From Cymbomonas tetramitiformis (Eukaryota > Chlorophyta > Pyramimonadophyceae > Pyramimonadales > Pyramimonadaceae), in contig LGRX02025774.1 of assembly GCA_001247695.2 (NCBI GenBank), forward strand, positions 1 to 64,000: a stretch of DNA of 64,000 nucleotides, in the 5' to 3' direction. The notes beneath the pieces are model-generated. The model was not told the origin of the DNA and did not search any database. It saw nothing but the letters and a program-made list of their open reading frames with translations. Position numbers and translations under genes: made by a program. Positions within the stretch are counted from its first letter, which is position 1. Every line of letters starts with the position of its first letter. Below are positions 1-64,000 of this stretch, piece after piece.

Positions 1-318
1 ACCCGCGCCTGCGCACCCGCCCCCACCGGCGCCTGCGCACCCGCCCATATCCGCGCCTGCGCACCCGCCCGCATCCGCTCCTGCGCACCCACCCCCAACC
101 GCGCCTGCGCACCCGCGGGCTTCTGCTTCTGCGCACCCGCCCGCTTCCGCTTCTGCGCACCCGCTTCTACCCGCGCCAACGCAACCGCCACCACCCACGC
201 CTGCGCACCCTCCCACACCCACTTCTGCGCACCCGCCCCTGCACGCACCTGCGCACCCGCCCTCACCCGCGCCTGCGCACCCGCATCAACCCGCGCCTGT
301 GCTTTAGCTTCCACCCGC
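1..318. repeat. GC-rich 24-bp minisatellite, left part
   Basis: Tandem copies of a roughly 24-bp unit whose core reads GCGCCTGCGCACCCGCCC, with variants at the third-codon-like positions. The unit length is a multiple of three, so long open frames run through it on both strands. They encode octapeptide repeats (for example RACAPAPT) and are not evidence of genes by themselves. The array resumes at 4131 after the LINE insertion, so it was once one continuous tract running up to the gypsy polyprotein at 4690. Confidence 0.9.
309..318. repeat. Target-site duplication, left copy
   Basis: TTCCACCCGC at 309-318 is repeated exactly at 4131-4140, flanking the truncated LINE copy. Both copies lie in minisatellite sequence, as expected for target-primed integration into the array. 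Confidence 0.85.
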
Positions 319-3300
319 AGGAGCGGGAAGAACAGCAGGCTCGGGGTCCCACAGAAAGGGAACCACTGTCAGGGACTCCCACGAGGCATGCCCACAACTG
401 GCCGGGGGTCACCATGCTCAACATAGACACTGAACCCTTTAACCCAGATTGGGACGCAGCACCCTCGGGCAAGTGCACGCTCACGACAGAGACAGGCAGG
501 CACCACGTGTTCGCACACGACGAGCGGGGCAAGTTGGTTGGCGCCCTCAAAGAGGAGGTGCTCGATAGGCTCTACGACAGATATGTGGCCGCGACGGGCA
601 CGAGCAGCACAGATCAGACCCATACAAGGGCGGGGGAAGCGCGAAGGCGGTCCTTCGAGGAGCGGGAGCCACAGCTGGGCACAATCCACGGATTCGCCAC
701 AGAGGTGGTCCTCCTGCTCAAAAGATATTCCTGCGAGGAGGAGGAGGAAGTCAAGAAAACTGCACTGCAGAATCACTGGACGCTCCCTCCAGAAATTATG
801 CAAGCGCTCCAGGAGGCCTTCGGGATCCAGGCGGAGGTATTCGCGTCGCCGCTCAACGTACACAGCCACACGGCGACATACTGCTCCAAGTTCGACAGGG
901 ACAAGATTTTTGGATCCAAAGGGTCTGCATGGGACACCCACTGGGGAGAGCTGGGCGCCTTCGAGTTCAATCCGGAGTACACAGCGGCAGACCTGGACAA
1001 AGCGCTTCAGGAGGCCCTGATGTCCACCATGGCGAAAACCCCGGTACTGGGGGTAGGAATTTACCCGGCCTGGACGAGAACACCAGCCAAGGCATACTGC
1101 AGGAGATATGGTGATACTAGGATACATGAATTTGGGGTGATCCCAAGAAAAAGCTTTACGTTCCTTCCCCCAGACCACTGGGGAGGCACCACAGTATCAG
1201 GTGTCACGAAGAAGGACTACAGCAACTGGGGAGTTAGGATCCTAGTTGTTGCCAACGCAGAGGGATGGCAGAAATTCTGCCCGGACCCAGAGGGGGCAGC
1301 GGAACTAGTCGGGAGGGCCCTGCAGCGCAGCACGTACTGCACGGTCCGTAAGTACCACACGATTCGAAACCTCAGGCCGGCCAACCCGAGGGTCCACACC
1401 TCGGAGGCAGTGTCAGACATGGCGGCGGTTAAAAATGCGATGGAGAACGCTAGTCAGCACGACATGGTCTTCGACCCTCACCCGATGAGAAAATGGGAAA
1501 TACCGAGCATGTCGCGCAGACAGGGATGGGGGAACGGTGGGAGTGAGGTCCCCAAGGAAGACCGCACCCCGGAGGCAGCGAGGGCCATGAGACAAACATG
1601 GCGCGACAGAGGCCTCACCGAGGTCACGATCACGGAGTACCATGCGGCGAACACGGCATGGCCTTTGGACAAGATCAAAGAGGACTCGAGGGCCAGATGG
1701 CTGAAGGCAATGGAGCGCACTCCCATGCTCTTCAGCAGACAAGACAGGGACAGGGGACACACGGAAGTAAGGGAGCGGTTCCCCACGTGTCCCATTAAAC
1801 ACAAAACCAGACTTTCCAAAACCCTTGAGAAAATCAACAAAGCCTGGGATGCAACCTCGTTCCTCTATACGGATGGGTCGCGACTGGACCCAGAGGAAGA
1901 AGGGGGGTTACATAGAGTAGGCGCGGCCTACTGGGACCCCAGAGGGGATGAAAACCCCAGAACCTGGAGGGGCACGTGGTCGACGGGTGGACACCTCACA
2001 ATCAACAGGGCGGAACTCCTGGCGATCCACGCGGCACTCAGGGCCAGGGAACGCACAACACCAGGCGAGATAGCAATCTGCACGGACAGCCTCTGCAGTA
2101 TGTACCAAATCCTCAACATGTTGTCCAGACCCCACACGATGGAGTGCCATAGACACAGGGATTTGCTTGAGGATATACTCTCCCTGGTCGAACAGCATAA
2201 CAGCCAGGGAACGAAGGTCTCACTCAGGAAAGTCAAAAGCCACACAGGGGTGAAAGGCAACGACAAGGCAGATGAGGCGGCCAAACAGGCAGCAGAAAAC
2301 TTGGAGGGAACCACCCAAATTGAACCGTGGGACAACAGGACCATGTACACGCTCGTGGCCAATGCCCGAGATGGTGAATCGATGAGGCCCCTGCAAGGGG
2401 AGGGGGCGGTGGAAAGGTATGTGGCAGAAAGGATTGCACTTAAAGCGACACAGCACAGGTCAGTAAAAAAATGGCTACAGCCCCCGAACAGCCCGTGGGA
2501 AGAATGGGGAACACCCGGCAGGGGAAATCGGGAAGGAGCTCTCTCAGTAAAGGGCTCTATAACGGAGAACCCCACGCCCGACGCCCCAGGGCCAGCCCAA
2601 GGCCCCGACCGGGGCCAACAGGACGTGGAAATGGGGACACCAGGGGAGAATCTCCAGGAACTGATGTTCCTGGAGGAATTGCAGCACGCTCCCTGGAGCC
2701 AGGGAGACCCGCCGATGCGACGGGAGCCGGGCGACCAGGAGCAGGTGCACCTGCGGGATCAGGAGACCACTCAGGACGAGTGGGACCTACTCTGGGAATT
2801 CGATGAGACGCGGGGGCCGCCTCTTGACATGGAAGAGAGGGGGGCCATGAACTCGCCAGAAAGGGAGATGATGCAAGCGATAGAGGAGGCAGAATGTGCG
2901 GACCCAATTGACGGTCTGTGCCGCTCGATGATGGAGATGGACCTGGGAGAGTCGAAGCTCCAAAACCTGACGGACGTCCCACAACAAGCGATAGACGCCT
3001 ACCAGGAGGCGGCCCCGGCAAGAAGAAGAAAGAGGAACAGGGACCGGGAGGCCATGCACCGGGGAAACGGAGACAGGGCCGCCACAAGCTACGCAGACGC
3101 TGCCGCGGTCGAGACACACATGGGAAGAAGAGTGGAGGAGCCCCCAAGGGAAATTCTCCAGGACAAGTCGATACCAGGAATATCCAATCACTTCTGGAAG
3201 GTTACTCCACCGACACTCAGGTCCCTGGTCCTAAGATGCCGGTTTGGGGTCCTCATGACGGCTGCCAGAAAGCACCTCATATGGCCGAGCAAATATCCGG

Positions 3301-4130
3301 ATCCGGGCTGCGCCCTCTGTGGGAGGAGGGACACTCCGGCACACAGGCTGGCTGGATGCAAAGACGAGACCAGCAGGAACATGGCCACAGCCAGGCACAA
3401 CGAAGTGGCAAGGACCCTTTATGAAGCAATCAGGAAGGGTCGAACGGGTGCCAGTCCGATCTGGATCGCGCACCACGCTGGACTCGACGGGACTAACAGA
3501 TGCACGCGCCCGATACCAGACTTCATACTCAAAAGGGGTCAGTGCCGTAGGGACGGAAGAGACCACCCGGGGGCGAAGGACCCCCCAGACGACATACCAC
3601 ACTTTGTGGATATTGTCATGATCAAGGGTGCAGAAGACGTCAGGGACGCCCCCCCAGGCAGGCCGGAAAACACCCGCAGGGAGGATGTGGGGGAAATCCA
3701 CCTCATAGAGGTGGCCTTCACGTGGGACACGCACTGGTATGTGTCCCTTCACGATAAACTCAACAAATATGAGCCCCTTATGGAGCTACTCAGATCCAAG
3801 GGCTTTAAAGTGTTCTTTCACCCGATGGTTTTCGGAACCACGGGGTCGCACAGCACAACGCAAGGGCTCTCACGCAACACCTCGGCTTCAACAAGAAGGA
3901 AGCGGAGGCCCTCCTCAAAAAAATCAGTAGCATCGCGGTAGAATGGGCTGCCAAGATGTTGCTTTCACACAGCAGATCGGAGAAGGAGAAGGCTCTGAAA
4001 AACAGTAAGAAGCCGCCTTGATTGTGCATGTGACTAGGGGCAGGCGTAACAACTGTGCACCTTCAAATATCACGCTTCCGGTAGGAAGAGTCACATTTTT
4101 TCTTCTTTTTTTTTCTTTTTCTTTTTCTTT
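319..4130 (+). mobile_element. 5'-truncated Dualen/RandI-like LINE, copy A
   Basis: This segment matches 37855-41660 of the full-length element almost base for base. It begins abruptly inside the ORF2 coding region and ends in a T-rich tail, and 10-bp direct repeats flank it. Truncation at the coding 5' end plus a target-site duplication is the signature of target-primed reverse transcription, which fixes the right side as the 3' end. The tail is a TTTTTC-type run, whereas the tail of the sister copy at 41630-41660 is T-rich with A interruptions. Confidence 0.9.
414..3941 (+). CDS. LINE ORF2 C-terminal polyprotein (PCIF1-like fold, RNase H, zinc finger, RLE)
   Basis: The open frame enters from the truncated end near 321; 414 is only the first ATG. 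In order it carries a Rossmann-type domain at about 760-1220 resembling the PCIF1 N6-adenosine methyltransferase region (AFGI..EVFASPLN, FGSKGSAW, then GAFEFNPEYT at about 956-985, where a catalytic NPPF-type motif would be expected). RNase H follows at 1855-2290, with YTDGS, NRAELLAI, CTDS and KSHTGVKGNDKADE. The C-terminus has a Cys/His knuckle (CALCGRRDTPAHRLAGC, about 3309-3360) and an RLE-like endonuclease (RPIPDFIL, EVAFTWD). Relative to the sister copy it has a net 4-base loss near 3848, so the last 31 residues are out of frame. RNase H is intact here, whereas the sister copy has a stop. Expression is unlikely because the 5' half is missing. Confidence 0.8.
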   Translation: MLNIDTEPFNPDWDAAPSGKCTLTTETGRHHVFAHDERGKLVGALKEEVLDRLYDRYVAATGTSSTDQTHTRAGEARRRSFEEREPQLGTIHGFATEVVLLLKRYSCEEEEEVKKTALQNHWTLPPEIMQALQEAFGIQAEVFASPLNVHSHTATYCSKFDRDKIFGSKGSAWDTHWGELGAFEFNPEYTAADLDKALQEALMSTMAKTPVLGVGIYPAWTRTPAKAYCRRYGDTRIHEFGVIPRKSFTFLPPDHWGGTTVSGVTKKDYSNWGVRILVVANAEGWQKFCPDPEGAAELVGRALQRSTYCTVRKYHTIRNLRPANPRVHTSEAVSDMAAVKNAMENASQHDMVFDPHPMRKWEIPSMSRRQGWGNGGSEVPKEDRTPEAARAMRQTWRDRGLTEVTITEYHAANTAWPLDKIKEDSRARWLKAMERTPMLFSRQDRDRGHTEVRERFPTCPIKHKTRLSKTLEKINKAWDATSFLYTDGSRLDPEEEGGLHRVGAAYWDPRGDENPRTWRGTWSTGGHLTINRAELLAIHAALRARERTTPGEIAICTDSLCSMYQILNMLSRPHTMECHRHRDLLEDILSLVEQHNSQGTKVSLRKVKSHTGVKGNDKADEAAKQAAENLEGTTQIEPWDNRTMYTLVANARDGESMRPLQGEGAVERYVAERIALKATQHRSVKKWLQPPNSPWEEWGTPGRGNREGALSVKGSITENPTPDAPGPAQGPDRGQQDVEMGTPGENLQELMFLEELQHAPWSQGDPPMRREPGDQEQVHLRDQETTQDEWDLLWEFDETRGPPLDMEERGAMNSPEREMMQAIEEAECADPIDGLCRSMMEMDLGESKLQNLTDVPQQAIDAYQEAAPARRRKRNRDREAMHRGNGDRAATSYADAAAVETHMGRRVEEPPREILQDKSIPGISNHFWKVTPPTLRSLVLRCRFGVLMTAARKHLIWPSKYPDPGCALCGRRDTPAHRLAGCKDETSRNMATARHNEVARTLYEAIRKGRTGASPIWIAHHAGLDGTNRCTRPIPDFILKRGQCRRDGRDHPGAKDPPDDIPHFVDIVMIKGAEDVRDAPPGRPENTRREDVGEIHLIEVAFTWDTHWYVSLHDKLNKYEPLMELLRSKGFKVFFHPMVFGTTGSHSTTQGLSRNTSASTRRKRRPSSKKSVASR

Positions 4131-4690
4131 TTCCACCCGCGCGCGCACCCGCCCCCACCCGCGCCTGCGCACCCGCCCCCACCCGCGCCTGCGCACCCGC
4201 GCCCACCCGCGCCTGCGCACCCGCCCGCATCCGCTTTTGCGCACCCGACCCTACCCGGGCCTGCGCACCCGCCCCCACCCGCGCCTGCGCACCCGTTCCC
4301 ACTTGCGCTTGCGGACCAGCCCCAACCTGCGCCTGCGCATCCGCTTCCAACCGCGCCTGTGCACCCGCCCCCCAGCGGCACCTGCGCACCTGCCCCCACC
4401 CCCACCCGCGCCCGCGCACCCGCCCGCATCCGCTCCTGCGCACCCGCCCCCACAACCCGCGCCTGCGCACCCGCCCGCACCCGCTTCTGCGCACCCGCCT
4501 CCACCCGCGCCTGCGCACCCGCCCCCACCGGCGCCTGCGCACCCGCCCATATCCGCGCCTGCGCACCCGCCCGCATCCGCTCCTGCGCACCCGCCCCCAT
4601 TCCGGCTTGCGCACTTGCACCGCCCCCGGCCCCCACCGGCGCCTGCGCACCCGCCCGCTTCCGATTCTGCGCACCCGCCCCCATCGGCAC
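4131..4690. repeat. GC-rich 24-bp minisatellite, right part
   Basis: Continuation of the array at 1-318, beginning with the second target-site duplication (4131-4140). Units vary, some ending in GCATCCGCTCC or CCATATCCGC. The reading frame of the repeats continues without a stop into the gypsy protease-RT frame near 4690. The array could therefore have expanded inside, or fused to, the N-terminal coding part of that element. A chance in-frame join is equally possible given the 24-bp period. Confidence 0.88.
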
Positions 4691-7433
4691 GAAAGGGGTG
4701 TACCAGCGCGCGTTGCAGCCCCCAGGAGTCAGAAGGGTGCGCTTTAGAGAGGAAGCGGCTCCGCGCCAGCTGGTCGGAAGGGCTCTGCGCCGACAACTGG
4801 ATCGCGCTAAGCAGCCAGTTCTGTCACATGCCCAGCAACGGTTACGCGACCGGCACCTGTCAGCGGCCTGGAAAGCAGCACAGACAGTAACGCGCAGAAG
4901 GAAAGAAGTGGAAGTGCACGGGCACAGAGTCAGAAGTGCATTGGCGCAAATTCGGGAGCGTGTTGACCAGCTAAGGAAGATCACCCGAGTGCACCAGGAA
5001 GCTGAAGCAGCTCGACCTGCGCCGTGGCCCGATGATCCAGAACCGGAAGATCTGATCACCAGGCAAGCTCGCTGGCAAGCCAAGATAGCAGAAGCCGGTA
5101 CGTACCATCTGCCGGAGGACAACTCAGACGAGGAGCTGAATCCGCCTGAGAAGGAACCGGGGCTGCACAAACTGGCCAGCATCAGACCAGAGATAGGGGT
5201 GGACGCGGGGTCTGGACGCTGGGGAGAATGGCTGGACGCAGATGTACTAGCCGCAATGGACGCGAAGGGGCCCACTCTGCTGATTTTCTGGGCTTGGGTA
5301 GGCAGAGTACGAGTAAAAGTCTTGGTAGACTCTGGAGCTTCTTCTAGCTTCACTTCTGTGGAGGCTGCCAAGAAGTTTAAGCTCCAGCCCAAGGAACACG
5401 AGACGCCGATGAAGGTGCAGGTGGCAGATGGCACTGTGTACGACGCCAACTCTTGCGTCCGTCCGAAGCTCACAGCCGAGACACGTAAGGGCAGTTATGC
5501 CAAACAGGTTACACTGCGCGTCATGCCACTAGCGCTCGGAGTGGACATAGTGCTGGGCGGAGACTGGCTACGAGCACAGAAGAAGGTCACATTTGACTAC
5601 GCCCAGTATGGCAGCGTGAAGTTCGGACATGGGTCGCAGAAAGTAGTCATCGCGGGTTGCAACCCCGGGTCATCATCTGCAGGGTCTGGGCAGGCCATGG
5701 GACTGGTAGAGGCACAGCTTATCAGTACTAAGCAAGCCAGGAAGGACCTGCGAGCCTTGAAGAATAGCGGCGAGGAGGCGTACCTGATGTATCTGGCTCC
5801 AGATGGCACATTTAAAATGGAGGCCACCGACGACCCCAACTCTCCCTTAGAGGCCTCTGCAGCCCTATCAGAGGCATCTTCATCCTCATCATCGGAAGCA
5901 GAGGGTGACAACGCTAGGCAAAGGGGGGGGGAAGTTACCTCTGACGAGGAAGGCTGCGACAGCGACAGTACAGAAGCAAGCGTGGCCACCCTAATCTCCA
6001 ACAGCAGTTCGTCCGAATCTGAACTCGATGCAACGGACCAGGAGGACTGGGCACAGGAGCAGGTGTGTGCTCTGCGACCGGTGACGTGCCCCACATCAGC
6101 GCAACCCGCTGTGCGAGACTGGGGACCTTACCCCACGAGGGCCAGATGGGAAGCGTTCCAGATGCTCCCGCGAGAGCGCAGGGAGCAGGCAGCACAGCAC
6201 CATGCGGAGGAATTGGAACCAGAGTGGGAAGAGGAGGCATACTGTTTGTGGAAAACAGGGCAGGCACTGCGCCTGCGGCAGGAACAACGGAGGAGCAGGG
6301 GGGCGAACCACAGGAGATCGCGCAGAGTTAGCGAGCCAGTACTGGCAGCACCTATAGAAGCTGAGACAGGGCAAAGCAAAAATGGGTATAGCTGTTTCAG
6401 GAAGGAGGCACCAGCTGCTGCGGCGACACCTGGTGACGAGCAGAACAGCGGCGCGGACGGCAAGGTCAAGCAGCACGGAGGCGAGACCAAGGAGACCAAG
6501 CCGGATGAGGAGGACGCAGAGGTACCACAATGGATCCTGGACGAACTGGTGAAGCTGAAGCAGCGGTACCAGGACGTGGTAGGGATGGAACTACCCAAGG
6601 GCGTGGTAGATCGAGAGCACAAATCGCCGCTGGTACTGGACCCTGGGTACAAGGAGGGGGCTCGGCATAAACGATGCTACAAACTATCCATGGATGAAAT
6701 GAAGCAGCTGCGTGTACAGTTAGACGAGCTTCTGGCAAAAGGGTACATCCGCCCTTCTTCCTCGCCATGGGGCAGTCCGGTGTTGATGGTACCCAAGCCT
6801 TCTAACCCGAAGGAACTAAGGCTGGTGATTGACTACAGACAGATCAATGAGATCACCGTGAAGGACCGTTACCCCTTACCGGACGTGCAAGCTCTTATTG
6901 ATGACATGCAAGGAGCAACCATCTTTTCTACCGCTGACGCACTGTGGGGGTTTTGGCAAGTCCCTATGGAGGAAGAAGCAGTGGAGAAGACCGCCATGAC
7001 CACGCCGTTTGGAGCATATGAGTGGTTGGTCATGCCAATGGGGCTGTCCAACAGTCCTTCGTGTTGGCAGCGGATGATGCAGAAGTACTTGGGCCACCTA
7101 CCGTTCGTCAGAGTTTTTGTGGATGACATTATGATCTTCTCGCGCAACCCCGAGGAGCACCTGGACCACCTGCGGCAGGTTTTGGAGGTATGTCGACAGA
7201 ATAAGGTCAAGCTGAAGGAGTCCAAGCTGCGATGCTTTATACGCTCAGTACGTTTCCTGGGACATGTCATTGACCGCACTGGCTGCCGACCACAACAAGA
7301 CAAGATAGCAGCCGTACGGGACTGGCCGCGACTGGAGACGGTGAAGCACCTGCAGCAGGTCATACAGGGAGGGACAAAACCTTGGACCGAGTCAGACGGC
7401 GATTCTGGTGGCCGCGAATGGACCTGGACGTAG
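4691..7433 (+). pseudogene. Gypsy pol N-terminal part: aspartic protease and reverse transcriptase
   Basis: The frame is open from inside the minisatellite (first ATG 4359, not meaningful). The retropepsin motif LVDSGASS lies near 5320-5345 and is followed by a VLGGDWL-type strand. A Ser/Glu-rich linker spans about 5840-6030. The RT spans about 6690-7330, with KGYIRPSSSPWGSPVLMVPK, LVIDYRQIN, motif A-type FSTADALWGFWQ (the usual Asp is kept) and the catalytic FVDD at 7115-7126. Around 7365 the coding sequence jumps from the RT connection (ETVKHLQQ) straight into the integrase zinc-binding region in another frame. RNase H and everything between it and integrase is therefore missing, about 1.9 kb compared with the element at 55133. 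Confidence 0.85.
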
Positions 7434-8425
7434 CTGAATGGGTGAAGACTTGCGTAACCTGTCAGCAAACCCAGCCGCGCCAAGGATACCCAGCAGGCTT
7501 GTTGCAGCCCCATACTGTGCCTAGTCGGTTATGGGAAGTGATGAGCATAGACTTTGTCACGGGTCTCCCCACGACAGAAAGAGGTGTGAATGCCTTCGCC
7601 ACATTCACATGTAAACTGAGTAAGATGGTGCACGTGGTCCCGATGGCGTATAACGATAGCTCAGCAGAGGTGGTGACCAGAATGTTCATGGATGCAGTAT
7701 GGCGACTGCACGGGGCCCCGATGAAGATTGTGTGCGACCGGGATCCGCGCTTTCGAGATGCCCTGACACAGGAGTTCATGCGATTAATGAGCGTAAAGGT
7801 AGCCAGCACCACCCCTTATCACCCGCAGAGTGATGGCCAGGCTGAGCGTAGTAACCACACCGTGGAGCGCATGCTGCGTTGTTATGTAGCGGAGAACCAG
7901 GAGGATTGGGACCTGTGGGTAGCACCAGTGGAGTACGCCATCAATGACTCCAAGTCAGCAGTAACAGGGTTCTCACCATTCGAGCTGGTGTACGGACACG
8001 CGCCAGCAACCCAGCTGGACCTCTTCATGGACGCAGCACTGGAGGGAGGCGCAAAGTGGAGAAAGGGAGGTCGCACGGCAGCGGACAAGCAAGGCACAGC
8101 ACATCAGTTGGCCAAGCAGTTCGCGCAGCAGCTGCAGGCGGCACGAGAGGGTTTGCAAATGGCTCAGCAGCGTATGATGGAGCAGTTTGATGCACGACAC
8201 CGGCTCCAGCAGTATAAGGTAAATGATCAGGTGTGGGTGGATGGACAACACTTGACGTTGCCTGGTGACAGGGGCCTGAAACCCAAGTTGCGCAAATTGC
8301 GGCACGGACCTCTGCGAGTGGTAGAATGTTTGTACAGCGACCGGCAGCAGGAGTTACCAGTGCAGGACCGAGGAGCCCCGTCAGCATACAGACTGGAGTT
8401 GCCCCGTGCACTGGAAGGTACATGA
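7380..8425 (+). pseudogene. Gypsy integrase
   Basis: The integrase core is well preserved. The end of the HHCC zinc finger reads CVTCQQTQP. The DDE core follows, with SIDFVTGLP (D), CDRDPRF (D) and PQSDGQAERSN (E), and then the conserved FSPFELVYG segment. The GRDKTLDRV-like start of the domain is readable in this frame just upstream, which pins the deletion point near 7365. The frame ends at 8425 in what should be HWKVHDTF. The next frame continues that sequence, so one base has been gained or lost near 8412-8417. Confidence 0.85.
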
Positions 8426-9623
8426 CACATTCACCGCAGACAGGCTCAGCCCAGTACAGTCAGGTGCAAATCACTTTGTCAGCAGACGAGAAGAGATGGC
8501 ACCGCCACCAGTAATGGTAGAGGGACAAAAGGAGCGCGAGGTGGAGCGCATCATCCGCACACGATTCAGGAAGCTAGGCGGGAAGACTGGCGGGTCAGTG
8601 CTGGAGTGGTTGACCAAGTGGAAAGGATTGCCACACAGTCACAGCCAGTGGCGAACCAGAGAGGACCTGGAGGGCAAGGGAGGCAGACTGGAGCCTTTGA
8701 GAGCCTTTGAGGCCGATGAGGAGAAGCAGAGGAAGGCCCCAGAAAAGAGGCGTAGGGAGACGCACGGCCAGCAGCAGGAGCAGAGGGCCCAGCTCATGGC
8801 AATGAGAGCCCCCACCCCGAAGGTTTACAGTAAAGGTGCCAGTCAGGTCTATCAGCCGCATCTCACGACGGTGCCACATCCTGTGAGGATCCTCGTCCTC
8901 TTCTGTGGGACTGGGTCTGTAGAACAGCAGTTCCAACGGCAATTCGACGGCTGCGAAGTGGTGACAGTGGATATTCTTCCTAAGTGGCAAGCAACATGCA
9001 CCGAGGACATTCTCCACTGGAACTACAGGCTGTACCCCCGACACCATTTCGACGTGATCTGGGCGAGCCCACCATGTAAGGAGTACAGCAAGGCCAAGAC
9101 TAGGGGAGTACCGGACCTGGAGCTGGCTGATCGGCGAGTGAAGCGTACCCGGCAGATCATCGAGTACTACGATCCAGCATACTACTTCATTGAGAACCCG
9201 GCTGGAGATGCACTGCGAGGGCTGCACACGCGATCTGTGATGAAGGGTTTGCCCGATCCTCACCCTGTCTCTTACTGTAGGTATGGAACGCCCTACATGA
9301 AACCTACACATATCTGGACGAACGCCGTGTTACCCGTACCCCTGCTGCAGTGTACCCAAGCAACACCATGTCCCGCGAGAGCTGTGCTGGGAAAGCACGA
9401 GAACACATCGCAGGAAGGAGTTTCGGCGTCCAGAACACGAGGCATGGGGTCAGCCCAAGCTGTATACGCGATCCCCCGCACCTTGTTGCACCACCTGTTC
9501 TGTGGGCTGAAGTTGGGTAAGCGCATGAGCGAGGAAAGCGCAGCAGCAGTCATGGACCTCGTCGCCACTCTGACAGCACAGACGGACGAGATCCCGATGC
9601 AGGAACAAGATACTGGGGTCTAA
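8406..9623 (+). CDS. Chromodomain plus C5-cytosine DNA methyltransferase (C-terminal Pol segment)
   Basis: This is the C-terminal end of Pol in the frame following the integrase; it would not be translated alone. A chromodomain at about 8530-8690 (EREVERIIRTR, LTKWKGLPHSHSQWRTRE) is expected to direct integration to, or read, methylated histone tails. The C5 methyltransferase follows at about 8880-9340. Motif I reads LFCGTGSVEQQF, motif IV is ASPPCKEYS with the catalytic Cys near 9073, motif VI is IENPAG, and there is a SYCRYGTPYMKPTHIWTN segment typical of compact phage- or giant-virus-like Dcm enzymes. All catalytic motifs look intact even though the rest of the element has decayed. The stop at 9621-9623 is followed by a 3' UTR. 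Confidence 0.85.
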   Translation: MHWKVHDTFTADRLSPVQSGANHFVSRREEMAPPPVMVEGQKEREVERIIRTRFRKLGGKTGGSVLEWLTKWKGLPHSHSQWRTREDLEGKGGRLEPLRAFEADEEKQRKAPEKRRRETHGQQQEQRAQLMAMRAPTPKVYSKGASQVYQPHLTTVPHPVRILVLFCGTGSVEQQFQRQFDGCEVVTVDILPKWQATCTEDILHWNYRLYPRHHFDVIWASPPCKEYSKAKTRGVPDLELADRRVKRTRQIIEYYDPAYYFIENPAGDALRGLHTRSVMKGLPDPHPVSYCRYGTPYMKPTHIWTNAVLPVPLLQCTQATPCPARAVLGKHENTSQEGVSASRTRGMGSAQAVYAIPRTLLHHLFCGLKLGKRMSEESAAAVMDLVATLTAQTDEIPMQEQDTGV

Positions 9624-9966
9624 AACCCTCAGGGCGCAAAGCAGCGCAAGACCCGCAGAGCGAGAGGAGTACCAGGGCGACAGAACCGTTTAAGCGTTGG
9701 CAGCGTAATTCGGGGATGGAGCTTAGGGAAACCTCCAGCGCGGAAGGGAACTCAGACCCAAGGACTGGGGGGCACGGGACCCAAGAACCCGGGGCTTAGA
9801 AGCCAGAAGGACTCAGACCCAAGGACCGAGGGGCACGGGACCCGAGAACCCGAGGCTTAGAAGCCAGCATCACTGTGCATGTTTGTTGATCCCCAGACAA
9901 TGTAAATACAGGCGAACACTAGACGCTAGCGAGGACGTAAGCGCGCGCCTAAAAGGGGGGGAGAGT
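9624..9966 (+). other. 3' UTR with 61-bp tandem repeat and polypurine tract (family B)
   Basis: Two near-identical 61-bp units start at 9750 and 9811 (ACTCAGACCCAAGGAC...). The AAAAGGGGGGGAGAG tract at about 9951-9965 directly before the LTR is the expected plus-strand primer. No coding frame stands out. Confidence 0.75.
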
Positions 9967-10590
9967 TGTGCTAGGGTAAGTCACGAGACAGAACGACAGC
10001 GTGTCAGAATGACGAGTGACGGGTACTATGACAGTCACAGATGACGGGCGTTTATAAGACCAGATGACGAGAGTGTCTGACAGAAATGACTGACAGAAAT
10101 GCCTGACCCGAAAGTGAGTTTTGGTGGGAAAACTAGCAGTCAGAGAAATTGGAGGGAAAGCTGGTAGACCTCCAATATTGCCGAGTCAGCACAGTTATAA
10201 TTATTCAGAGTGATATGGAGTGGCCTGGAATGACTGATAATATAACTGGGCTAGTCGGCAGATTCTATGATATGACAGATCGAGTTCTCATGAAACATGA
10301 TGGGACCTGACAGGAGTCGACATCGAGTTATGTTGGAAAGTTCGAGATCTGAACCCATGGCATAAGGCAGCCGAGCAGGCTGAATGAGTCAGTTTCTTGA
10401 ATTTGTTACTGTGAACAGCCACACCTGGTTGTTTGTAACTTCGACATTAAAGAAAGATCCGATTCATATATATATCATGCTTACAGCAATATATATCTCT
10501 TTGTAGGACTGAACTAGGTTCCCTGCATTGTGTAAGTAGACTGAGAGGCTCTTAGAGAGCACCCCCGAACATAACCCGTCAACCGGGCAT
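9967..10590 (+). repeat. 3' LTR of gypsy family B
   Basis: Begins TGTGCTAGGG immediately after the polypurine tract and is rich in degenerate TGACAGA/ATGAC motifs. An A/T-rich TATATATATC stretch near 10468 could be the promoter or polyadenylation zone. There is no 5' LTR in the window to compare, so the right end is uncertain; CCGGGCA near 10589 is one candidate terminus. Confidence 0.6.
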
Positions 10591-10777
10591 CTTTACCTCA
10601 ACCCCTTTGACTTCTTTGTCAATCTTTACTAATCAGCCATTTGGCAGATTTTCTGGCCAGATTTACAGCCGGATCGCGTTCGTCGACCCTTCTCTCCTCC
10701 CTACCCCTCTGGAAGTTGGAATTCCTCGACATCAACCTAAACAGCAACCCCCTCAAACGCTGTTCATCAACGGCTTC
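10591..10777. other. Unassigned spacer between two LTRs
   Basis: About 190 bp between the family B LTR and the family A LTR. A short plus-strand frame runs across it into the next LTR, but nothing recognisable is encoded. It may be the rest of the family B LTR, target DNA or a host exon fragment. Confidence 0.4.
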
Positions 10778-11441
10778 TGTGCCCGGAGGCACAGCGTGAG
10801 CCGATATGTCTATGCGTCTGTATGTGTGTCATCGGGAGTAATCTGGGATTGACACGATGACAGTGAAATTGGGCTTGAAATCACGATGAGAATGAGTACC
10901 AGATGTCCGGGGTATGACAGTATGACAGTATGACATTATGACACTATAGTAGTCTGACAGTACTGTGGGGTGGTCATCGTGGCACTTAGTCAGATCCTCG
11001 GGGAATGGCCAGATTCGCATCGGGATCGGAAAGACAATGAAATCGAATATCAGATGTCGGGGGTATGACAGTATGACATGACTATGACACTATGACAGTA
11101 CAGTAGTATGACAGTACTGTATGGCAGTCATCGTGTCAGTCCGTCGACGTAACATCTGAATCGAGAATGACGAATCGGAATTAGAAATCGAGATCGGATC
11201 GGGAATTGCACGTTGAGCCGTGGTGTGACATCGGGTGCCGGGTGGTTGACCCTGCAGCCCGAGTGACGAGTGAATAAGTAGAGCACTTGAGAAGTGTTTA
11301 GCCTTCAGAACTCGGAACCGAATTATCGTTTACACCTCAGTCTGGCCCTGATCCAGTATATTATAAAAACCGAATTGTGTACCTTTGCACGTTTCAATCA
11401 AAAACATCATTCCGAGCATCTGTCGTAGTGCCCCTGGCACA
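10778..11441 (+). repeat. LTR of gypsy family A (664 bp)
   Basis: Starts TGTGCCCGGAGG and ends CCTGGCACA, so it has TG...CA termini. It is homologous along its whole length to the 698-bp LTR at 55133-55830. Internal tandem ATGACAGT-type repeats (10915-10970, 11060-11120) account for much of the length difference. It is not a clean solo LTR, because 9 bp of internal sequence including the primer-binding site follow it. Confidence 0.85.
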
Positions 11442-11443
11442 TT

Positions 11444-11450
11444 TGGTATC
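11444..11450 (+). promoter_or_regulatory. Truncated primer-binding site (initiator tRNA-Met type)
   Basis: TGGTATC two bases after the LTR end matches the 3' end of initiator tRNA-Met. The sequence then switches abruptly into the antisense LINE. The intact family A copy has TGGTATCA at 55833-55840. Confidence 0.65.
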
Positions 11451-14400
11451 TTTTTGCGTTACTTTGAACGTCTCCGCGCGTTCAGCCCTGTCCGAGAACA
11501 TCCCTCGCATCTGTGGGTTGTTGCATCCTCCTAGGGCGTGTCCTACTCTCATGAGGAAGCCCTTTGCGTAGTCTACCCCTTTGTGTCCGCATCCTTCCAG
11601 GGTGCACTTTCCGCCTCCTCCGGCTGAGTTTTTCGCCGTCTCATAGTCTTGTGCTGGCAGTATTCTCAGTCTGCATTTGAGTACCGTTTTTCGTGCCGCA
11701 AATGTGGCTTGTTTCCAGAAGCCGTTCGTTATTATGTGTAATGGCGTGTCTCCTTTGAGGTGCTTCATTGTTTCGTTTAGCCAGCTCTCGGTGGCCCTGC
11801 CCTCTTGAACCGGGGGGGCGTTCCTCTTTTCCGTTCTGTGTGTCATGTCGTGTTTTCTTTGTTTCCATCTTGTTCTGGGCATCGGGTCCTCCATCATTGC
11901 ATGGACTCTAGACTCCTCCGTGACACGGTCGTGGTGAGCTTGTTTTTCGTTTGTCGACTTCCCTTGTGGCTCTTCCCGCTGCTCAATGAGTTTATTGAGC
12001 ATGTCAAAAATTCCCTCGTCATTGTGTTCCTCTTGGGTCATTTCTAGCCTCTCCGCGAGCTCGTTGAGTTCCTTAAATATTTCTTCCCCTTCAGAGGGTG
12101 GGGGTGGTGTTTCTGCGGGTTCGGGGTCGTTTCCTCGGGTGGGGTCCATTCTGCCCTCTGTTTCCCGTTGTTCTTGGTGCTCCTGCACCTCTCGCAAAAG
12201 GAGCATCTCCTCTTCCTCCCTTTGTCCCATCATGGCCTTTATTTGCCTGTCTTCTTCGTCTCGGGTCTGGTCGGCTTGTTGCTGCTGGTTGGGTACCAGG
12301 TCCCGTATTATCGCTTGTTCCTCTTCAGTTTGTTGCGCTTGGTCATGGTGCGCCTCCCATCTGAAATTGCGCTCAGTTTTCAGTTGGTGGGTCCAGGTTG
12401 TGGGTTCTCCCTGGAGTGCAGTCATTTTTGTTGAGAGTCTGCTGTTTCCTTGGGCTTGTCGTTCACGAAGAAGTGCAGTTACGTATTTTTGTACCGCGAG
12501 CTTTCCCTTTAGCTCCCTGCTGTTCGAGTCTTCGTCTGGTACCGTGGGTTTGACTTTTATTGTCTCATTATTGTCCCACGCTTCCGTGAGGGTTCCCGTA
12601 GTACAGGCTTGTTTGGCTGCCTCGTCGGCCTTTTCGTTCCCCACAATTCCCGTGTGTGCCTTGACTTTCAGCAGTGAGACCGCGTGCCCCGCTGCTACTA
12701 ATGCCTCAATGTTGACTAGTATGGCATACAGGCGGTCCCTTTGTTGGTGGTGTTCCATGTTGTGAGGTTTCGTTCTCATGCTCTCCAGCTGTCTTATGGA
12801 GTTGGCACTGTCCGTGCAAATGGTGAGTCCGTCGCCACTTGGTGGTGGCGGGAGCGTCACCGCTTTTTGTATGGCGAGAAGTTCGGCTCTGTTCACCTCC
12901 TGGTCCTCGCCTTCCCATCGAATCATGTGGGCCTCCCCTTCCCCGGACCTGGGGTCCCATACCGCGGCTCCTGAGGCCCATTCTTTGCCTCCTTCTTCTG
13001 TTTCTATCTCTCTTTTGCTTCCATCCGTGTAAAGGTACGAGGTTGCCTTGTGAGCCCTTTGAGGGGAGGGGTACGTCAATTGAGCTGGTGTGTCCCTCGG
13101 GGCTCGGTTCCTGGGGTCCTCTGTTCGGTCTCTTGTCAGTTTCCATCTCCTTCCTTGGACTCCCGGTTCGTGTTCGGGCCAGAAGTCAGTGGGGTATCTG
13201 ACAACTTTTGACTTTGCTACTGTGTCCCATATCGTTTGGGCGTCATTCTGTCTTGTAAGCCTGGTGTGCAAAGTGTTCGCTTCCACCACCTGTTGCACGG
13301 TGGGGGGGTGTATGTTCCATTTACCTCCCCGGCTTCCGGGGAGGAGTTCCCATTTGGCTAGTCCTTCTTCCACGTGGAGGTGGCTGTCCTCCCACCAAGT
13401 TTCCACTTCCTCTTGTACGTTGCAGCACTGGGGGCAGAGGTCGTTCCGCAAGTGTGGCCCTGTGTTGCACATTCTTCCCATTGCATTCGTCATGTCCTTC
13501 GTCTTAATTTCCGGGAGTTCGTATCGCTGCCACGGTCTTGTGTCAACCACACAGTCCACCCTGGGGGTGCGTCCTGCTTGGTTTGGTTCGTTCGCGTCGT
13601 GTAGGTTTGCCTCTCTCACCGGCTGTTTGACGGCTGAGGTGGTGCGCACCTTGCTCTGCGGGCAGGTTGTGAGTGCCCTCCTTATGCAGTCTGCGGCAGT
13701 GTCCGGGTCCCCGCAGTGTGCCTGCCATCCCGCCTTGTTGGCAACTATCAGCACTCTGAGGTTCCAGTTGCATTGTTTCGCTTGCTGGTGGGTGGCACCC
13801 ATCCAGTGGTCAGGGGGTAGAAACGTGAATTTGCCTTGTGGTATTTCAAATAGTTCGTGTATTAGGTGCCCTGCGTGTGCGTTGTATAGTTTCCTGTATG
13901 GGGTTTTTTCATACGTTGGGTATACTCCGACCCCGAACACCGGCTCTTGTGTGGTGGTGGCCGCAACGGCAAAGTCCAGTGCCTTTTTGAGGTCCTGTGG
14001 CGTGTATTCTGGGTTGAACTGGTAGGCCCCCAATTTCATCCAGTTTGCCGTCCAGGCTGAGCCTCTGGCCCCGAACACCTTGTCTCTGTCATACTTGGCG
14101 TAGTACGTCGTGGTGTGGTGGTGAACATTGAGGGTTGAGGCAAATAGTTCGGTGGTAATTCCGAATGCCTGTTGTAATGCTCTTTGCATCTGGGCAGGGA
14201 ATGTCCAATGGTTTTGCAAGTTCTTTTTTCGTTCCTCCTTTTCTTCTTTGCTTGAGTACCTAATGAGGAGGTGCCCTATTTCCTCCTCGAACGTGGAGAC
14301 CTGTATTTTATGGTCTTCCCACATTTCAGTGCGTAGTGTGCGCTGGTGCGGGGTTTGGTGGTCTGTGGTGCCCACTGCCTGGGTGTATCTTTCATGTAGC

Positions 14401-15920
14401 CTGAGGAGCTTTTCTTTCGTGAGGGTGCCTATGTACTTCCCATTCCTGTGGTAGCTGTGGGCGAGTTCCCCCTCTAGCCGTAGCTGGCAGTGGTGCTCTC
14501 TGTTGTCCACAATGTCCTGTTCTGGGTTGGTTTCTGTCGGGTCCAGTGTTAGGTTTCCTGCATGTAGTGTGGGCCAGGCCTGTCCCAGGTGCGGCCTTCC
14601 GGCCAGTATTTCTCTGAGGCCTGTGGGGTGAGTCACCTGGGAGCCCCTTGTTCGCAGTCTTCTATTCAGGGTTGGGAAGGTGGTCGCGCTTTGGCCCCTT
14701 CTTTTGGCTAGTTTTAGGTAGTCTGTTATGGTTTCCCTTGTACTCCATGAGTAGGAGTCATCCCCCTCTGGGTGCCTCCACTGGGTTCTGTATTGCTTCA
14801 CTAGGGAGTGGGGGTCCGTTGGGTCTACGAGTAGGGTCCTCATTGCCACAATTTCTTTCGGCTTGTCTATCGTTCGGCCTTTCTCAAAGCCGGTTTCGAG
14901 TTTTTCAGCCATGGGGTCTATTTCATCTATCCATTTAGTTTGTGAGCGTGTGTGGAGGGGCTGAGGTTCCTCCTCTTCCTCCATCGGCACCGGGCCGGTA
15001 GTCTCCGTTTCGTTAATCCTTGTGAGCGGGTGCAGGGAGAGTTGCCTGTGAATCTCTTCCCTGGGGACCAGCCTCGCCTCCCATTCCGTCATTTTGGCCC
15101 TCAGCTGCTCCGAGTTGAGGCGCGGGAGGTTGGTTCGTATTGCGTGGGGGTCCAGTGGCCCTTCACTGGGCATGCTCCTGTATTGTTGCTTCAGCCTTCG
15201 GTTTGTAAGACTGTCATAAAAGTCCCCAGGCTTCGTTATGTCCCTCGGCTGGGCTTCACACAGGTATGGGTATAGGTGCGCCAGGCCTTTTGCTATGGCA
15301 CTGCGGTCTGTGTTGAGGGTTGCATCTGTGCATTGTTCCCTGACGTTCACCTGGCTAATTGCATGTTGGCCATCTCGTGTAGTAAGGAGCGCTAGGTCTG
15401 GGAAGTGCGTAAAAAGTTTGAGGCATGTTGTGAAATTTATCGCAGTTGGCGTGTCCCTGGGTAGTGTGAGCTTGGCGGTTTGGTCTGTGCACATCGCCTG
15501 CCAGTCTGGGGGCGCCGGTATGTCCCCATCCATTATTTTGCCTGCTTTCGTTTTTCTTGTCGTTCCCTCCATCTCTTTGTCGGACTTTTTTCTGGTCGCC
15601 CCTTTTAGCTGTTCCATTATCTTTGGTGGTGGGGTCTGGAGTTGTCTGAGCATTCCCTCTGTCCCCTGGGGCGTAATGTTGTATCTGAGTAGGGCATTGA
15701 GTTTTCTTAGTGTGTTGTGTTTTGTCTGGTGCCCCCCCAGAGTTTGTCGAGGTCTGTGCAATTCCTGCGTGTGGTGCTGTGGTATTCTACCAGTCCCCTG
15801 GTGGACCTGCTGACGTGGGACATTCTGAGTCTCGACTTTAGATTTATTTGCCTCCACGCCGGGCCCCGTACCGCTCCTCTGTCCTCTTCGCTGTGCATGG
15901 CCTCTAGCAGTCCGCTCCAA
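11451..15920 (-). pseudogene. LINE ORF2 C-terminal part: middle domain, PCIF1-like fold, RNase H, truncated zinc knuckle
   Basis: The frame is open for about 1490 codons. A domain with LAHLYPYLCEAQPRD (about 15230-15290) is shared with the element at 31596, where it lies before the protease instead. A methyltransferase-like fold at about 13780-14370 has QNHWTFP, FGITTELFASTLN, FGARGSAW, GAYQFNPEYT and FTFLPPDHW. RNase H lies at about 12600-13050, with YTDGSK, NRAELLAI, CTDSAN and KAHTGIVGNEKADE. A Gln/Glu-rich linker precedes the knuckle CTLEGC...H..GGC at about 11490-11610. Past 11451 the frame reads into the LTR, so the true C-terminus with the RLE nuclease is missing. The N-terminal 60 residues overlap the previous frame and are probably not real. 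Confidence 0.8.
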
Positions 15921-16579
15921 ATCGACTGGGCGTAGACTGCTTGGAGTGGCACCATGCCCAGGCCGAACTTTTCTTTTTCCTGTGTGGTGAAAATGTTTGG
16001 TGTCCCGTTGCGGGGTAGACCTTGTATGTTTTTTGTGGCCCCCCCTATTATTTTGTTGAAGTCGTCTATTTCGCCCGCTGTGTATAGCCCTAGGTGCGAT
16101 CCATATCTGAATTTCCCGAGTATTGCGGAGTGGAGGGAGTATTCCTTTTGGTCCGGCGTTAGTGGGGAGCGTAGTAGAGCTTGTATTCTGTGGTTCATCT
16201 CTTCCTTAGCGGCCTCTTTCTCTTTGTCCCACCTGCCTGTGAATGCCAGTAGTACTCCCAGGTATTTGTATGTGTCGTCTGGCTTGAGTAGCTTGAAGTG
16301 GCTTCGCCTGCCGTCCACTCCCAGCATTCTGAGGTCTTTATGGAGTTGTTCGGGTATGGAGACCCCATTTTTTATGCCGGTTATGGCTGACTTGGTGAGG
16401 TTAATTTTGAGTTCACTCCACTGTGAGAATGCCTGTAGTTTGTGTAGCTGAGCTCTCATGTGGAAAATCGTGGGGCATAGTATGAGTAGGTCGTCGACGA
16501 ACGCCCCTGCTGTTGTCCTGAAGGGGGCCCAGCCTTTCCTGTTCTGCTGAGTACTTGTGTTGGTACCCATGCTCTCCAA
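15707..16579 (-). pseudogene. LINE reverse transcriptase, thumb side
   Basis: Contains the catalytic FVDD box (about 16490), LKINLTKSAITGI, KYLGVLLAF and the downstream KEYSLHSAILGKFRYGSHLGLY segment typical of LINE RTs. It continues the RT started in the frame at 16413-17606; the two overlap between 16413 and 16579, showing a single frame break near 16500. A further break near 15800 leads into the C-terminal frame. Confidence 0.85.
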
Positions 16580-17606
16580 CCTCTAGCCATCTTAACAACG
16601 GTTCCTGGTATATTATGAAGAGGAGAGGGCTCATGCTGTCCCCCTGGAGAAGTCCTCTTTGCACCTGTACGGTTTTGTGTGAGGTTTCCCCTCCTACCCT
16701 GGTGCTCATGGACATTGTGTCATGGCTTTGTGTACCCAGGACATCCCGCACCACCTGTGTGAGTTCGTCGGGTATCCCAAGGTACTGCATCGTGTGCAGT
16801 AGTTTGTTGTGGTCCACTGAGCCGTACGCATTTTCGAAGTCTACATACAGGCCATGCAGTTCCCGTCCTGAGACGTTTGCATCCTCAATCGCATTGGTTA
16901 CTCTGGTGAGTTGTCGAAGCGTGTTCCTTTTTTCCCTTGAGCCTTCCTGCGCCTGGGCTAGTATTCCTTGCGTTTCGCAGAACGTGGAGAGCATGTTGGC
17001 TATCTGTGAGGTGTATAGTTTGAATACCCCTTCGAGCAGGGCTATGGGTCGGTAGTTTTGCTGTAAGGTGACATCCCCTTTCTTGTGGTGGAAGCAGAAT
17101 GTCCCTTTTTTCCAGGTGAGAGGAACATGTTTGCTGTTCCACATTTCCAGCATGAGTGCGTGTAGTGCGTCGTGGAAGTCCTCTGGCATGTACTTGAGAA
17201 TTTCGTTCGGGGTCCTGATGGGGCCTGGTGCTTTGTTGTTGTTTAGGGTATGTACCGCTTTGCTGTAGCCCTGTCGACTTATTGTGAGGTCCAACCCAGT
17301 GGGGTCTGGTCTTGGTGCCTTTATGAGGCATTCCCTATGGGCTGGGTCTTCCCATGGTGGGGGTTTCAGGTCGGGTAGACTACGGTGCTCCATCCTGTAC
17401 GGTGCTGAGTGGGCCATGTGGTCTGCTAATGCGTTTGCAATGTTCCCATGGCCTACAGCCAGGTTGCCCTCCCTGTCCTGCAGGGCCTGTATGTTCGCAG
17501 TGGGGGCATAGCCTGTTTCTTGCGCTTTGTTATATATCCTTTTGTGGTATCGTTTTTGGTTGTTCCAGTATTCTCTTACAGTTTTGTCATTGTGCCTTTG
17601 CTTGGC
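16413..17606 (-). pseudogene. LINE reverse transcriptase, fingers and palm
   Basis: The RT core is readable from about 17300 down: KAPGPIRTPNEILKYMP, RPIALLEGVFKLYT, motif A LYVDFENAYGSVDH (about 16805-16845) and motif B GLLQGDSMSPLLF (about 16635-16665). The region 17418-17606 is open in the same frame, directly after the TGA at 17607-17609. The first ATG (17417) is therefore probably not the native start. Confidence 0.85.
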
Positions 17607-18167
17607 TCATTTCCAGTGCTGTTTGACCACTTTGTGCGCTGCCGACCTTTCTTTCTTGGCTTCCTCAGTAAGCCACGACACCCATTCCTTTGCATCTGCA
17701 TTGTCCCTGTCCGTTGGGCCCTTCATCTCTCCTTCCTTCAGGCATTGGAGGGTTGAGTGTTCCGTGTGTGGGTTTCGTAGGTGTCGTTTGGTTTGCTTGT
17801 GCATTCTCATCTTGAGTATTGTAGCGTCCCTTTCTTTTCTGTCTTTTTTGCTCATTAGCAGGTTTTTCTCCACTCGGTTGGAGGTGCCTCCAACTATTGT
17901 GGTTGGCAGCTCTTCGTCTTGTAGCGCACATTTGTTTGCCTCGGTGAGTATGTTTAGCACGGTTTCTCCCGCTCTGTCTATGGTGGCATGCGCTACCTGC
18001 CTGTTGCCCTCTTCCCTGCACTGGGTGGCTACATCTGTTATGCGTTTCAGCTCAGCAGTTCTGGCATAGTCGTGTGTCCTGAGGAGGACGTTTTGGAGTG
18101 TTTCCCGGTTGGTTTTGTTTAGGGGCGTGTTCAGCTTTGAATGCCCTGGTTGGGGTTCGCGGTCCAC
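17607..18167 (-). pseudogene. LINE linker between APE and RT
   Basis: A 186-residue open frame rich in Lys, Arg, Glu and Thr, in the same frame as the RT fingers, and separated from it only by one TGA. It overlaps the end of the APE frame (18052-18167), marking a frame break near 18100. It corresponds to the usual helical linker between endonuclease and RT and has no recognised motif of its own. Confidence 0.6.
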
Positions 18168-20682
18168 ATATATATGGTTCGTGGGTATTTATGCTGTCCA
18201 ACTGGAGGGTTGCCAGGCTTACCATCTCGTGGTCACTCGTGTGGTGCCGGGAGAGGTGTGTGGTGCCCCCCCTCTCGTATTGCGCCTGCTTGTTCCTTGG
18301 TGCGAGCCATCTGTCTATGTTTCTGTTTTTCGCCCAGTTCAGTGTGGTATTGACTGGCGGGCCTACATTGTGAAGGTCTAGCTCCTCCGCGAGTTTCGTC
18401 CATTGCCTGTCGGTTTTCGTCACCCCTTTGCCTGTGCTGGTATTGCTCGCATTGAGGTCTCCTCCTATAACTACATGCTCGTTCGCTTTTTCCGCGGTTT
18501 TCCGGAGTATGTTGGTTGTGTACTTGAGTATTTTGTCCCTGGTTTTCCATTCCTCTGCCCCTGGCGGGTTGTAAATGCCTAGCACGTGGTACATTATTTC
18601 TCCGGGCAGGTGCAGTACAACGTGTAGGAGGTACCCCTCGAGGTGTCTCGCAGGGACAACATGGTGGTTGTGTGCATGGCTGTAGGGGTTGCCGAGGAGT
18701 ATTGCCACTCCTCCCTTCATTGCTTGTTCTGTAGTGCCCTCTGCTTTTTGCACCTCAGTTTTGGTGCCTATTGCAGTGTACTGCATGTCTCTAAACCTCC
18801 TCATCACACTGTCATGTGCGTGTTTCACTTCGGTGAGTACGATTACTTGTAGACTTTGTTGGTTATGGTCTCTTTTGCTAATGACTTCGGCAAGGTCGAG
18901 GCAGGCATCACTTTGTCCCGCCACATTCCATGTGAGCATGTGTAGGCGGTCCTTTCCTATATCCGCCTTCATTGGTTCTGTGAGAGGGGGTTGGTTTTCT
19001 CGGGAGTCTTGACTTGCCTCTGGTGCTTCTAATCGTGTGTCTTCGAATTTTTCCCATTGTGTTGTTGGTTCGTCCCGTGCTTGTTCCCATTCTTCGTTTG
19101 GGTGGGTTTCCTGTGCTTGCTGTTCCTCAGTTATTTGCCCGTCGTCACTTGGGGGTGTCGTGGGGGCTAATCTGTGGAGCCATCCCCATAGACCTGGCTG
19201 CTTCGTAGTAATTTTGCGTGCCCTCTCTTGGGTTTGCGGTGCCTGTCCTCCGGTCTCCAGGTCTGTGTTCAGGTCATCCGCAGGCCTCTGGGTCTCCGTC
19301 GCTCGCTGGCTGTCCACATGCGTTCGGCTTTGCCCCTCGGCAGTGGTCATCCTTTCTTTTACTGGCAGCTGTATGGACTTTCTGTAGGCGGTTATCGCAG
19401 TTCTGTCGGTGGCCCCCCATTTGCTGACCGCCTCGTTGAAGTGGGTGGGCCAGTGCCCTCCTGGGCATGTTTTTTGGTAGTGCATCCAAGCTTTGGTGGC
19501 CATCAGGACCCACACCCCGCAGCTGTATTGGTCTTGCGCATTTTGGTTTCCTACATTCATCAGTTCCACTGTCACTTGTTTGTTGAGTGCCTTGGTCAGG
19601 TGTCCCGCCCAGTTGGTTAGTTCCGCCGTTAGCCTTTTAGTGTTGCGTAGAGTTGCGTTGGTTCTTCCATTCGAGGAGTCATATATCCAGAGCTTAAATT
19701 TGTCATTTTCTTTGTCTGGTCCGGCCAGCACTACCCTCCAGTGTTTGCCATCGCAAACCGGTATGCAGAAGCCCCGGGAATTCCCGAGTAGCTGTAGTGC
19801 CTTCGTTGTGTGTGACTCTCCGTTAATATCCGGTTTTAGTGTTTCCCTCATTGTGGCTATTACTAGGGGGGGCATTGGGTCGTCTTCATATAGTGCATGG
19901 GCATGTTGCATTTGGAACATGTTTAGTCGGCCCCTCCTTTCGAATAGTCCCTTTGTGGTGGTGTTGTATGGGTACATTTCCGCATGGTCCTGGGTTCCTC
20001 CACCCGTCATGTTTGTTTCCCAGCGACGGTTGTGCTGCCATATCCTCTGTCTAGTCCTTCGCATCAGCAGTTTGCCTTTCGTTGGGGTGCCTTCTCTTAT
20101 CGCTGTTATCGAGTGTTCTGGCCTCCTTGTCCTGACGAACATGGGTTTACCGTTGCGGTAAATTATCCTGAGTAATTTGTGGCCATGGGGTGGCTGTGTC
20201 CGCCGTGTCGCCGCATTGCTCACCGCGGTCTTTTTTCTTCGCGTTCTGCGGCTAATCGTTATGGTGTTGCGTTTAGTGTTGTTTATTCCCCCTGTACTAC
20301 TGTGAGTCTTTTCTCTTGGTATTAGCGTCATTATCAGTGTAATGAGTATTGGGGTTATGGCAAGTGCAGCGTTCCACAGTGGCCCGGCAGCTCCATGTCG
20401 TGTTCCCCTCGGGTAGTGTGGTTCTGCTTGCATCCGTGAGTTTATGGTTACAGCGTTACATTGCCCCAAATCACTTTTTGTAACACCCCTATCACTTTTT
20501 CCAGGGTGGGCCCCGTTTCTTGTGTGTGTTTTCGTGGTTGTGTAAAAATTTTGGGGCGTTTGAGCGTGTTTTCCAAAAAAGTTTGTTTTTACGTAGAGCA
20601 TTTTCGGGAATTCGCTTGTGGTCGAATGTCGGCAGTTCGCTCTCATTTTCTGTGTGTGGCAGCTTCCTGTTCTTCCTAGCAT
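18052..20682 (-). CDS. LINE ORF2 N-terminal part: Ulp1-like protease and APE endonuclease
   Basis: This 876-codon open frame carries two enzymes. The Ulp1/C48-type cysteine protease lies at about 19480-19790, with the His in CDGKHWRV, the Asp in WIYDSSNG, and Gln plus Cys in QDQYSCGVWV. The apurinic/apyrimidinic-type endonuclease, which nicks target DNA, lies at about 18180-18950, with TWNVAG, LTEVKH, GGVAILLG, YNPPG, GGDLNAS, RNIDRW and SDHEM, so every catalytic motif is visible. A hydrophobic stretch near the N-terminus (ALAITPILITLIMTLI, about 20310-20360) may be a membrane segment. The first 80 residues lie in a duplicated segment and their frame is uncertain. A proteolytic role in polyprotein or SUMO/ubiquitin processing is inferred, not shown. 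Confidence 0.85.
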   Translation of the reverse strand: MLGRTGSCHTQKMRANCRHSTTSEFPKMLYVKTNFFGKHAQTPQNFYTTTKTHTRNGAHPGKSDRGVTKSDLGQCNAVTINSRMQAEPHYPRGTRHGAAGPLWNAALAITPILITLIMTLIPREKTHSSTGGINNTKRNTITISRRTRRKKTAVSNAATRRTQPPHGHKLLRIIYRNGKPMFVRTRRPEHSITAIREGTPTKGKLLMRRTRQRIWQHNRRWETNMTGGGTQDHAEMYPYNTTTKGLFERRGRLNMFQMQHAHALYEDDPMPPLVIATMRETLKPDINGESHTTKALQLLGNSRGFCIPVCDGKHWRVVLAGPDKENDKFKLWIYDSSNGRTNATLRNTKRLTAELTNWAGHLTKALNKQVTVELMNVGNQNAQDQYSCGVWVLMATKAWMHYQKTCPGGHWPTHFNEAVSKWGATDRTAITAYRKSIQLPVKERMTTAEGQSRTHVDSQRATETQRPADDLNTDLETGGQAPQTQERARKITTKQPGLWGWLHRLAPTTPPSDDGQITEEQQAQETHPNEEWEQARDEPTTQWEKFEDTRLEAPEASQDSRENQPPLTEPMKADIGKDRLHMLTWNVAGQSDACLDLAEVISKRDHNQQSLQVIVLTEVKHAHDSVMRRFRDMQYTAIGTKTEVQKAEGTTEQAMKGGVAILLGNPYSHAHNHHVVPARHLEGYLLHVVLHLPGEIMYHVLGIYNPPGAEEWKTRDKILKYTTNILRKTAEKANEHVVIGGDLNASNTSTGKGVTKTDRQWTKLAEELDLHNVGPPVNTTLNWAKNRNIDRWLAPRNKQAQYERGGTTHLSRHHTSDHEMVSLATLQLDSINTHEPYICGPRTPTRAFKAEHAPKQNQPGNTPKRPPQDTRLCQNC

Positions 20683-21190
20683 ATTCCCAAAGTTTTTCGG
20701 CGTTCATATTATTATACTGGCCTGTGTGGAGTCAATTGCACCGTTATTTGGTAGGGTTTCAGTAGGGTTGGTGCTTATATTGTGGCGGGGGCCCGTTGGT
20801 TTGCAGGGTGGGGGCTCATTTAACTTGTCTTCATGTGTTCGGCATAGTTTCTGGTCGGGGTGCTTGTTTCTACCCTGCCCCACCCGTTTCGGTTGCATCC
20901 ATTGTGCCTGTGTTACTGTCGAGTTAACGGTTACAGCGTTACACTGCCCTAAAGCCCCTGTTATAACGCCCTTGACATCTTTTCCTTGGCGGGCCCCCCA
21001 TGGTGTATGTCGTCCTGTTGGTGTGCCAAATTTTCGGGGGGGTTTGGAATGTTTTGCGAAATTTATTGTTTTTACGTAGAGCAATTTTAGGAATTCGCTT
21101 GTGGTCGAAGGTTGGTGGTCGGTCCTGACATTTCGTACAGCGCTTTCCCTTACCCTGTTGAGCCATCCTACAAAGTTTTTCGTCATCCTT
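20457..21190 (-). repeat. Internal direct duplication in the LINE
   Basis: About 250 bp at 20457-20700 is repeated, diverged, at 20938-21190. Both copies encode TFDHKRIP and, in another frame, TSEF..LYVKT and LGQCNAVT.NS. The same frames stay open in both copies, which hints at coding constraint in at least one frame. Confidence 0.7.
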
Positions 21191-21564
21191 TCCCACCTAT
21201 CGGGCTCTGTGTGGCCATTTGTGGCAGTCCCCCTTAGGGTTACGGTAGGGTTCATACCATTATTGCTGGGGTTGTCAGTTATGTGGTGTGAATAGTGGTT
21301 TAAGCTCGTGTTAATTTTGGTAGCTTCGTGGTAATAATTGGGGAAGTTATTGCTGAATATGGTATGGTCATCATGCCTGTGTTCGGAGGTAGGCAGAGGA
21401 GCACATTCATGGGCATGGGGGTCAACATAGTGGGACGTTGGGTCATTTGGAAGTTGGCCACAAGCTACGGGCAGTGCAGGAAGGCAGGCTACCAAGAAAT
21501 AGATGAATATTACAGTTAAGTATGTTCTACCTATGCTGGTGGTCACTGCAGGGTCTTCTACCAT
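20704..21564 (-). CDS. Small LINE ORF with hydrophobic N-terminus, function unknown
   Basis: A 286-codon frame between ORF1 and the protease frame. Near the N-terminus a run of about 23 apolar residues (LTVIFIYFLVACLPALPVACG) resembles a signal peptide or membrane anchor. The middle is His/Asn-rich, with several N-x-S/T sequons. The C-terminal half overlaps the duplicated segment. It could be a third LINE protein, or an incidental frame across a spacer; no family was recognised. Confidence 0.4.
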   Translation of the reverse strand: MVEDPAVTTSIGRTYLTVIFIYFLVACLPALPVACGQLPNDPTSHYVDPHAHECAPLPTSEHRHDDHTIFSNNFPNYYHEATKINTSLNHYSHHITDNPSNNGMNPTVTLRGTATNGHTEPDRWERMTKNFVGWLNRVRESAVRNVRTDHQPSTTSEFLKLLYVKTINFAKHSKPPRKFGTPTGRHTPWGARQGKDVKGVITGALGQCNAVTVNSTVTQAQWMQPKRVGQGRNKHPDQKLCRTHEDKLNEPPPCKPTGPRHNISTNPTETLPNNGAIDSTQASIII

Positions 21565-21716
21565 AATTCTACCTACTGGGAGTTTGTGGTCTTTTGTCCT
21601 GGCTAGAATTTTCTGGACAGTGCCGCCTGTGAAACATGCCCCCCCTTTGTATGTCAGTGATGTGTCAGTCTGTTCTGTAGCAGGAAAAGGTTTGTAAGTG
21701 GGGTTGGGCAGGCTGC

Positions 21717-23442
21717 TTACCGTTCTGGTGATCGGGCCCTCCTCCCTTTGAGGGGCTGCTCTGGCCTTCCTTTTCTTTGTCGGGCTTTCCGTCTCAACCT
21801 TCTCCTCACCAGCAGCTGTGCTTGCAGGTTCGTTTTTCCTTTTCGGGATGGCTTGGCTCCTGGTGGCCGGGCTCGTTTCGATCGGCTCCAGTTCAGTCTG
21901 GGGTGGCCCCCCCTCCTCCTGGGGGGGGGTGCTGTCTGGTGCCCCTCTCCGTCGTGCACCGAGTGCTGGCTCGTCAGTGCGTCCACCAGTGCTTTGATGG
22001 AGGTTGTGGTGTTTCGTGTTTCCCCGATGAGGGCCTTTGAGCTCTCCTTCTGGGCGGTGACCACCGAGCCCAGGACGATGAGTAGCTCACGGTGACGTTC
22101 GGAAGTCTTTGCGTCCTCTGCTATCTGGAGGTCTCGGAGTCTTTGGATGTTCGCGGGGAGCCCGTCGTTGAAGAGCTTTAGCTGATGCGTGAGGTCGATG
22201 AGAGTTTTGGTGACCTCGGGGGGGATCGTTCCCTGGTCAGCCTTACCTGCCGTTCTCCTAACTGCACTCTTGGCTGCCGCCTCCACTCGGTGGATGGCGG
22301 CGGCAGCCTGCTGCCCGGGGTCGCCTAGCTTCTCGTCCCCTACTTTCCTTCCCGGCGATTGGCGGGGGGCCCCTTTCATTTTCGCTGCTTCTGTCCCAGG
22401 TCCCTTCTGGCTCCACCTTCCCACCTCTAGCTCAACGGATGCGTACAGTTTCTTACCTTCTTTGTTTATCCCCGCCAGTACAGAGATGGTCTGTGTCCCT
22501 TGCTGCCCAGCCTCGTACAGAGCTTCGTACGCTGGCTGGGTTAGGACACAGTAGTGGTTGATTGTTCTGTTCCCGTTCCTCTTCCACTGGATGAGGGTCG
22601 CCGGGTTCCCCCAGCTGGATGGGGCCCACTGCCCCGTTCCAACGTGGAGGCGGAAGATGTCTTGTAGGGTCTCAAGCTTGTTGGTGGAGGCCGTCAGCTT
22701 TTGTACGTGCGCTGCGATGGCCTCCACCAGACTGGAGCGGTGTGAGGTGAATAGGACTTGTTTGCAGTCGATGACTACCACCCCGGTCCTGTTTGATTCT
22801 TCTGTTTGTTGTTTCGACGGGAGCCATACTGGGGTGGTGGGGACCCCGAAGTCATATGGACTTTGAAGGATGGCTTGTGCTGCCTCGGGGGAGACTGCCT
22901 CCAGCAGTAGAACCTCCCTCAGTCCCGAGTCCTTTTCCGATTCTTTTTTTGCACCTTTTTTGATCTTGTCTACAAGATGCCCGAGGGGATGACGGTCCTC
23001 CTCCTTAAACATAAACTGACCTGCAAGTGTGCAGGCCACGTCCCGGAGGCTGACTTCTTTTCCCAGGCCCTCCCCGTACACCAGGATGGTACGGTCCGCT
23101 GCTGGCCCTACAGTGGGGTTCCAGGGGGACCATACATATATACACGGTATGGCCTGCTGCTCCGGAGAGAAGGTTTGGTGCTGCTGGGGCCTGCAACGCA
23201 TGGGCAGCCTAAATATTGGGTTGTGTAGGACGAGTAGCGCGATTTTCCTGGTTTTGAAAGCCAGGTCTATCTGCGCTACTCGACCTCGCTCGTCGAGCCA
23301 GATGTGGGTGTGTTCGTGGTTGAAAACCCTGGTATAGGGATCTTCAGTGCTGAGCCTGATTGCCGCGTCCAGGTATCGCAGGTACTGGATGGCCGATTCC
23401 ACCGTTTCAGCCAGGTCTGTTATTTTGAGCTGGGGCCTGCCT
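21717..23442 (-). CDS. LINE ORF1 protein, possibly 5'-truncated
   Basis: Open without interruption from the U6 boundary; the first listed start (GTG at 23402) is arbitrary because the frame is open further upstream into U6. The protein has an acidic/aliphatic N-terminal half, a Gln/Ala-rich helical segment (residues about 370-480) and a strongly basic Arg/Lys-rich tail, consistent with a nucleic-acid-binding ORF1p. No RRM or CCHC knuckle was recognised. The missing start fits a LINE cut at its 5' end when it became joined to U6. Confidence 0.6.
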
Positions 23443-23493
23443 AAAAACTTGGACCATTTCTCGATTTGTGCGTGTCATCCTTGCGCAGGGGCC

Positions 23494-23525
<32 letters not shown>

Positions 23526-23545
23526 ACAGATGTTCACGAATGAAC
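23443..23545 (-). ncRNA. U6: U6 spliceosomal snRNA, full length
   Basis: Read on the minus strand from 23545, it opens with a perfect 5' stem-loop GTTCA-TTCG-TGAAC. It continues through the invariant ACAGAGA box (ATACAGAGAAGATTAGC), the AGCATGGCCCC and GCGCAAGGATGACACGCA catalytic segments, and the plant-type 3' segment AAATCGAGAAATGGTCC. It ends AAGTTTTT, whose T5 (23443-23447) would be a Pol III terminator or the copied oligo-U tail. The length of 103 nt is normal. The 5' stem differs from the usual CCC/GGG stem but is fully paired, so it descends from a functional gene. No TATA box is seen 25-30 bp upstream, and the flank is an open coding frame. A retrotransposed copy fused to the LINE is therefore more likely than a native locus. 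Confidence 0.93.
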
Positions 23546-24008
23546 ATGCAACCTGCCGACTCCGACTGCGAGTGGCAAGATCCATCTCCATATCAGTATC
23601 ATCGCTGTCGCCTTCGGAGGCGGGTGAAGTTCTGCGCGCCCTGTTTTGCCTTTGTGCGCCTGAAAACCTCTTGCGAGCAGCAGGTGGAGCTCCTCTCCGA
23701 CTCCTCTTTCCATTTGCTTCACGCACACCTGCCTCTGCACGAACTGCGGGAGCTTCTTCAGCAGCTTCTTCTGCCTCTGCACGAACTGCGGGAGCTTCTT
23801 CACCAGCATCTTCTGCCTTCAAAAGCTGGATCAGGCGTTCCAACTTCTTGGTCTTGGTCGTAAGACCCCGCAGTTCAGCATTCCGCTCAGATAACACTCG
23901 GTGTAAGTGTTTATCCTCGTACCTGCGTAAGCGAACCCTAGTTTCAAACTTCTCTATACACTTCGTATTATCTTCGCATACTCTTACACCGCAATGACGG
24001 ACTCTCAC
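23546..24008 (-). pseudogene. Coiled-coil ORF interrupted by the U6-LINE unit
   Basis: The open frame encodes a Leu/Arg/Glu heptad-like region (HRVLSERNAELRGL...LERLIQLL), a twofold EEAPAVRAEAG-type repeat, then a basic/acidic tail (SDDTDMEMDL). Its last five residues and stop come from the U6 sequence, so the native C-terminus is lost. No ATG precedes the coiled coil; GTG at 24008 overlaps the start of the divergent RING gene, so the N-terminus may lie in another exon. Function not recognised. Confidence 0.4.
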
Positions 24009-24465
24009 GACGACGAGGCTAGAATCTTAAGGGAAGTTTTCCCCTGGATGAGTGAGGGGTTTTTTTAGCGAAAATCAAGAACAAGGAACGACCTCTTCTA
24101 CCGTCGTTCCGAACACACCAGGAAAAACGGACTCGGACGACGAGGTTACAATCTTGCGGGAGGTCTTTCCTTGGTTGCAAAGCTCCACAACAGCGACACC
24201 TGAAAACGAAGCGACGACTTCTTCTACCGGGAATCAAAGGACTCCCGCAACACAGGAGCAAGCCGCCACCACCACCAACTCGGAAAGAGAGGAAGGAAAC
24301 AAGTGCGTCGTCTGCTTAGAAATAGTTTTCCCTGCGGAAACGTGGGTTTCAGGGTTAGGATGTGACTGCAAAAACGTGCTGTACCATCACCCTTGTTTCC
24401 AGGCCTACTTGGCAAGTTGTACGGATATTGCAAAATGCCCTTGTTGTAGGAAGATCTGGAGCTAG
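23994..24465 (+). CDS. Small RING-type zinc-finger protein, frameshifted
   Basis: The best start is ATG 23994, giving MTDSHDDEARILREVFPWM; the motif DDE..ILREVFPW recurs about 50 residues later. A T7 run at 24060-24066 throws the frame into a TAG, and six Ts would restore a continuous protein of about 156 residues. The C-terminus is a RING-like domain: CVVC, GCDC, HHPC, then CPCC. This suggests ubiquitin-ligase or DNA-binding roles. It lies divergent to the coiled-coil ORF and convergent with the transposase-like gene, and may belong to the same mobile unit. Confidence 0.65.
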
Positions 24466-24572
24466 AAAAAGAAACCTACCTGACTTTGCTTAGACACTTG
24501 AACGACAACAATGACAAAATAAAATATAAATAAGGTATAAATAAGATCGCACTAGGCTGGTAAACAGTCGTC

Positions 24573-26780
24573 TTACCTTCTGGAAATCAGCTCAGTACAA
24601 TACTTGGCCTCGCGCATAAAAGCCACAACCTCCTTGATGTCAATATTTTTCAGGACTTCTTTCTCCACCGCTTGTTTCTTATGCGTCACGCCGTCGAAAC
24701 ATACATTGAACTGCTCCGCCTTAGCATACCGCGTCTTCAAGAGCCCATCGCATTTGACTGTAGATGTACGGGTATGCGCACGTGTCAGCAGCAGTGAAAG
24801 GTCCCACTTCGGAGGTAATTGCTCGGGATGTCGCTCTCGCACGGCCTCCACCTTCAAAGGCAAGGGGAAGGTTGCTTTCAATTCCTCGTGTCGTTGCTGG
24901 CTCACCAGATCTGGCGTTGCGGCTCGGAGTCCCAATAGACAGCTCCGCGTTGTTTGCTCCATGTCCAATACCTTGTTTCCCTTCCCCTTGCGCTTCCATT
25001 CCGGGTTGTCCATATAGCCCGGGGCGGAGTCGACGTCGGGATAACTGGTACAAATAATCAGCCCAAGGTTCGGGTCCTCGTCCACGCCACTTGGTAGCCA
25101 TTCCTTGAACCTGTCACCAAACTTGTACTTCGCTCGAACGTGCTCGTCCGGAGCGACGTACATGCACCAAGTATGCACCTTGCGGTCTCGTCCAGCGTGG
25201 CCACCAAACTCTTCGTTCAAGTGCGGGTCGATCCACGATTTGAAGTCCAAGTTGCAGCCGATGATGTAGGTGTACTTGTTGATGGTTGTTATCGTCCAGG
25301 CAAAGAGAAAGGCTATCCATTGTTGCAAAGATATAAACCAGTGGCCAAGTTTATCCGCGGTCTTACCCCACAACTGCATCTTCAGCAACCCGAAGAAGCC
25401 ATCGACGTCGTTGTGGGAGTGGCCTACGGGCAGACGGTGTAGGTAGATCTCTTTGTACAGCCCGTGGTGAACCAGGATGCAGAAGAAGGCGAAAACATGC
25501 CGGTTCCAGTTTTCCGACCCTCCGTCCATTTGCACGTGGCATGTTTGCCGAAAGTGCCGCTTCGTGTTCTCCACCACATACCGTAGCAGAATATTGAGCG
25601 TCGTGAGGCACATGTTCACGTCTTTGCCAGGAACCCATGGCATAAGTAAACACATGCACAACACGACGCCGTGCATCACGACTGCTTGCAGATGAAGGTG
25701 GAAGAAACTTCCAGCTTTGTCGCTCATCGCCTTGACCTTCACGGGGAAGTGCGGACAAACGGTGTTGTTGTTTGCCGCCCCGTCGAAACAATACGAGTCA
25801 CTGATGCCGAACTGGTTGGAACTATCAGCACGGGTGTTATTGTACTGAGCTCTCTCATTTCGATAATCACTCCGGTGCGCGTCGTTAAGCGTCTTCCAGT
25901 CCTCCAGGTCCTCCATGTCCTTTACAGCACGGCGCTGCTTCGTCAAGATTTCGCATGTCGTGCACTTACCTGCACAATCCTTCCGCTTGCGCATGGTAAT
26001 ATGCTTCGCGCGGAGGTACTCGCGCAGATACTTGCGAAACTGCGTGACTTGAACCTGATAAACGCCGCGACGCATAAGCTTGTATGCGGCATAACAATCG
26101 GCTGGTCGGATCGGACTCATTTGGAGTTTGCCGTTTTGAGGTTGTGGCTCCGCCAACGGCAAAATCTCGTGAGCAGCGTACTCCAAGAAATAAGTCCAGT
26201 TCAGGTTCGTCGGGTCGTTGTACAGCGTCGCATTCCTCCTGCTTGTGCTCTCCAGCATGCCGCCCCCACACACGTGCGCGTGCCACTTGAACCATGTGCT
26301 TTCGGGAATAAAGTGCAGTCGTCGAAACGCATCCTTGCAGACTTTCTTGCCCAGGAACGTCAGCGAGTCGAACATCTCTATTTCAAGCTTCTGCGATCCG
26401 GGCTTGAACCTACGCGCACGAGTAAGCTCCGCGATGATGTTCTCCTTGAACTGGCGACCGTTCAGCGTAGACTTCTCACGTAAGTACGCCTGCACGGGAC
26501 GATACTCGAATTGGGACAGACAGCGCCTCCCACACCTGCATTCGTTGGCGGGGTCCATCAGATCCCCGATCTTTGTCAAGCTTTCCGCAGTATTGTTGGG
26601 CCCATATCCCGACGTTTTGGATTCTGCTTCCGGTTCGGAACGCTTCGCCTTTCTTGGGTTGATGGTTTTCGTCTTGCCTAGAAAGTCTTCCACCGTTTCA
26701 TAGTAATAATCATCTGAACCAGAAGAATTAGACGAAGCGCTAAGCTCAGATTCGCCTTCAGAGCACGACGAGCATAACAT
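24573..26780 (-). CDS. DUF7869-like RNase H-fold (DDE-type) transposase
   Basis: The 735-residue frame starts at ATG 26780, preceded by a non-coding gap with palindromes. It has an acidic Ser-rich N-terminus, a Cys cluster (CRCGRRC) and a Cys-rich segment (DCAGKCTTC) before the catalytic core. Core carboxylates are seen in YCFDGAANN (about residue 330), VQMDGGSENWNR (about 410) and GHSHNDVDGFFG (about 450), spaced like a D-D-D/E RNase H fold. This pattern matches the widespread DUF7869-type proteins found in algal, oomycete and animal mobile DNA. It is one intact ORF, unlike most genes here. Transposition is inferred from the fold. Confidence 0.65.
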   Translation of the reverse strand: MLCSSCSEGESELSASSNSSGSDDYYYETVEDFLGKTKTINPRKAKRSEPEAESKTSGYGPNNTAESLTKIGDLMDPANECRCGRRCLSQFEYRPVQAYLREKSTLNGRQFKENIIAELTRARRFKPGSQKLEIEMFDSLTFLGKKVCKDAFRRLHFIPESTWFKWHAHVCGGGMLESTSRRNATLYNDPTNLNWTYFLEYAAHEILPLAEPQPQNGKLQMSPIRPADCYAAYKLMRRGVYQVQVTQFRKYLREYLRAKHITMRKRKDCAGKCTTCEILTKQRRAVKDMEDLEDWKTLNDAHRSDYRNERAQYNNTRADSSNQFGISDSYCFDGAANNNTVCPHFPVKVKAMSDKAGSFFHLHLQAVVMHGVVLCMCLLMPWVPGKDVNMCLTTLNILLRYVVENTKRHFRQTCHVQMDGGSENWNRHVFAFFCILVHHGLYKEIYLHRLPVGHSHNDVDGFFGLLKMQLWGKTADKLGHWFISLQQWIAFLFAWTITTINKYTYIIGCNLDFKSWIDPHLNEEFGGHAGRDRKVHTWCMYVAPDEHVRAKYKFGDRFKEWLPSGVDEDPNLGLIICTSYPDVDSAPGYMDNPEWKRKGKGNKVLDMEQTTRSCLLGLRAATPDLVSQQRHEELKATFPLPLKVEAVRERHPEQLPPKWDLSLLLTRAHTRTSTVKCDGLLKTRYAKAEQFNVCFDGVTHKKQAVEKEVLKNIDIKEVVAFMREAKYCTELISRR

Positions 26781-26921
26781 ATTTCCTTCCTTCCCGCTTT
26801 AGCGACTTGGCGCTTTCTCAAATGTTTAAGCTTCAAAGTTTCAAAACTATTGACCGGCGCGACGTTCCAGGCTTTCGAGCGAGCGTTTCGAGCTTTTGAT
26901 TGCCTTTCAATCGTCACATGT

Positions 26922-26961
26922 AGTCAGATCGCACTAGTCACATCACTAGTGCGATCTGACT
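26922..26961. repeat. Perfect 17-bp inverted repeat
   Basis: AGTCAGATCGCACTAGT at 26922-26938 pairs perfectly with 26945-26961 around a 6-base loop. It lies between the divergent transposase-like and dioxygenase-like genes. Confidence 0.9.
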
Positions 26962-26962
26962 T

Positions 26963-26986
26963 CGCACTAGTCGCGCGACTAGTGCG
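26963..26986. repeat. Perfect 24-bp palindrome and related motifs
   Basis: The segment 26963-26986 is its own reverse complement, centred on GCGC, with arms CGCACTAGTCGC. Degenerate ACTAGTGCG, GAGTAGTGCG and TACTAGCGCGG copies continue to about 27040. Repeated half-sites in a divergent intergenic region suggest transposase- or regulator-binding sites. Confidence 0.85.
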
Positions 26987-27142
26987 GACTAGTGGCGTGA
27001 GTAGTGCGTTAATAGTGTGGTACTAGCGCGGTACTCGCGATATGCTATCTTCAAGAATTGATTTTCACTATCGCAAGTATACTTTTCTGTGGACCCAACT
27101 TTTTATCTTCTTTCTTCTCACTTACCATACTACTACGTAATC

Positions 27143-28894
27143 ATGTCTGACGAAAAACTCTTTGGTGAAGGCTTCAAAGCGCAATCGGTGGAAGACCTTG
27201 ACAACAGCGGCACACGAGAGGTCCGAAACTGCGCCAAGATCCTTAAACGCTTGTTGACGGACAAGCAGCTGGAAACGATTTTCCCCATTTCGGGGAACAA
27301 AAGTCAACTGTCCGGGACGGGGTCGGAGGTGTTGCTCACTTACGATATCATTGAGAACTGTTTTAAACACTACACGCCGGACGACGAGGCGTGTTACCGC
27401 AACCTGGCGTCGTGGCAATTTTTGAAATCGGTGACGCAAACCCAGTTCGTGGATAAGCTGGAGGAGGCGGAGAAACGAGGCACAAAACCAGGATTGTTTG
27501 ATATTTTCAACAAGGGGGACGCGGCGGAGAAGAAGGAGGAGGCGAAGAAGGAGGGCGAAGGGGAGGATGAGGACGAGGATGAGGACGAGGTGGAGGACGA
27601 CCAAGAGGACGAAATTGAGATCCACTGCGCACAGCCCGCCGCAGAGGACCCAGAGAAGAAGTACACGACCTTCGCAACTAAGAACGGTTTTGAGGTGATG
27701 TACAAGCTGGACGAGGACGGGGTCCAGCAGCCCGCTGGACTCGAGAAATCGGACGAGGACAACGACCGGTTGGTTCTCTGGAACTACTCAGAGAACTTGC
27801 TGATGAAGGCGGTGCTCACATTGGTGCGAGTGGATCAGTATTTGCCGCATTCTCAAAAGCATCTGGTGCACGTCATTAAAAAGTTCCAAGTCCCCAAGCA
27901 ACCGGCGGAAGAGACCGTCGACTTTGATATGGAAAACTACCGCATCCTGAAGAGGGCGTTGGCGCCAGCAGCAGCCCTGCCAGAGCCAGCAGCAGAAGAA
28001 GAAGCAGAAGCAAACGCAGAAGCAGGAGCAGCAGCAGCAGCAGCCCCAGCAGCAAAAGCAAAACCAGAAGCAGCAGCAGCAGCAGAAGAAGAAGAAGAAG
28101 AAGAAGAAGAAGCAGAAGAAGCAGAAGCAAAAGCGGCGCGCGGCAATTTCCAGCCCCGGCGCGGCAAAACCAGAAACGCTGGCAGCCGAGCGCGAAGCAA
28201 AACGGAAAGCAACAACGAAGCGACGCGTGCGAAGAAGCAAAACGGCAGCCGTAGCCAGCAGCAGCCCAGCCAGCGAAGCAAAAGCGAAGCGGCAGCGGCG
28301 GCCCGGCGGCGATACTTTTACACAGAGGAGTCTGACAGCGAGACCGTCGGCCAGAACGTGCTGGGAGGAAAGGCGGTGGATGAGAAGGAAACGCCATCGC
28401 CAGGTGAGGACGACCTGTCCAATATCCGTGTGGTAATGCCCGAAGGATGGGAGAGGGACATGGAAACGGAAGGGTTTTGCGTGGCACGGGTTGAGGGCGT
28501 CGAAGTTTCCCCTCAGGAGCACGATGGTTGCGTGACCGGGGAGTGGTTGAATAACTTCGCCGACCTGAATTCAGAGGACCGGGATGCACGCTACGACAGT
28601 AGTAGGTGGATAGGAGACGTGGATCGGAGGTGTTTTCTGGGGAGGATGATTGCGGAGGTAGGGAGGCAAGTCATTGCAAACCCAGGGTGGAAGCGCACCA
28701 CCGTGCGACCGGACGTACTTCGCAAGGGGAAAGGTGGGATGTCTGCGTTGCTGACGCTGCCCGGGGCTGATCTGCAGAGCCCGCATTTAGACGGCACAGA
28801 ACTCTCCTTATTTTTTGCTTCACTCCAGGGTACCCAGTGGGGATATTTCCGGGTTCTCACATGCGGTGTGGTGCAAGGGAGTCCCTTTTTGTAG
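27143..28894 (+). CDS. Dioxygenase-like protein, N-terminal frame
   Basis: Start ATG 27143. The N-terminal domain (about residues 1-110) is unassigned. It is followed by Glu/Asp tracts, a conserved segment (YTTFATKNGFEVMYKLDEDG), and a long Ala/Glu/Lys low-complexity region that includes a GAA microsatellite (28083-28115). From about residue 430 a folded domain begins. It contains GGMSALLTLPGADLQSPHLDG, whose H548-x-D550 fits the Fe(II)-binding HxD motif of 2-oxoglutarate dioxygenases, and GTQWG follows. The frame then breaks; one extra G in the G4 run at 28839-28842 would continue it directly into IFPGSH of the next frame. An intron ending at the pyrimidine-rich CAG near 28828 is an alternative. 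Confidence 0.55.
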   Translation: MSDEKLFGEGFKAQSVEDLDNSGTREVRNCAKILKRLLTDKQLETIFPISGNKSQLSGTGSEVLLTYDIIENCFKHYTPDDEACYRNLASWQFLKSVTQTQFVDKLEEAEKRGTKPGLFDIFNKGDAAEKKEEAKKEGEGEDEDEDEDEVEDDQEDEIEIHCAQPAAEDPEKKYTTFATKNGFEVMYKLDEDGVQQPAGLEKSDEDNDRLVLWNYSENLLMKAVLTLVRVDQYLPHSQKHLVHVIKKFQVPKQPAEETVDFDMENYRILKRALAPAAALPEPAAEEEAEANAEAGAAAAAAPAAKAKPEAAAAAEEEEEEEEEAEEAEAKAARGNFQPRRGKTRNAGSRARSKTESNNEATRAKKQNGSRSQQQPSQRSKSEAAAAARRRYFYTEESDSETVGQNVLGGKAVDEKETPSPGEDDLSNIRVVMPEGWERDMETEGFCVARVEGVEVSPQEHDGCVTGEWLNNFADLNSEDRDARYDSSRWIGDVDRRCFLGRMIAEVGRQVIANPGWKRTTVRPDVLRKGKGGMSALLTLPGADLQSPHLDGTELSLFFASLQGTQWGYFRVLTCGVVQGSPFL

Positions 28895-30978
28895 GGCAGG
28901 CATATGAGGTATTAATGTTCCGGCGTGGGGTTTTCCACTTTGGGGAAGCCTACCCTGGCTGTTCCTGGCCGACGATTCCGTCGAACGCCGTAAAGCTGGG
29001 GCCGAACGTCCGTCGGGGGGCACATTCGTACGTGGATAGGTCATCGGATGTGCCCGTGTACAACCTGACAGAGTTTACGGTGGAGTACGCAGCTCGCCGG
29101 CGAAGCAGGCGCTTGGAAGGCGAGGACGTTGCCAACCTCTTGGGCGTCGACTACAACGTCATCTTCGACGGGGGCCTCGCAATGTTGGGCTCCGAAGTCG
29201 TCATCCTCCATTCTTCTGTCACGGAGGAGAAGGTGGAGGTCGGCGTGATGGAGACGGGCGCCCTCAAGACGGTGCCCAGGGCGGAGCTGCAGCCGGTGAC
29301 GAAAGCGGGCATTCCCATGAAGGGGAATTTCGTCACCCGGTTTTACGGGCCGAAGAGCGGCCTTATGGACACGGGCATCAAGCTGCAGGTCTTCGGGGGG
29401 GCGGACGTGCTGTACCCCGACAAGACATCGGGCCTGGTCTGCACGGGAATGCCCGTGCTCCTGAAAGAGGACTACGAAAACCTGCCCATGGCGCACGGTG
29501 GGGTGCTGCGCCTGGGGTATGTGCTGCGCACCAACGGCGGCCAGACGCAGGGCCTGGTGTTCCTGCAAAAAAGCTCGGGGTTTGAGGGGTGGGACTTCCA
29601 GGTGCTGCAGTTGCCATTGGGACGTGGATCGGAGGCACTGCTGGTGAGGGACGAGAAGTTCATGGCCCTTCACCCCCGCGGCAGCAGCAGCAGCAGCAGA
29701 AGCTCCCAGGGACGTCAGATTGCCTTGACGCAGGCTGACCTGGAGAAGGAAAAGCGCAGCTTGATGGCGTTCCAGTACGCCTTTTCTCAGGCAATGGGCG
29801 TCATCATTCAGCGGACGCGGGATGCGGCCAAGATGACCGTGGCGCAGATCAGCCGCGAGGGGGCTGGCGGTGGGGGAAAAGGTGGGGCGCTGACCACCAA
29901 GACCCTGCAAAAGGGTATGGCCAGGGAGGTGATCACCTTCAAGTGGTCAGGCAACCAGGAAGACGCATGCGACTTCCCGAAGGCTGAGGAGCAGAAGGCC
30001 AAGAGCGCACAGAAGACGAGGGCGAAGAGCGTGAGCGGCCACAAGCGGCAGCGGGAGGAGAAGGTCGCGGCGGAGGAGGAAAAGGCGAAGCAGGCGAAAA
30101 TGGAGGAGCATGCAGAGAAGATGAAGTACGCCGAGAAGCTCCGCCTGACCGAGCTGAAGGTGAAGCATGCGGAGGAGAAGGCGCGGAGTTTGGAGAGGGC
30201 GCTCGGGGGAGCCACTCCAGCTCGGGGGGCCACGGAGGAGCAGGTGAAGCAGGCCGTGCTCTTGAAGGAGAAGGAGCTCCGGGCGGAGTTGGCGGAGGCC
30301 GAGCGGCAAAAGGAGGCGAAGGTGTGCGAGGAGCTTCGCCCTCAGTTGGAGCAGCAGGGGAAGGAGCGGCTCCAACTGACGGCCGAGTCCGCGGAGGAGC
30401 GAGGCCGGCGGTTGGCGGCTGAGCATTTCACCGCGCTGCTGGGGGATAAGGACGAGAGACACACGTCCGACCTCAAGCAGGCGTTCGCCTGCAACGCCGA
30501 CCTGGCGAAGGAACAGCTGAGCAGACAGGGCGCCCATATGGCGCTCATGTTCAACATGTATTCGCAGTTCACCAGCCTGGCGGCCGGTCGGTCGGGCCAA
30601 GGGGAGAACCCCGCCGCCCACGAAGGGATGGTGGCGTGTACCCAGCACCTGCTGAGCAACACGGAGCAGGGAGGCCAAAAAGGGAAGCTCAAGGAGCTCA
30701 TGGCTCCCCCGGCGGTCCCCGGGAAAAGGACCCCGGAAAAGCCACCGCAGAAAAAGATGCGCGGAGACGAGCTCCGCGCATTTTTATCGGCTTGCCAGAA
30801 GGCTGCAAAACAACTCGCAGCCGATCTGAAGAGCGAGAACGACGATACGGTGGCGGCTGCGGAGATCGAGCTCAACATCCACAAGGAGATCGTCTCGGGG
30901 GATGTTGATGCCGAAGAAGGCGAGGAGGGCAAGTCCGAGAAGATCCTCGAGCTTTTCCACTCGATGGCGGGGAAGTAG
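28837..30978 (+). CDS. Dioxygenase-like protein, C-terminal frame, with coiled coil
   Basis: Continues the preceding frame: IFPGSH, then LMFRRGVFHFGEAYPGCSWP, whose His (28936-28938) would be the distal iron ligand of a double-stranded beta-helix. A beta-rich segment follows (LGSEVVILHSS...VEVGVMETG, about residues 120-160), reminiscent of a Tudor- or SH3-like barrel. After that comes a long charged coiled coil (about residues 380-560) of Lys/Glu/Ala heptads, and a C-terminal acidic tail. GTG 28837 is not a credible start. The substrate is unknown: a nucleobase or protein hydroxylase is possible, and TET/JBP membership cannot be claimed from sight alone. Confidence 0.5.
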   Translation: MGIFPGSHMRCGARESLFVGQAYEVLMFRRGVFHFGEAYPGCSWPTIPSNAVKLGPNVRRGAHSYVDRSSDVPVYNLTEFTVEYAARRRSRRLEGEDVANLLGVDYNVIFDGGLAMLGSEVVILHSSVTEEKVEVGVMETGALKTVPRAELQPVTKAGIPMKGNFVTRFYGPKSGLMDTGIKLQVFGGADVLYPDKTSGLVCTGMPVLLKEDYENLPMAHGGVLRLGYVLRTNGGQTQGLVFLQKSSGFEGWDFQVLQLPLGRGSEALLVRDEKFMALHPRGSSSSSRSSQGRQIALTQADLEKEKRSLMAFQYAFSQAMGVIIQRTRDAAKMTVAQISREGAGGGGKGGALTTKTLQKGMAREVITFKWSGNQEDACDFPKAEEQKAKSAQKTRAKSVSGHKRQREEKVAAEEEKAKQAKMEEHAEKMKYAEKLRLTELKVKHAEEKARSLERALGGATPARGATEEQVKQAVLLKEKELRAELAEAERQKEAKVCEELRPQLEQQGKERLQLTAESAEERGRRLAAEHFTALLGDKDERHTSDLKQAFACNADLAKEQLSRQGAHMALMFNMYSQFTSLAAGRSGQGENPAAHEGMVACTQHLLSNTEQGGQKGKLKELMAPPAVPGKRTPEKPPQKKMRGDELRAFLSACQKAAKQLAADLKSENDDTVAAAEIELNIHKEIVSGDVDAEEGEEGKSEKILELFHSMAGK

Positions 30979-31107
30979 TTGCTATTTAGTTTTGCTATTG
31001 TTTACTACTTGACAGTACACTTCAAAATAAGTGCATCTCACAAGCATTTGTTGCTGACTTGTTTGCCACAAGCATCCGTTCTTGACTTGTTTCCCATGCA
31101 TGCACAG
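30979..31107. other. A/T-rich spacer
   Basis: About 130 bp between the dioxygenase-like gene and the satellite. CAAGCATTTGTTGCTGACTTG and CAAGCATCCGTTCTTGACTTG form an imperfect 36-bp direct repeat. Nothing coding is seen. Confidence 0.5.
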
Positions 31108-31595
31108 CTCATGATCATGTTTAGTATCATTTCATAAGCATATAACAAACTATAACTCAAACCACTCCGAACTTGCTATCTGTTTCGCACTATCACAGGT
31201 TAGTCGGGCACATACGTAAGGAAACCCTATCCAATTCAAGCGACACACGGCCGTACGGGGCACCCGGCGATGAACCAACGACATTCCGGTCACTCATGAT
31301 CATTTTGGAAGCATTTCATAAGCATATAACAAACTATAACTCAAACCACTCCGAACTTGCTATCTGTTTCGCACTATCACGGGTTAGTCGGGTACATACG
31401 TAAGGAAACCCTATCCAATTCAAGCGACACACGGCCGTACGGGGCACCCGGCGATGAACCAACGACATTCCGGTCACTCATGATCATTTTGGAAGCATTT
31501 CATAAGCATATAACAAACTATAACTCAAACCACTCCGAACTTGCTATCTGTTTCGCACTATCACGGGTTAGTCGGGTACATACGTAAGGAAACCC
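31108..31595. repeat. 184-bp satellite array, left part
   Basis: Units repeat every 184 bp; AAGGAAACCC occurs at 31218, 31402 and 31586. Adjacent copies are nearly identical. The array is cut by the 10-kb LINE-like element and resumes at 41661. The short frames across each unit repeat with it and are not considered genes. Confidence 0.92.
31586..31595. repeat. Target-site duplication, left copy
   Basis: AAGGAAACCC at 31586-31595 is repeated at 41661-41670 on the other side of the element. Including the preceding T gives an 11-bp match. Confidence 0.88.
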
Positions 31596-31910
31596 GGAAC
31601 AGCGAGGCGACGATGCACCCCAACGGGCAAAAAAATCGTTTTTTACTGACAATAATAATTTTATTTGTAAATTATGTAGTATTGTGTGCGAGGGTGGACA
31701 TATTTTTTGAAAAATCATGCAGGGAAAATATCGGAGAAGCCGAACGAGCCCAGTGGGGGCCGACACAGCGCGCGACCCGACCTTCCCACCCGTCGCCTTC
31801 CTGTCTTAGTTCTATCAGACGGGAAACTAACTACAAACCCTCTTCCCCTTCCGCAGGACAACTCTCCTTTTACCCGTACTCTCCTCTTTCAGCCTTCTAC
31901 GCAGGTGAAG

Positions 31911-33248
31911 ATGACCTCCCTCATCAACGCGAACGCCAGGAAAGCGCTCGAGGGCACCATCCCAGGGAGGCAGCTGCGTCAGGAGGGGGCGCAGGAAGAA
32001 GGACCAGGCATCTTCGAGAATATGCTGCAGGAGCAGCAGGAGCTCCCGGGAAGCGAGCTCAGACAAGCGCTGGCCACCAGGCAAGGGAGGCCACTGCATT
32101 GGGCGCAACGCCCAACAAGGCAGTATTCCCCCTTCGCCCTCACGGTCCCCAGCCTGGGGGGGCCGGCATCGCCTTTCCAAGGACCAAGCTGGGGGGAGCG
32201 GACAGGCCCAGACGACTGGAGAACACTGTACGCCCATGCAGGTTCTATCCGGGCGGCGGTAGGCTCCCGCATCTGGGCCTGCCGCATGAGGCTCGCGGCG
32301 ACGTTCTGGGGAACGCGGCAGGGGGCATACACCAGGCATCTGAGCAGGGCATCAGAGTCCGGAGCCCTCCCGCCGCGCAGGAGGCACCACAGGCAGCGAC
32401 GCAGGTTCACGCTGGAGCAGACGGAGCCGCGGGCAGCGAGACCGACGGGGACATCGTGGGCGTCCTGGACCGTGGCCACCGCGGTGGTCTCGTTCCTTGC
32501 CATCCTGCGAAGGCGCGGGGCCCTCCGCAGGAAGGCAGCAAGGTGGCCGGCGGCCACCCTGGTGGCAGTGGTCCGCTGGCGGGGCTTCGTTCGCAGGAGG
32601 GAAGCGCTAGCGACATTGCCCAACTCATCGTTGCAGGAACTGGAGGCGGCGGCCACTATGGCAGACATCGTACAGGGGCTGGGGCTCCAGTACTTTTGCA
32701 GGGAAGGAAACCTGGACGGGCTCAGTGCCGAAGTCCGGACCCTGAGAGGGGTTGTCGCCAGGCACCTCGACGTGGACCTGCGGAGAGGCCTCCCGGGGTC
32801 ATACCAGAAGAGGCTTCTCGGGCTGGCGGGAGCGGCGAGCACCCCGTGGGGACGGGCCATCCGGGCCTCATCGCAGCTCAAGAGCATCCTCTCGCAGGAC
32901 TGGGCGATACAGTTCTCCCCAGACTACCATCTAGTACGTCTGGGGAGGTCCCTTCCGCGGGGGCACGTCCTCAGGGAGCAGGTGCTGCGACGCAGGTGGT
33001 TCACAGGGGGGGGGCAGCAGGTGGAGCGCCCCTGTGCACTCAGCACACCGACCGAGGAGGAACTGGAGTTCCAGCGGCGGCTCAACTGCCCCTTCAGGGC
33101 AGACACCAAACTGGTCTTCCTGCACATCAGGGCAAAAGAGTCTGCCAGGGTGCACAGCCCTCCGCCCCCGGACATCGCGGCCGTGGTCAGGGACCCGGAA
33201 CTTCCGGCGTCCCTGAGGGACTGGCTGATACTATCCTGCATTGTGTAG
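31911..33248 (+). CDS. ORF1 of the RT-less LINE: Arg-rich protein
   Basis: Start chosen at ATG 31911 (MTSLINANARKALEG); the frame is open upstream to 31686, but that part is 5' UTR-like. The 445-residue product is very basic: residues about 120-240 are dense in Arg (RRRHHRQRRRF, AILRRRGALRRKAARW). An ordered Leu-rich C-terminal half follows (ELEAAATMADIVQGLG, WGRAIRASSQLKSILSQDW). There are no CCHC or RRM signatures. An RNA-binding coat-like role for ORF1 is inferred from its position and charge. Confidence 0.55.
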   Translation: MTSLINANARKALEGTIPGRQLRQEGAQEEGPGIFENMLQEQQELPGSELRQALATRQGRPLHWAQRPTRQYSPFALTVPSLGGPASPFQGPSWGERTGPDDWRTLYAHAGSIRAAVGSRIWACRMRLAATFWGTRQGAYTRHLSRASESGALPPRRRHHRQRRRFTLEQTEPRAARPTGTSWASWTVATAVVSFLAILRRRGALRRKAARWPAATLVAVVRWRGFVRRREALATLPNSSLQELEAAATMADIVQGLGLQYFCREGNLDGLSAEVRTLRGVVARHLDVDLRRGLPGSYQKRLLGLAGAASTPWGRAIRASSQLKSILSQDWAIQFSPDYHLVRLGRSLPRGHVLREQVLRRRWFTGGGQQVERPCALSTPTEEELEFQRRLNCPFRADTKLVFLHIRAKESARVHSPPPPDIAAVVRDPELPASLRDWLILSCIV

Positions 33249-34673
33249 ACAGAAGGACTCATCCGCTCTGGGTCTTGCGCCTGGTAAACTCTTTTAATAA
33301 TCTTTCATCGTTTACTGACTTGCAGGAGAGGACCTCCCGTGGTAACATTTGTCAAAAGCACTCCTGCATTTTATACCGTGAGCTCGCATCAGATAATAGG
33401 ACGGAGCACGCCTACGGACTGGGAGTAAAACCGACCCCTAAGAGGGCCCGCGGAAGGGGGGCTGGGACGTGCATCCCCGGGACACGGGGAGCAGTCACCA
33501 GCTCCCTGCGGAGAAACGGCGAGGGACCCAGTCCGCAGGCAGTGCCAACCGTCATCGTCCCTCCTTCCCACTCGCTTCCTACCGCATCGACACGCGGTCA
33601 CGGCGCCTCACCAGGCGAGAACTCCCGGTTAGGAGGAAAGACCGTGGTGAGTAAGGCAGACCCCGAGCGGGCACAAGACACTGCTCGGCAGCCCAATGGT
33701 GGGGAGGACCTCCAGGCATCGTGCACCTTCGGACTCACCCACAGACCGGGAGTAAGACCGACCCCAGAGAGGGCCCGCGGAAGGGGGGCTGGAACTCGCT
33801 TCTCCGGCCCACGGAGAGCAGTTGCCAGCTCCCTGCGGAGAAACGGCAAAGGACCCGGTCTGCAGACAGAAGCAAACATCACGTCTTTTACCGACCCGGT
33901 ACTCCGGCGTGCACCTGAAGGGGACCCACTGTGTGGGCAAACAAAAACATCAATAGAGCTGACACTTTGGGGACTAGGGACCCGCTGTTCGCTACAGCAG
34001 AAGCTGTTGACCACACTTCCCCCCCTGTTTGGAGGGGCCGCATGCTTGATAGAGGACCGACCCCAAGGGGGACCCGCGAAAAGGGGACTAGAGTAGGAGT
34101 CCCCGGGTCACGGGGAGCGGCGGCCAGTCCCCTGCGGTTCAATGAAAAAGGACCCAGGCTTGCAATTAGGGCATGGCCTGCCAACGCCAAACCCAGAGTA
34201 CCTGCTGTAGACAGGGGAACACACCTCCGCAATTTCATTTCTCCCGACAGCAGAGCCCCTTTAAGGGCGAGGAATGCCCTGAACGGATATTATCCCCCCG
34301 GGGAGGGGGGGGCTACTGCCGGCCATGTTACCGATAATTGCGATAGCTCCCCTCCCCCCATGAGGAGGGGCAGCACCATTAATCATATTCACAACGCCCA
34401 CCAGAAAGGAGGGGGCCCGTACAGAGATAATAAATACACGCCTTCCTTCTGTACTAGCCAGAAGAGAGAAACAATCCGAGTAGCGGACAACACCGGCGGT
34501 ACAACCGATTCTCACGAAAGACAGGCGATACAGCAACTACGAAACGCGCCCCCCTCGAGAGTCAGAGAATCGTGCATGTGCAAGAATGCCGAATGCAATT
34601 GTAACAACGCTACTCTGGCGGACAGCCAGAGGGACAGGGAACCAGGTGTCCCTGGGGGGGACGAGCTCCCGTA
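33249..34673 (+). repeat. Non-coding tract with about 320-bp internal repeats
   Basis: Three diverged units near 33411, 33736 and 34041 share an ACCGACCCC..AGGGCCCGCGGAAGGGGGGCTGG core and a CTCCCTGCGGAGAAACGGC..AGGACCC core. Long frames cross it but change between units, so coding is doubtful. It may be an internal regulatory or RNA-structural region between ORF1 and ORF2. Confidence 0.65.
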
Positions 34674-35279
34674 TTGGACCACCAACGGGGACAAGACGAA
34701 CTCATACTCTGCCCAATATTCCAACGGAGGGTCGACCGGAGTGATGACCTCCAAGCCCACCGTACAGTCATGGACAGGTGGGCAGGCCCAGGAACGACAC
34801 GCCGCAAGGGAGTGGTGCTCGAGGGGGGAGCCCGAAACATTGTTTACATCGGTAAGGGCAGGCCACACTGGGAGGAGGCCAGGGCGACAGCACTTGACGT
34901 CGCCATCGTGGTGTTCTCGCGAGCGGAGGAGGCTGACAGGGCACTGCGGCTGGGTCTCCCATATGAGTTCTATGGGCACCCAGTCACAGTACACAGGTAC
35001 TCCTCCACCGCAGATATCACAAAGTTCCAGGAGTGGGAACTGGAGGTGGTTGCCAGGCCACCGGAGGGCAGACACTGGCACTCTGCAGACAGGGTGGAAC
35101 AGGTCCTCTCGGCAGCGAAGCGGGAGCTGCGGTCACAGACAGGCATGGAGGTCTTTCCAGTTCCCTCCCCCCCATCCGAAAGGGGGGTGGGAGAACTCAT
35201 CACTCTTGCCCAACCGCTTCCGGACAGGGACAGCAGAGAGGCCTGCAGATATTGGGTAACGGTGGAGGCTGCCACATAA
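34674..35279 (+). CDS. Small ORF of the RT-less LINE, function unknown
   Basis: This 201-residue frame contains a possible alpha/beta fold: ARNIVYIGKGRPHWEEARATAL, then VAIVVFSRAEEADRALRL and YEFYGHPVTVHRYS. The alternation of strand, helix, strand resembles an RRM-like ORF1 domain, but no RNP motif is clear. It is in the same frame as ORF2, separated from its first ATG by one stop and 30 bp, so the two may be translated by termination-reinitiation or stop readthrough. Confidence 0.5.
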   Translation: MDHQRGQDELILCPIFQRRVDRSDDLQAHRTVMDRWAGPGTTRRKGVVLEGGARNIVYIGKGRPHWEEARATALDVAIVVFSRAEEADRALRLGLPYEFYGHPVTVHRYSSTADITKFQEWELEVVARPPEGRHWHSADRVEQVLSAAKRELRSQTGMEVFPVPSPPSERGVGELITLAQPLPDRDSREACRYWVTVEAAT

Positions 35280-35309
35280 GAGGCAGTCTCGCATCGCACC
35301 AAGGACCGT

Positions 35310-38300
35310 ATGTTCTTCCACATCGGGAACGTGAAGTTTCACATCGCCTGCAGCCCCAGGTCCAGGTGGATGACCCAACGAAGCCCACAGCAGCCCCCGA
35401 GGCTTGCGGTGCTACGTGAGCACCAAGTCTTGCTCACAGGATCTGGACCGCTACTGGCGGACCTGATCAACACCCAGCACGGGGTTATCTCCAAGTTGGC
35501 GAATGCGGTTCGGAAGCCCTTCCCGAGCGCGCTCGAAGGCAGACACAGAACGGTCGTTGACAAGGACACGGGGGAGGAGAGCGTGAAGATCTACTCAGTC
35601 AATGACCAGGAGGAGATCCCGCTTAGTCTGACCACGCTGCTGCCCCTGCTCCCTTTCGTGGAGGAGGGGTTTTATGTGGCGAAGGGGGGCACCCGTGCGT
35701 GCAGCCTCAGAGAAGCAAAAGCAAAAGTCCCCGCCAGGTTTCAAGGGCGCATGCGAACCTTCATGCTCATGCTGTACCCATATATATGCGAAGCGCTTGC
35801 TGACAAGCCCAACGACGCGCGATTCTGGGACAACCCGAAGAACCTCACCCTCAAACCCCAGTTTGTACCGTCCCAAGGGACACACAACGCTCTAGGGTTC
35901 CAAAGGATGGCAGCACCCCAGGCAACCGACGAGGAAGAACTAACCACTTGGGAAGAGGGCTTCCACCCCACTCAATACAAATGGGGCCCGCGATCGCTGT
36001 GGCACGCGGGAAGTAGAGGACCCCCCACGACCTCCATGCAAGCCAAAAACGCCTTAAAACAAATGGCGACAGGTTATTGCGCCAGGGATGAAGAAGACCA
36101 CGAAGACGCCTTTAAATGCCATGATATTGGAGTCAGACCCACCCTGCTTGAGGACCCGGGGGGAAGGGTCATGATAATGGACTCCGTGGGTGTGAGACCC
36201 AAGGCGGAAAAAACCCTCTCAGACCTGCGACACGCAGCCAGAGCCGGAGCAAGACTCACCGAGAAGGAGGCGATGGACTGCAGGAGGGCGATGCGGAGAA
36301 ACCGCTCTGAGGGGTCCCATGCGGACAGCCTCCTGAAGGGGGGAGGAAGAAGAGGAACTGCACCCCGGGGGGAGGGCACCCCCAGGCACAGGACGGAAGG
36401 GGTCTTCTCGGACACCAGAGGCAGGGAGGCGTGGCTTAGCTCCATACAAGTGGAAACCCACAGCCTCTGTACGACGGGCGTGGCCACAGTGTCGATGCAC
36501 CAGACGAAACTCGCGGATGCCCTCAACGGAATCGAGTTCGAGCAGTCGGACCAATACGAAGCGCAGATGCGCAACACGATGGAAACGGTCCGGGACGAGG
36601 GATTTTCCTTCGTCCTGACTTGCGACGGCAGCCACTGGAATGTGCTCCTCTTCGGAAGAAAAGAGGACACCAGCGTCTCAATCTACCTCTATGACCCAAT
36701 GGGGGGGGAGGACACGCGCCTACTGACGGCGCTGAGACAGTGGGCAGGACCGCCGGGATGGCCGCCGGTCAACATGACGGTCTCCAGCATGGGGGTCGCA
36801 CACCAGCGGGACGGATACCAATGCGGCGTCTGGGTGTGCTACATGATTGACAAGTGGCAGGAATGGAATAGGTCCACCACGGGAGAGACGTGGGAGTCCT
36901 GGATCGGGCTGCATGGGCCCCCGGTGGGCAGAGAAGCGACGACCTCCAGGGGATACCGGGAAGCCATGAGAGGCCCAATCATGGCGCGCATAGGAGAATT
37001 GGAACAGCGGGAGCGCCACCACGTGTTCCACGGGGAGGGAGAGACTCATGACCCAATCTCCTTCGAGGAGGGGGATGACGAAATCCAGGAAGAGGCCGGC
37101 GCAGGGCCAATGCAAGTCGGGAAGAGCCCGACCAGGCAGACCCAGACAGACACGGTGCCAAAGATCCCCGGGCACGCCCAGGAACTCCCGAAGGTCGGTG
37201 AAAAAAGGACCAGGCAAACCCTACGAAGTCCCCAGGCCACGGTGGAGAGCGAGGAGATCAGACCCAGGCCGAACCCGCCCGCACAGACGCTCCAGAGGGA
37301 AACAAGCCCCCGCCAGGTCACAAAGGTTAGCCTGGACGACGGCAGAGGCACGAAGTGGAAAGGGACCGCGGCGCAAATCATGATGCTGAGGACATGGGTC
37401 CTCGCTCAACTGGCCAAAGGGGATGTCAGGACGGGGGAGCTGTTCCAGCATGCGGCCAAAATCGGATTCTCGAGAGATGCGGTTAGGCTGATGACCACGC
37501 ACCTCATAAGCAGTGAACAGGTCGTATGGGCAACGCACCCCCCTGTCAACGACTGCCGGAGCAGAAACAGGTGGTGGAGGATAGACACCATGGAGCTCTC
37601 GGTAGGCACTGGCCCGACGGCTGCCAATGATCCGGAAGTGCTCGAAGGAACGGAGGAGGAACCCCAGGCCGTTGAGGCGTCCGAGAGCACCACAATCCTA
37701 GCGGTTAGGACGCACTGGGGAAGCAGGGAATACCTGCTCGGGCCAATTCGCCCACAAGGGGAGGCATGGGTCGAAGAGGACACCCTGCTGGCAGGAGGAG
37801 TTGCGGGAATGAACCCGAGCCAGGCCGAACGAGAGACCGACATGTTCCACAACAAGGAGCGGGAAGAACAGCAGGCTCGGGGTCCCACAGAAAGAGAACC
37901 ACTGTCAGGGACTCCCACGAGGCATGCCCACTACTGGCCGGGGGTCACCATGCTCAACATAGACACTGAACCCTTTAACCCAGATTGGGACGCAGCACCC
38001 TCGGGCAAGTGCACGCTCACGACAGAGACAGGCAGGCACCACGTGTTCGCACACGACGAGCGGGGCAAGTTGGTTGGCGCCCTCAAAGAGGAGGTGCTCG
38101 ATAGGCTCTACGACAGATATGTGGCCGCGACGGGCACGAGCAGCACAGATCAGACCCATACAAGGGCGGGGGAAGCGCGAAGGCGGTCCTTCGAGGAGCG
38201 GGAGCCACAGCTGGGCACAATCCACGGATTCGCCACAGAGGTGGTCCTCCTGCTCAAAAGATATTCCTGCGAGGAGGAGGAGGAAGTCAAGAAAACTGCA

Positions 38301-39407
38301 CTGCAGAATCACTGGACGCTCCCTCCAGAAATTATGCAAGCGCTCCAGGAGGCCTTCGGGATCCAGGCGGAGGTATTCGCGTCGCCGCTCAACGTACACA
38401 GCCACACGGCGACATACTGCTCCAAGTTCGACAGGGACAAGATTTTTGGATCCAAAGGGTCTGCATGGGACACCCACTGGGGAGAGTTGGGCGCCTTCGA
38501 GTTCAATCCGGAGTACACAGCGGCAGACCTGGACAAAGCGCTTCAGGAGGCCCTGATGTCCACCATGGCGAAAACCCCGGTACTGGGTATAGGAATATAC
38601 CCGGCCTGGACGAGAACACCAGCCAAGGCATACTGCAGGAGATATGGTGATACTAGGATACATGAATTTGGGGTGATCCCAAGAAAAAGCTTTACGTTCC
38701 TTCCCCCAGACCACTGGGGAGGCACCACAGTATCAGGTGTCACGAAGAAGGACTACAGCAACTGGGGAGTTAGGATCCTAGTTGTTGCCAACGCAGAGGG
38801 ATGGCAGAAATTCTGCCCGGACCCAGAGGGGGCAGCGGAACTAGTCGGGAGGGCCCTGCAGCGCAGCACGTACTGCACGGTCCGTAAGTACCACACGATT
38901 CGAAACCTCAGGCCGGCCAACCCGAGGGTCCACACCTCGGAGGCAGTGTCAGACATGGCGGCGGTTAAAAATGCGATGGAGAACGCTAGTCAGCACGACA
39001 TGGTCTTCGACCCTCACCCGATGAGAAAATGGGAAATACCGAGCATGTCGCGCAGACAGGGATGGGGGAACGGTGGGAGTGAGGTCCCCAAGGAAGACCG
39101 CACCCCGGAGGCAGCGAGGGCCATGAGACAAACATGGCGCGACAGAGGACTCACCGAGGTCACGATCATGGAGTACCATGCGGCGAACACGGCATGGCCT
39201 TTGGACAAGATCAAAGAGGACTCGATGGCCAGATGGCTGAAGGCAATGGAGCGCACTCCCATGCTCTTCAGCAGACAAGACAGGGACAGGGGACACACGG
39301 AAGTAAGGGAGCGGTTCCCCACGTGTCCCATTAAACACAAAACCAGACTTTCCAAAACCCTTGAGAAAATCAACAAAGCCTGGGATGCAACCTCGTTCCT
39401 CTATTAG
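35310..39407 (+). CDS. ORF2 of the RT-less LINE, N-terminal part (LYPY domain, Ulp1 protease, PCIF1-like fold)
   Basis: 1365 codons. A domain with MLMLYPYICEALADKPNDARFW (about 35765-35830) is shared with the Dualen-like LINE. The Ulp1/C48-type protease follows at about 36590-36860: CDGSHWNVLLFG (His), YLYDPMGGED (Asp) and HQRDGYQCGVWVCY (Gln, Cys). A helical segment (AQIMMLRTWVLAQLAKGDVRTGELFQHAAKIGF, about 37370-37480) looks like a winged helix. The methyltransferase-like fold at about 38300-38760 has FASPLN, FGSKGSAW, FNPEYT and FLPPDHW. The frame ends at TAG 39405-39407 inside the RNase H motif, where copy A reads ACG (FLY-T-DGS). This is a mutation of this copy and not the family's true end. 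Confidence 0.8.
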   Translation: MFFHIGNVKFHIACSPRSRWMTQRSPQQPPRLAVLREHQVLLTGSGPLLADLINTQHGVISKLANAVRKPFPSALEGRHRTVVDKDTGEESVKIYSVNDQEEIPLSLTTLLPLLPFVEEGFYVAKGGTRACSLREAKAKVPARFQGRMRTFMLMLYPYICEALADKPNDARFWDNPKNLTLKPQFVPSQGTHNALGFQRMAAPQATDEEELTTWEEGFHPTQYKWGPRSLWHAGSRGPPTTSMQAKNALKQMATGYCARDEEDHEDAFKCHDIGVRPTLLEDPGGRVMIMDSVGVRPKAEKTLSDLRHAARAGARLTEKEAMDCRRAMRRNRSEGSHADSLLKGGGRRGTAPRGEGTPRHRTEGVFSDTRGREAWLSSIQVETHSLCTTGVATVSMHQTKLADALNGIEFEQSDQYEAQMRNTMETVRDEGFSFVLTCDGSHWNVLLFGRKEDTSVSIYLYDPMGGEDTRLLTALRQWAGPPGWPPVNMTVSSMGVAHQRDGYQCGVWVCYMIDKWQEWNRSTTGETWESWIGLHGPPVGREATTSRGYREAMRGPIMARIGELEQRERHHVFHGEGETHDPISFEEGDDEIQEEAGAGPMQVGKSPTRQTQTDTVPKIPGHAQELPKVGEKRTRQTLRSPQATVESEEIRPRPNPPAQTLQRETSPRQVTKVSLDDGRGTKWKGTAAQIMMLRTWVLAQLAKGDVRTGELFQHAAKIGFSRDAVRLMTTHLISSEQVVWATHPPVNDCRSRNRWWRIDTMELSVGTGPTAANDPEVLEGTEEEPQAVEASESTTILAVRTHWGSREYLLGPIRPQGEAWVEEDTLLAGGVAGMNPSQAERETDMFHNKEREEQQARGPTEREPLSGTPTRHAHYWPGVTMLNIDTEPFNPDWDAAPSGKCTLTTETGRHHVFAHDERGKLVGALKEEVLDRLYDRYVAATGTSSTDQTHTRAGEARRRSFEEREPQLGTIHGFATEVVLLLKRYSCEEEEEVKKTALQNHWTLPPEIMQALQEAFGIQAEVFASPLNVHSHTATYCSKFDRDKIFGSKGSAWDTHWGELGAFEFNPEYTAADLDKALQEALMSTMAKTPVLGIGIYPAWTRTPAKAYCRRYGDTRIHEFGVIPRKSFTFLPPDHWGGTTVSGVTKKDYSNWGVRILVVANAEGWQKFCPDPEGAAELVGRALQRSTYCTVRKYHTIRNLRPANPRVHTSEAVSDMAAVKNAMENASQHDMVFDPHPMRKWEIPSMSRRQGWGNGGSEVPKEDRTPEAARAMRQTWRDRGLTEVTIMEYHAANTAWPLDKIKEDSMARWLKAMERTPMLFSRQDRDRGHTEVRERFPTCPIKHKTRLSKTLEKINKAWDATSFLY

Positions 39408-40153
39408 GATGGGTCGCGACTGGACCCAGAGGAAGAAGGGGGGTTACATAGAGTAGGCGCGGCCTACTGGGACCCCAGAGGGGATGAAAACCCCAGAACC
39501 TGGAGGGGCACGTGGTCGACGGGTGGACACCTCACAATCAACAGGGCGGAACTCCTGGCGATCCACGCGGCACTCAGGGCCAGGGAACGCACAACACCAG
39601 GTGAGATAGCAATCTGCACGGACAGCCTCTGCAGTATGTACCAAATCCTCAACATGTTGTCCAGACCCCACACGATGGAGTGCCATAGACACAGGGATTT
39701 GCTTGAGGATATACTCTCCCTGGTCGAACGGCATAACAGCCAGGGAACGAAGGTCTCACTCAGGAAAGTCAAAAGCCACACAGGGGTGAAAGGCAACGAC
39801 AAGGCAGATGAGGCGGCCAAACAGGCAGCAGAAAACTTGGAGGGAACCACCCAAATTGAACCGTGGGACAACAGGACCATGTACACGCTCGTGGCCAATG
39901 CCCGAGATGGTGAATCGATGAGGCCCCTGCAAGGGGAGGGGGCGGTGGAAAGGTATGTGGCAGAAAGGATTGCACCTAAAGCGACACAGCACAGGTCAGT
40001 AAAAAAATGGCTACAGCCCCCGAACAGCCCGTGGGAAGAATGGGGAACACCCGGCAAGGGAAATCGGGAAGGAGCTCTCTCAGTAAAGGGCTCTATAACG
40101 GAGAACCCCACGCCCGACGCCCCAGGTCCAGCCCAAGGCCCCGACCGGGGCCA
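39408..40153 (+). pseudogene. ORF2 RNase H segment after the stop
   Basis: It continues in the same frame as 35310-39407. RNase H residues read on: NRAELLAIHAAL, CTDSLCSMYQIL and KSHTGVKGNDKADEAA (about 39540-39830). Near 40153 an extra A (CCAAACA versus CCAACA in copy A) shifts the frame by one. The rest of ORF2 is open in the next frame. Confidence 0.8.
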
Positions 40154-40161
40154 AACAGGAC

Positions 40162-41562
40162 GTGGAAATGGGGACACCAGGGGAGAATCTCCAGGAACTG
40201 ATGTTCCTGGAGGAATTGCAGCACGCTCCCTGGAGCCAGGGAGACCCGCCGATGCGACGGGAGCCGGGCGACCAGGAGCAGGTGCACCTGCGGGATCAGG
40301 AGACCACTCAGGACGAGTGGGACCTACTCTGGGAATTCGATGAGACGCGGGGGCCGCCTCTTGACATGGAAGAGAGGGGGGCCATGAACTCGCCAGAAAG
40401 GGAGATGATGCAAGCGATAGAGGAGGCAGAATGTGCGGACCCAATTGACGGTCTGTGCCGCTCGATGATGGAGATGGACCTGGGAGAGTCGAAGCTCCAA
40501 AACCTGACGGACGTCCCACAACAAGCGATAGACGCCTACCAGGAGGCGGCCCCGGCAAGAAGAAGAAAGAGGAACAGGGACCGGGAGGCCATGCACCGGG
40601 GAAACGGAGACAGGGCCGCCACAAGCTACGCAGACGCTGCCGCGGTCGAGACACACATGGGAAGAAGAGTGGAGGAGCCCCCAAGGGAAATTCTCCAGGA
40701 CAAGTCGATACCAGGAATATCCAATCACTTCTGGAAGGTTACTCCACCGACACTCAGGTCCCTGGTCCTAAGATGCCGGTTTGGGGTCCTCATGACGGCT
40801 GCCAGAAAGCACCTCATATGGCCGAGCAAATATCCGGATCCGGGCTGCGCCCTCTGTGGGAGGAGGGACACTCCGGCACACAGGCTGGCTGGATGCAAAG
40901 ACGAGACCAGCAGGAACATGGCCACAGCCAGGCACAACGAAGTGGCAAGGACCCTTTATGAAGCAATCAGGAAGGGTCGAACGGGTGCCAGTCCGATCTG
41001 GATCGCGCACCACGCTGGACTCGACGGGACTAACAGATGCACGCGCCCGATACCAGACTTCATACTCAAAAGGGGTCAGTGCCGTAGGGACGGAAGAGAC
41101 CACCCGGGGGCGAAGGACCCCCCAGACGACATACCACACTTTGTGGATATTGTCATGATCAAGGGTGCAGAGGACGTCAGGGACGCCCCCCCAGGCAGGC
41201 CGGAAAACACCCGCAGGGAGGATGTGGGGGAAATCCACCTCATAGAGGTGGCCTTCACGTGGGACACGCACTGGTATGTGTCCCTTCACGATAAACTCAA
41301 CAAATATGAGCCCCTTATGGAGCTACTCAGATCCAAGGGCTTTAAAGTGTTCTTTCACCCGATGGTTTTCGGAACCACGGGGTCGGTATATGAGCACAAC
41401 GCAAGGGCTCTCACGCAACACCTCGGCTTCAACAAGAAGGAAGCGGAGGCCCTCCTCAAAAAAATCAGTAGCATCGCGGTAGAATGGGCTGCCAAGATGT
41501 TGATTTCACACAGCAGATCGGAGAAGGAGAAGGCTCTGAAAAACAGTAAGAAGCCGCCTTGA
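40162..41562 (+). CDS. ORF2 C-terminal part: zinc knuckle and RLE endonuclease
   Basis: 466 codons in the frame after the one-base insertion. A Glu/Gln-rich linker precedes the CALCGRRDTPAHRLAGC knuckle (about 40847-40900). The restriction-like endonuclease core follows, with RCTRPIPDFIL, HFVDIVMIK and IHLIEVAFTWDTHW. This copy keeps the native C-terminus (SVYEHNARALTQHLGF to the stop), which copy A has lost. RLE-type enzymes nick the target to prime reverse transcription, so this RT-less element still encodes a targeting nuclease. Confidence 0.8.
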   Translation: MEMGTPGENLQELMFLEELQHAPWSQGDPPMRREPGDQEQVHLRDQETTQDEWDLLWEFDETRGPPLDMEERGAMNSPEREMMQAIEEAECADPIDGLCRSMMEMDLGESKLQNLTDVPQQAIDAYQEAAPARRRKRNRDREAMHRGNGDRAATSYADAAAVETHMGRRVEEPPREILQDKSIPGISNHFWKVTPPTLRSLVLRCRFGVLMTAARKHLIWPSKYPDPGCALCGRRDTPAHRLAGCKDETSRNMATARHNEVARTLYEAIRKGRTGASPIWIAHHAGLDGTNRCTRPIPDFILKRGQCRRDGRDHPGAKDPPDDIPHFVDIVMIKGAEDVRDAPPGRPENTRREDVGEIHLIEVAFTWDTHWYVSLHDKLNKYEPLMELLRSKGFKVFFHPMVFGTTGSVYEHNARALTQHLGFNKKEAEALLKKISSIAVEWAAKMLISHSRSEKEKALKNSKKPP

Positions 41563-41660
41563 TTGTGCATGTGACTAGGGGCAGGCGTAACAGCTGTGCA
41601 CCTTCAAATATCACGCTTCCGGTAGGAAGAGTCACATTTTTTTATTTTTTTATTTTTCTT
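41563..41660 (+). other. LINE 3' UTR and T-rich tail
   Basis: About 65 bp of 3' UTR conserved with 3944-4096, then a tail of T runs broken by A. Copy A has T runs broken by C. No poly(A) tail or AATAAA was noted. Confidence 0.8.
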
Positions 41661-41950
41661 AAGGAAACCCTATCCAATTCAAGCGACACACGGCCGTACG
41701 GGGCACCCGGCGATGAACCAACGACATTCCGGTCACTCATGATCATTTTGTAAGCATTTCATAAGCATATAACAAACTATAACTCAAACCACTCCGAACT
41801 TGCTATCTGTTTCGCACTATCACGGGTTAGTCGGGTACATACGTAAGGAAACCCTATCCAATTCAAGCGACACACGGCCGTACGGGGCACCCGGCGATGA
41901 ACCAACGACATTCCGGTCACTCATGATCATTTTGGAAGCATTTCAAACCA
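41661..41950. repeat. 184-bp satellite array, right part
   Basis: Resumes exactly at the duplicated AAGGAAACCC and continues for about 1.6 units. It ends at GAAGCATTTCA, where it switches to an A-rich stretch. Confidence 0.9.
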
Positions 41951-42004
41951 AAAACAAAAAAAAAATGGAAGGAGTGACTTCTTCCAATTCAGAGCGTTCG
42001 TCGT
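41951..42004. other. A-rich junction sequence
   Basis: AACCAAAAACAAAAAAAAAATGG followed by about 30 bp of unassigned sequence before the gypsy RT frame. It could be the tail of another retroposed sequence. Confidence 0.4.
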
Positions 42005-42022
42005 TTACTGGGTGACACGACT

Positions 42023-42883
42023 GTGACCAAGGACGAGGCAGCGTGGCTCGACACTGAGCTCAATGCCACGTTTGGAGGACATCCTGACTTCAAGGAGGAG
42101 CACTGGGAGGAAATGCGAGCTGTTCTTCGCAGATACAAGAGCACTTTCGCCAACAGCCCTCACGACCTCACAGGCTACAAGGGCAAGGCGGAGCACAACA
42201 CGTTCTCCATCCCTTTTGTAGACGAGTCCAAGGCTGCTTACCAGAGACCCAGGAAGTACAGCCCGGGCGAACAGGAGATCATTGACATCCACTGCAAGGA
42301 ATTGCTGGAGTACGGCTTCATAGAGCCTGCAGCCAAGCATTGCAGACATGCGAGCAACGTCGTCGTGGCTGGCAAGAAGGATCACGAGACTGGCCTGTGG
42401 ACCCAAACGCGCTTCTGCGTGGATCTCAGGGGCGTCAATCGACACTCCCTCAAGGACAACACTCTGCCACATCGACCAGAGGAGCTCTACCAGAAGGTTG
42501 CGAAGGCCAAGTTCAAGACCACGCTGGATGCCACCAAAGCCTTCCATCAGATTCCCATGGCTACGGAAGAGGACAGGAGCAAGACGGCGTTCTGGTGGAA
42601 GAACCAGTTGTACCAGTACACCTCGATGCCCTTTGGGGCTGCTGGAGCAACATCTGCGTTTGTGAGAATCATGGACTACGAGTTACGTCACCTGCAGCAT
42701 TGCACGGTGGCATACGTCGATGACGTAGTGGTCTACACTGACTCCACGCCTGAGCAACATCTGAAGGACGTCGAGGACGTGTTGCGCACGTTGGGGGACG
42801 CTGGCATAAGACTGCACGCAGGCAAGAGCACCTTTGGTGAGCAGCTACGGTGGACTTTCTGGCGGTTACCGCATTGGGCATAA
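42023..42883 (+). pseudogene. Gypsy reverse transcriptase (family C)
   Basis: RT fingers and palm: LLEYGFIEPAAKHCRHASNVVVAGKK, TRFCVDLRGVN, LDATKAFHQIPM, the SMPFGAAGATSAF primer-grip region and catalytic YVDD (about 42713-42724). The frame runs out near 42855 where GYRIGH is found in another frame. Ty3/gypsy assignment rests on the later integrase position. No protease precedes it; the element is truncated at the left. Confidence 0.85.
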
Positions 42884-45848
42884 CTCCATTGGCGCACAGG
42901 AAGCGAAGTGCAAGGCCATCCAGGAGCTTCCGAGGCCGCAGGACAAGACTGGGCTTCGTTCCATCTTGGGCATGATGAATTACTGTAAGGGCTTAGTGGG
43001 TGAGCCAGGGGGGCCGAATTACTCTGAGATGGCCCGCCCTCTCAACGACCTGCTCAAGAAAGAGATTACCGATATCAAGGGAGCTTGGGGGAAGGATCAA
43101 GACCAAGCGCTCCAGGACCTGAAGGAAGCGCTCTGCTCTGGGAGATGTCTGAGGCCTATCGATTACGACAGACCCCTCATATTGTACACCGATTGGAGCA
43201 CCTATGGCATTGGCGCAGTGCTGGGCCAGAAGGATGACGATGGGAAGGAGTACATCTGCATGGCAATCAGTCGATCCTTGAGCAAGACAGAGAGGCAGTA
43301 CGCCAGCTTCAAAGGTGAGATGCTTGCAGTGGTGTGGGCAGTGCGCACGCTGAGGCAGTACTTACATGGCGTTCACTTCACGCTGGTGACTGACCACTCA
43401 CCGCTCACTACCTTGATGGAGAAGGCTGATCTTCAGGGACAGCACCTACGCTGGGCAATCAGCTTGCAGGAGTTCGACTTCACGGTGCAGTATCGTCCAG
43501 GAGCCAAGAACAGCAACGCTGACGTGCCGTCTCGTTACCCGCTACCGTCTACGACAGACGGGACTGGGGCAAGGCATGAGAGGGAAAAGGTGACTGCTCT
43601 TCACGCAGGCGTGGGGGAAGTTTGCACGAAGGACTTCTGCGACTACCTGTGCTTTATGCTGGCTGGGGATGTTTCCCCAGGGGAAGAGGCCACGCCAGAG
43701 GTGCAGGTTGCCAACTACTGCAAGATGGCTGCCGTGGATCAGCTGGGCACGGGACCAGTGCATCGTTTATTCGATTTGCACCACCAGGAGGAATTGGAGT
43801 GCAATCACGGGGACATGTTCGACACAGACCTACCCGAGTTGGTGACCGACTCTGGGAGGCTAGCGAGGGCGGCTTGGAAGGCGCTGAGCCTGGTGAGACC
43901 TACACGAGGCACGCATGGCGAAGGAAGCCCCGCTGTATACAGCAATGCGCACTTTGAAGGCGAACGCATCTTGAAGCCCGAGAAGGTGGACACCAGGGTG
44001 CTGGGCAGGCAGTTCTTCTCGCAAGCTCGAGAGGAAGGCGTGGTGTACTATGAGCCATGTGGAGGCCTCTGTGCTGGCCTGGAGATGTTGCTCCGCAATG
44101 GGATGAAGGTGGATCGGTACCTGTATCAGGACATATCACTGAGCAGTCAGACAGTGGCCAGAGCCAGGTGCACGGCGTTACTGAGACGATATCCTGACCT
44201 CATCTCACCCAGTGCAATAGAATTTGGGGCCTTACCCCAAGATCTGCACGACACGACGAGCGCCGATTTCATACGGGCAGGAGCTCTTGAAGGACGCCAG
44301 TGGATCATGGCGTGCGGGTTTCCATGCCAGGATCTCTCCCCTGCTGGAACGCTTACAGGCCTGGATGGCAGGCACAGCAAATTATTTTATGAAGTGGTTC
44401 GGCTTCTGTCCACGCTGCAGCAGCTACAGCAGCAGAGGCCCCCAGGCTACATCCTGGAGAGCGTGTCCCCATTGTCGCACAGACCCGGGACCAAGATCAG
44501 GGACGAGGTGTTCCCGTACATTGCCAGCGTCATTAGCCGACCAGTGTCCTTTGATGCAGCACAAGCAGGCGCCTACGCACATCGATTGCGAGCGTACTGG
44601 AGTAACCTGTTCCAGATCCACCAGTTTCGCTCCGTGATGAGCAAGGTGGCAAGACCAGAAGGACGAGTTGTATCGTCAATCCTATGCAAGGGCTGGCAGC
44701 CCAGACCAGTGATAAGAAGTGACCGCGCGCCTCACTACGTGGTGAACGTGGTGGGAGAACCGCTGAGGGCTCTTCCCACCATCATGGCAACGCAAGGGTC
44801 TAGAGCATTCAGAAGAGCAAGAATGGGCACCGTGGTGCGCAACCATGACGATGAGGACACCGAGGAAGAATCCCGAGAAGTGAACCTCGACGAGAAGGCG
44901 CGAGCCATGGGCTACAGCGCAAGTGAGCTACGCATGGCCGATGGCCTGAATGACGTAGAATTGGCGAGCATTCTGGGCCTGGCCATGGATCGCAGGGCTA
45001 TGGAACTGCTGATGGCAGTCGCAGAAGCAAGCAGGAAGGGGCTTCCTCACAGCGAGGAGTCCCCAGTGGCGGAGAATTCCCCAGGACAGCCTATCGCTGT
45101 AGACAACAACTGGGCAGACCACGTGAGGTCGGACCTTCAGCAGAGACAAGCTTTGCTGGCGGAATGGGTTGAGAATTCGAACGCATATACTCAGCAGGTG
45201 GCAAAGACCATGAGCCACCGTGACTGGGAAGAGAAGCTGCAGATAATGTGCTCACAAGGGCAGAAAGGTGCAGAAGGAATTGGGGCCCAGCGGCAGAAGG
45301 CTGGAACCAAGAAGAAGAAGAAGGAGTGGCAGCTCTACGCCATTGAGCAGTATCGCCAGAGGCACGAGAGCCACTTCGTGAAGGAGGGCGCAACTCCAGC
45401 AGCGCGCGTTGACGTGCCTGCTTGGAGTCCGCCTGGCAAAGATGCGGAGATGAGACTCCCCAGGTTGGCGTGTACCACCAGATTCGCGGACTTGATGGCC
45501 AGTGTGGCTGAACAGCAGGCCGACCGTGACAAGCATCGAGATGTGCATGACGATGCGTGGTGCCTCAGATGGTTGAAGTCCGATGGCAGCGTGAGATTGC
45601 CAGAGGATGAAGTTCGTCGTGTAAGGAGACGCGCAGCACGACATCGATGGGATGAGGCTACGGACGAGATCTACATGACCACGCTGTCGGGCAAGGAGGT
45701 GAGAATACCCAAGCCTGCTGACCGTCTTGCATTGGTCAAGGAATACCACTCCAGAACTGGCCATTGGGGAATAAGACGTACGCAGCATCTTCTGTGGCAG
45801 CGCTATTGGTGGGCCGACTTGAAGAAGGCGACGTGGAGGCTGTGGTGA
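42834..45848 (+). CDS. Gypsy RNase H plus DNMT3-like C5-cytosine methyltransferase
   Basis: It begins with the RT connection (RSILGMMNYCKG) and RNase H: LYTDWSTYGIGAVLGQ, FKGEMLAVVWAV and VTDHSPL. From about residue 400 a C5 methyltransferase follows. Motif I is YYEPCGGLCAGLEML, then VDRYLYQDI. Motif IV is GFPCQDLSPAG with catalytic C498. Motif VI is ILESVSP, motif VIII-like is QAGAYAHRLRAYWSN, and the C-terminal motifs IX-X are EKARAMGYSASELRMAD..ELASILGLAM. This set resembles animal/plant DNMT3-type de novo enzymes more than Dcm. After a Lys-rich linker the integrase zinc finger starts (YHSRTGHWGIRRTQHLL). Confidence 0.82.
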   Translation: MVSSYGGLSGGYRIGHNSIGAQEAKCKAIQELPRPQDKTGLRSILGMMNYCKGLVGEPGGPNYSEMARPLNDLLKKEITDIKGAWGKDQDQALQDLKEALCSGRCLRPIDYDRPLILYTDWSTYGIGAVLGQKDDDGKEYICMAISRSLSKTERQYASFKGEMLAVVWAVRTLRQYLHGVHFTLVTDHSPLTTLMEKADLQGQHLRWAISLQEFDFTVQYRPGAKNSNADVPSRYPLPSTTDGTGARHEREKVTALHAGVGEVCTKDFCDYLCFMLAGDVSPGEEATPEVQVANYCKMAAVDQLGTGPVHRLFDLHHQEELECNHGDMFDTDLPELVTDSGRLARAAWKALSLVRPTRGTHGEGSPAVYSNAHFEGERILKPEKVDTRVLGRQFFSQAREEGVVYYEPCGGLCAGLEMLLRNGMKVDRYLYQDISLSSQTVARARCTALLRRYPDLISPSAIEFGALPQDLHDTTSADFIRAGALEGRQWIMACGFPCQDLSPAGTLTGLDGRHSKLFYEVVRLLSTLQQLQQQRPPGYILESVSPLSHRPGTKIRDEVFPYIASVISRPVSFDAAQAGAYAHRLRAYWSNLFQIHQFRSVMSKVARPEGRVVSSILCKGWQPRPVIRSDRAPHYVVNVVGEPLRALPTIMATQGSRAFRRARMGTVVRNHDDEDTEEESREVNLDEKARAMGYSASELRMADGLNDVELASILGLAMDRRAMELLMAVAEASRKGLPHSEESPVAENSPGQPIAVDNNWADHVRSDLQQRQALLAEWVENSNAYTQQVAKTMSHRDWEEKLQIMCSQGQKGAEGIGAQRQKAGTKKKKKEWQLYAIEQYRQRHESHFVKEGATPAARVDVPAWSPPGKDAEMRLPRLACTTRFADLMASVAEQQADRDKHRDVHDDAWCLRWLKSDGSVRLPEDEVRRVRRRAARHRWDEATDEIYMTTLSGKEVRIPKPADRLALVKEYHSRTGHWGIRRTQHLLWQRYWWADLKKATWRLW

Positions 45849-48091
45849 CTCAGTGTGAGACTTGCCAGCGCGTGAAGACCCACTACGCAAGAGAGGAGGC
45901 GTGTTTGTCCCCCCTCGAGATCGTGTCGTTCATGTATCGTTGGTCGCTGGACTTGGCATGGCCTTCGAGGAGGGAGACCAAGGCTGGCAACAACAGGGTG
46001 CTCATCATGACCGAGCACTACACCAGATTCATAGTCTGTGTGCCTATTCCCAACAAGGAGGCAAGGACCATCGCGGCGGCATTTCGCAGTCATGTCCTGG
46101 CTGTGTTCGGTGCGCCAGCAGAGTGCTTGGTGGATGGAGGCAAGGAGTTCGAGGGTGAGTTCGAGCAGCTATGCAGAGACTGTCTGATAGACAGACGAGT
46201 CACCTCGCCAGACTCTCCAGAAGGCAACGGGCTCACCGAGCGAGTGGTGCGTACAATGAAGTTTTGCTTCAAAAAGATCGCCTTGGAGAAGGGCCTCGAT
46301 TATGAGTGGGATGAACAGCTCTGGCCGCTCGTGCTGAGCTACAATGCAGCACGCCAAGAGTCCACAGGAGTGGCGCCGTTCACCTTGCTGTTTGCCCAAG
46401 AAGCAGTGGTGCCGCCAGATTTGAAGCAGGCGCCCAGCATGGATTTCAGTCCAGAGGTCAAAGATGACAAGGACGCCCGAGTCAAGGACCTCCTCCTGAG
46501 AGCACAGGTAGTGAGGCGACTGATGGTGCACGCCGGCTGCAGCCTGGAGGTTGCACAGCATCGTGACACTTTACATTATGAAGGAAGAAGGGGTGGGGGC
46601 CATGAGCCTAAGCCACACCAATTTAAAGTGGGGGACTTCGTCTACATCAGACAGAAACCTCGCAGCGGCATGGAAGTCGCGACTAAGTCCGCCATTCTGA
46701 AGCTGGTCAAGATACAGCGAGATGGTGTTGTGGTGCTTGAGGACGCCACCAAGTTAAGGGAAAAGAGCACTGTGCAGAGCATCGCGCCATGTCACCTGCA
46801 GGTGAAGGACCAGTATGACTGCAGTGCAGCCGTGCCCAGCAGACACCTTGCATGTGAAGTGTGCAGGAAGACTGATGGGGAAGCAGAGATGTTGTTGTGC
46901 GACGCGTGCAACGAGGGGTACCATTTGTGGTGTCTTACCCCAGCACTGGATGAAGTACCAGAAGGCGAGTGGCTATGTCCTAGGTGCTCAGGCACGAGGA
47001 TGCAAGCTGCTAGCGCTGAGGTACAGACCCAGGAAACCAAGAGCTCTTGTGTCCTGGAGGACAGATTGGGGATGAAGGGGCAGCAATTGAATGAGAAGCT
47101 GTCCTCAGACATGCGCCTGCTGCCAGCAGATGTGGGTCCCCGTCGTGTGGTGAAGGGAGATAGATTTCAGCCACGGCATGCTATCTCATCAAGGGAGATG
47201 CTACTGGAGGAGAAGGACATGTTCCTCTACATGCCAGACCAGATTGATTGGGGTAGACAGGACAAGCTCTCCGAGGCTGTTCAGATCTTCATGCCAAGGC
47301 ACTGGAATGAGGGACATCGTACGGTGCTGAGCAAGAAGTACCGGGAACAGAAAGCAATGGCAAGGCAACTGAGGGATGCACCTCTGGTGCCTGCCTTGGC
47401 TGAAGAAGAAGTTGAGAAGCGAGGAGAATTGAGACATATGACCAAGGCTCAGGTGCGCGAAGCTAGCGCACTGCAGTGGGGGCTTGAGCTGGTCATCACG
47501 GTGCCCTCCGAGGTGAGGCGCTTGGCGACAGAGGTGGACTGGAAGTCCATCGATGGCGTGTGGGACCCATGGGCAGGTACTGGGGTCATCAGTGAGGTGA
47601 TGGTGGAGCAATGGCCGCAATTGAGATTTATGAATAATGACTGGAATTCTCAGCTGGGTTGGTCTGAGGCGCATGACGCACTTCAGCCAGGTAACTATCG
47701 CATATGGAAGGAGAAGTATGGTGTCTGTGATGCCGTGGTGACTTCACCCTGGTTTGCAGCGCTGGATATCGCGTTTCCATTGGCAGTTATGGCCAGTCGT
47801 GTGGTGGCATGTGTCCATGTTCCTTCTTACTATTTGACAGACATGACCGAGAGCAGAGCTGCGTACTTCAGACGATTGAGTCAGTCTGGACGCTTGCATG
47901 TGATTGGACATCTAGAACATGGACCTATTGGCCGCAGATGTATGTGGGTTTTGGTGTTCAAGAACCCGCTGGTCAGAGCCAGGATGTTACAGGATGGAGA
48001 AGGTGAAGGCATTGATATGTTCACTTTCAGTTTGGGCAAGTTCGTGGCGGATGGTGATACGACCCAGTATGCTGAACAAGCCCATATTTGA
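45764..48091 (+). CDS. Gypsy integrase, PHD finger and SPWF-type methyltransferase
   Basis: It starts inside the integrase zinc finger (CETCQRVKTHY). The DDE core has SLDLAWPS, LVDGGKEFEGEF and PEGNGLTERVV, followed by FKVGDFVYIRQ. The PHD finger (residues about 364-409) has the C4HC3 order, CEVCRKTDGEAEMLLCDACNEGYHLWC and then CPRC, and would be expected to read histone H3 tails. The C-terminal domain has motif I DPWAGTGVISEV, an NND acidic position and TSPWF (about 47741-47755) in place of a [DNS]PP[YFW] motif. This fits a class-I methyltransferase of the N6-adenine type. The stop at 48089-48091 precedes the polypurine tract. Confidence 0.78.
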   Translation: MGNKTYAASSVAALLVGRLEEGDVEAVVTQCETCQRVKTHYAREEACLSPLEIVSFMYRWSLDLAWPSRRETKAGNNRVLIMTEHYTRFIVCVPIPNKEARTIAAAFRSHVLAVFGAPAECLVDGGKEFEGEFEQLCRDCLIDRRVTSPDSPEGNGLTERVVRTMKFCFKKIALEKGLDYEWDEQLWPLVLSYNAARQESTGVAPFTLLFAQEAVVPPDLKQAPSMDFSPEVKDDKDARVKDLLLRAQVVRRLMVHAGCSLEVAQHRDTLHYEGRRGGGHEPKPHQFKVGDFVYIRQKPRSGMEVATKSAILKLVKIQRDGVVVLEDATKLREKSTVQSIAPCHLQVKDQYDCSAAVPSRHLACEVCRKTDGEAEMLLCDACNEGYHLWCLTPALDEVPEGEWLCPRCSGTRMQAASAEVQTQETKSSCVLEDRLGMKGQQLNEKLSSDMRLLPADVGPRRVVKGDRFQPRHAISSREMLLEEKDMFLYMPDQIDWGRQDKLSEAVQIFMPRHWNEGHRTVLSKKYREQKAMARQLRDAPLVPALAEEEVEKRGELRHMTKAQVREASALQWGLELVITVPSEVRRLATEVDWKSIDGVWDPWAGTGVISEVMVEQWPQLRFMNNDWNSQLGWSEAHDALQPGNYRIWKEKYGVCDAVVTSPWFAALDIAFPLAVMASRVVACVHVPSYYLTDMTESRAAYFRRLSQSGRLHVIGHLEHGPIGRRCMWVLVFKNPLVRARMLQDGEGEGIDMFTFSLGKFVADGDTTQYAEQAHI

Positions 48092-48116
48092 GTCTGTGCT
48101 ACTGCAGGCAGCAGCT

Positions 48117-48128
48117 ACAGATGGGGGA
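48117..48128 (+). promoter_or_regulatory. Polypurine tract (family C)
   Basis: The purine-rich GATGGGGGA segment directly before the LTR start TGTTGG, 25 bp after the Pol stop. Confidence 0.55.
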
Positions 48129-48872
48129 TGTTGGAAATCTGGGCTTGCATATAAGAGCTTAGCGTTCGATCTCAGAATATCAGAATTTCAAAAAATTTGT
48201 AGCTCTATGATCGTGTGCTGTGTTAAGACTGCCTGGATAATTGCCGACACAAGTGAATGTTAAAGACGAGTTTATGTCTATCCGCGAATGTTAAGATTGC
48301 TCGGACCCGACAGTATTCGTACCATCATGTGCACGCGTTTGCGACAGCTGTAACAAACGCCGGCTTCTCATGGTACCGCGCCGGGTTTGTCCAGCTGGTG
48401 ACACACGTGACAGATATGACAAGTATGACAGGCTTCGCGTAAGATGACTGCCCAAGAGGTGCAGACCTGCCAGAGAAGATTTGGTCATTATCGGGTGACC
48501 AAGAAATGATAAGATGAAGATGACAGTGACTACTCTGCCACTGATGTGTCAGTCAAAATGTGGTGAACGGTAACATTGTTAGAGCTGGCATGGAATAATG
48601 ACTTTCCATTGGCCAGATGAAGATTTAAGGGCTAGAACCCGTTACAGTTTTGGGAAATGTGACAGAGCATTGAGATATAAGTAAGCTCTGACTGTAGGTC
48701 AGGCTAGTGGACTCATTATTGTTTTGCTTCGCAAGTACTAGGTGGCTGTTCGCGTGCCAGTGCTAGAGTGCTAAAACAGTTCTGCTCACAGCTTTGTACA
48801 ATAATTCGTACTTTGTGGTTATTATACCGATCTTTTATGAATATATTTAACTGCTGTTTTTATTCTTTTTCA
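48129..48872 (+). repeat. LTR of gypsy family C (744 bp)
   Basis: Starts TGTTGGAAAT after the polypurine tract and ends TTTTTCA, giving TG...CA termini. At 48873 the same TGTTGGAAAT sequence begins again, which defines the end. A TATAA-like TATAAG occurs near 48150. Internal ATGACA-type motifs recall the other LTRs but are not homologous along their length. Confidence 0.7.
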
Positions 48873-49091
48873 TGTTGGAAATCTGGGCTTGCATATAAGA
48901 GCTTAGCGTTCGATCTCAGAATATCAGAATTTCAAAAAATTTGTAGCTCTATGATCTTGTGTTGTGTTAAGACTGCCTGAATAATTGCCGACACAAGTGA
49001 ATGTTAAAGACGAGTTTATGTCTATCCGCGAATGTTAAGATTGCTCGGACCCGATAGTATTCGTACCATCATGTGCACGCGTTTGCGACAG
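48873..49091 (+). repeat. Second, truncated family C LTR
   Basis: 219 bp nearly identical to 48129-48347, immediately following the first LTR in the same orientation. It stops at GCGACAG, where gag sequence of another family begins. It may derive from a tandem LTR junction, or the 219-bp segment may be a repeat flanking unrelated DNA. Confidence 0.75.
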
Positions 49092-51298
49092 AGTCAGTGG
49101 TGCACGGTGGTGGCGACCCTGATTCAGAGCGCAGAGTCCCCAGCCCAAGGAACTCGCCCCCAGGTCCCCCTGATGACCCACCTCCAGACCCTTCTGGTGA
49201 CCCCGACCGAGGACCAGAGCCCTCTTACCCTCAGTACCCAGAGGTTCGGGCCCTCTTCATCACTCACGACGGTGGGTCACTGTGGGTACATCAGTCAGCG
49301 GGGGTGCGAGGCGCGGCGACTGTCTCCTTACCACGGGACGAACGCCGCAGAGCTGGAGTACAGGGCGACACCATTCTCTTCACGATTATGCATCTGTTGG
49401 GAGCTCCGCTAACAGCTTACGCACGCATGGGAGGTCGTCTACATCACACACGGCTACCCCTCACCAACCCTCGCGTGGAGACCTGGGTACTCATGGTCGA
49501 CCGCGAGATCATGGACATGGCCATGGGAGACCCAGCTGCAGCTAATGTGCGATCTACGAGTATGGGACAGCCGGTGTGGGAGTGGATACCTGCTACTGCG
49601 CGGGAGTCTGAGATGCTGCACTTCGACCAGGACGGTCTCGCCGCGTGGTCTGAGGTTAGCAACTCCGACTGGTACCGAAACATGAGCGTGGTGGCCGCGC
49701 AACCACCTACCCCCATGCCCTTCCACACGCCCCTCCCGCTCCCCGCTCCATCACCAGCACCTGCACCACCGCCCATCCCTGGGCCGCCAACCTCCGCATT
49801 ACCGCCTGCCTCAACCGCAGTCCCCACGAATCCCGCGCCTGCACTCCCACCCGCGCATGCTCCAGGACCACCACCTTCAGCCCGCTTTCCCCACTCCGCC
49901 ACCGCGAACCCCATCCTTTCTCCCAGCGCCGCCCCCTTTGTGCCAGGTGTCATCCGACTGCCGCAGGGCACTAATCTGCGGGCGTCTTCGGACGAGGTCC
50001 GCCAGGAGCACAAGGTCAAGGAGATGGTGCTGAAGCTGGTCAAGGGCGTGACTAAGTTCCCCCGCTCCGCGGCCGACACCAAATCGGCCGACAAGGATGG
50101 CCTACTGGCGCAGCTGGAGCATTACTCCAACCTGGTGCGGAAGACTTTCCAGGAGGCCATCGTGGTCGAAGCGCTGACCACCCCCAGCTGTACGCCGTCT
50201 GTATCGGAGTACCAGGCGAGTGTGTCGAGCCTCCTCTGGAGCTTCAAGGAGTACACTCTGCAAGACCAGCAGAAGAGGTTCTTGGAGCGGGCGGCGGGGA
50301 TCTTCGGGTCCGACCAGGCCTGGCACCAGCGCTACGTGGAGTTGGACGTGTTCTTCAGCGACCTGGCGGTGTGCTCCCTGACACAGGGCTACCTGGAGAA
50401 CACGCACGGCGAGGCCATCGCACTGAAGCAGGCGCCGAATGAGACCGCGGCGGAGTACTTTTCGCGGTTGGAGACCCGCATGGCCTTGGTCAATTTCCTG
50501 GCTGGCAGGGTCCCCAACTGCGTGGAGATGTCCAACCTGTCCATGCTCTCCACGTACCGCCGAGGGCTGAAGTATGCGCCCAAGGTGATGCGGCGCCTCA
50601 GGGCCATCCACCTGGACGTCTCCAGGCCAGAGGAGTGGGAAAGGAAGGCTGCCTCTGACGACATCCCGGGCACCCACAACGCCCTGTTGAAGATACGGGA
50701 GGTCGCCGAGGAGGTGGAGAATGGCATCGACACAGAGGCAGCTCAGAGGCGCACTGCAGACCGCCCTCCCCGAACTGTCTCCTTCGCAAACCCGCCTCCT
50801 CGTTCCCCCTTCTTCAGGCGCACCCCCTCCTCGAACCGTCCAGCGCTCGCCGTGCTGGAGAACGGGCCCACTACTGCCGCTGCCGCGGCGGTCACCCCGT
50901 TGCCACCACCGCCTGGTCTCTCCCGCCCTGACGCACCGAAGGTTCGCCGGTGTTTCGCCTGCGGCTCCGCGGAGCATATCGTCCGCAACTGTACGGACGA
51001 GGCCAAGCTGAAGGAATGGAGAGCCAACGCTCCTGCCCGACTGGCAAACTCTCCTGGATTCGTGGCCGCTGTCGTCTGGGCCATCGAACAGCAGGAGGAC
51101 CTCTCCCGGGTGGACGGCGTTCCAGAGGAGTTCTCCGAGGAGGTTTTGGCGCTCGCCAGCTGTGAGGACGAGCAGAGCTACCAGACTCTGGCGGCACTCG
51201 CTGGCATCGAACTTGTGGAGGGCGACGGCCTCCCCCGGTTGAGGATGACGAATGACTGGCCGGCGACCAGTCCCCGACCCTGCCCTTCGGGGAAGTGA
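49073..51298 (+). CDS. Gag polyprotein of gypsy family A
   Basis: The open frame runs out of the truncated LTR; the true start is lost or lies downstream of 49092. It has a Pro/Ala-rich N-terminal half and then a helical capsid-like region (about residues 330-560) with YFSRLETRMALV and LSMLSTYRRGLKYAP. The CCHC knuckle CFACGSAEHIVRNC lies at 50949-50990. The C-terminal tail DGVPEEFSEEVLALASCEDEQ is exactly the part retained in the copy at 55840. The product packages element RNA. TGA at 51296-51298 separates it from Pol, which is in another frame. Confidence 0.8.
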   Translation: MHAFATESVVHGGGDPDSERRVPSPRNSPPGPPDDPPPDPSGDPDRGPEPSYPQYPEVRALFITHDGGSLWVHQSAGVRGAATVSLPRDERRRAGVQGDTILFTIMHLLGAPLTAYARMGGRLHHTRLPLTNPRVETWVLMVDREIMDMAMGDPAAANVRSTSMGQPVWEWIPATARESEMLHFDQDGLAAWSEVSNSDWYRNMSVVAAQPPTPMPFHTPLPLPAPSPAPAPPPIPGPPTSALPPASTAVPTNPAPALPPAHAPGPPPSARFPHSATANPILSPSAAPFVPGVIRLPQGTNLRASSDEVRQEHKVKEMVLKLVKGVTKFPRSAADTKSADKDGLLAQLEHYSNLVRKTFQEAIVVEALTTPSCTPSVSEYQASVSSLLWSFKEYTLQDQQKRFLERAAGIFGSDQAWHQRYVELDVFFSDLAVCSLTQGYLENTHGEAIALKQAPNETAAEYFSRLETRMALVNFLAGRVPNCVEMSNLSMLSTYRRGLKYAPKVMRRLRAIHLDVSRPEEWERKAASDDIPGTHNALLKIREVAEEVENGIDTEAAQRRTADRPPRTVSFANPPPRSPFFRRTPSSNRPALAVLENGPTTAAAAAVTPLPPPPGLSRPDAPKVRRCFACGSAEHIVRNCTDEAKLKEWRANAPARLANSPGFVAAVVWAIEQQEDLSRVDGVPEEFSEEVLALASCEDEQSYQTLAALAGIELVEGDGLPRLRMTNDWPATSPRPCPSGK

Positions 51299-51444
51299 GG
51301 TCACACTCTGGCGATCAGACCCTCTCCACCCAGGAAAAGCGGTCAGAACCAGAAGTACCCCAGTCCCTGACCCTGCCCTTCGGGGAAGTGAGGTCACACC
51401 CTGGTGATCAGACCCTCTCCGCCCTGGAGAAGCGGTCAGAACCA
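51270..51444 (+). repeat. Tandem duplication at the gag-pol junction
   Basis: Two copies of about 86 bp (GACCCTGCCCTTCGGGGAAGTGAGGTCACAC...) span the gag stop. The copy at 55133 has only one. CCTTCGGGG could form a small stem-loop and may influence expression of Pol. Confidence 0.7.
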
Positions 51445-51479
51445 ATGGAACCCCGACGCGCACGAGGACGTAGAGATCC

Positions 51480-53676
51480 TTGGGGCCATCGACCTCATCC
51501 CAAGAGCGTGGCCTTCACCTCTGGAACCGCTTGCGACACACCTACCGCTCAGCTGGTGCCCCGCCACTACCGAGGGATGACTTGACCAGTCACCCCCTTG
51601 CAGAAAGTGGCCCTTTCGACGAACCGTCTCTACCTCTCGATGATGGCCCTGCTTACACACAGGCAAGGATCGAGGGTCGGAGGGGGCGGCGAGTTCCCCG
51701 ACACAGGCCCCCCATCATGGGCAGCAACCTTGGAGGGCCCCGTGATCTTCGCCCCCAACCGCGTGCTGTTCTACCACTACCCAATTACCAGTCCAATCTC
51801 GCGGACCCGCGGAAGAGGCTAACTGCGTGGCATTGGAAGAGGGAACTATACTCCCTCCCTCTCGAGGTCGCCATGCAAAGGGTTCGCAGAGCTCTGCGTA
51901 AATCCCCAGAAGCTGCTAAAGCCCTGGTGAACAAGATGTGGGAGCGCACCCGCAGCCGCATACGCTCTGGGAGCCGATCGCCAGAGGAGCACGTGAACCG
52001 CGCCAACCAGCTGGCGGAGAGAGTACGCATCGCCCGCGAACCTCAAGATCGCAGGGAGGGTCATCAGCGCATAGCATTGTGGCACCTCCTCTCGCACGAC
52101 GGCCGCCAACAAGCCCTCGAGCCCCCTAGCGTCAGCTCCTCCGACCTCTACGCAGCTTGGAGGGAGTTGTCGCCCGCCGAGCAGCTGGAGGCGATCGCCA
52201 CCTCGAGTCCGGACTCTTCCCCTGGCAACAGGCTGTGGGAAAAGGAGGGCGTGCGAAGAGCAGCAGCGAGGTCTTCGGCATCTCTCTGCACCCTGGACAC
52301 TGAAGTGGGCACGATACCCGGGACAGCGGGAGACGTGGGCCTACCTGGCGCCTGGTGCAGTCTACACGCGGTGCACCAGTACAAGATGAGGAAGCTGGGT
52401 CCCAGCCCTTTAGGAGTATCCCCTCCGTCGCCCCCGCTGGTCGAACCCACACCGGAGACGGCATCTTCGCTCCATGCTGACGCGCCGACTACCCCGGGAG
52501 GAAACCTTGAAGATCCACCCGACTGCGCACAATCTTCGCCTGAAGTGGCAGAGGAGACCTCTACTTCCAGTTCGCTTTGCTTCACCCAGCAGATGACCAC
52601 CGTCAGGACGCACGAAGCAGAGGATGCGCTGCCCCGTCTGGACAGCCACCCCATCGCTGAAGACCCCGAGGTGATGGAAGAGGAGTCCTCGGTCGATTCG
52701 CTCTGCTACACCCAGCAGATGGCGGTGGCTGGGACCCATGAGGCGAGAGCTGAAGGGAATCACCGGAGCTCCCACCAACTCGCCCTCGACTTCCCCACCA
52801 GCAGCCCCCAGCATGACGAGGACCCCCTCAGCCACAGCGAGACCCCCCACAGCAGTCTCATCAACAGCGCCACTACCCATGTGAGCCCCACAGTGAGCGG
52901 TACTACCCACGTGAGCCCCACAGCAAGTGGCACCACCCATGTGAGCCCTACCACCAGCGGCACCACTCATGTGAGCCCTACCACCAGCGACACCACTCAT
53001 GTCAGCCCCACCCCGAGCGAATGCATTTCAACGGGCGCCCTGCTGACAACGAGCGCAGACAATCTCATCAGCCACCCGACCGAAGATATCGACTTGCTGG
53101 ATGAGGAGTTCTACGCCGCGTGTAGGCAAACGGCGAAGGAGTGTCGCGACGCCTCGGACAACCTTCTCCCCAACCTCAAGTGCAAAAGCATACGCACGGA
53201 TGGGGGAGTTCAGTGGAAGACCGACATTGAGGGTACTCTCGCAGCGGCGCATGATGAAGAAGGACCGCTGCTACTGGTGTTCTATGCAACCCTCAGAGGG
53301 CACACGGTCAAGGTGCTGATTGACTCGGGAGCTTCTGACAACTTCATCTCGGAGCAGAGTGCTAAACGATGTGGCCTCACGACACGAGCTGGCTCCGAGA
53401 TGCGAGTCACCTTAGCGGATGGATCTGTAAAGATCACAGGCGCCACCGCGTACGCCAAGTTTAACACGCACACCACCACGGGCACCTACACGGAGAATGC
53501 CCTTGCCCTTCGAATTCTACCTCTGGGCATACAAGTGGACGTTATCCTCGGGGGAAGGTGGCTGCGCAGTCACTCCCCCGTAACCCTGGGCTATGAGGGA
53601 AACGGTTCTGTGTCCTTCCTCAGGAAGTCCCGCGGTGGCAAGATTGGAGATCGCGTCACCATCACAGGTTGCTCGC
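51480..53676 (+). pseudogene. Pol N-terminal region and protease, truncated (family A)
   Basis: Homologous to the first about 700 codons of the intact Pol at 56221: a basic N-terminal region (RRALRKSPEAAK, RSRIRSGSRSPEEHVNRAN), a Ser/Pro-rich linker with decapeptide THVSPTTSGT repeats (52868-53010), then retropepsin with LIDSGASDNFIS (about 53320-53350) and VILGGRWLRSH. Near 53677, after ITGCSP, the homology stops and the frame continues into unrelated sequence. RT and everything downstream are absent. The first codon at 51480 is not an ATG; Pol probably depends on frameshifting or another recoding event. Confidence 0.8.
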
Positions 53677-54146
53677 CTCAGTCCTCACAGCCTCACGCAC
53701 AACCTCCGTCCGTCCACGCAGCACAGACATCGATGGGACCTTCACGCAAGACACGCAGCAAAGACCAGAAGAAACTGTATTCCCGGCAGACGACCCTCCC
53801 TCAGTCTGAAAACACCCAGCTGGGGGAGCTCATGCGCCAGTTTGCAGCCCAGCAGCAAGAAATGCAGGGTCTTCGTCAGCAGCTGGCAGCAGGGCTTGCT
53901 GGTGCTGCTGCTGTGCCTGCGCAGCACCCGGCCGTCAAGGTGGAAGCGGGTGCTACAGGCAGCACGCCTGGCGATGCGGGGGGGGTCTTCCACACGACAA
54001 AGGAGGCCCCCCAGTATCTCGTGAAGTCATTGCAGCGGTCGACAAATTTAGTTTGCGGAAATAATTTAAAAAGTGGAGTATGGGCCCCTGGATGCACCAT
54101 CTCCACGCTGGACGAAGAGACAAGAGAGCCTGGACGAAGCCATTGA
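53677..54146 (+). CDS. Unidentified coding segment with Gln-rich coiled coil
   Basis: Fused in frame to the truncated protease but not part of it. Contains LGELMRQFAAQQQEMQGLRQQLAAGLAGAAAV, a likely coiled coil, then an Ala/Gly segment and FHTTKEAPQYLVKSLQRS. Near 54120 the reading passes to the next frame (ESLDEAIEAIKTATPGF), which suggests a one-base break. No family recognised. Confidence 0.45.
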
Positions 54147-54648
54147 GGCGATCAAAACGGCGACGCCAGGCTTCTCGTACGAATGCGTGCGGGAATACAT
54201 AAAACACCGACTGACATATATGAAATGTCAGTCCACCACCTTGGGGAGGTGGAAGCTAAAGACCACAAAAGAATGCCCCACGGGTTTTTTCCAGCGTTTT
54301 GACGGCCCGGCCCGCGGCGTCCGGGTGGCATCGGACGGCACCGGCGAGCTGCCCGGCAAGAAGACCACCGAGACGGTGCTGAATTACTTCGACGCCGGGC
54401 AGCCCACGGAGGGCCCCCTCTTCGAAGCCTTTTGGGCACTGGAGGGGGTGCAGTACGTCAAGCCCGCCGACGTGCAGCCCGCCAACTTGGGGAAGCCCGC
54501 CGTCGGGCTGGACAGGGATCAAGGGGAGAAGATCCCTGCCCCAGTCGCGCCCGAGAAGCAGGGCAAGGAGAAAAAGAGTTCGTTCGTGTGGCCACTGGTA
54601 AGCAAACATACCTGTTATGTTTTTTTACCCTGGACCCCTTTGTTTTAA
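54073..54648 (+). CDS. Unidentified protein segment
   Basis: Continues the preceding segment: SLDEAIEAIKTATPGFSYECVREYIKHRLTYMK in part, then RVASDGTGELPGKKTTETVLNYFDAG and a Lys/Glu-rich end. A GTAAGC donor-like site at 54598 follows SFVWPL, and the remaining 16 codons look intron-like (T-rich). The start is uncertain. It could be the N-terminal gene of another mobile element or a host gene fragment. Confidence 0.4.
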   Translation: MEYGPLDAPSPRWTKRQESLDEAIEAIKTATPGFSYECVREYIKHRLTYMKCQSTTLGRWKLKTTKECPTGFFQRFDGPARGVRVASDGTGELPGKKTTETVLNYFDAGQPTEGPLFEAFWALEGVQYVKPADVQPANLGKPAVGLDRDQGEKIPAPVAPEKQGKEKKSSFVWPLVSKHTCYVFLPWTPLF

Positions 54649-54739
54649 GAGGGACGGTACAGGGGCCACGTTTAGCCCTCGTACCGAACCCACGCTGGAC
54701 CGACCCACAGTGTGGTAGGGCCGCTCCAGCTGAACTGCA

Positions 54740-55132
54740 GTGTGTGAGTGTGGGTACGATGTCGCTGACTGCTATTGGTTTGGGGCTGGGTCGCAGGCGG
54801 ATGACTCCACACTGGTGCTCGGGTCATTCGTCGCCGTGCACCGCATCCGCTCCAAATCCGTTACCCCCTTCCCCGAGGAGTTCGCCTCCTCACTCCTCGA
54901 CTACGACAACGATCGGTTCGAGTTGTGTTACGGGGTGGTGGAGGGGGTCCCCGGGGGGAGCAGTGTGAATATTGCCAAGGGGGGCAATATCCCCAAGGAC
55001 GTCGTGGAGGTTTTGCTCAAGTTCGGAGTAAAACCTTCCCCCCACGACGAGAAGGGCGAGCCCGGGGACCATCACGACCGCATCCTTGCGATGCACGAGC
55101 AATCCATCACGAAGTTGCTCGCTCTCCCCTCC
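54740..55132 (+). CDS. Unidentified protein segment, cut by an LTR
   Basis: An open frame after a CTGCAG acceptor-like site at 54735-54740: CECGYDVADCYWFG, VLGSFVAVHRIRSK, PEEFASSLLDYDNDRFELCYGVVEG and DVVEVLLKFGVKPSP. It looks like a real globular protein but was not recognised. The frame is interrupted by the LTR at 55133. The link with the upstream segment by splicing is plausible, but the phase did not match for the obvious donor-acceptor pair. Confidence 0.4.
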
Positions 55133-55830
55133 TGTGCCCGGAGGCACAGCGTGAGCCGATATGCCTATGCGTCCGTATGTGTGTCATCGGGGGTAATCTG
55201 GGATTGGCACGATGACAGTGAAATTGGGCTTGAAATCACGATGAGAATGAATACCAGATGTCCGGGGTATGACAGTATGACAATATGACACTATGACAGT
55301 ATGACAGTATGACACTATAGTAGTATGACAGTACTGTGGGGGGTGTCATCGTGGAACTCAGTCAGACCCTCGAAGAATGGTCAGATTCGCATCGGGGTTG
55401 AAAAGACAATGAAATCGAATATCAGATATTAAGGTTATGACAGTATGACAGTATGACGCTATGACAGTATGACAGTATGACAGTACAGTACAGTAGTATG
55501 ACAGTACTGTGGGGCAGTCATCGTGTCAGCCTGTCGGCATAACATCTGAATCGAGAATGACGAATCGGAATTAGAAATGAGATCGGATCGGGAACTGAAC
55601 GTTGAGCCGAAGTGTGACATCGGCTCTCGAGTGGTTGACCCTGCAACCTGAGTGACGAGTGAATAAGTAGAGCACTTGAGAAGTGTTTAGCCTTCAGAAC
55701 TCGGAACCGAATTATCGTTTGTACCTCAATCTGGCCCTGATCCAGTATATTATAAAAATCCGAATTGTGTACCTTTGCACGTTCAATCAAAAACATATCT
55801 CCGAGCATCTGTCGTCGTGCCCCTGGCACA
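55133..55830 (+). repeat. 5' LTR of family A element (698 bp)
   Basis: TGTGCCCGGAGG...CCCTGGCACA. Carries two blocks of ATGACAGT tandem repeats (55267-55330, 55437-55507) in the presumed U3 region, and a TATTATAAAAA box at about 55747-55757 that is a good promoter candidate, with GTACCTTTGCACG downstream. Confidence 0.93.
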
Positions 55831-55832
55831 TT

Positions 55833-55840
55833 TGGTATCA
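55833..55840 (+). promoter_or_regulatory. Primer-binding site, initiator tRNA-Met type
   Basis: TGGTATCA two bases after the LTR end matches the 3' end of initiator tRNA-Met. The match stops after eight bases, where the gag deletion begins. Confidence 0.7.
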
Positions 55841-55986
55841 TGGATGGCGTCCCAGAGGAGTTCTCCGAGGAGGTCTTGGCTCTCGCTACCTGTGAGGACG
55901 AGCAGAGCTACCAGACCCTGGCGGCCCTTGCGGGCATCGAGCTTGTGGAGGGTGACGGCCTCCCCCCGGTGGAGAGCGATGAATGA
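55840..55986 (+). pseudogene. Gag remnant (C-terminal 48 codons)
   Basis: The last base of the primer-binding site supplies the A of an ATG that reads MDGVPEEFSEEVLALATCEDEQ, the exact C-terminal tail of the Gag at 51105-51298. Over 90 per cent of gag, including capsid and the zinc knuckle, is deleted with clean edges. The remnant frame is intact to TGA 55984-55986. Whether the short peptide has a role is unknown. Confidence 0.8.
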
Positions 55987-56220
55987 CTGGCCGGCGGCCA
56001 GCCCCAGACCCTGCCCTTCGAGGAAGTGAGGTCTTGCCCTGATGATCAGACCCTCTCCGCCCTGGAGAAGCGGTCAGAACCAGTGGAACCCCGACGCGCC
56101 CGAGGACGCAGAGACCCTTGGGGCCAACGTCCCCATCCCAAGAGCGTGGCCTTCACCTCTGGTACCCGCTTGTGACGCACCTACCGCTCAGCTGGTGCCC
56201 CATCGCCGCCGAGGGATGAC
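55987..56220 (+). other. Leader between gag remnant and Pol
   Basis: Corresponds to 51299-51560 of the other copy but with one instead of two 86-bp units. A TGA at 56173-56175 closes the Pol frame upstream, so Pol starts after it. Confidence 0.7.
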
Positions 56221-59200
56221 TTGTCTAGCCACCCTCTTGCAGGAAGCACCCCCTTCGATGAGCCGTCACTACCTCTTGATGACGGCCCTGCTTATACACA
56301 AGCGAGGATCGAGGGTCGGAGGGGACGGCGAGTCCCCCGGCACAGACCCCCCATTATGGGCAGCAACCGCGGAGAGCCCCGCGATCTTCGCCCCCGACCG
56401 CGTGTTGTCCTACCACTGCCCATCTATCAGTCCAACCTCGCAGACCCACGGAAAAGGCTAACTGCGTGGCACTGGAAGAGAGATCTGTACTCCCTCCCCC
56501 TCGAGGTCGCCATGCAAAAGGTCCGCAGAGCTCTGCGCAAATCCCCAGAGGCTGCCAAGGACCTGGTGGATAAGATGTCGGAGCGCGCCCGCAGCCGCAT
56601 ACACTCTGGGAGTCGATCGCCAAAGGAGCGCGTGAACCGCGCCAACCAGCTGGCAGAGAGGATACGCATTGCCCGCGAACCTCAAGATCGCAAGGAGGGC
56701 CATCAGCGCATAGCATTGTGGCACCTCCTCTCACACGACGGTCGCCAGCAAGTCCCCGAACCCTCTAACGCCAGCTCCCACGACCTCTACGCGGCTTGGA
56801 GAGAGCTGTCGCCCGCCGAGCAGCAAAAGGCAATCGCCACTTCGAGCCCAGACTCTTCTCCAGGTAGCAGGCTGTGGGAAAAGGAGGGCGCACGAAGAGC
56901 AGCAGCGAGATCTTCGACATCCCTCTGCACCCTGGACACTGAAGTGGGCACGATACCTGGGACAGCGGGAGATGTGGGTCTACCTGGCGCCTGGTGCAGT
57001 CTGCACGCAGTACACCAGTACAAGATGAGGAAGCTGGGTCCCAGCCCCTTGGGAGCATCCCCTCCATCATCCTCGCTGGCCGAGCCCACAACAGAGACTA
57101 CATCTTCGCACCATGATAACGCGCCGGCCACTCCGGGAGGAAACCCCGAAGGTTCATCCTATTGCTCAGAGGCGGAGGAGACCTCCGCACCCAGTTCGCT
57201 TTGCTTCACCCAGCAGATGACCACCGTCAGAACGCATGAAGCGGACGAAGCGCCGCCCTGTCTCGACAGCCACCCCATCGCTGAAGACCCTGAGGTGATG
57301 GAAGAGGAGTCCTCGGTCAATTCGCTCTGCTTCACCCAGCAGATGGCAGCAGCTGGGACCCCTGAGCCGAGAACTGACCACCAGAGCTCCCACCAACTCG
57401 CCCACAACTCCCCTGCTGGCAGCCCTCAGCATGACGAGGATCCTCTCACCCATGGCAGTCTCATCAATAGTGTCGCTACCCATGTGAGCCCCACAACAAG
57501 CGGCACTACCCACGTGAGCCCCACAGTAAGCGGCACTACCCATGTGAGCCCCACCACCAGTGGCACTACTCATGTGAGCCCTACTACCAGTGACACCACC
57601 CATGTGAGCCCTACCACCAGCGACACCACTCATGTCAGCCCCACCTCGAGCGAATGCACCTCAGCGGGCACCCTGCTGACGGCGAGTGTAGACAACCTCG
57701 TCAGTCATCCGACTGAAGATGTTGATTTGCTGGATGAGGAGTTCTACGCCGCGTGTAGGCAAACGTTGGAAGAATGCCGCGAGGCCTCGGACAACCTCCT
57801 CCCCAACCTCAAGTGCAAAAGCATACGCACAGATGGGGGAGTTCAGTGGAAGACCGACATCGAGGGTACCCTCGCAGCGGCACATGACGAAGAAGGACCG
57901 CTACTGCTGGTATTCTATGCAACCCTCAGAGGGCACACGGTCAAGGTGCTGATCGACTCGGGGGCCTCTGACAACTTCATCTCGGAGCAGAGCGCTAAGC
58001 GATGTGGCCTCACGACACGAGCCGGCTCCGAGATGCGAGTCACCCTGGCGGATGGATCTGTGAAGATCACTGGCGCCACCGCGTACGCCAAGTTTAACAC
58101 GCACACCACCACGGGCACCTATACGGAGAACGCCCTTGCCCTCCGGATCCTACCACTGGGCATACAGGTGGATGTTATCCTTGGCGGGAGGTGGCTGCGC
58201 AGTCACTCTCCTGTCACTCTGGGCTATGAAGGGAATGGCTCCGTCTCCTTCCTCAGGAAGTCCCGCAGTGGTAAGATTGGGGATCGCGTCACCATCACAG
58301 GCTGTTCTCCTGGGAAAGCATCTGGGGACAGGTCTCCGAAGGGCACGGCCTGCGCGGGATTGATGGATGAGGTGTTCCTAACCCCTGCCCAGCTGAAGAA
58401 GTACCTGGTGTACGCGGAGACGCAGAAGCTACGCGGTAATGACGACCCGGAGATACAACCCGCCTGGCTCATGGTGGCCGAGAAGTCCCCCGATGATACT
58501 GCTTCTGCCTTTGCAGCCACGGCTATCGACTCTGAGAACGCCGAACCCGCTGCGGATACTGAAGATGCAGAAGTGAGCCCTGAGTGGACCCTCAAGTTTC
58601 AGGATTTCTGGGGTGAGGAGTACAAAAAGGAGATGACGACTGCCCTACCGAACATCGATGGACTCAGACATGACCCCCAAGATGAAGCCAACATTAACCT
58701 GGACCCTGAGCTGAGCAAGAAGGGGCCGCCCTGCCAGCGCATCTACAAGAAGTCTGCAGAGGAACTCCGCCAACTTCGAGAACGCGTGGAGACTCTGATG
58801 TCCAAGGGCTACATCCGACCCTCTTCCAGCCCTTATGCAGCTCCCTGTCTGATGGTCCCCAAACCGGGGAACCCCAAGGAGCTGCGACTGGTGATCGATT
58901 ACCGGCTCCTCAACCGCCAGACAGTTAAGGACAAGTATCCTCTCCCAGACATCCAGATGATGTTCGACGAGATGCAGGGTGCGAAGTTCTTCTCTTCGTT
59001 CGACGCGGTGGATGGCTTCTGGCAAGTACCGATGGCACCAGGAGATGTCGAGAAGACCGCCTTCACCACCCAGATGGGGTCATATGAGTGGTTGGTCATG
59101 CCGCAGGGGCTGCAGAATTCACCATCTCAGTACCAGCGACGGATGCAGCGGGCCTTGGGCCATCTCCCATTTGTCCGGATCTTCATCGATGATGTGGTCG

Positions 59201-62200
59201 TCTTCAGCAACACCGCTGCAGAGCACTACGAGCACGTCAAGCAACTGCTCCTGACATGCAGGGAGAAGGGCGTCTTCCTCAAGAGGTCCAAGTGCCAACT
59301 GTTGAAGAAATCCTTGCGGTTCCTTGGCCACTGTATCTCCGCAGATGGCTGCAGACCCCAACACGACAAGGTGGCTGCAGTGAGGGACTGGCCCGAGCTG
59401 GAAACGGTTACCCACGTCAGGCAGTTCTTGGGCCTGGCGGGGTATTACCGCAGGTTCATCCACTGCTTCTCCGAGATCGCTCAGCCCCTCACCCGGTTGA
59501 CCAAGTCGGACGTACCCTGGGAGTGGGGTCCCATGCAGCAGTGGGCCTTCGAGGAGCTGAAGAAGGCCCTCACCTCAGCGCCAGTGCTCGCCTTGCCCAA
59601 CATTAAGGGTGCCGCAGACGGCACGGCACCTTTCGTGGTGCAGACGGATGCTAGCGGCATCGCTCTTGGGGGAGTACTGATGCAAGACAATGGAGATGGT
59701 CTTGGACTGCGCGTGATAGCATACGAGAGCCGCCAGTTCTCAGCCGCCGAGCAGAATTATCACACCGGCGAGCGTGAGCTAGGTGCTCTACACCACTGTA
59801 CCACCGTTACCTGGCGGCATTACCTCATCTTCACCAACTTCCGCATCCAGGGTGATCACCGCCCCCTTGAATGGCTGATGGAACCTGGCAGGGAGCTTAG
59901 CCGCAGACAGGCACGCTGGTACATGGATCTGGTGGAGGTGGGAGTCCCGAGAATGGAGTACATCAAAGGAGCGCTGCTGCTGGTACCGGACGCCCTGTCC
60001 AGAAGACCCGACTTCAAAGACAAGGACGTGCGTGAGGGGTTGAAGGAGGCAGGGGTGATCGACCCCACCTCAGATCTACCGAAAGACCCCCTGGCAACGC
60101 TGGAGTCTGAATACTTCTCCAGCTCACCACCCGCAGCTCATCCCCACTGGGCCCAGACTGTTGACTGTTGGCTCTCAGCAGTGGAGACCCTCTCCGTGGC
60201 GGAACAGGCCATGGACATGGGGGAGACCATCGCTCTCGTTAACCCGAAGCTCTATAAGGGAATGAAGGAGGATCACCTCGACTTCGACATGCCTGACTGG
60301 CCTGCAGCTGATAGCGCGAAGCCGGTAGAAGCTCCACACAAACCCCCTGATAGAGCTCCACCCCAGATAAGGATAACGAGGAGTATGTCACGCGCTGGGA
60401 AGGCCTCTACGACCCCAACGCCTCCGCAGTTGGCGTCACCAAAGACGCGAACGCCTACGTCACGAGCTGACGCATCGGAGGCGCCCACTGAGAAGGTGCC
60501 AACGAGCTCACCAACCCCGCAGCAGGCGCCCCAACAGTCAACTCCATCCCCGGTCCTTCACCCACAGAAACGGCAGGCTCCCCCAGAGGACTCACAGAAT
60601 TGGCGTGTCCGAGCAGAGTACTCCTCGAAGTACGCCGAGAAATTTGGACCCTTCGATGTGGACGCCTGTTGTGACTTTGGCGGCCGCAACAGACAGGCGG
60701 ATAGATTCTGGACAGACTGCCTTTCAGAGAAATGGAGGGGCCTTCGGGTTTGGTGTAACCCTCCATACAACTCCAAGTGCATTACTGTGGAGGCGATCTT
60801 GAACAAGTATATCGCAGAATGGAAGGCAGACCCAGAGAACACCTCAGCAGTATTCGTTCTACCAGATCACCAGTCCAAGCTCCCCGCGTGGCGCAAACTT
60901 TTCAGAAAGGCCAATATGCAGATTGTGGAGGTCATCCCTACTCACGATGACAAGGGCGAGCCCAACCAGTTCTTCGAGAACCCAGATGGGAGAGCCTTCG
61001 ACCTTCGCTGGCCTGTTCTGATAGTGCACGCCCCTCCCGCCAAACCACAACCAGCACGCGTGAGGCATCCGCGAACAGCCCCCGCTGTGATAAGGACAGG
61101 TGAGGCGGCAGACTTCAGAGACGCAGCCTCCCAGCAGTCGGACTCAAAGTTCCTGCGCGCGTTGAAAGCGGAGTACACCCGAGAGGGGACACTTCGTTCA
61201 CTAAGAGAGAAGGTGAAGGCGGCACCACACCAATGCCTACAAGACTTCAGACTAGTGGGTGAAGTGGTTTGGAGGACCGCAGCAGGGAGATATCAGTTGG
61301 TGCTGGGGGAGGACTCTCCACTTCGAGAAGTAGTGATTCGCCATGCTCATGAGTCATTGTCCTCAGGTCACACTGGGCGAGACAAGACTCTGGAGAGGGT
61401 GCTGCGACGCTTCTATTGGCGTGGTGCCGCGGAAGATGTAGGCACCTGGGTTGCATCCTGCGCAGTGTGCCAATCAGTGAGGCCGCGGGGAACTTACCCG
61501 GATGGGTTGCTAAACCCTCACAGCATCCCGAACAGGCCATGGCAGGATGTCGCGGTGGACTTCGTCACCGGCCTGCCGGTATCAGAGAGAGGCAATGACG
61601 CTTTCGTGGCCTTCACCTGCAAGCTGACGAAGATGGTCCACGTTGTGCCGATGAACTTCGGCGACAGCTCCGCAGCTGTGGTGGCCAGAATCTACTTTGA
61701 CTCGGTGTGGCGCTTACATGGCGCGCCTATGAAGATTGTCTCTGATCGTGACCCACGGTTTCAAGATGCTTTCTGGCAGGAACTCATGAGGCTGATGGGT
61801 GTGAAAGTGGCTCGTACCACGCCGTACAACCCTCGGTCTGACGGCCAGGCGGAACACAGCAACAGGGTTATTGAGGACATGCTCAGGTCCTTTGTAGACG
61901 CCAATGTGGAGGACTGGGATCTGTTCACCACTAACGTGGAGTTCGCGATCAATGACTCCAGGAGTGAATCTACTGGCTTCACGCCATTTGAACTGGTGTT
62001 CGGGTTCTCGCCGCTGTCGCAGTTGGACCTTTTCCTGGAGGCCGCACAGTCCACCGCTGGACGACGAACTGGGGGAGTAGGCACCGCACACGAAGTGGCT
62101 GTGAAATTTTCGTCGCAGCTGCGGGACGCCAGACAGCGGTTAGAGCTGGCTCAACAGCGACAGCGCGAACAGTTTGATCGCAGACACGGGCAGCGGGAGT

Positions 62201-63597
62201 ATGCTGTTGGAGATCTGGTCTGGATAGAGGCGAAACACCTTACGGAGAAGGTGATGGATCGCTCCATCTGTAGGAAACTGACCAAGCGCTGGCATGGACC
62301 AGTTCCTGTGACCGAACGCTTCTTCAGCGATGTACAGATGACCATGCCAGAGGCCGACAGAGGAGCTCCAGTAGCCTACCGCCTACGCCTCCCTCCTCAC
62401 TGGCGGATTCACGACGTGTTCGCTCAACATCGCCTCAAACCGTACACCAGCGGTCAAGATGCTTTTGCCGCACGCGATCACCTAGCAGTACCTGAAGAGG
62501 TGGTAGTGGACGGTCAGAAGGAAGCACACGTTGAGCGCATTCTTGCACGTCGAGTGCGGTCTGTTCGAGGAAAGGAGGTGGAAGAGTGGAAGGTTCGCTG
62601 GACTGGCTACTCCAAAGCTCACGACCAATGGAGGACGCGTGACAAACTTGAACGCGGAAGTCCACTTCAACAACTTCGTGAATTCGAGCACGCGAGACTG
62701 CACATGGAAGCGCAAGTCCGCGACGAAGCCACTCGGCGACGCGAGCAGCGTGGCCGTCACTCCGCTCAAGCCGGAATGACACTGGCCCACCTCATCACTA
62801 ATCCCTGCGATGAACTGGACCAGCTCGAACAGATGGAAGATGATATCCCCCTGCCGTGGGAACGCCAAGAGCGCGTGGAAGATGGGTCGTTGGCACTGGT
62901 GACAGAGCTGCTGGCGATACAGACAAAAACAACCCGCACGCCCAGGATTCTCGTACTTTTCAGCGGTACTGGCTCAGTAGAGAGGGAATTCCTAAATTGC
63001 TTCCCCTCCGCTTCAGTAGTGACCCTCGACTCCGGACATATCTGGCAACCCACTCATGTGTGTGACATCCTGCAATGGGACTACAAACAATACCCGCCTG
63101 GATTCTTCGATGTTGTTTGGGCAAGTCCCCCCTGCAGGCAGTACAGTCAAGCGCGCACCACTGGTGGACCCCCTGACCTTCCCCAGGCTGACAAAATCGT
63201 ACGACGAGCATTGCAGATCATTGACTACTTGGAGCCAAAACATTGGTTCATGGAAAACCCCAGAGGTCGATTCCCTAACGCGCTACGGCTTCGCCCTATG
63301 ATGCGCCAGCTTCCCCCACCGCTGGTGTGTACCTACTGCATGTACGGTACGCAGTACATGAAACCCACCTGCATATGGACGAACTCAGCACCACCCTCGC
63401 CCCTGCTACGCTGTACTACTTCAACACCGTGTGCGTGCAGATGGGCAACCGGTGCTCATCCAGAGACTGCTCAGCTTGGACCTCACCCGCAGCAGACTGG
63501 AGCAGGTCGATCTGCGAGTGTATATCCCGTGCCAGCACTTCTGCTACGACAACTTTTCCGACATTTACGTCTCCGCGACACTGAAGACCCGCTTTAG
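56221..63597 (+). CDS. Pol polyprotein: protease, RT, RNase H, N6-adenine methyltransferase, integrase, chromodomain, C5 methyltransferase
   Basis: An intact 2458-codon frame; the TTG at 56221 marks only the earliest possible start, and in-frame ATGs follow. Protease is at D579-S-G-A. RT has LVIDYRLLN, FSSFDAVDGFWQ and FIDD (990-991). RNase H has QTDASG (D1143). A phage Dam-like N6-adenine methyltransferase spans about 1460-1610, with FDVDACCDFGG from D1479 and catalytic NPPY 1513-1516. The integrase has an HHCC finger from about H1708 and D1780, D1842, E1878, giving the canonical D-x35-E. A chromodomain lies at about 2098-2153 (VERILARRV, WKVRWTGYSKAHDQW). The C5 methyltransferase spans about 2242-2400: LFSGTGSV, SPPC2305, MENP (E2345) and YGTQYMKPTCIWTN. 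All catalytic residues expected for each domain are present, so this copy could be active if Gag is supplied. Confidence 0.92.
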   Translation: MSSHPLAGSTPFDEPSLPLDDGPAYTQARIEGRRGRRVPRHRPPIMGSNRGEPRDLRPRPRVVLPLPIYQSNLADPRKRLTAWHWKRDLYSLPLEVAMQKVRRALRKSPEAAKDLVDKMSERARSRIHSGSRSPKERVNRANQLAERIRIAREPQDRKEGHQRIALWHLLSHDGRQQVPEPSNASSHDLYAAWRELSPAEQQKAIATSSPDSSPGSRLWEKEGARRAAARSSTSLCTLDTEVGTIPGTAGDVGLPGAWCSLHAVHQYKMRKLGPSPLGASPPSSSLAEPTTETTSSHHDNAPATPGGNPEGSSYCSEAEETSAPSSLCFTQQMTTVRTHEADEAPPCLDSHPIAEDPEVMEEESSVNSLCFTQQMAAAGTPEPRTDHQSSHQLAHNSPAGSPQHDEDPLTHGSLINSVATHVSPTTSGTTHVSPTVSGTTHVSPTTSGTTHVSPTTSDTTHVSPTTSDTTHVSPTSSECTSAGTLLTASVDNLVSHPTEDVDLLDEEFYAACRQTLEECREASDNLLPNLKCKSIRTDGGVQWKTDIEGTLAAAHDEEGPLLLVFYATLRGHTVKVLIDSGASDNFISEQSAKRCGLTTRAGSEMRVTLADGSVKITGATAYAKFNTHTTTGTYTENALALRILPLGIQVDVILGGRWLRSHSPVTLGYEGNGSVSFLRKSRSGKIGDRVTITGCSPGKASGDRSPKGTACAGLMDEVFLTPAQLKKYLVYAETQKLRGNDDPEIQPAWLMVAEKSPDDTASAFAATAIDSENAEPAADTEDAEVSPEWTLKFQDFWGEEYKKEMTTALPNIDGLRHDPQDEANINLDPELSKKGPPCQRIYKKSAEELRQLRERVETLMSKGYIRPSSSPYAAPCLMVPKPGNPKELRLVIDYRLLNRQTVKDKYPLPDIQMMFDEMQGAKFFSSFDAVDGFWQVPMAPGDVEKTAFTTQMGSYEWLVMPQGLQNSPSQYQRRMQRALGHLPFVRIFIDDVVVFSNTAAEHYEHVKQLLLTCREKGVFLKRSKCQLLKKSLRFLGHCISADGCRPQHDKVAAVRDWPELETVTHVRQFLGLAGYYRRFIHCFSEIAQPLTRLTKSDVPWEWGPMQQWAFEELKKALTSAPVLALPNIKGAADGTAPFVVQTDASGIALGGVLMQDNGDGLGLRVIAYESRQFSAAEQNYHTGERELGALHHCTTVTWRHYLIFTNFRIQGDHRPLEWLMEPGRELSRRQARWYMDLVEVGVPRMEYIKGALLLVPDALSRRPDFKDKDVREGLKEAGVIDPTSDLPKDPLATLESEYFSSSPPAAHPHWAQTVDCWLSAVETLSVAEQAMDMGETIALVNPKLYKGMKEDHLDFDMPDWPAADSAKPVEAPHKPPDRAPPQIRITRSMSRAGKASTTPTPPQLASPKTRTPTSRADASEAPTEKVPTSSPTPQQAPQQSTPSPVLHPQKRQAPPEDSQNWRVRAEYSSKYAEKFGPFDVDACCDFGGRNRQADRFWTDCLSEKWRGLRVWCNPPYNSKCITVEAILNKYIAEWKADPENTSAVFVLPDHQSKLPAWRKLFRKANMQIVEVIPTHDDKGEPNQFFENPDGRAFDLRWPVLIVHAPPAKPQPARVRHPRTAPAVIRTGEAADFRDAASQQSDSKFLRALKAEYTREGTLRSLREKVKAAPHQCLQDFRLVGEVVWRTAAGRYQLVLGEDSPLREVVIRHAHESLSSGHTGRDKTLERVLRRFYWRGAAEDVGTWVASCAVCQSVRPRGTYPDGLLNPHSIPNRPWQDVAVDFVTGLPVSERGNDAFVAFTCKLTKMVHVVPMNFGDSSAAVVARIYFDSVWRLHGAPMKIVSDRDPRFQDAFWQELMRLMGVKVARTTPYNPRSDGQAEHSNRVIEDMLRSFVDANVEDWDLFTTNVEFAINDSRSESTGFTPFELVFGFSPLSQLDLFLEAAQSTAGRRTGGVGTAHEVAVKFSSQLRDARQRLELAQQRQREQFDRRHGQREYAVGDLVWIEAKHLTEKVMDRSICRKLTKRWHGPVPVTERFFSDVQMTMPEADRGAPVAYRLRLPPHWRIHDVFAQHRLKPYTSGQDAFAARDHLAVPEEVVVDGQKEAHVERILARRVRSVRGKEVEEWKVRWTGYSKAHDQWRTRDKLERGSPLQQLREFEHARLHMEAQVRDEATRRREQRGRHSAQAGMTLAHLITNPCDELDQLEQMEDDIPLPWERQERVEDGSLALVTELLAIQTKTTRTPRILVLFSGTGSVEREFLNCFPSASVVTLDSGHIWQPTHVCDILQWDYKQYPPGFFDVVWASPPCRQYSQARTTGGPPDLPQADKIVRRALQIIDYLEPKHWFMENPRGRFPNALRLRPMMRQLPPPLVCTYCMYGTQYMKPTCIWTNSAPPSPLLRCTTSTPCACRWATGAHPETAQLGPHPQQTGAGRSASVYPVPALLLRQLFRHLRLRDTEDPL
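57472..57650 (+). repeat. 30-bp coding minisatellite in Pol
   Basis: Six tandem decapeptide units of the THVSPTTSGT/SDT type. The homologous region at 52868-53010 has five. The unit is Thr/Ser/Pro-rich, as in mucin-like linkers, and copy number varies between elements. Confidence 0.88.
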
Positions 63598-63770
63598 ATT
63601 CCAAGTGGCACCCTTCTTCTTGAAAGTGGTGCCCTGGTAGCGGCAGGCAAACTATGCTCGAAGAGGAACCAGAGAACCTAAGAACTGGAAACAGCAAGGA
63701 ACCAGAAAACCTAAGAACTGGAACTTAGATGGGTACCTTAGCGGAGTGATCCCAGGAGGTAGACCACTCC
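63598..63770 (+). other. 3' UTR with short tandem repeats
   Basis: Two to three units of GGAACCAGA(G/A)AACCTAAGAACTGGAA occur at about 63665-63725. A similar purine-rich repeat arrangement precedes the LTR in family B. Confidence 0.7.
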
Positions 63771-63784
63771 TAAGGGGGGAGAGT
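63771..63784 (+). promoter_or_regulatory. Polypurine tract (family A)
   Basis: AAGGGGGGAGAG immediately before the LTR start TGTGCC; the expected plus-strand primer. Confidence 0.75.
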
Positions 63785-64000
63785 TGTGCCCGGAGGCACA
63801 GCGTGAGCCGATATGCCTATGCGTCCGTATGTGTGTCATCGGGGGTAATCTGGGATTGGCACGATGACAGTGAAATTGGGCTTGAAATCACGATGAGAAT
63901 GAATACCAGATGTCCGGGGTATGACAGTATGACACTATGACACTATGACAGTATGACAGTATGACACTATAGTAGTATGACAGTACTGTGGGGGGTGTCA
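63785..64000 (+). repeat. 3' LTR of family A element, partial
   Basis: The first 216 bp of the LTR before the window ends. Matches 55133-55348 with a single visible substitution, in a repeat unit (GACAATATGACA versus GACACTATGACA). Confidence 0.92.

What the first reader, a model, noticed from the sequence alone, without database searches (positions are those of the whole stretch)
56221..63597. One intact Pol polyprotein carries both an N6-adenine-type and a C5-cytosine DNA methyltransferase plus a chromodomain
Seen: a phage Dam-like domain (DVDACCD, NPPY) sits between RNase H and integrase, and a C5 enzyme (GTGSV, PPC, ENP) sits after the chromodomain, all in one uninterrupted 2458-codon frame with intact catalytic residues. 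Known: C5-methyltransferase capture by retrotransposons is documented in Symbiodinium and Klebsormidium. Inferred: an element able to write both 5mC and 6mA, and to read chromatin, on its own copies. The dual-writer layout in a recently inserted copy is the strongest candidate here for an undescribed system.
Basis: partly seen in the sequence, partly recalled or inferred. Interest (0 to 1): 0.92.

Follow-up and report, generated by a model that had tools for sequence, protein, structure and literature searches.

The report
Algal retrotransposon carrying two DNA methyltransferases
A jumping gene of a green alga carries, inside one protein chain, two phage-type enzymes predicted to put two different methyl marks on nucleic acid, next to its copying and integrating parts; relatives keep the same layout, so it looks like a long-maintained way for the element to mark its own DNA.

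Summary
One frame (56221-63597) encodes protease, RT, RNase H, a Dam-like methyltransferase domain, integrase, chromodomain and a small C5 methyltransferase. Both domains give confident methyltransferase-fold models. The layout recurs: 22 polyproteins share the Dam region; C5 is seen in 17 of these 23 sequences, focal copy included; a far relative, L088, keeps the order at 37-51% identity. The Dam motif stands in 21 of 23 rows, 12 of 14 clusters. Against L088, Dam and C5 are constrained like integrase. Closest named proteins are from the alga Cymbomonas tetramitiformis. Corrections: this copy lacks almost all of gag and has a stop upstream in the pol frame, so it is not autonomous; its C5 belongs to a phage/environmental mini-C5 family; 6mA and 5mC activity is inferred, without mutational footprint. 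C5 in retrotransposons and Dam in DIRS elements are known; a gypsy Pol described with both did not appear in my searches. New variant of a known kind.

The parts
55133..55839 (+). 5' LTR (3' boundary uncertain by about 10 bases)
   Evidence: Direct repeat with 63785-64000, 215/216 identical; 88.7% identical LTR copy at 10778-11450
55833..55840 (+). possible tRNA-Met primer binding site (TGGTATCA)
   Evidence: Read from sequence; assignment recalled, untested
55841..55986 (+). last codons of gag; the rest of gag is missing in this copy
   Evidence: Matches P0002 from residue 570 and sibling 51111 on
56173..56175 (+). stop codon in the pol frame upstream of the long ORF
   Evidence: P0003 reads on across this place
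56221..63597 (+). Pol polyprotein ORF, 2458 codons
57913..58209 (+). aspartic protease
   Evidence: PF13650 E 2.3e-10 and related models
58855..59331 (+). reverse transcriptase
   Evidence: PF00078 E 1.8e-31
59524..59934 (+). RNase H
   Evidence: PF17917 E 8.1e-27, PF17919 E 7.5e-25
60592..61035 (+). Dam-like methyltransferase domain (NPPY at 60757-60768)
   Evidence: PF05869 29.6 bits; phrog_111 E 8.9e-12; model pLDDT 94.6
61315..61488 (+). integrase zinc-binding domain
   Evidence: PF17921 E 6.1e-17
61534..61833 (+). integrase core
   Evidence: PF00665 E 6.8e-5, below its cut-off; D, D, E motifs present
62527..62667 (+). chromodomain
   Evidence: PF00385 28.0 bits, cut-off 25.1
62926..63594 (+). 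small C5 methyltransferase domain
63772..63784 (+). polypurine tract
   Evidence: Read from sequence next to the LTR; assignment by position
63785..64000 (+). 3' LTR, cut by the window end

Best explanation
This is a Ty3/gypsy LTR retrotransposon of a chromodomain lineage in a prasinophyte alga (Cymbomonas tetramitiformis or a near relative) whose Pol has taken up two phage-type methyltransferases: a Dam-like one between RNase H and integrase, and a small C5 enzyme after the chromodomain. Shown: the anatomy, the methyltransferase folds of the models, the recurrence of the layout and the conservation of catalytic motifs. Inferred: both enzymes are made and packaged as parts of Pol, stay close to the reverse-transcribed cDNA and the integrase, and methylate the element's own new DNA (C5 on cytosine, Dam-like on adenine) before or at integration, so that the copy is not treated as foreign or enters a chromatin state that suits the element; the chromodomain brings the C5 enzyme to the target chromatin. 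This copy lacks gag and would need gag from another copy to move.
Against: No methylation data and no assay. Dam motif IV is changed (SPPH, SPPC) in P0016 and P0017 although their C5 motifs are kept, so the Dam activity seems dispensable in some lineages. The nearest solved fold to the Dam-like domain acts on RNA caps. CpG transition excess is only 1.5-fold (focal vs sibling) and 0.7-fold (LTR pair); GATC and CCGG are not clearly depleted: no mutational footprint. The census was seeded with the Dam region and sees long proteins only, so it says nothing on how many related elements lack Dam or C5. Domain correlations would also arise from shared descent without function.
Confidence: 0.55

Rival explanations
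1. The Dam-like domain modifies RNA (the element's genomic RNA or its cap), and only the C5 domain acts on DNA.
Against: By sequence it is placed in phage DNA N6-adenine methyltransferase families (PF05869, phrog_111) and PCIF1_WW is not among its Pfam hits at E up to 1. No solved structure related by sequence was found, so the PCIF1 match may only mean 'nearest small core'.
Confidence: 0.2
2. The enzymes act on other DNA: host chromatin at insertion sites, competing elements or viruses, as accessory defence or host manipulation rather than self-marking.
For: Proposed for transposon methylases in general (PMC6338049, passages read); the C5 sits next to a chromodomain.
Against: No test here; packaging with Pol (itself inferred) favours the element's own cDNA.
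Confidence: 0.15
3. The two domains are passive or decaying cargo, or only structural parts of Pol.
For: Dam motif lost in P0016 and P0017; Dam and C5 diverge faster than RT and IN over the same pairs (mean identity 0.62-0.66 against 0.73-0.78).
Against: Motifs kept in 12 of 14 Dam clusters and in L088; saturated synonymous against moderate nonsynonymous change in both domains.
Confidence: 0.12
4. Assembly chimera or chance resemblance.
For: PF00145 score below its cut-off.
Against: P0003, a separate metagenome protein (cluster of 31 members), has the whole layout with 97-100% identity by domain; divergent relatives share it.
Confidence: 0.01

Closest known systems
KnitGypsy-Dnmt3 of Klebsormidium nitens (de Mendoza 2018, PMC5890265; abstract and passages read)
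   Same: LTR gypsy Pol with a C5 methyltransferase in the polyprotein
   Different: One methyltransferase, of the Dnmt3 clade; here a phage-type mini-C5 plus a Dam-like domain and a chromodomain. In-window element C, with a Dnmt3A-like C5, is the closer parallel.
DIRS retrotransposons with Dam-like domain
   Same: Dam-like domain in the polyprotein (as reported in PMC5890265 and PMC6338049, passages read)
   Different: DIRS use a tyrosine recombinase; here a DDE integrase (rve), LTRs and a C5 enzyme
[quoted passage not shown]
   Same: Names both enzyme types and both element clades, green algae among the hosts
   Different: The sentence does not say that one gypsy element has Dam, or both; the sources it cites were not read here, so earlier sight of a gypsy with Dam is not excluded
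SymbioLINE-Dnmt / SymbioDIRS-Dnmt3 of Symbiodinium (PMC5890265)
   Same: C5 enzyme in retrotransposons
   Different: Other retroelement orders, host-derived DNMTs; no adenine-type enzyme in these elements in the passages read
Chlamyvir-type chromodomain gypsy reported in Cymbomonas (PMC10675990, passages read)
   Same: Same alga, Ty3/gypsy with chromodomain; may be the same broad lineage
   Different: The term 'methyl' has 0 occurrences in that paper's main text
High-copy Cymbomonas scaffolds with chromodomain, RNase H and cytosine methyltransferase (Burns 2015, PMC5741210, section read)
   Same: Possibly fragments of this or related families: three scaffolds with over 10,000x coverage
   Different: Not described as one element; no adenine methyltransferase noted in that section

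Membership tests
Ty3/gypsy LTR retrotransposon | Order PR-RT-RNase H-integrase with DDE integrase | tested here: met
Ty3/gypsy LTR retrotransposon | Two LTRs | tested here: met
   5' LTR whole, 3' LTR cut by the window end; 215/216 identical
Ty3/gypsy LTR retrotransposon | gag | tested here: not met
   Missing in this copy except for its last codons; present in gene model P0002 and in the sibling ORF 49073-51298: a loss in this copy, so the class stands for the family
Chromovirus-like gypsy | Chromodomain after the integrase | tested here: met
   PF00385 28.0 bits above 25.1
Chromovirus clade | RT/integrase phylogeny inside the chromovirus clade | not tested
   No reference set of chromovirus sequences used
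Phage Dam (PF05869) | Pfam gathering score | tested here: met
   29.6 bits against 28.1, first half of the profile
Phage Dam (PF05869) | NPPY motif IV | tested here: met
   Residues 1513-1516; NPP[YF] in 21 of 23 rows
Phage N6-adenine methyltransferase equivalog (TIGR01712) | NCBIfam cut-off | tested here: not met
   22.1 bits against 97.05
Phage Dam | Makes 6mA in DNA | not testable with these tools
   Needs assay
C5 cytosine methyltransferase (PF00145) | Pfam gathering score | tested here: not met
   19.9 against 22; PHROG methyltransferase family phrog_757 E 4.2e-18
C5 cytosine methyltransferase | PPC and ENP motifs and C5 fold | tested here: met
Retrotransposon Dnmt3 (KnitGypsy type) | C5 domain of the Dnmt3 clade | tested here: inconclusive
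   Fold closest to DNMT3, but the 18 PDB sequences matched by profile were 16 DNMT1 and 2 DNMT2-type, and relatives are small phage/environmental C5s; no Dnmt3 was put in the tree
DIRS | Tyrosine recombinase | tested here: not met
   rve integrase instead

The most novel reading that the evidence does not exclude
A retroelement lineage that places two marks, 6mA and 5mC, on its own cDNA inside the particle or at the target, with reader domains steering them, and that evolved more than once in one algal genome: the focal chromodomain lineage (Dam-like plus phage-type C5) and an unrelated gypsy lineage in the same window (Dnmt3-like C5, PHD finger, and perhaps a second methyltransferase-like domain).
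Probability: 0.35. Interest if true: 0.88.

Novelty: new variant of a known kind. Interest (0 to 1): 0.72.

Why it matters
Retrotransposons are usually seen as targets of DNA methylation. An old, multi-lineage family that carries two writers of its own would let one ask why an element pays to methylate itself, whether 6mA on transposons in eukaryotes can come from the transposons, and how phage enzymes enter eukaryotic epigenetics. Nanopore reads were made for the 2023 Cymbomonas assembly; if their raw signal is available, the test is quick.

Tried and rejected
Rejected: chimera or one-off (relatives). Rejected: fully intact autonomous copy (gag missing, stop upstream). Mutational footprint of 5mC: inconclusive; a GATC deficit in the LINE on the minus strand vanished under a second-order expectation (6 seen, 8.0 expected); CCGG in the gypsy elements was 61 against 78.8 expected at second order, rank 13 of 256. 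Solved relatives by sequence: none credible for Dam, none for the single C5 sequence at E 0.1. I first took L088 as a bacterial relative; its ORF is a retroelement polyprotein in a contig binned as a Verrucomicrobiaceae MAG. Not tested: whether the retroelement Dam came from DIRS elements rather than phages; the chromodomain's binding residues; genome-wide census (own genome never reached).

Tree caveats (FastTree, midpoint rooted). C5: 221 sequences. Of 19 names I listed as retroelement-linked, 18 were in the tree (P0007 fell out by length); five of the 19 (P0032, P0033, P0034, P0037, P0039) are short proteins assumed, not shown, to be of retroelements. They fell in a clade of 22, support 0.85; but the C5 of L088, also a retroelement, lies outside it in the next larger group of 41 (support 0.73) among environmental proteins, so a single capture of C5 by all these elements is not shown. 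Dam: 74 sequences; 27 retroelement Dams formed one group without any of 47 viral ones. The viral set came from a motif pattern: of 80 loci I entered 45, 44 passed a length filter, 42 were used, plus 5 of the 7 loci. The C5 homologue search only admits proteins of 0.55 to 1.75 times the query's length, so the short median length partly reflects that.

Full report
Observation. The window ORF 56221-63597 (+) has 2458 codons. Pfam places aspartic protease, RVT_1, RNase H, Dam (residues 1454-1525), integrase zinc domain and core, SH3, chromodomain (2103-2149) and DNA_methylase (2276-2348) in that order. Dam passes its cut-off (29.6 against 28.1 bits), DNA_methylase misses narrowly (19.9 against 22), and the integrase core model is below its cut-off too (23.5 against 32.6). 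PHROGs give both as phage DNA methyltransferases with E 8.9e-12 and 4.2e-18; the stricter NCBIfam cut-offs are not met.

Element. The 5' LTR starts at 55133, the 3' LTR at 63785 and is cut by the window end; 215 of 216 comparable bases agree. A purine-rich tract precedes the 3' LTR. A second, 88.7% identical LTR lies at 10778-11450 and a sibling fragment, 86.6-87.2% identical, at 51111-53678. In the sibling and in the Cymbomonas gene model P0002, a gag with a zinc knuckle lies upstream (Pfam zf-CCHC in the sibling ORF is weak, E 0.0036, below cut-off; the CX2CX4HX4C pattern is read by eye); in the focal copy the LTR directly abuts the last part of gag. A stop at 56173-56175 interrupts the pol frame upstream of the long ORF, where P0003 reads on. 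The copy is therefore young by its LTRs but not autonomous.

Host. 14 of the 22 polyproteins that share the Dam region carry Cymbomonas tetramitiformis names, the closest, P0002, with 100% identity in RT and integrase. The window is most likely from that alga or a near relative; the window's own genome could not be searched.

Family. With the Dam region as query 22 proteins were found among 74 candidates. Of these plus the focal copy (23), all match Dam and 17 match C5, some of the 17 in part only (10 of 23 over at least 85% of the domain); P0008, P0009, P0020 and P0021 end before the C5 place, P0022 (gypsy with Dam before RT and a PHD finger) and P0023 (copia with Dam) are other lineages. P0003, standing for 31 member sequences, has the complete layout. 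NPP[YF] stands in 21 of 23 rows and 12 of 14 clusters at 90%; P0016 and P0017 have SPPH and SPPC. In C5, GTGS stands in 17 of 17, SPPC in 15 of 17, ENP in 14 of 17 and the last motif (VY.(V/I)P) in 10 of 17; the misses include truncated or oddly spliced gene models. Pairwise identities of Dam and C5 follow those of RT and integrase (Mantel r 0.75-0.95, n 9 to 17, at most 1 of 2000 permutations as high). L088, a contig binned as a bacterial MAG, codes RNase H, Dam (27.4 bits, just below cut-off), integrase, chromodomain and C5; identities to the focal copy are 51, 37, 40 and 44% for RNase H, Dam, integrase and C5. The layout is thus old. The census was seeded by Dam and says nothing on relatives without it.

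Selection. Against L088 the proportions of synonymous and nonsynonymous differences are 0.88 and 0.44 for Dam (139 codons), 0.91 and 0.37 for C5 (200), 0.82 and 0.42 for integrase (298), 0.82 and 0.36 for RNase H (121), with no stop: synonymous sites are saturated, protein change is held back, in Dam and C5 about as much as in integrase. In-window element A (4359-9623), which lost RNase H and Dam through a deletion, keeps a C5 of 209 aligned codons without a stop, 0.81 and 0.37 against the focal copy; its integrase gives 0.79 and 0.28. These are long-term averages, not a test on young copies.

Origin. Relatives of the Dam-like domain outside retroelements are phage enzymes, 20-29% identical over the alignment, with local segments of 25-49%. 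The C5 search found 677 proteins; the 120 listed have a median length of 215 residues (the search admits only lengths near the query's), and kin lie in viral contigs at 30-41% local identity. Both point to capture from phages or other prokaryotic sources rather than from host DNMTs; the donor is not identified. In a tree the 27 retroelement Dams group apart from the 47 viral ones sampled. The Cymbomonas-type C5s form a clade of 22, but the C5 of L088 falls outside it among environmental proteins, so one capture or several cannot be told. In the 95-sequence C5 alignment two cysteines and a histidine (positions 163, 169, 178 of the domain) between the last motifs are at least 90% conserved, a possible metal site.

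Mechanism. Most likely both enzymes act as parts of Pol on the element's own cDNA or at the insertion site. This extends the published proposal for retrotransposon DNMTs (PMC5890265; abstract and passages read). It is inference: I found no CpG deamination signal of note (ratios 1.5 and 0.7) and no restriction-site depletion that clearly survives a second-order expectation. An RNA role of the Dam-like domain is the main rival.

Known or new. C5 in LINE, DIRS and gypsy elements, and Dam in DIRS, are in print. [quoted passage not shown] I did not read its sources. Cymbomonas papers report high-copy scaffolds with a cytosine methyltransferase and a chromodomain (PMC5741210, one section and passages read) and a chromodomain gypsy (PMC10675990, passages read). 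A 2025 paper on Ectocarpus (PMC12477816, passages read) reports a methyltransferase accessory gene in a DNA transposon; a 2025 DNMT survey (PMC12344493, passages read) mentions DNMT3 in retrotransposons. In the listings of ten searches (some capped, for instance 15 of 330) no title or abstract start describes a Ty3/gypsy Pol with both enzymes. The library holds open-licence papers only, so absence there is not proof.

Noticed in passing
window 42023-48091 (+): An unrelated gypsy element with a Dnmt3A-like C5 domain between RNase H and integrase (PF00145 32.5 bits; best PDB match DNMT3A, E 7e-6) and a PHD finger after the integrase core. Its C-terminus shows, by eye only, a DPWAGTG...TSPWF pattern like an amino-methyltransferase; profiles gave no support.
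   Followed up: partly
window 414-3941 (+), 11394-15920 (-), 35310-39407 (+): LINE-like elements carry a domain homologous to the mRNA cap methyltransferase PCIF1 (Pfam PCIF1_WW; human PCIF1 E 4e-11), with NPEY where PCIF1 has its catalytic NPPF (recalled), in both lineages, which are 48% identical. The 6 papers listed for PCIF1 with LINE and retrotransposon showed nothing of the kind in title or abstract start.
   Followed up: partly
window 4359-9623 (+): Element A: a diverged relative of the focal element with C5 and chromodomain, in which a deletion removed RNase H and Dam.
   Followed up: yes
window 319-4117 and 37855-41660: Two LINE stretches 99.2% identical over 3.8 kb, a recent duplication or insertion.
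   Followed up: no
P0023 (environmental protein): A copia-type polyprotein with a Dam domain between gag and integrase (PF05869 45.2 bits): Dam is also in Ty1/copia elements.
   Followed up: partly
P0016, P0017 (environmental proteins): Dam motif IV changed to SPPH and SPPC while the C5 motifs are kept.
   Followed up: no
L088:13-3975: A contig filed under a Verrucomicrobiaceae MAG codes a retroelement polyprotein with both methyltransferases; probably a mis-binned eukaryotic contig.
   Followed up: partly
window 55265-55520, in the LTR: Arrays of an 8-base unit (ATGACAGT type) within the LTRs.
   Followed up: no
window 1-299 and 4133-4690: Diverged repeat arrays shared by both places.
   Followed up: no
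window 24573-26780 (-) and 27089-35259 (+): DUF7869 protein on the minus strand, and long plus-strand ORFs without Pfam matches at E 0.01.
   Followed up: no
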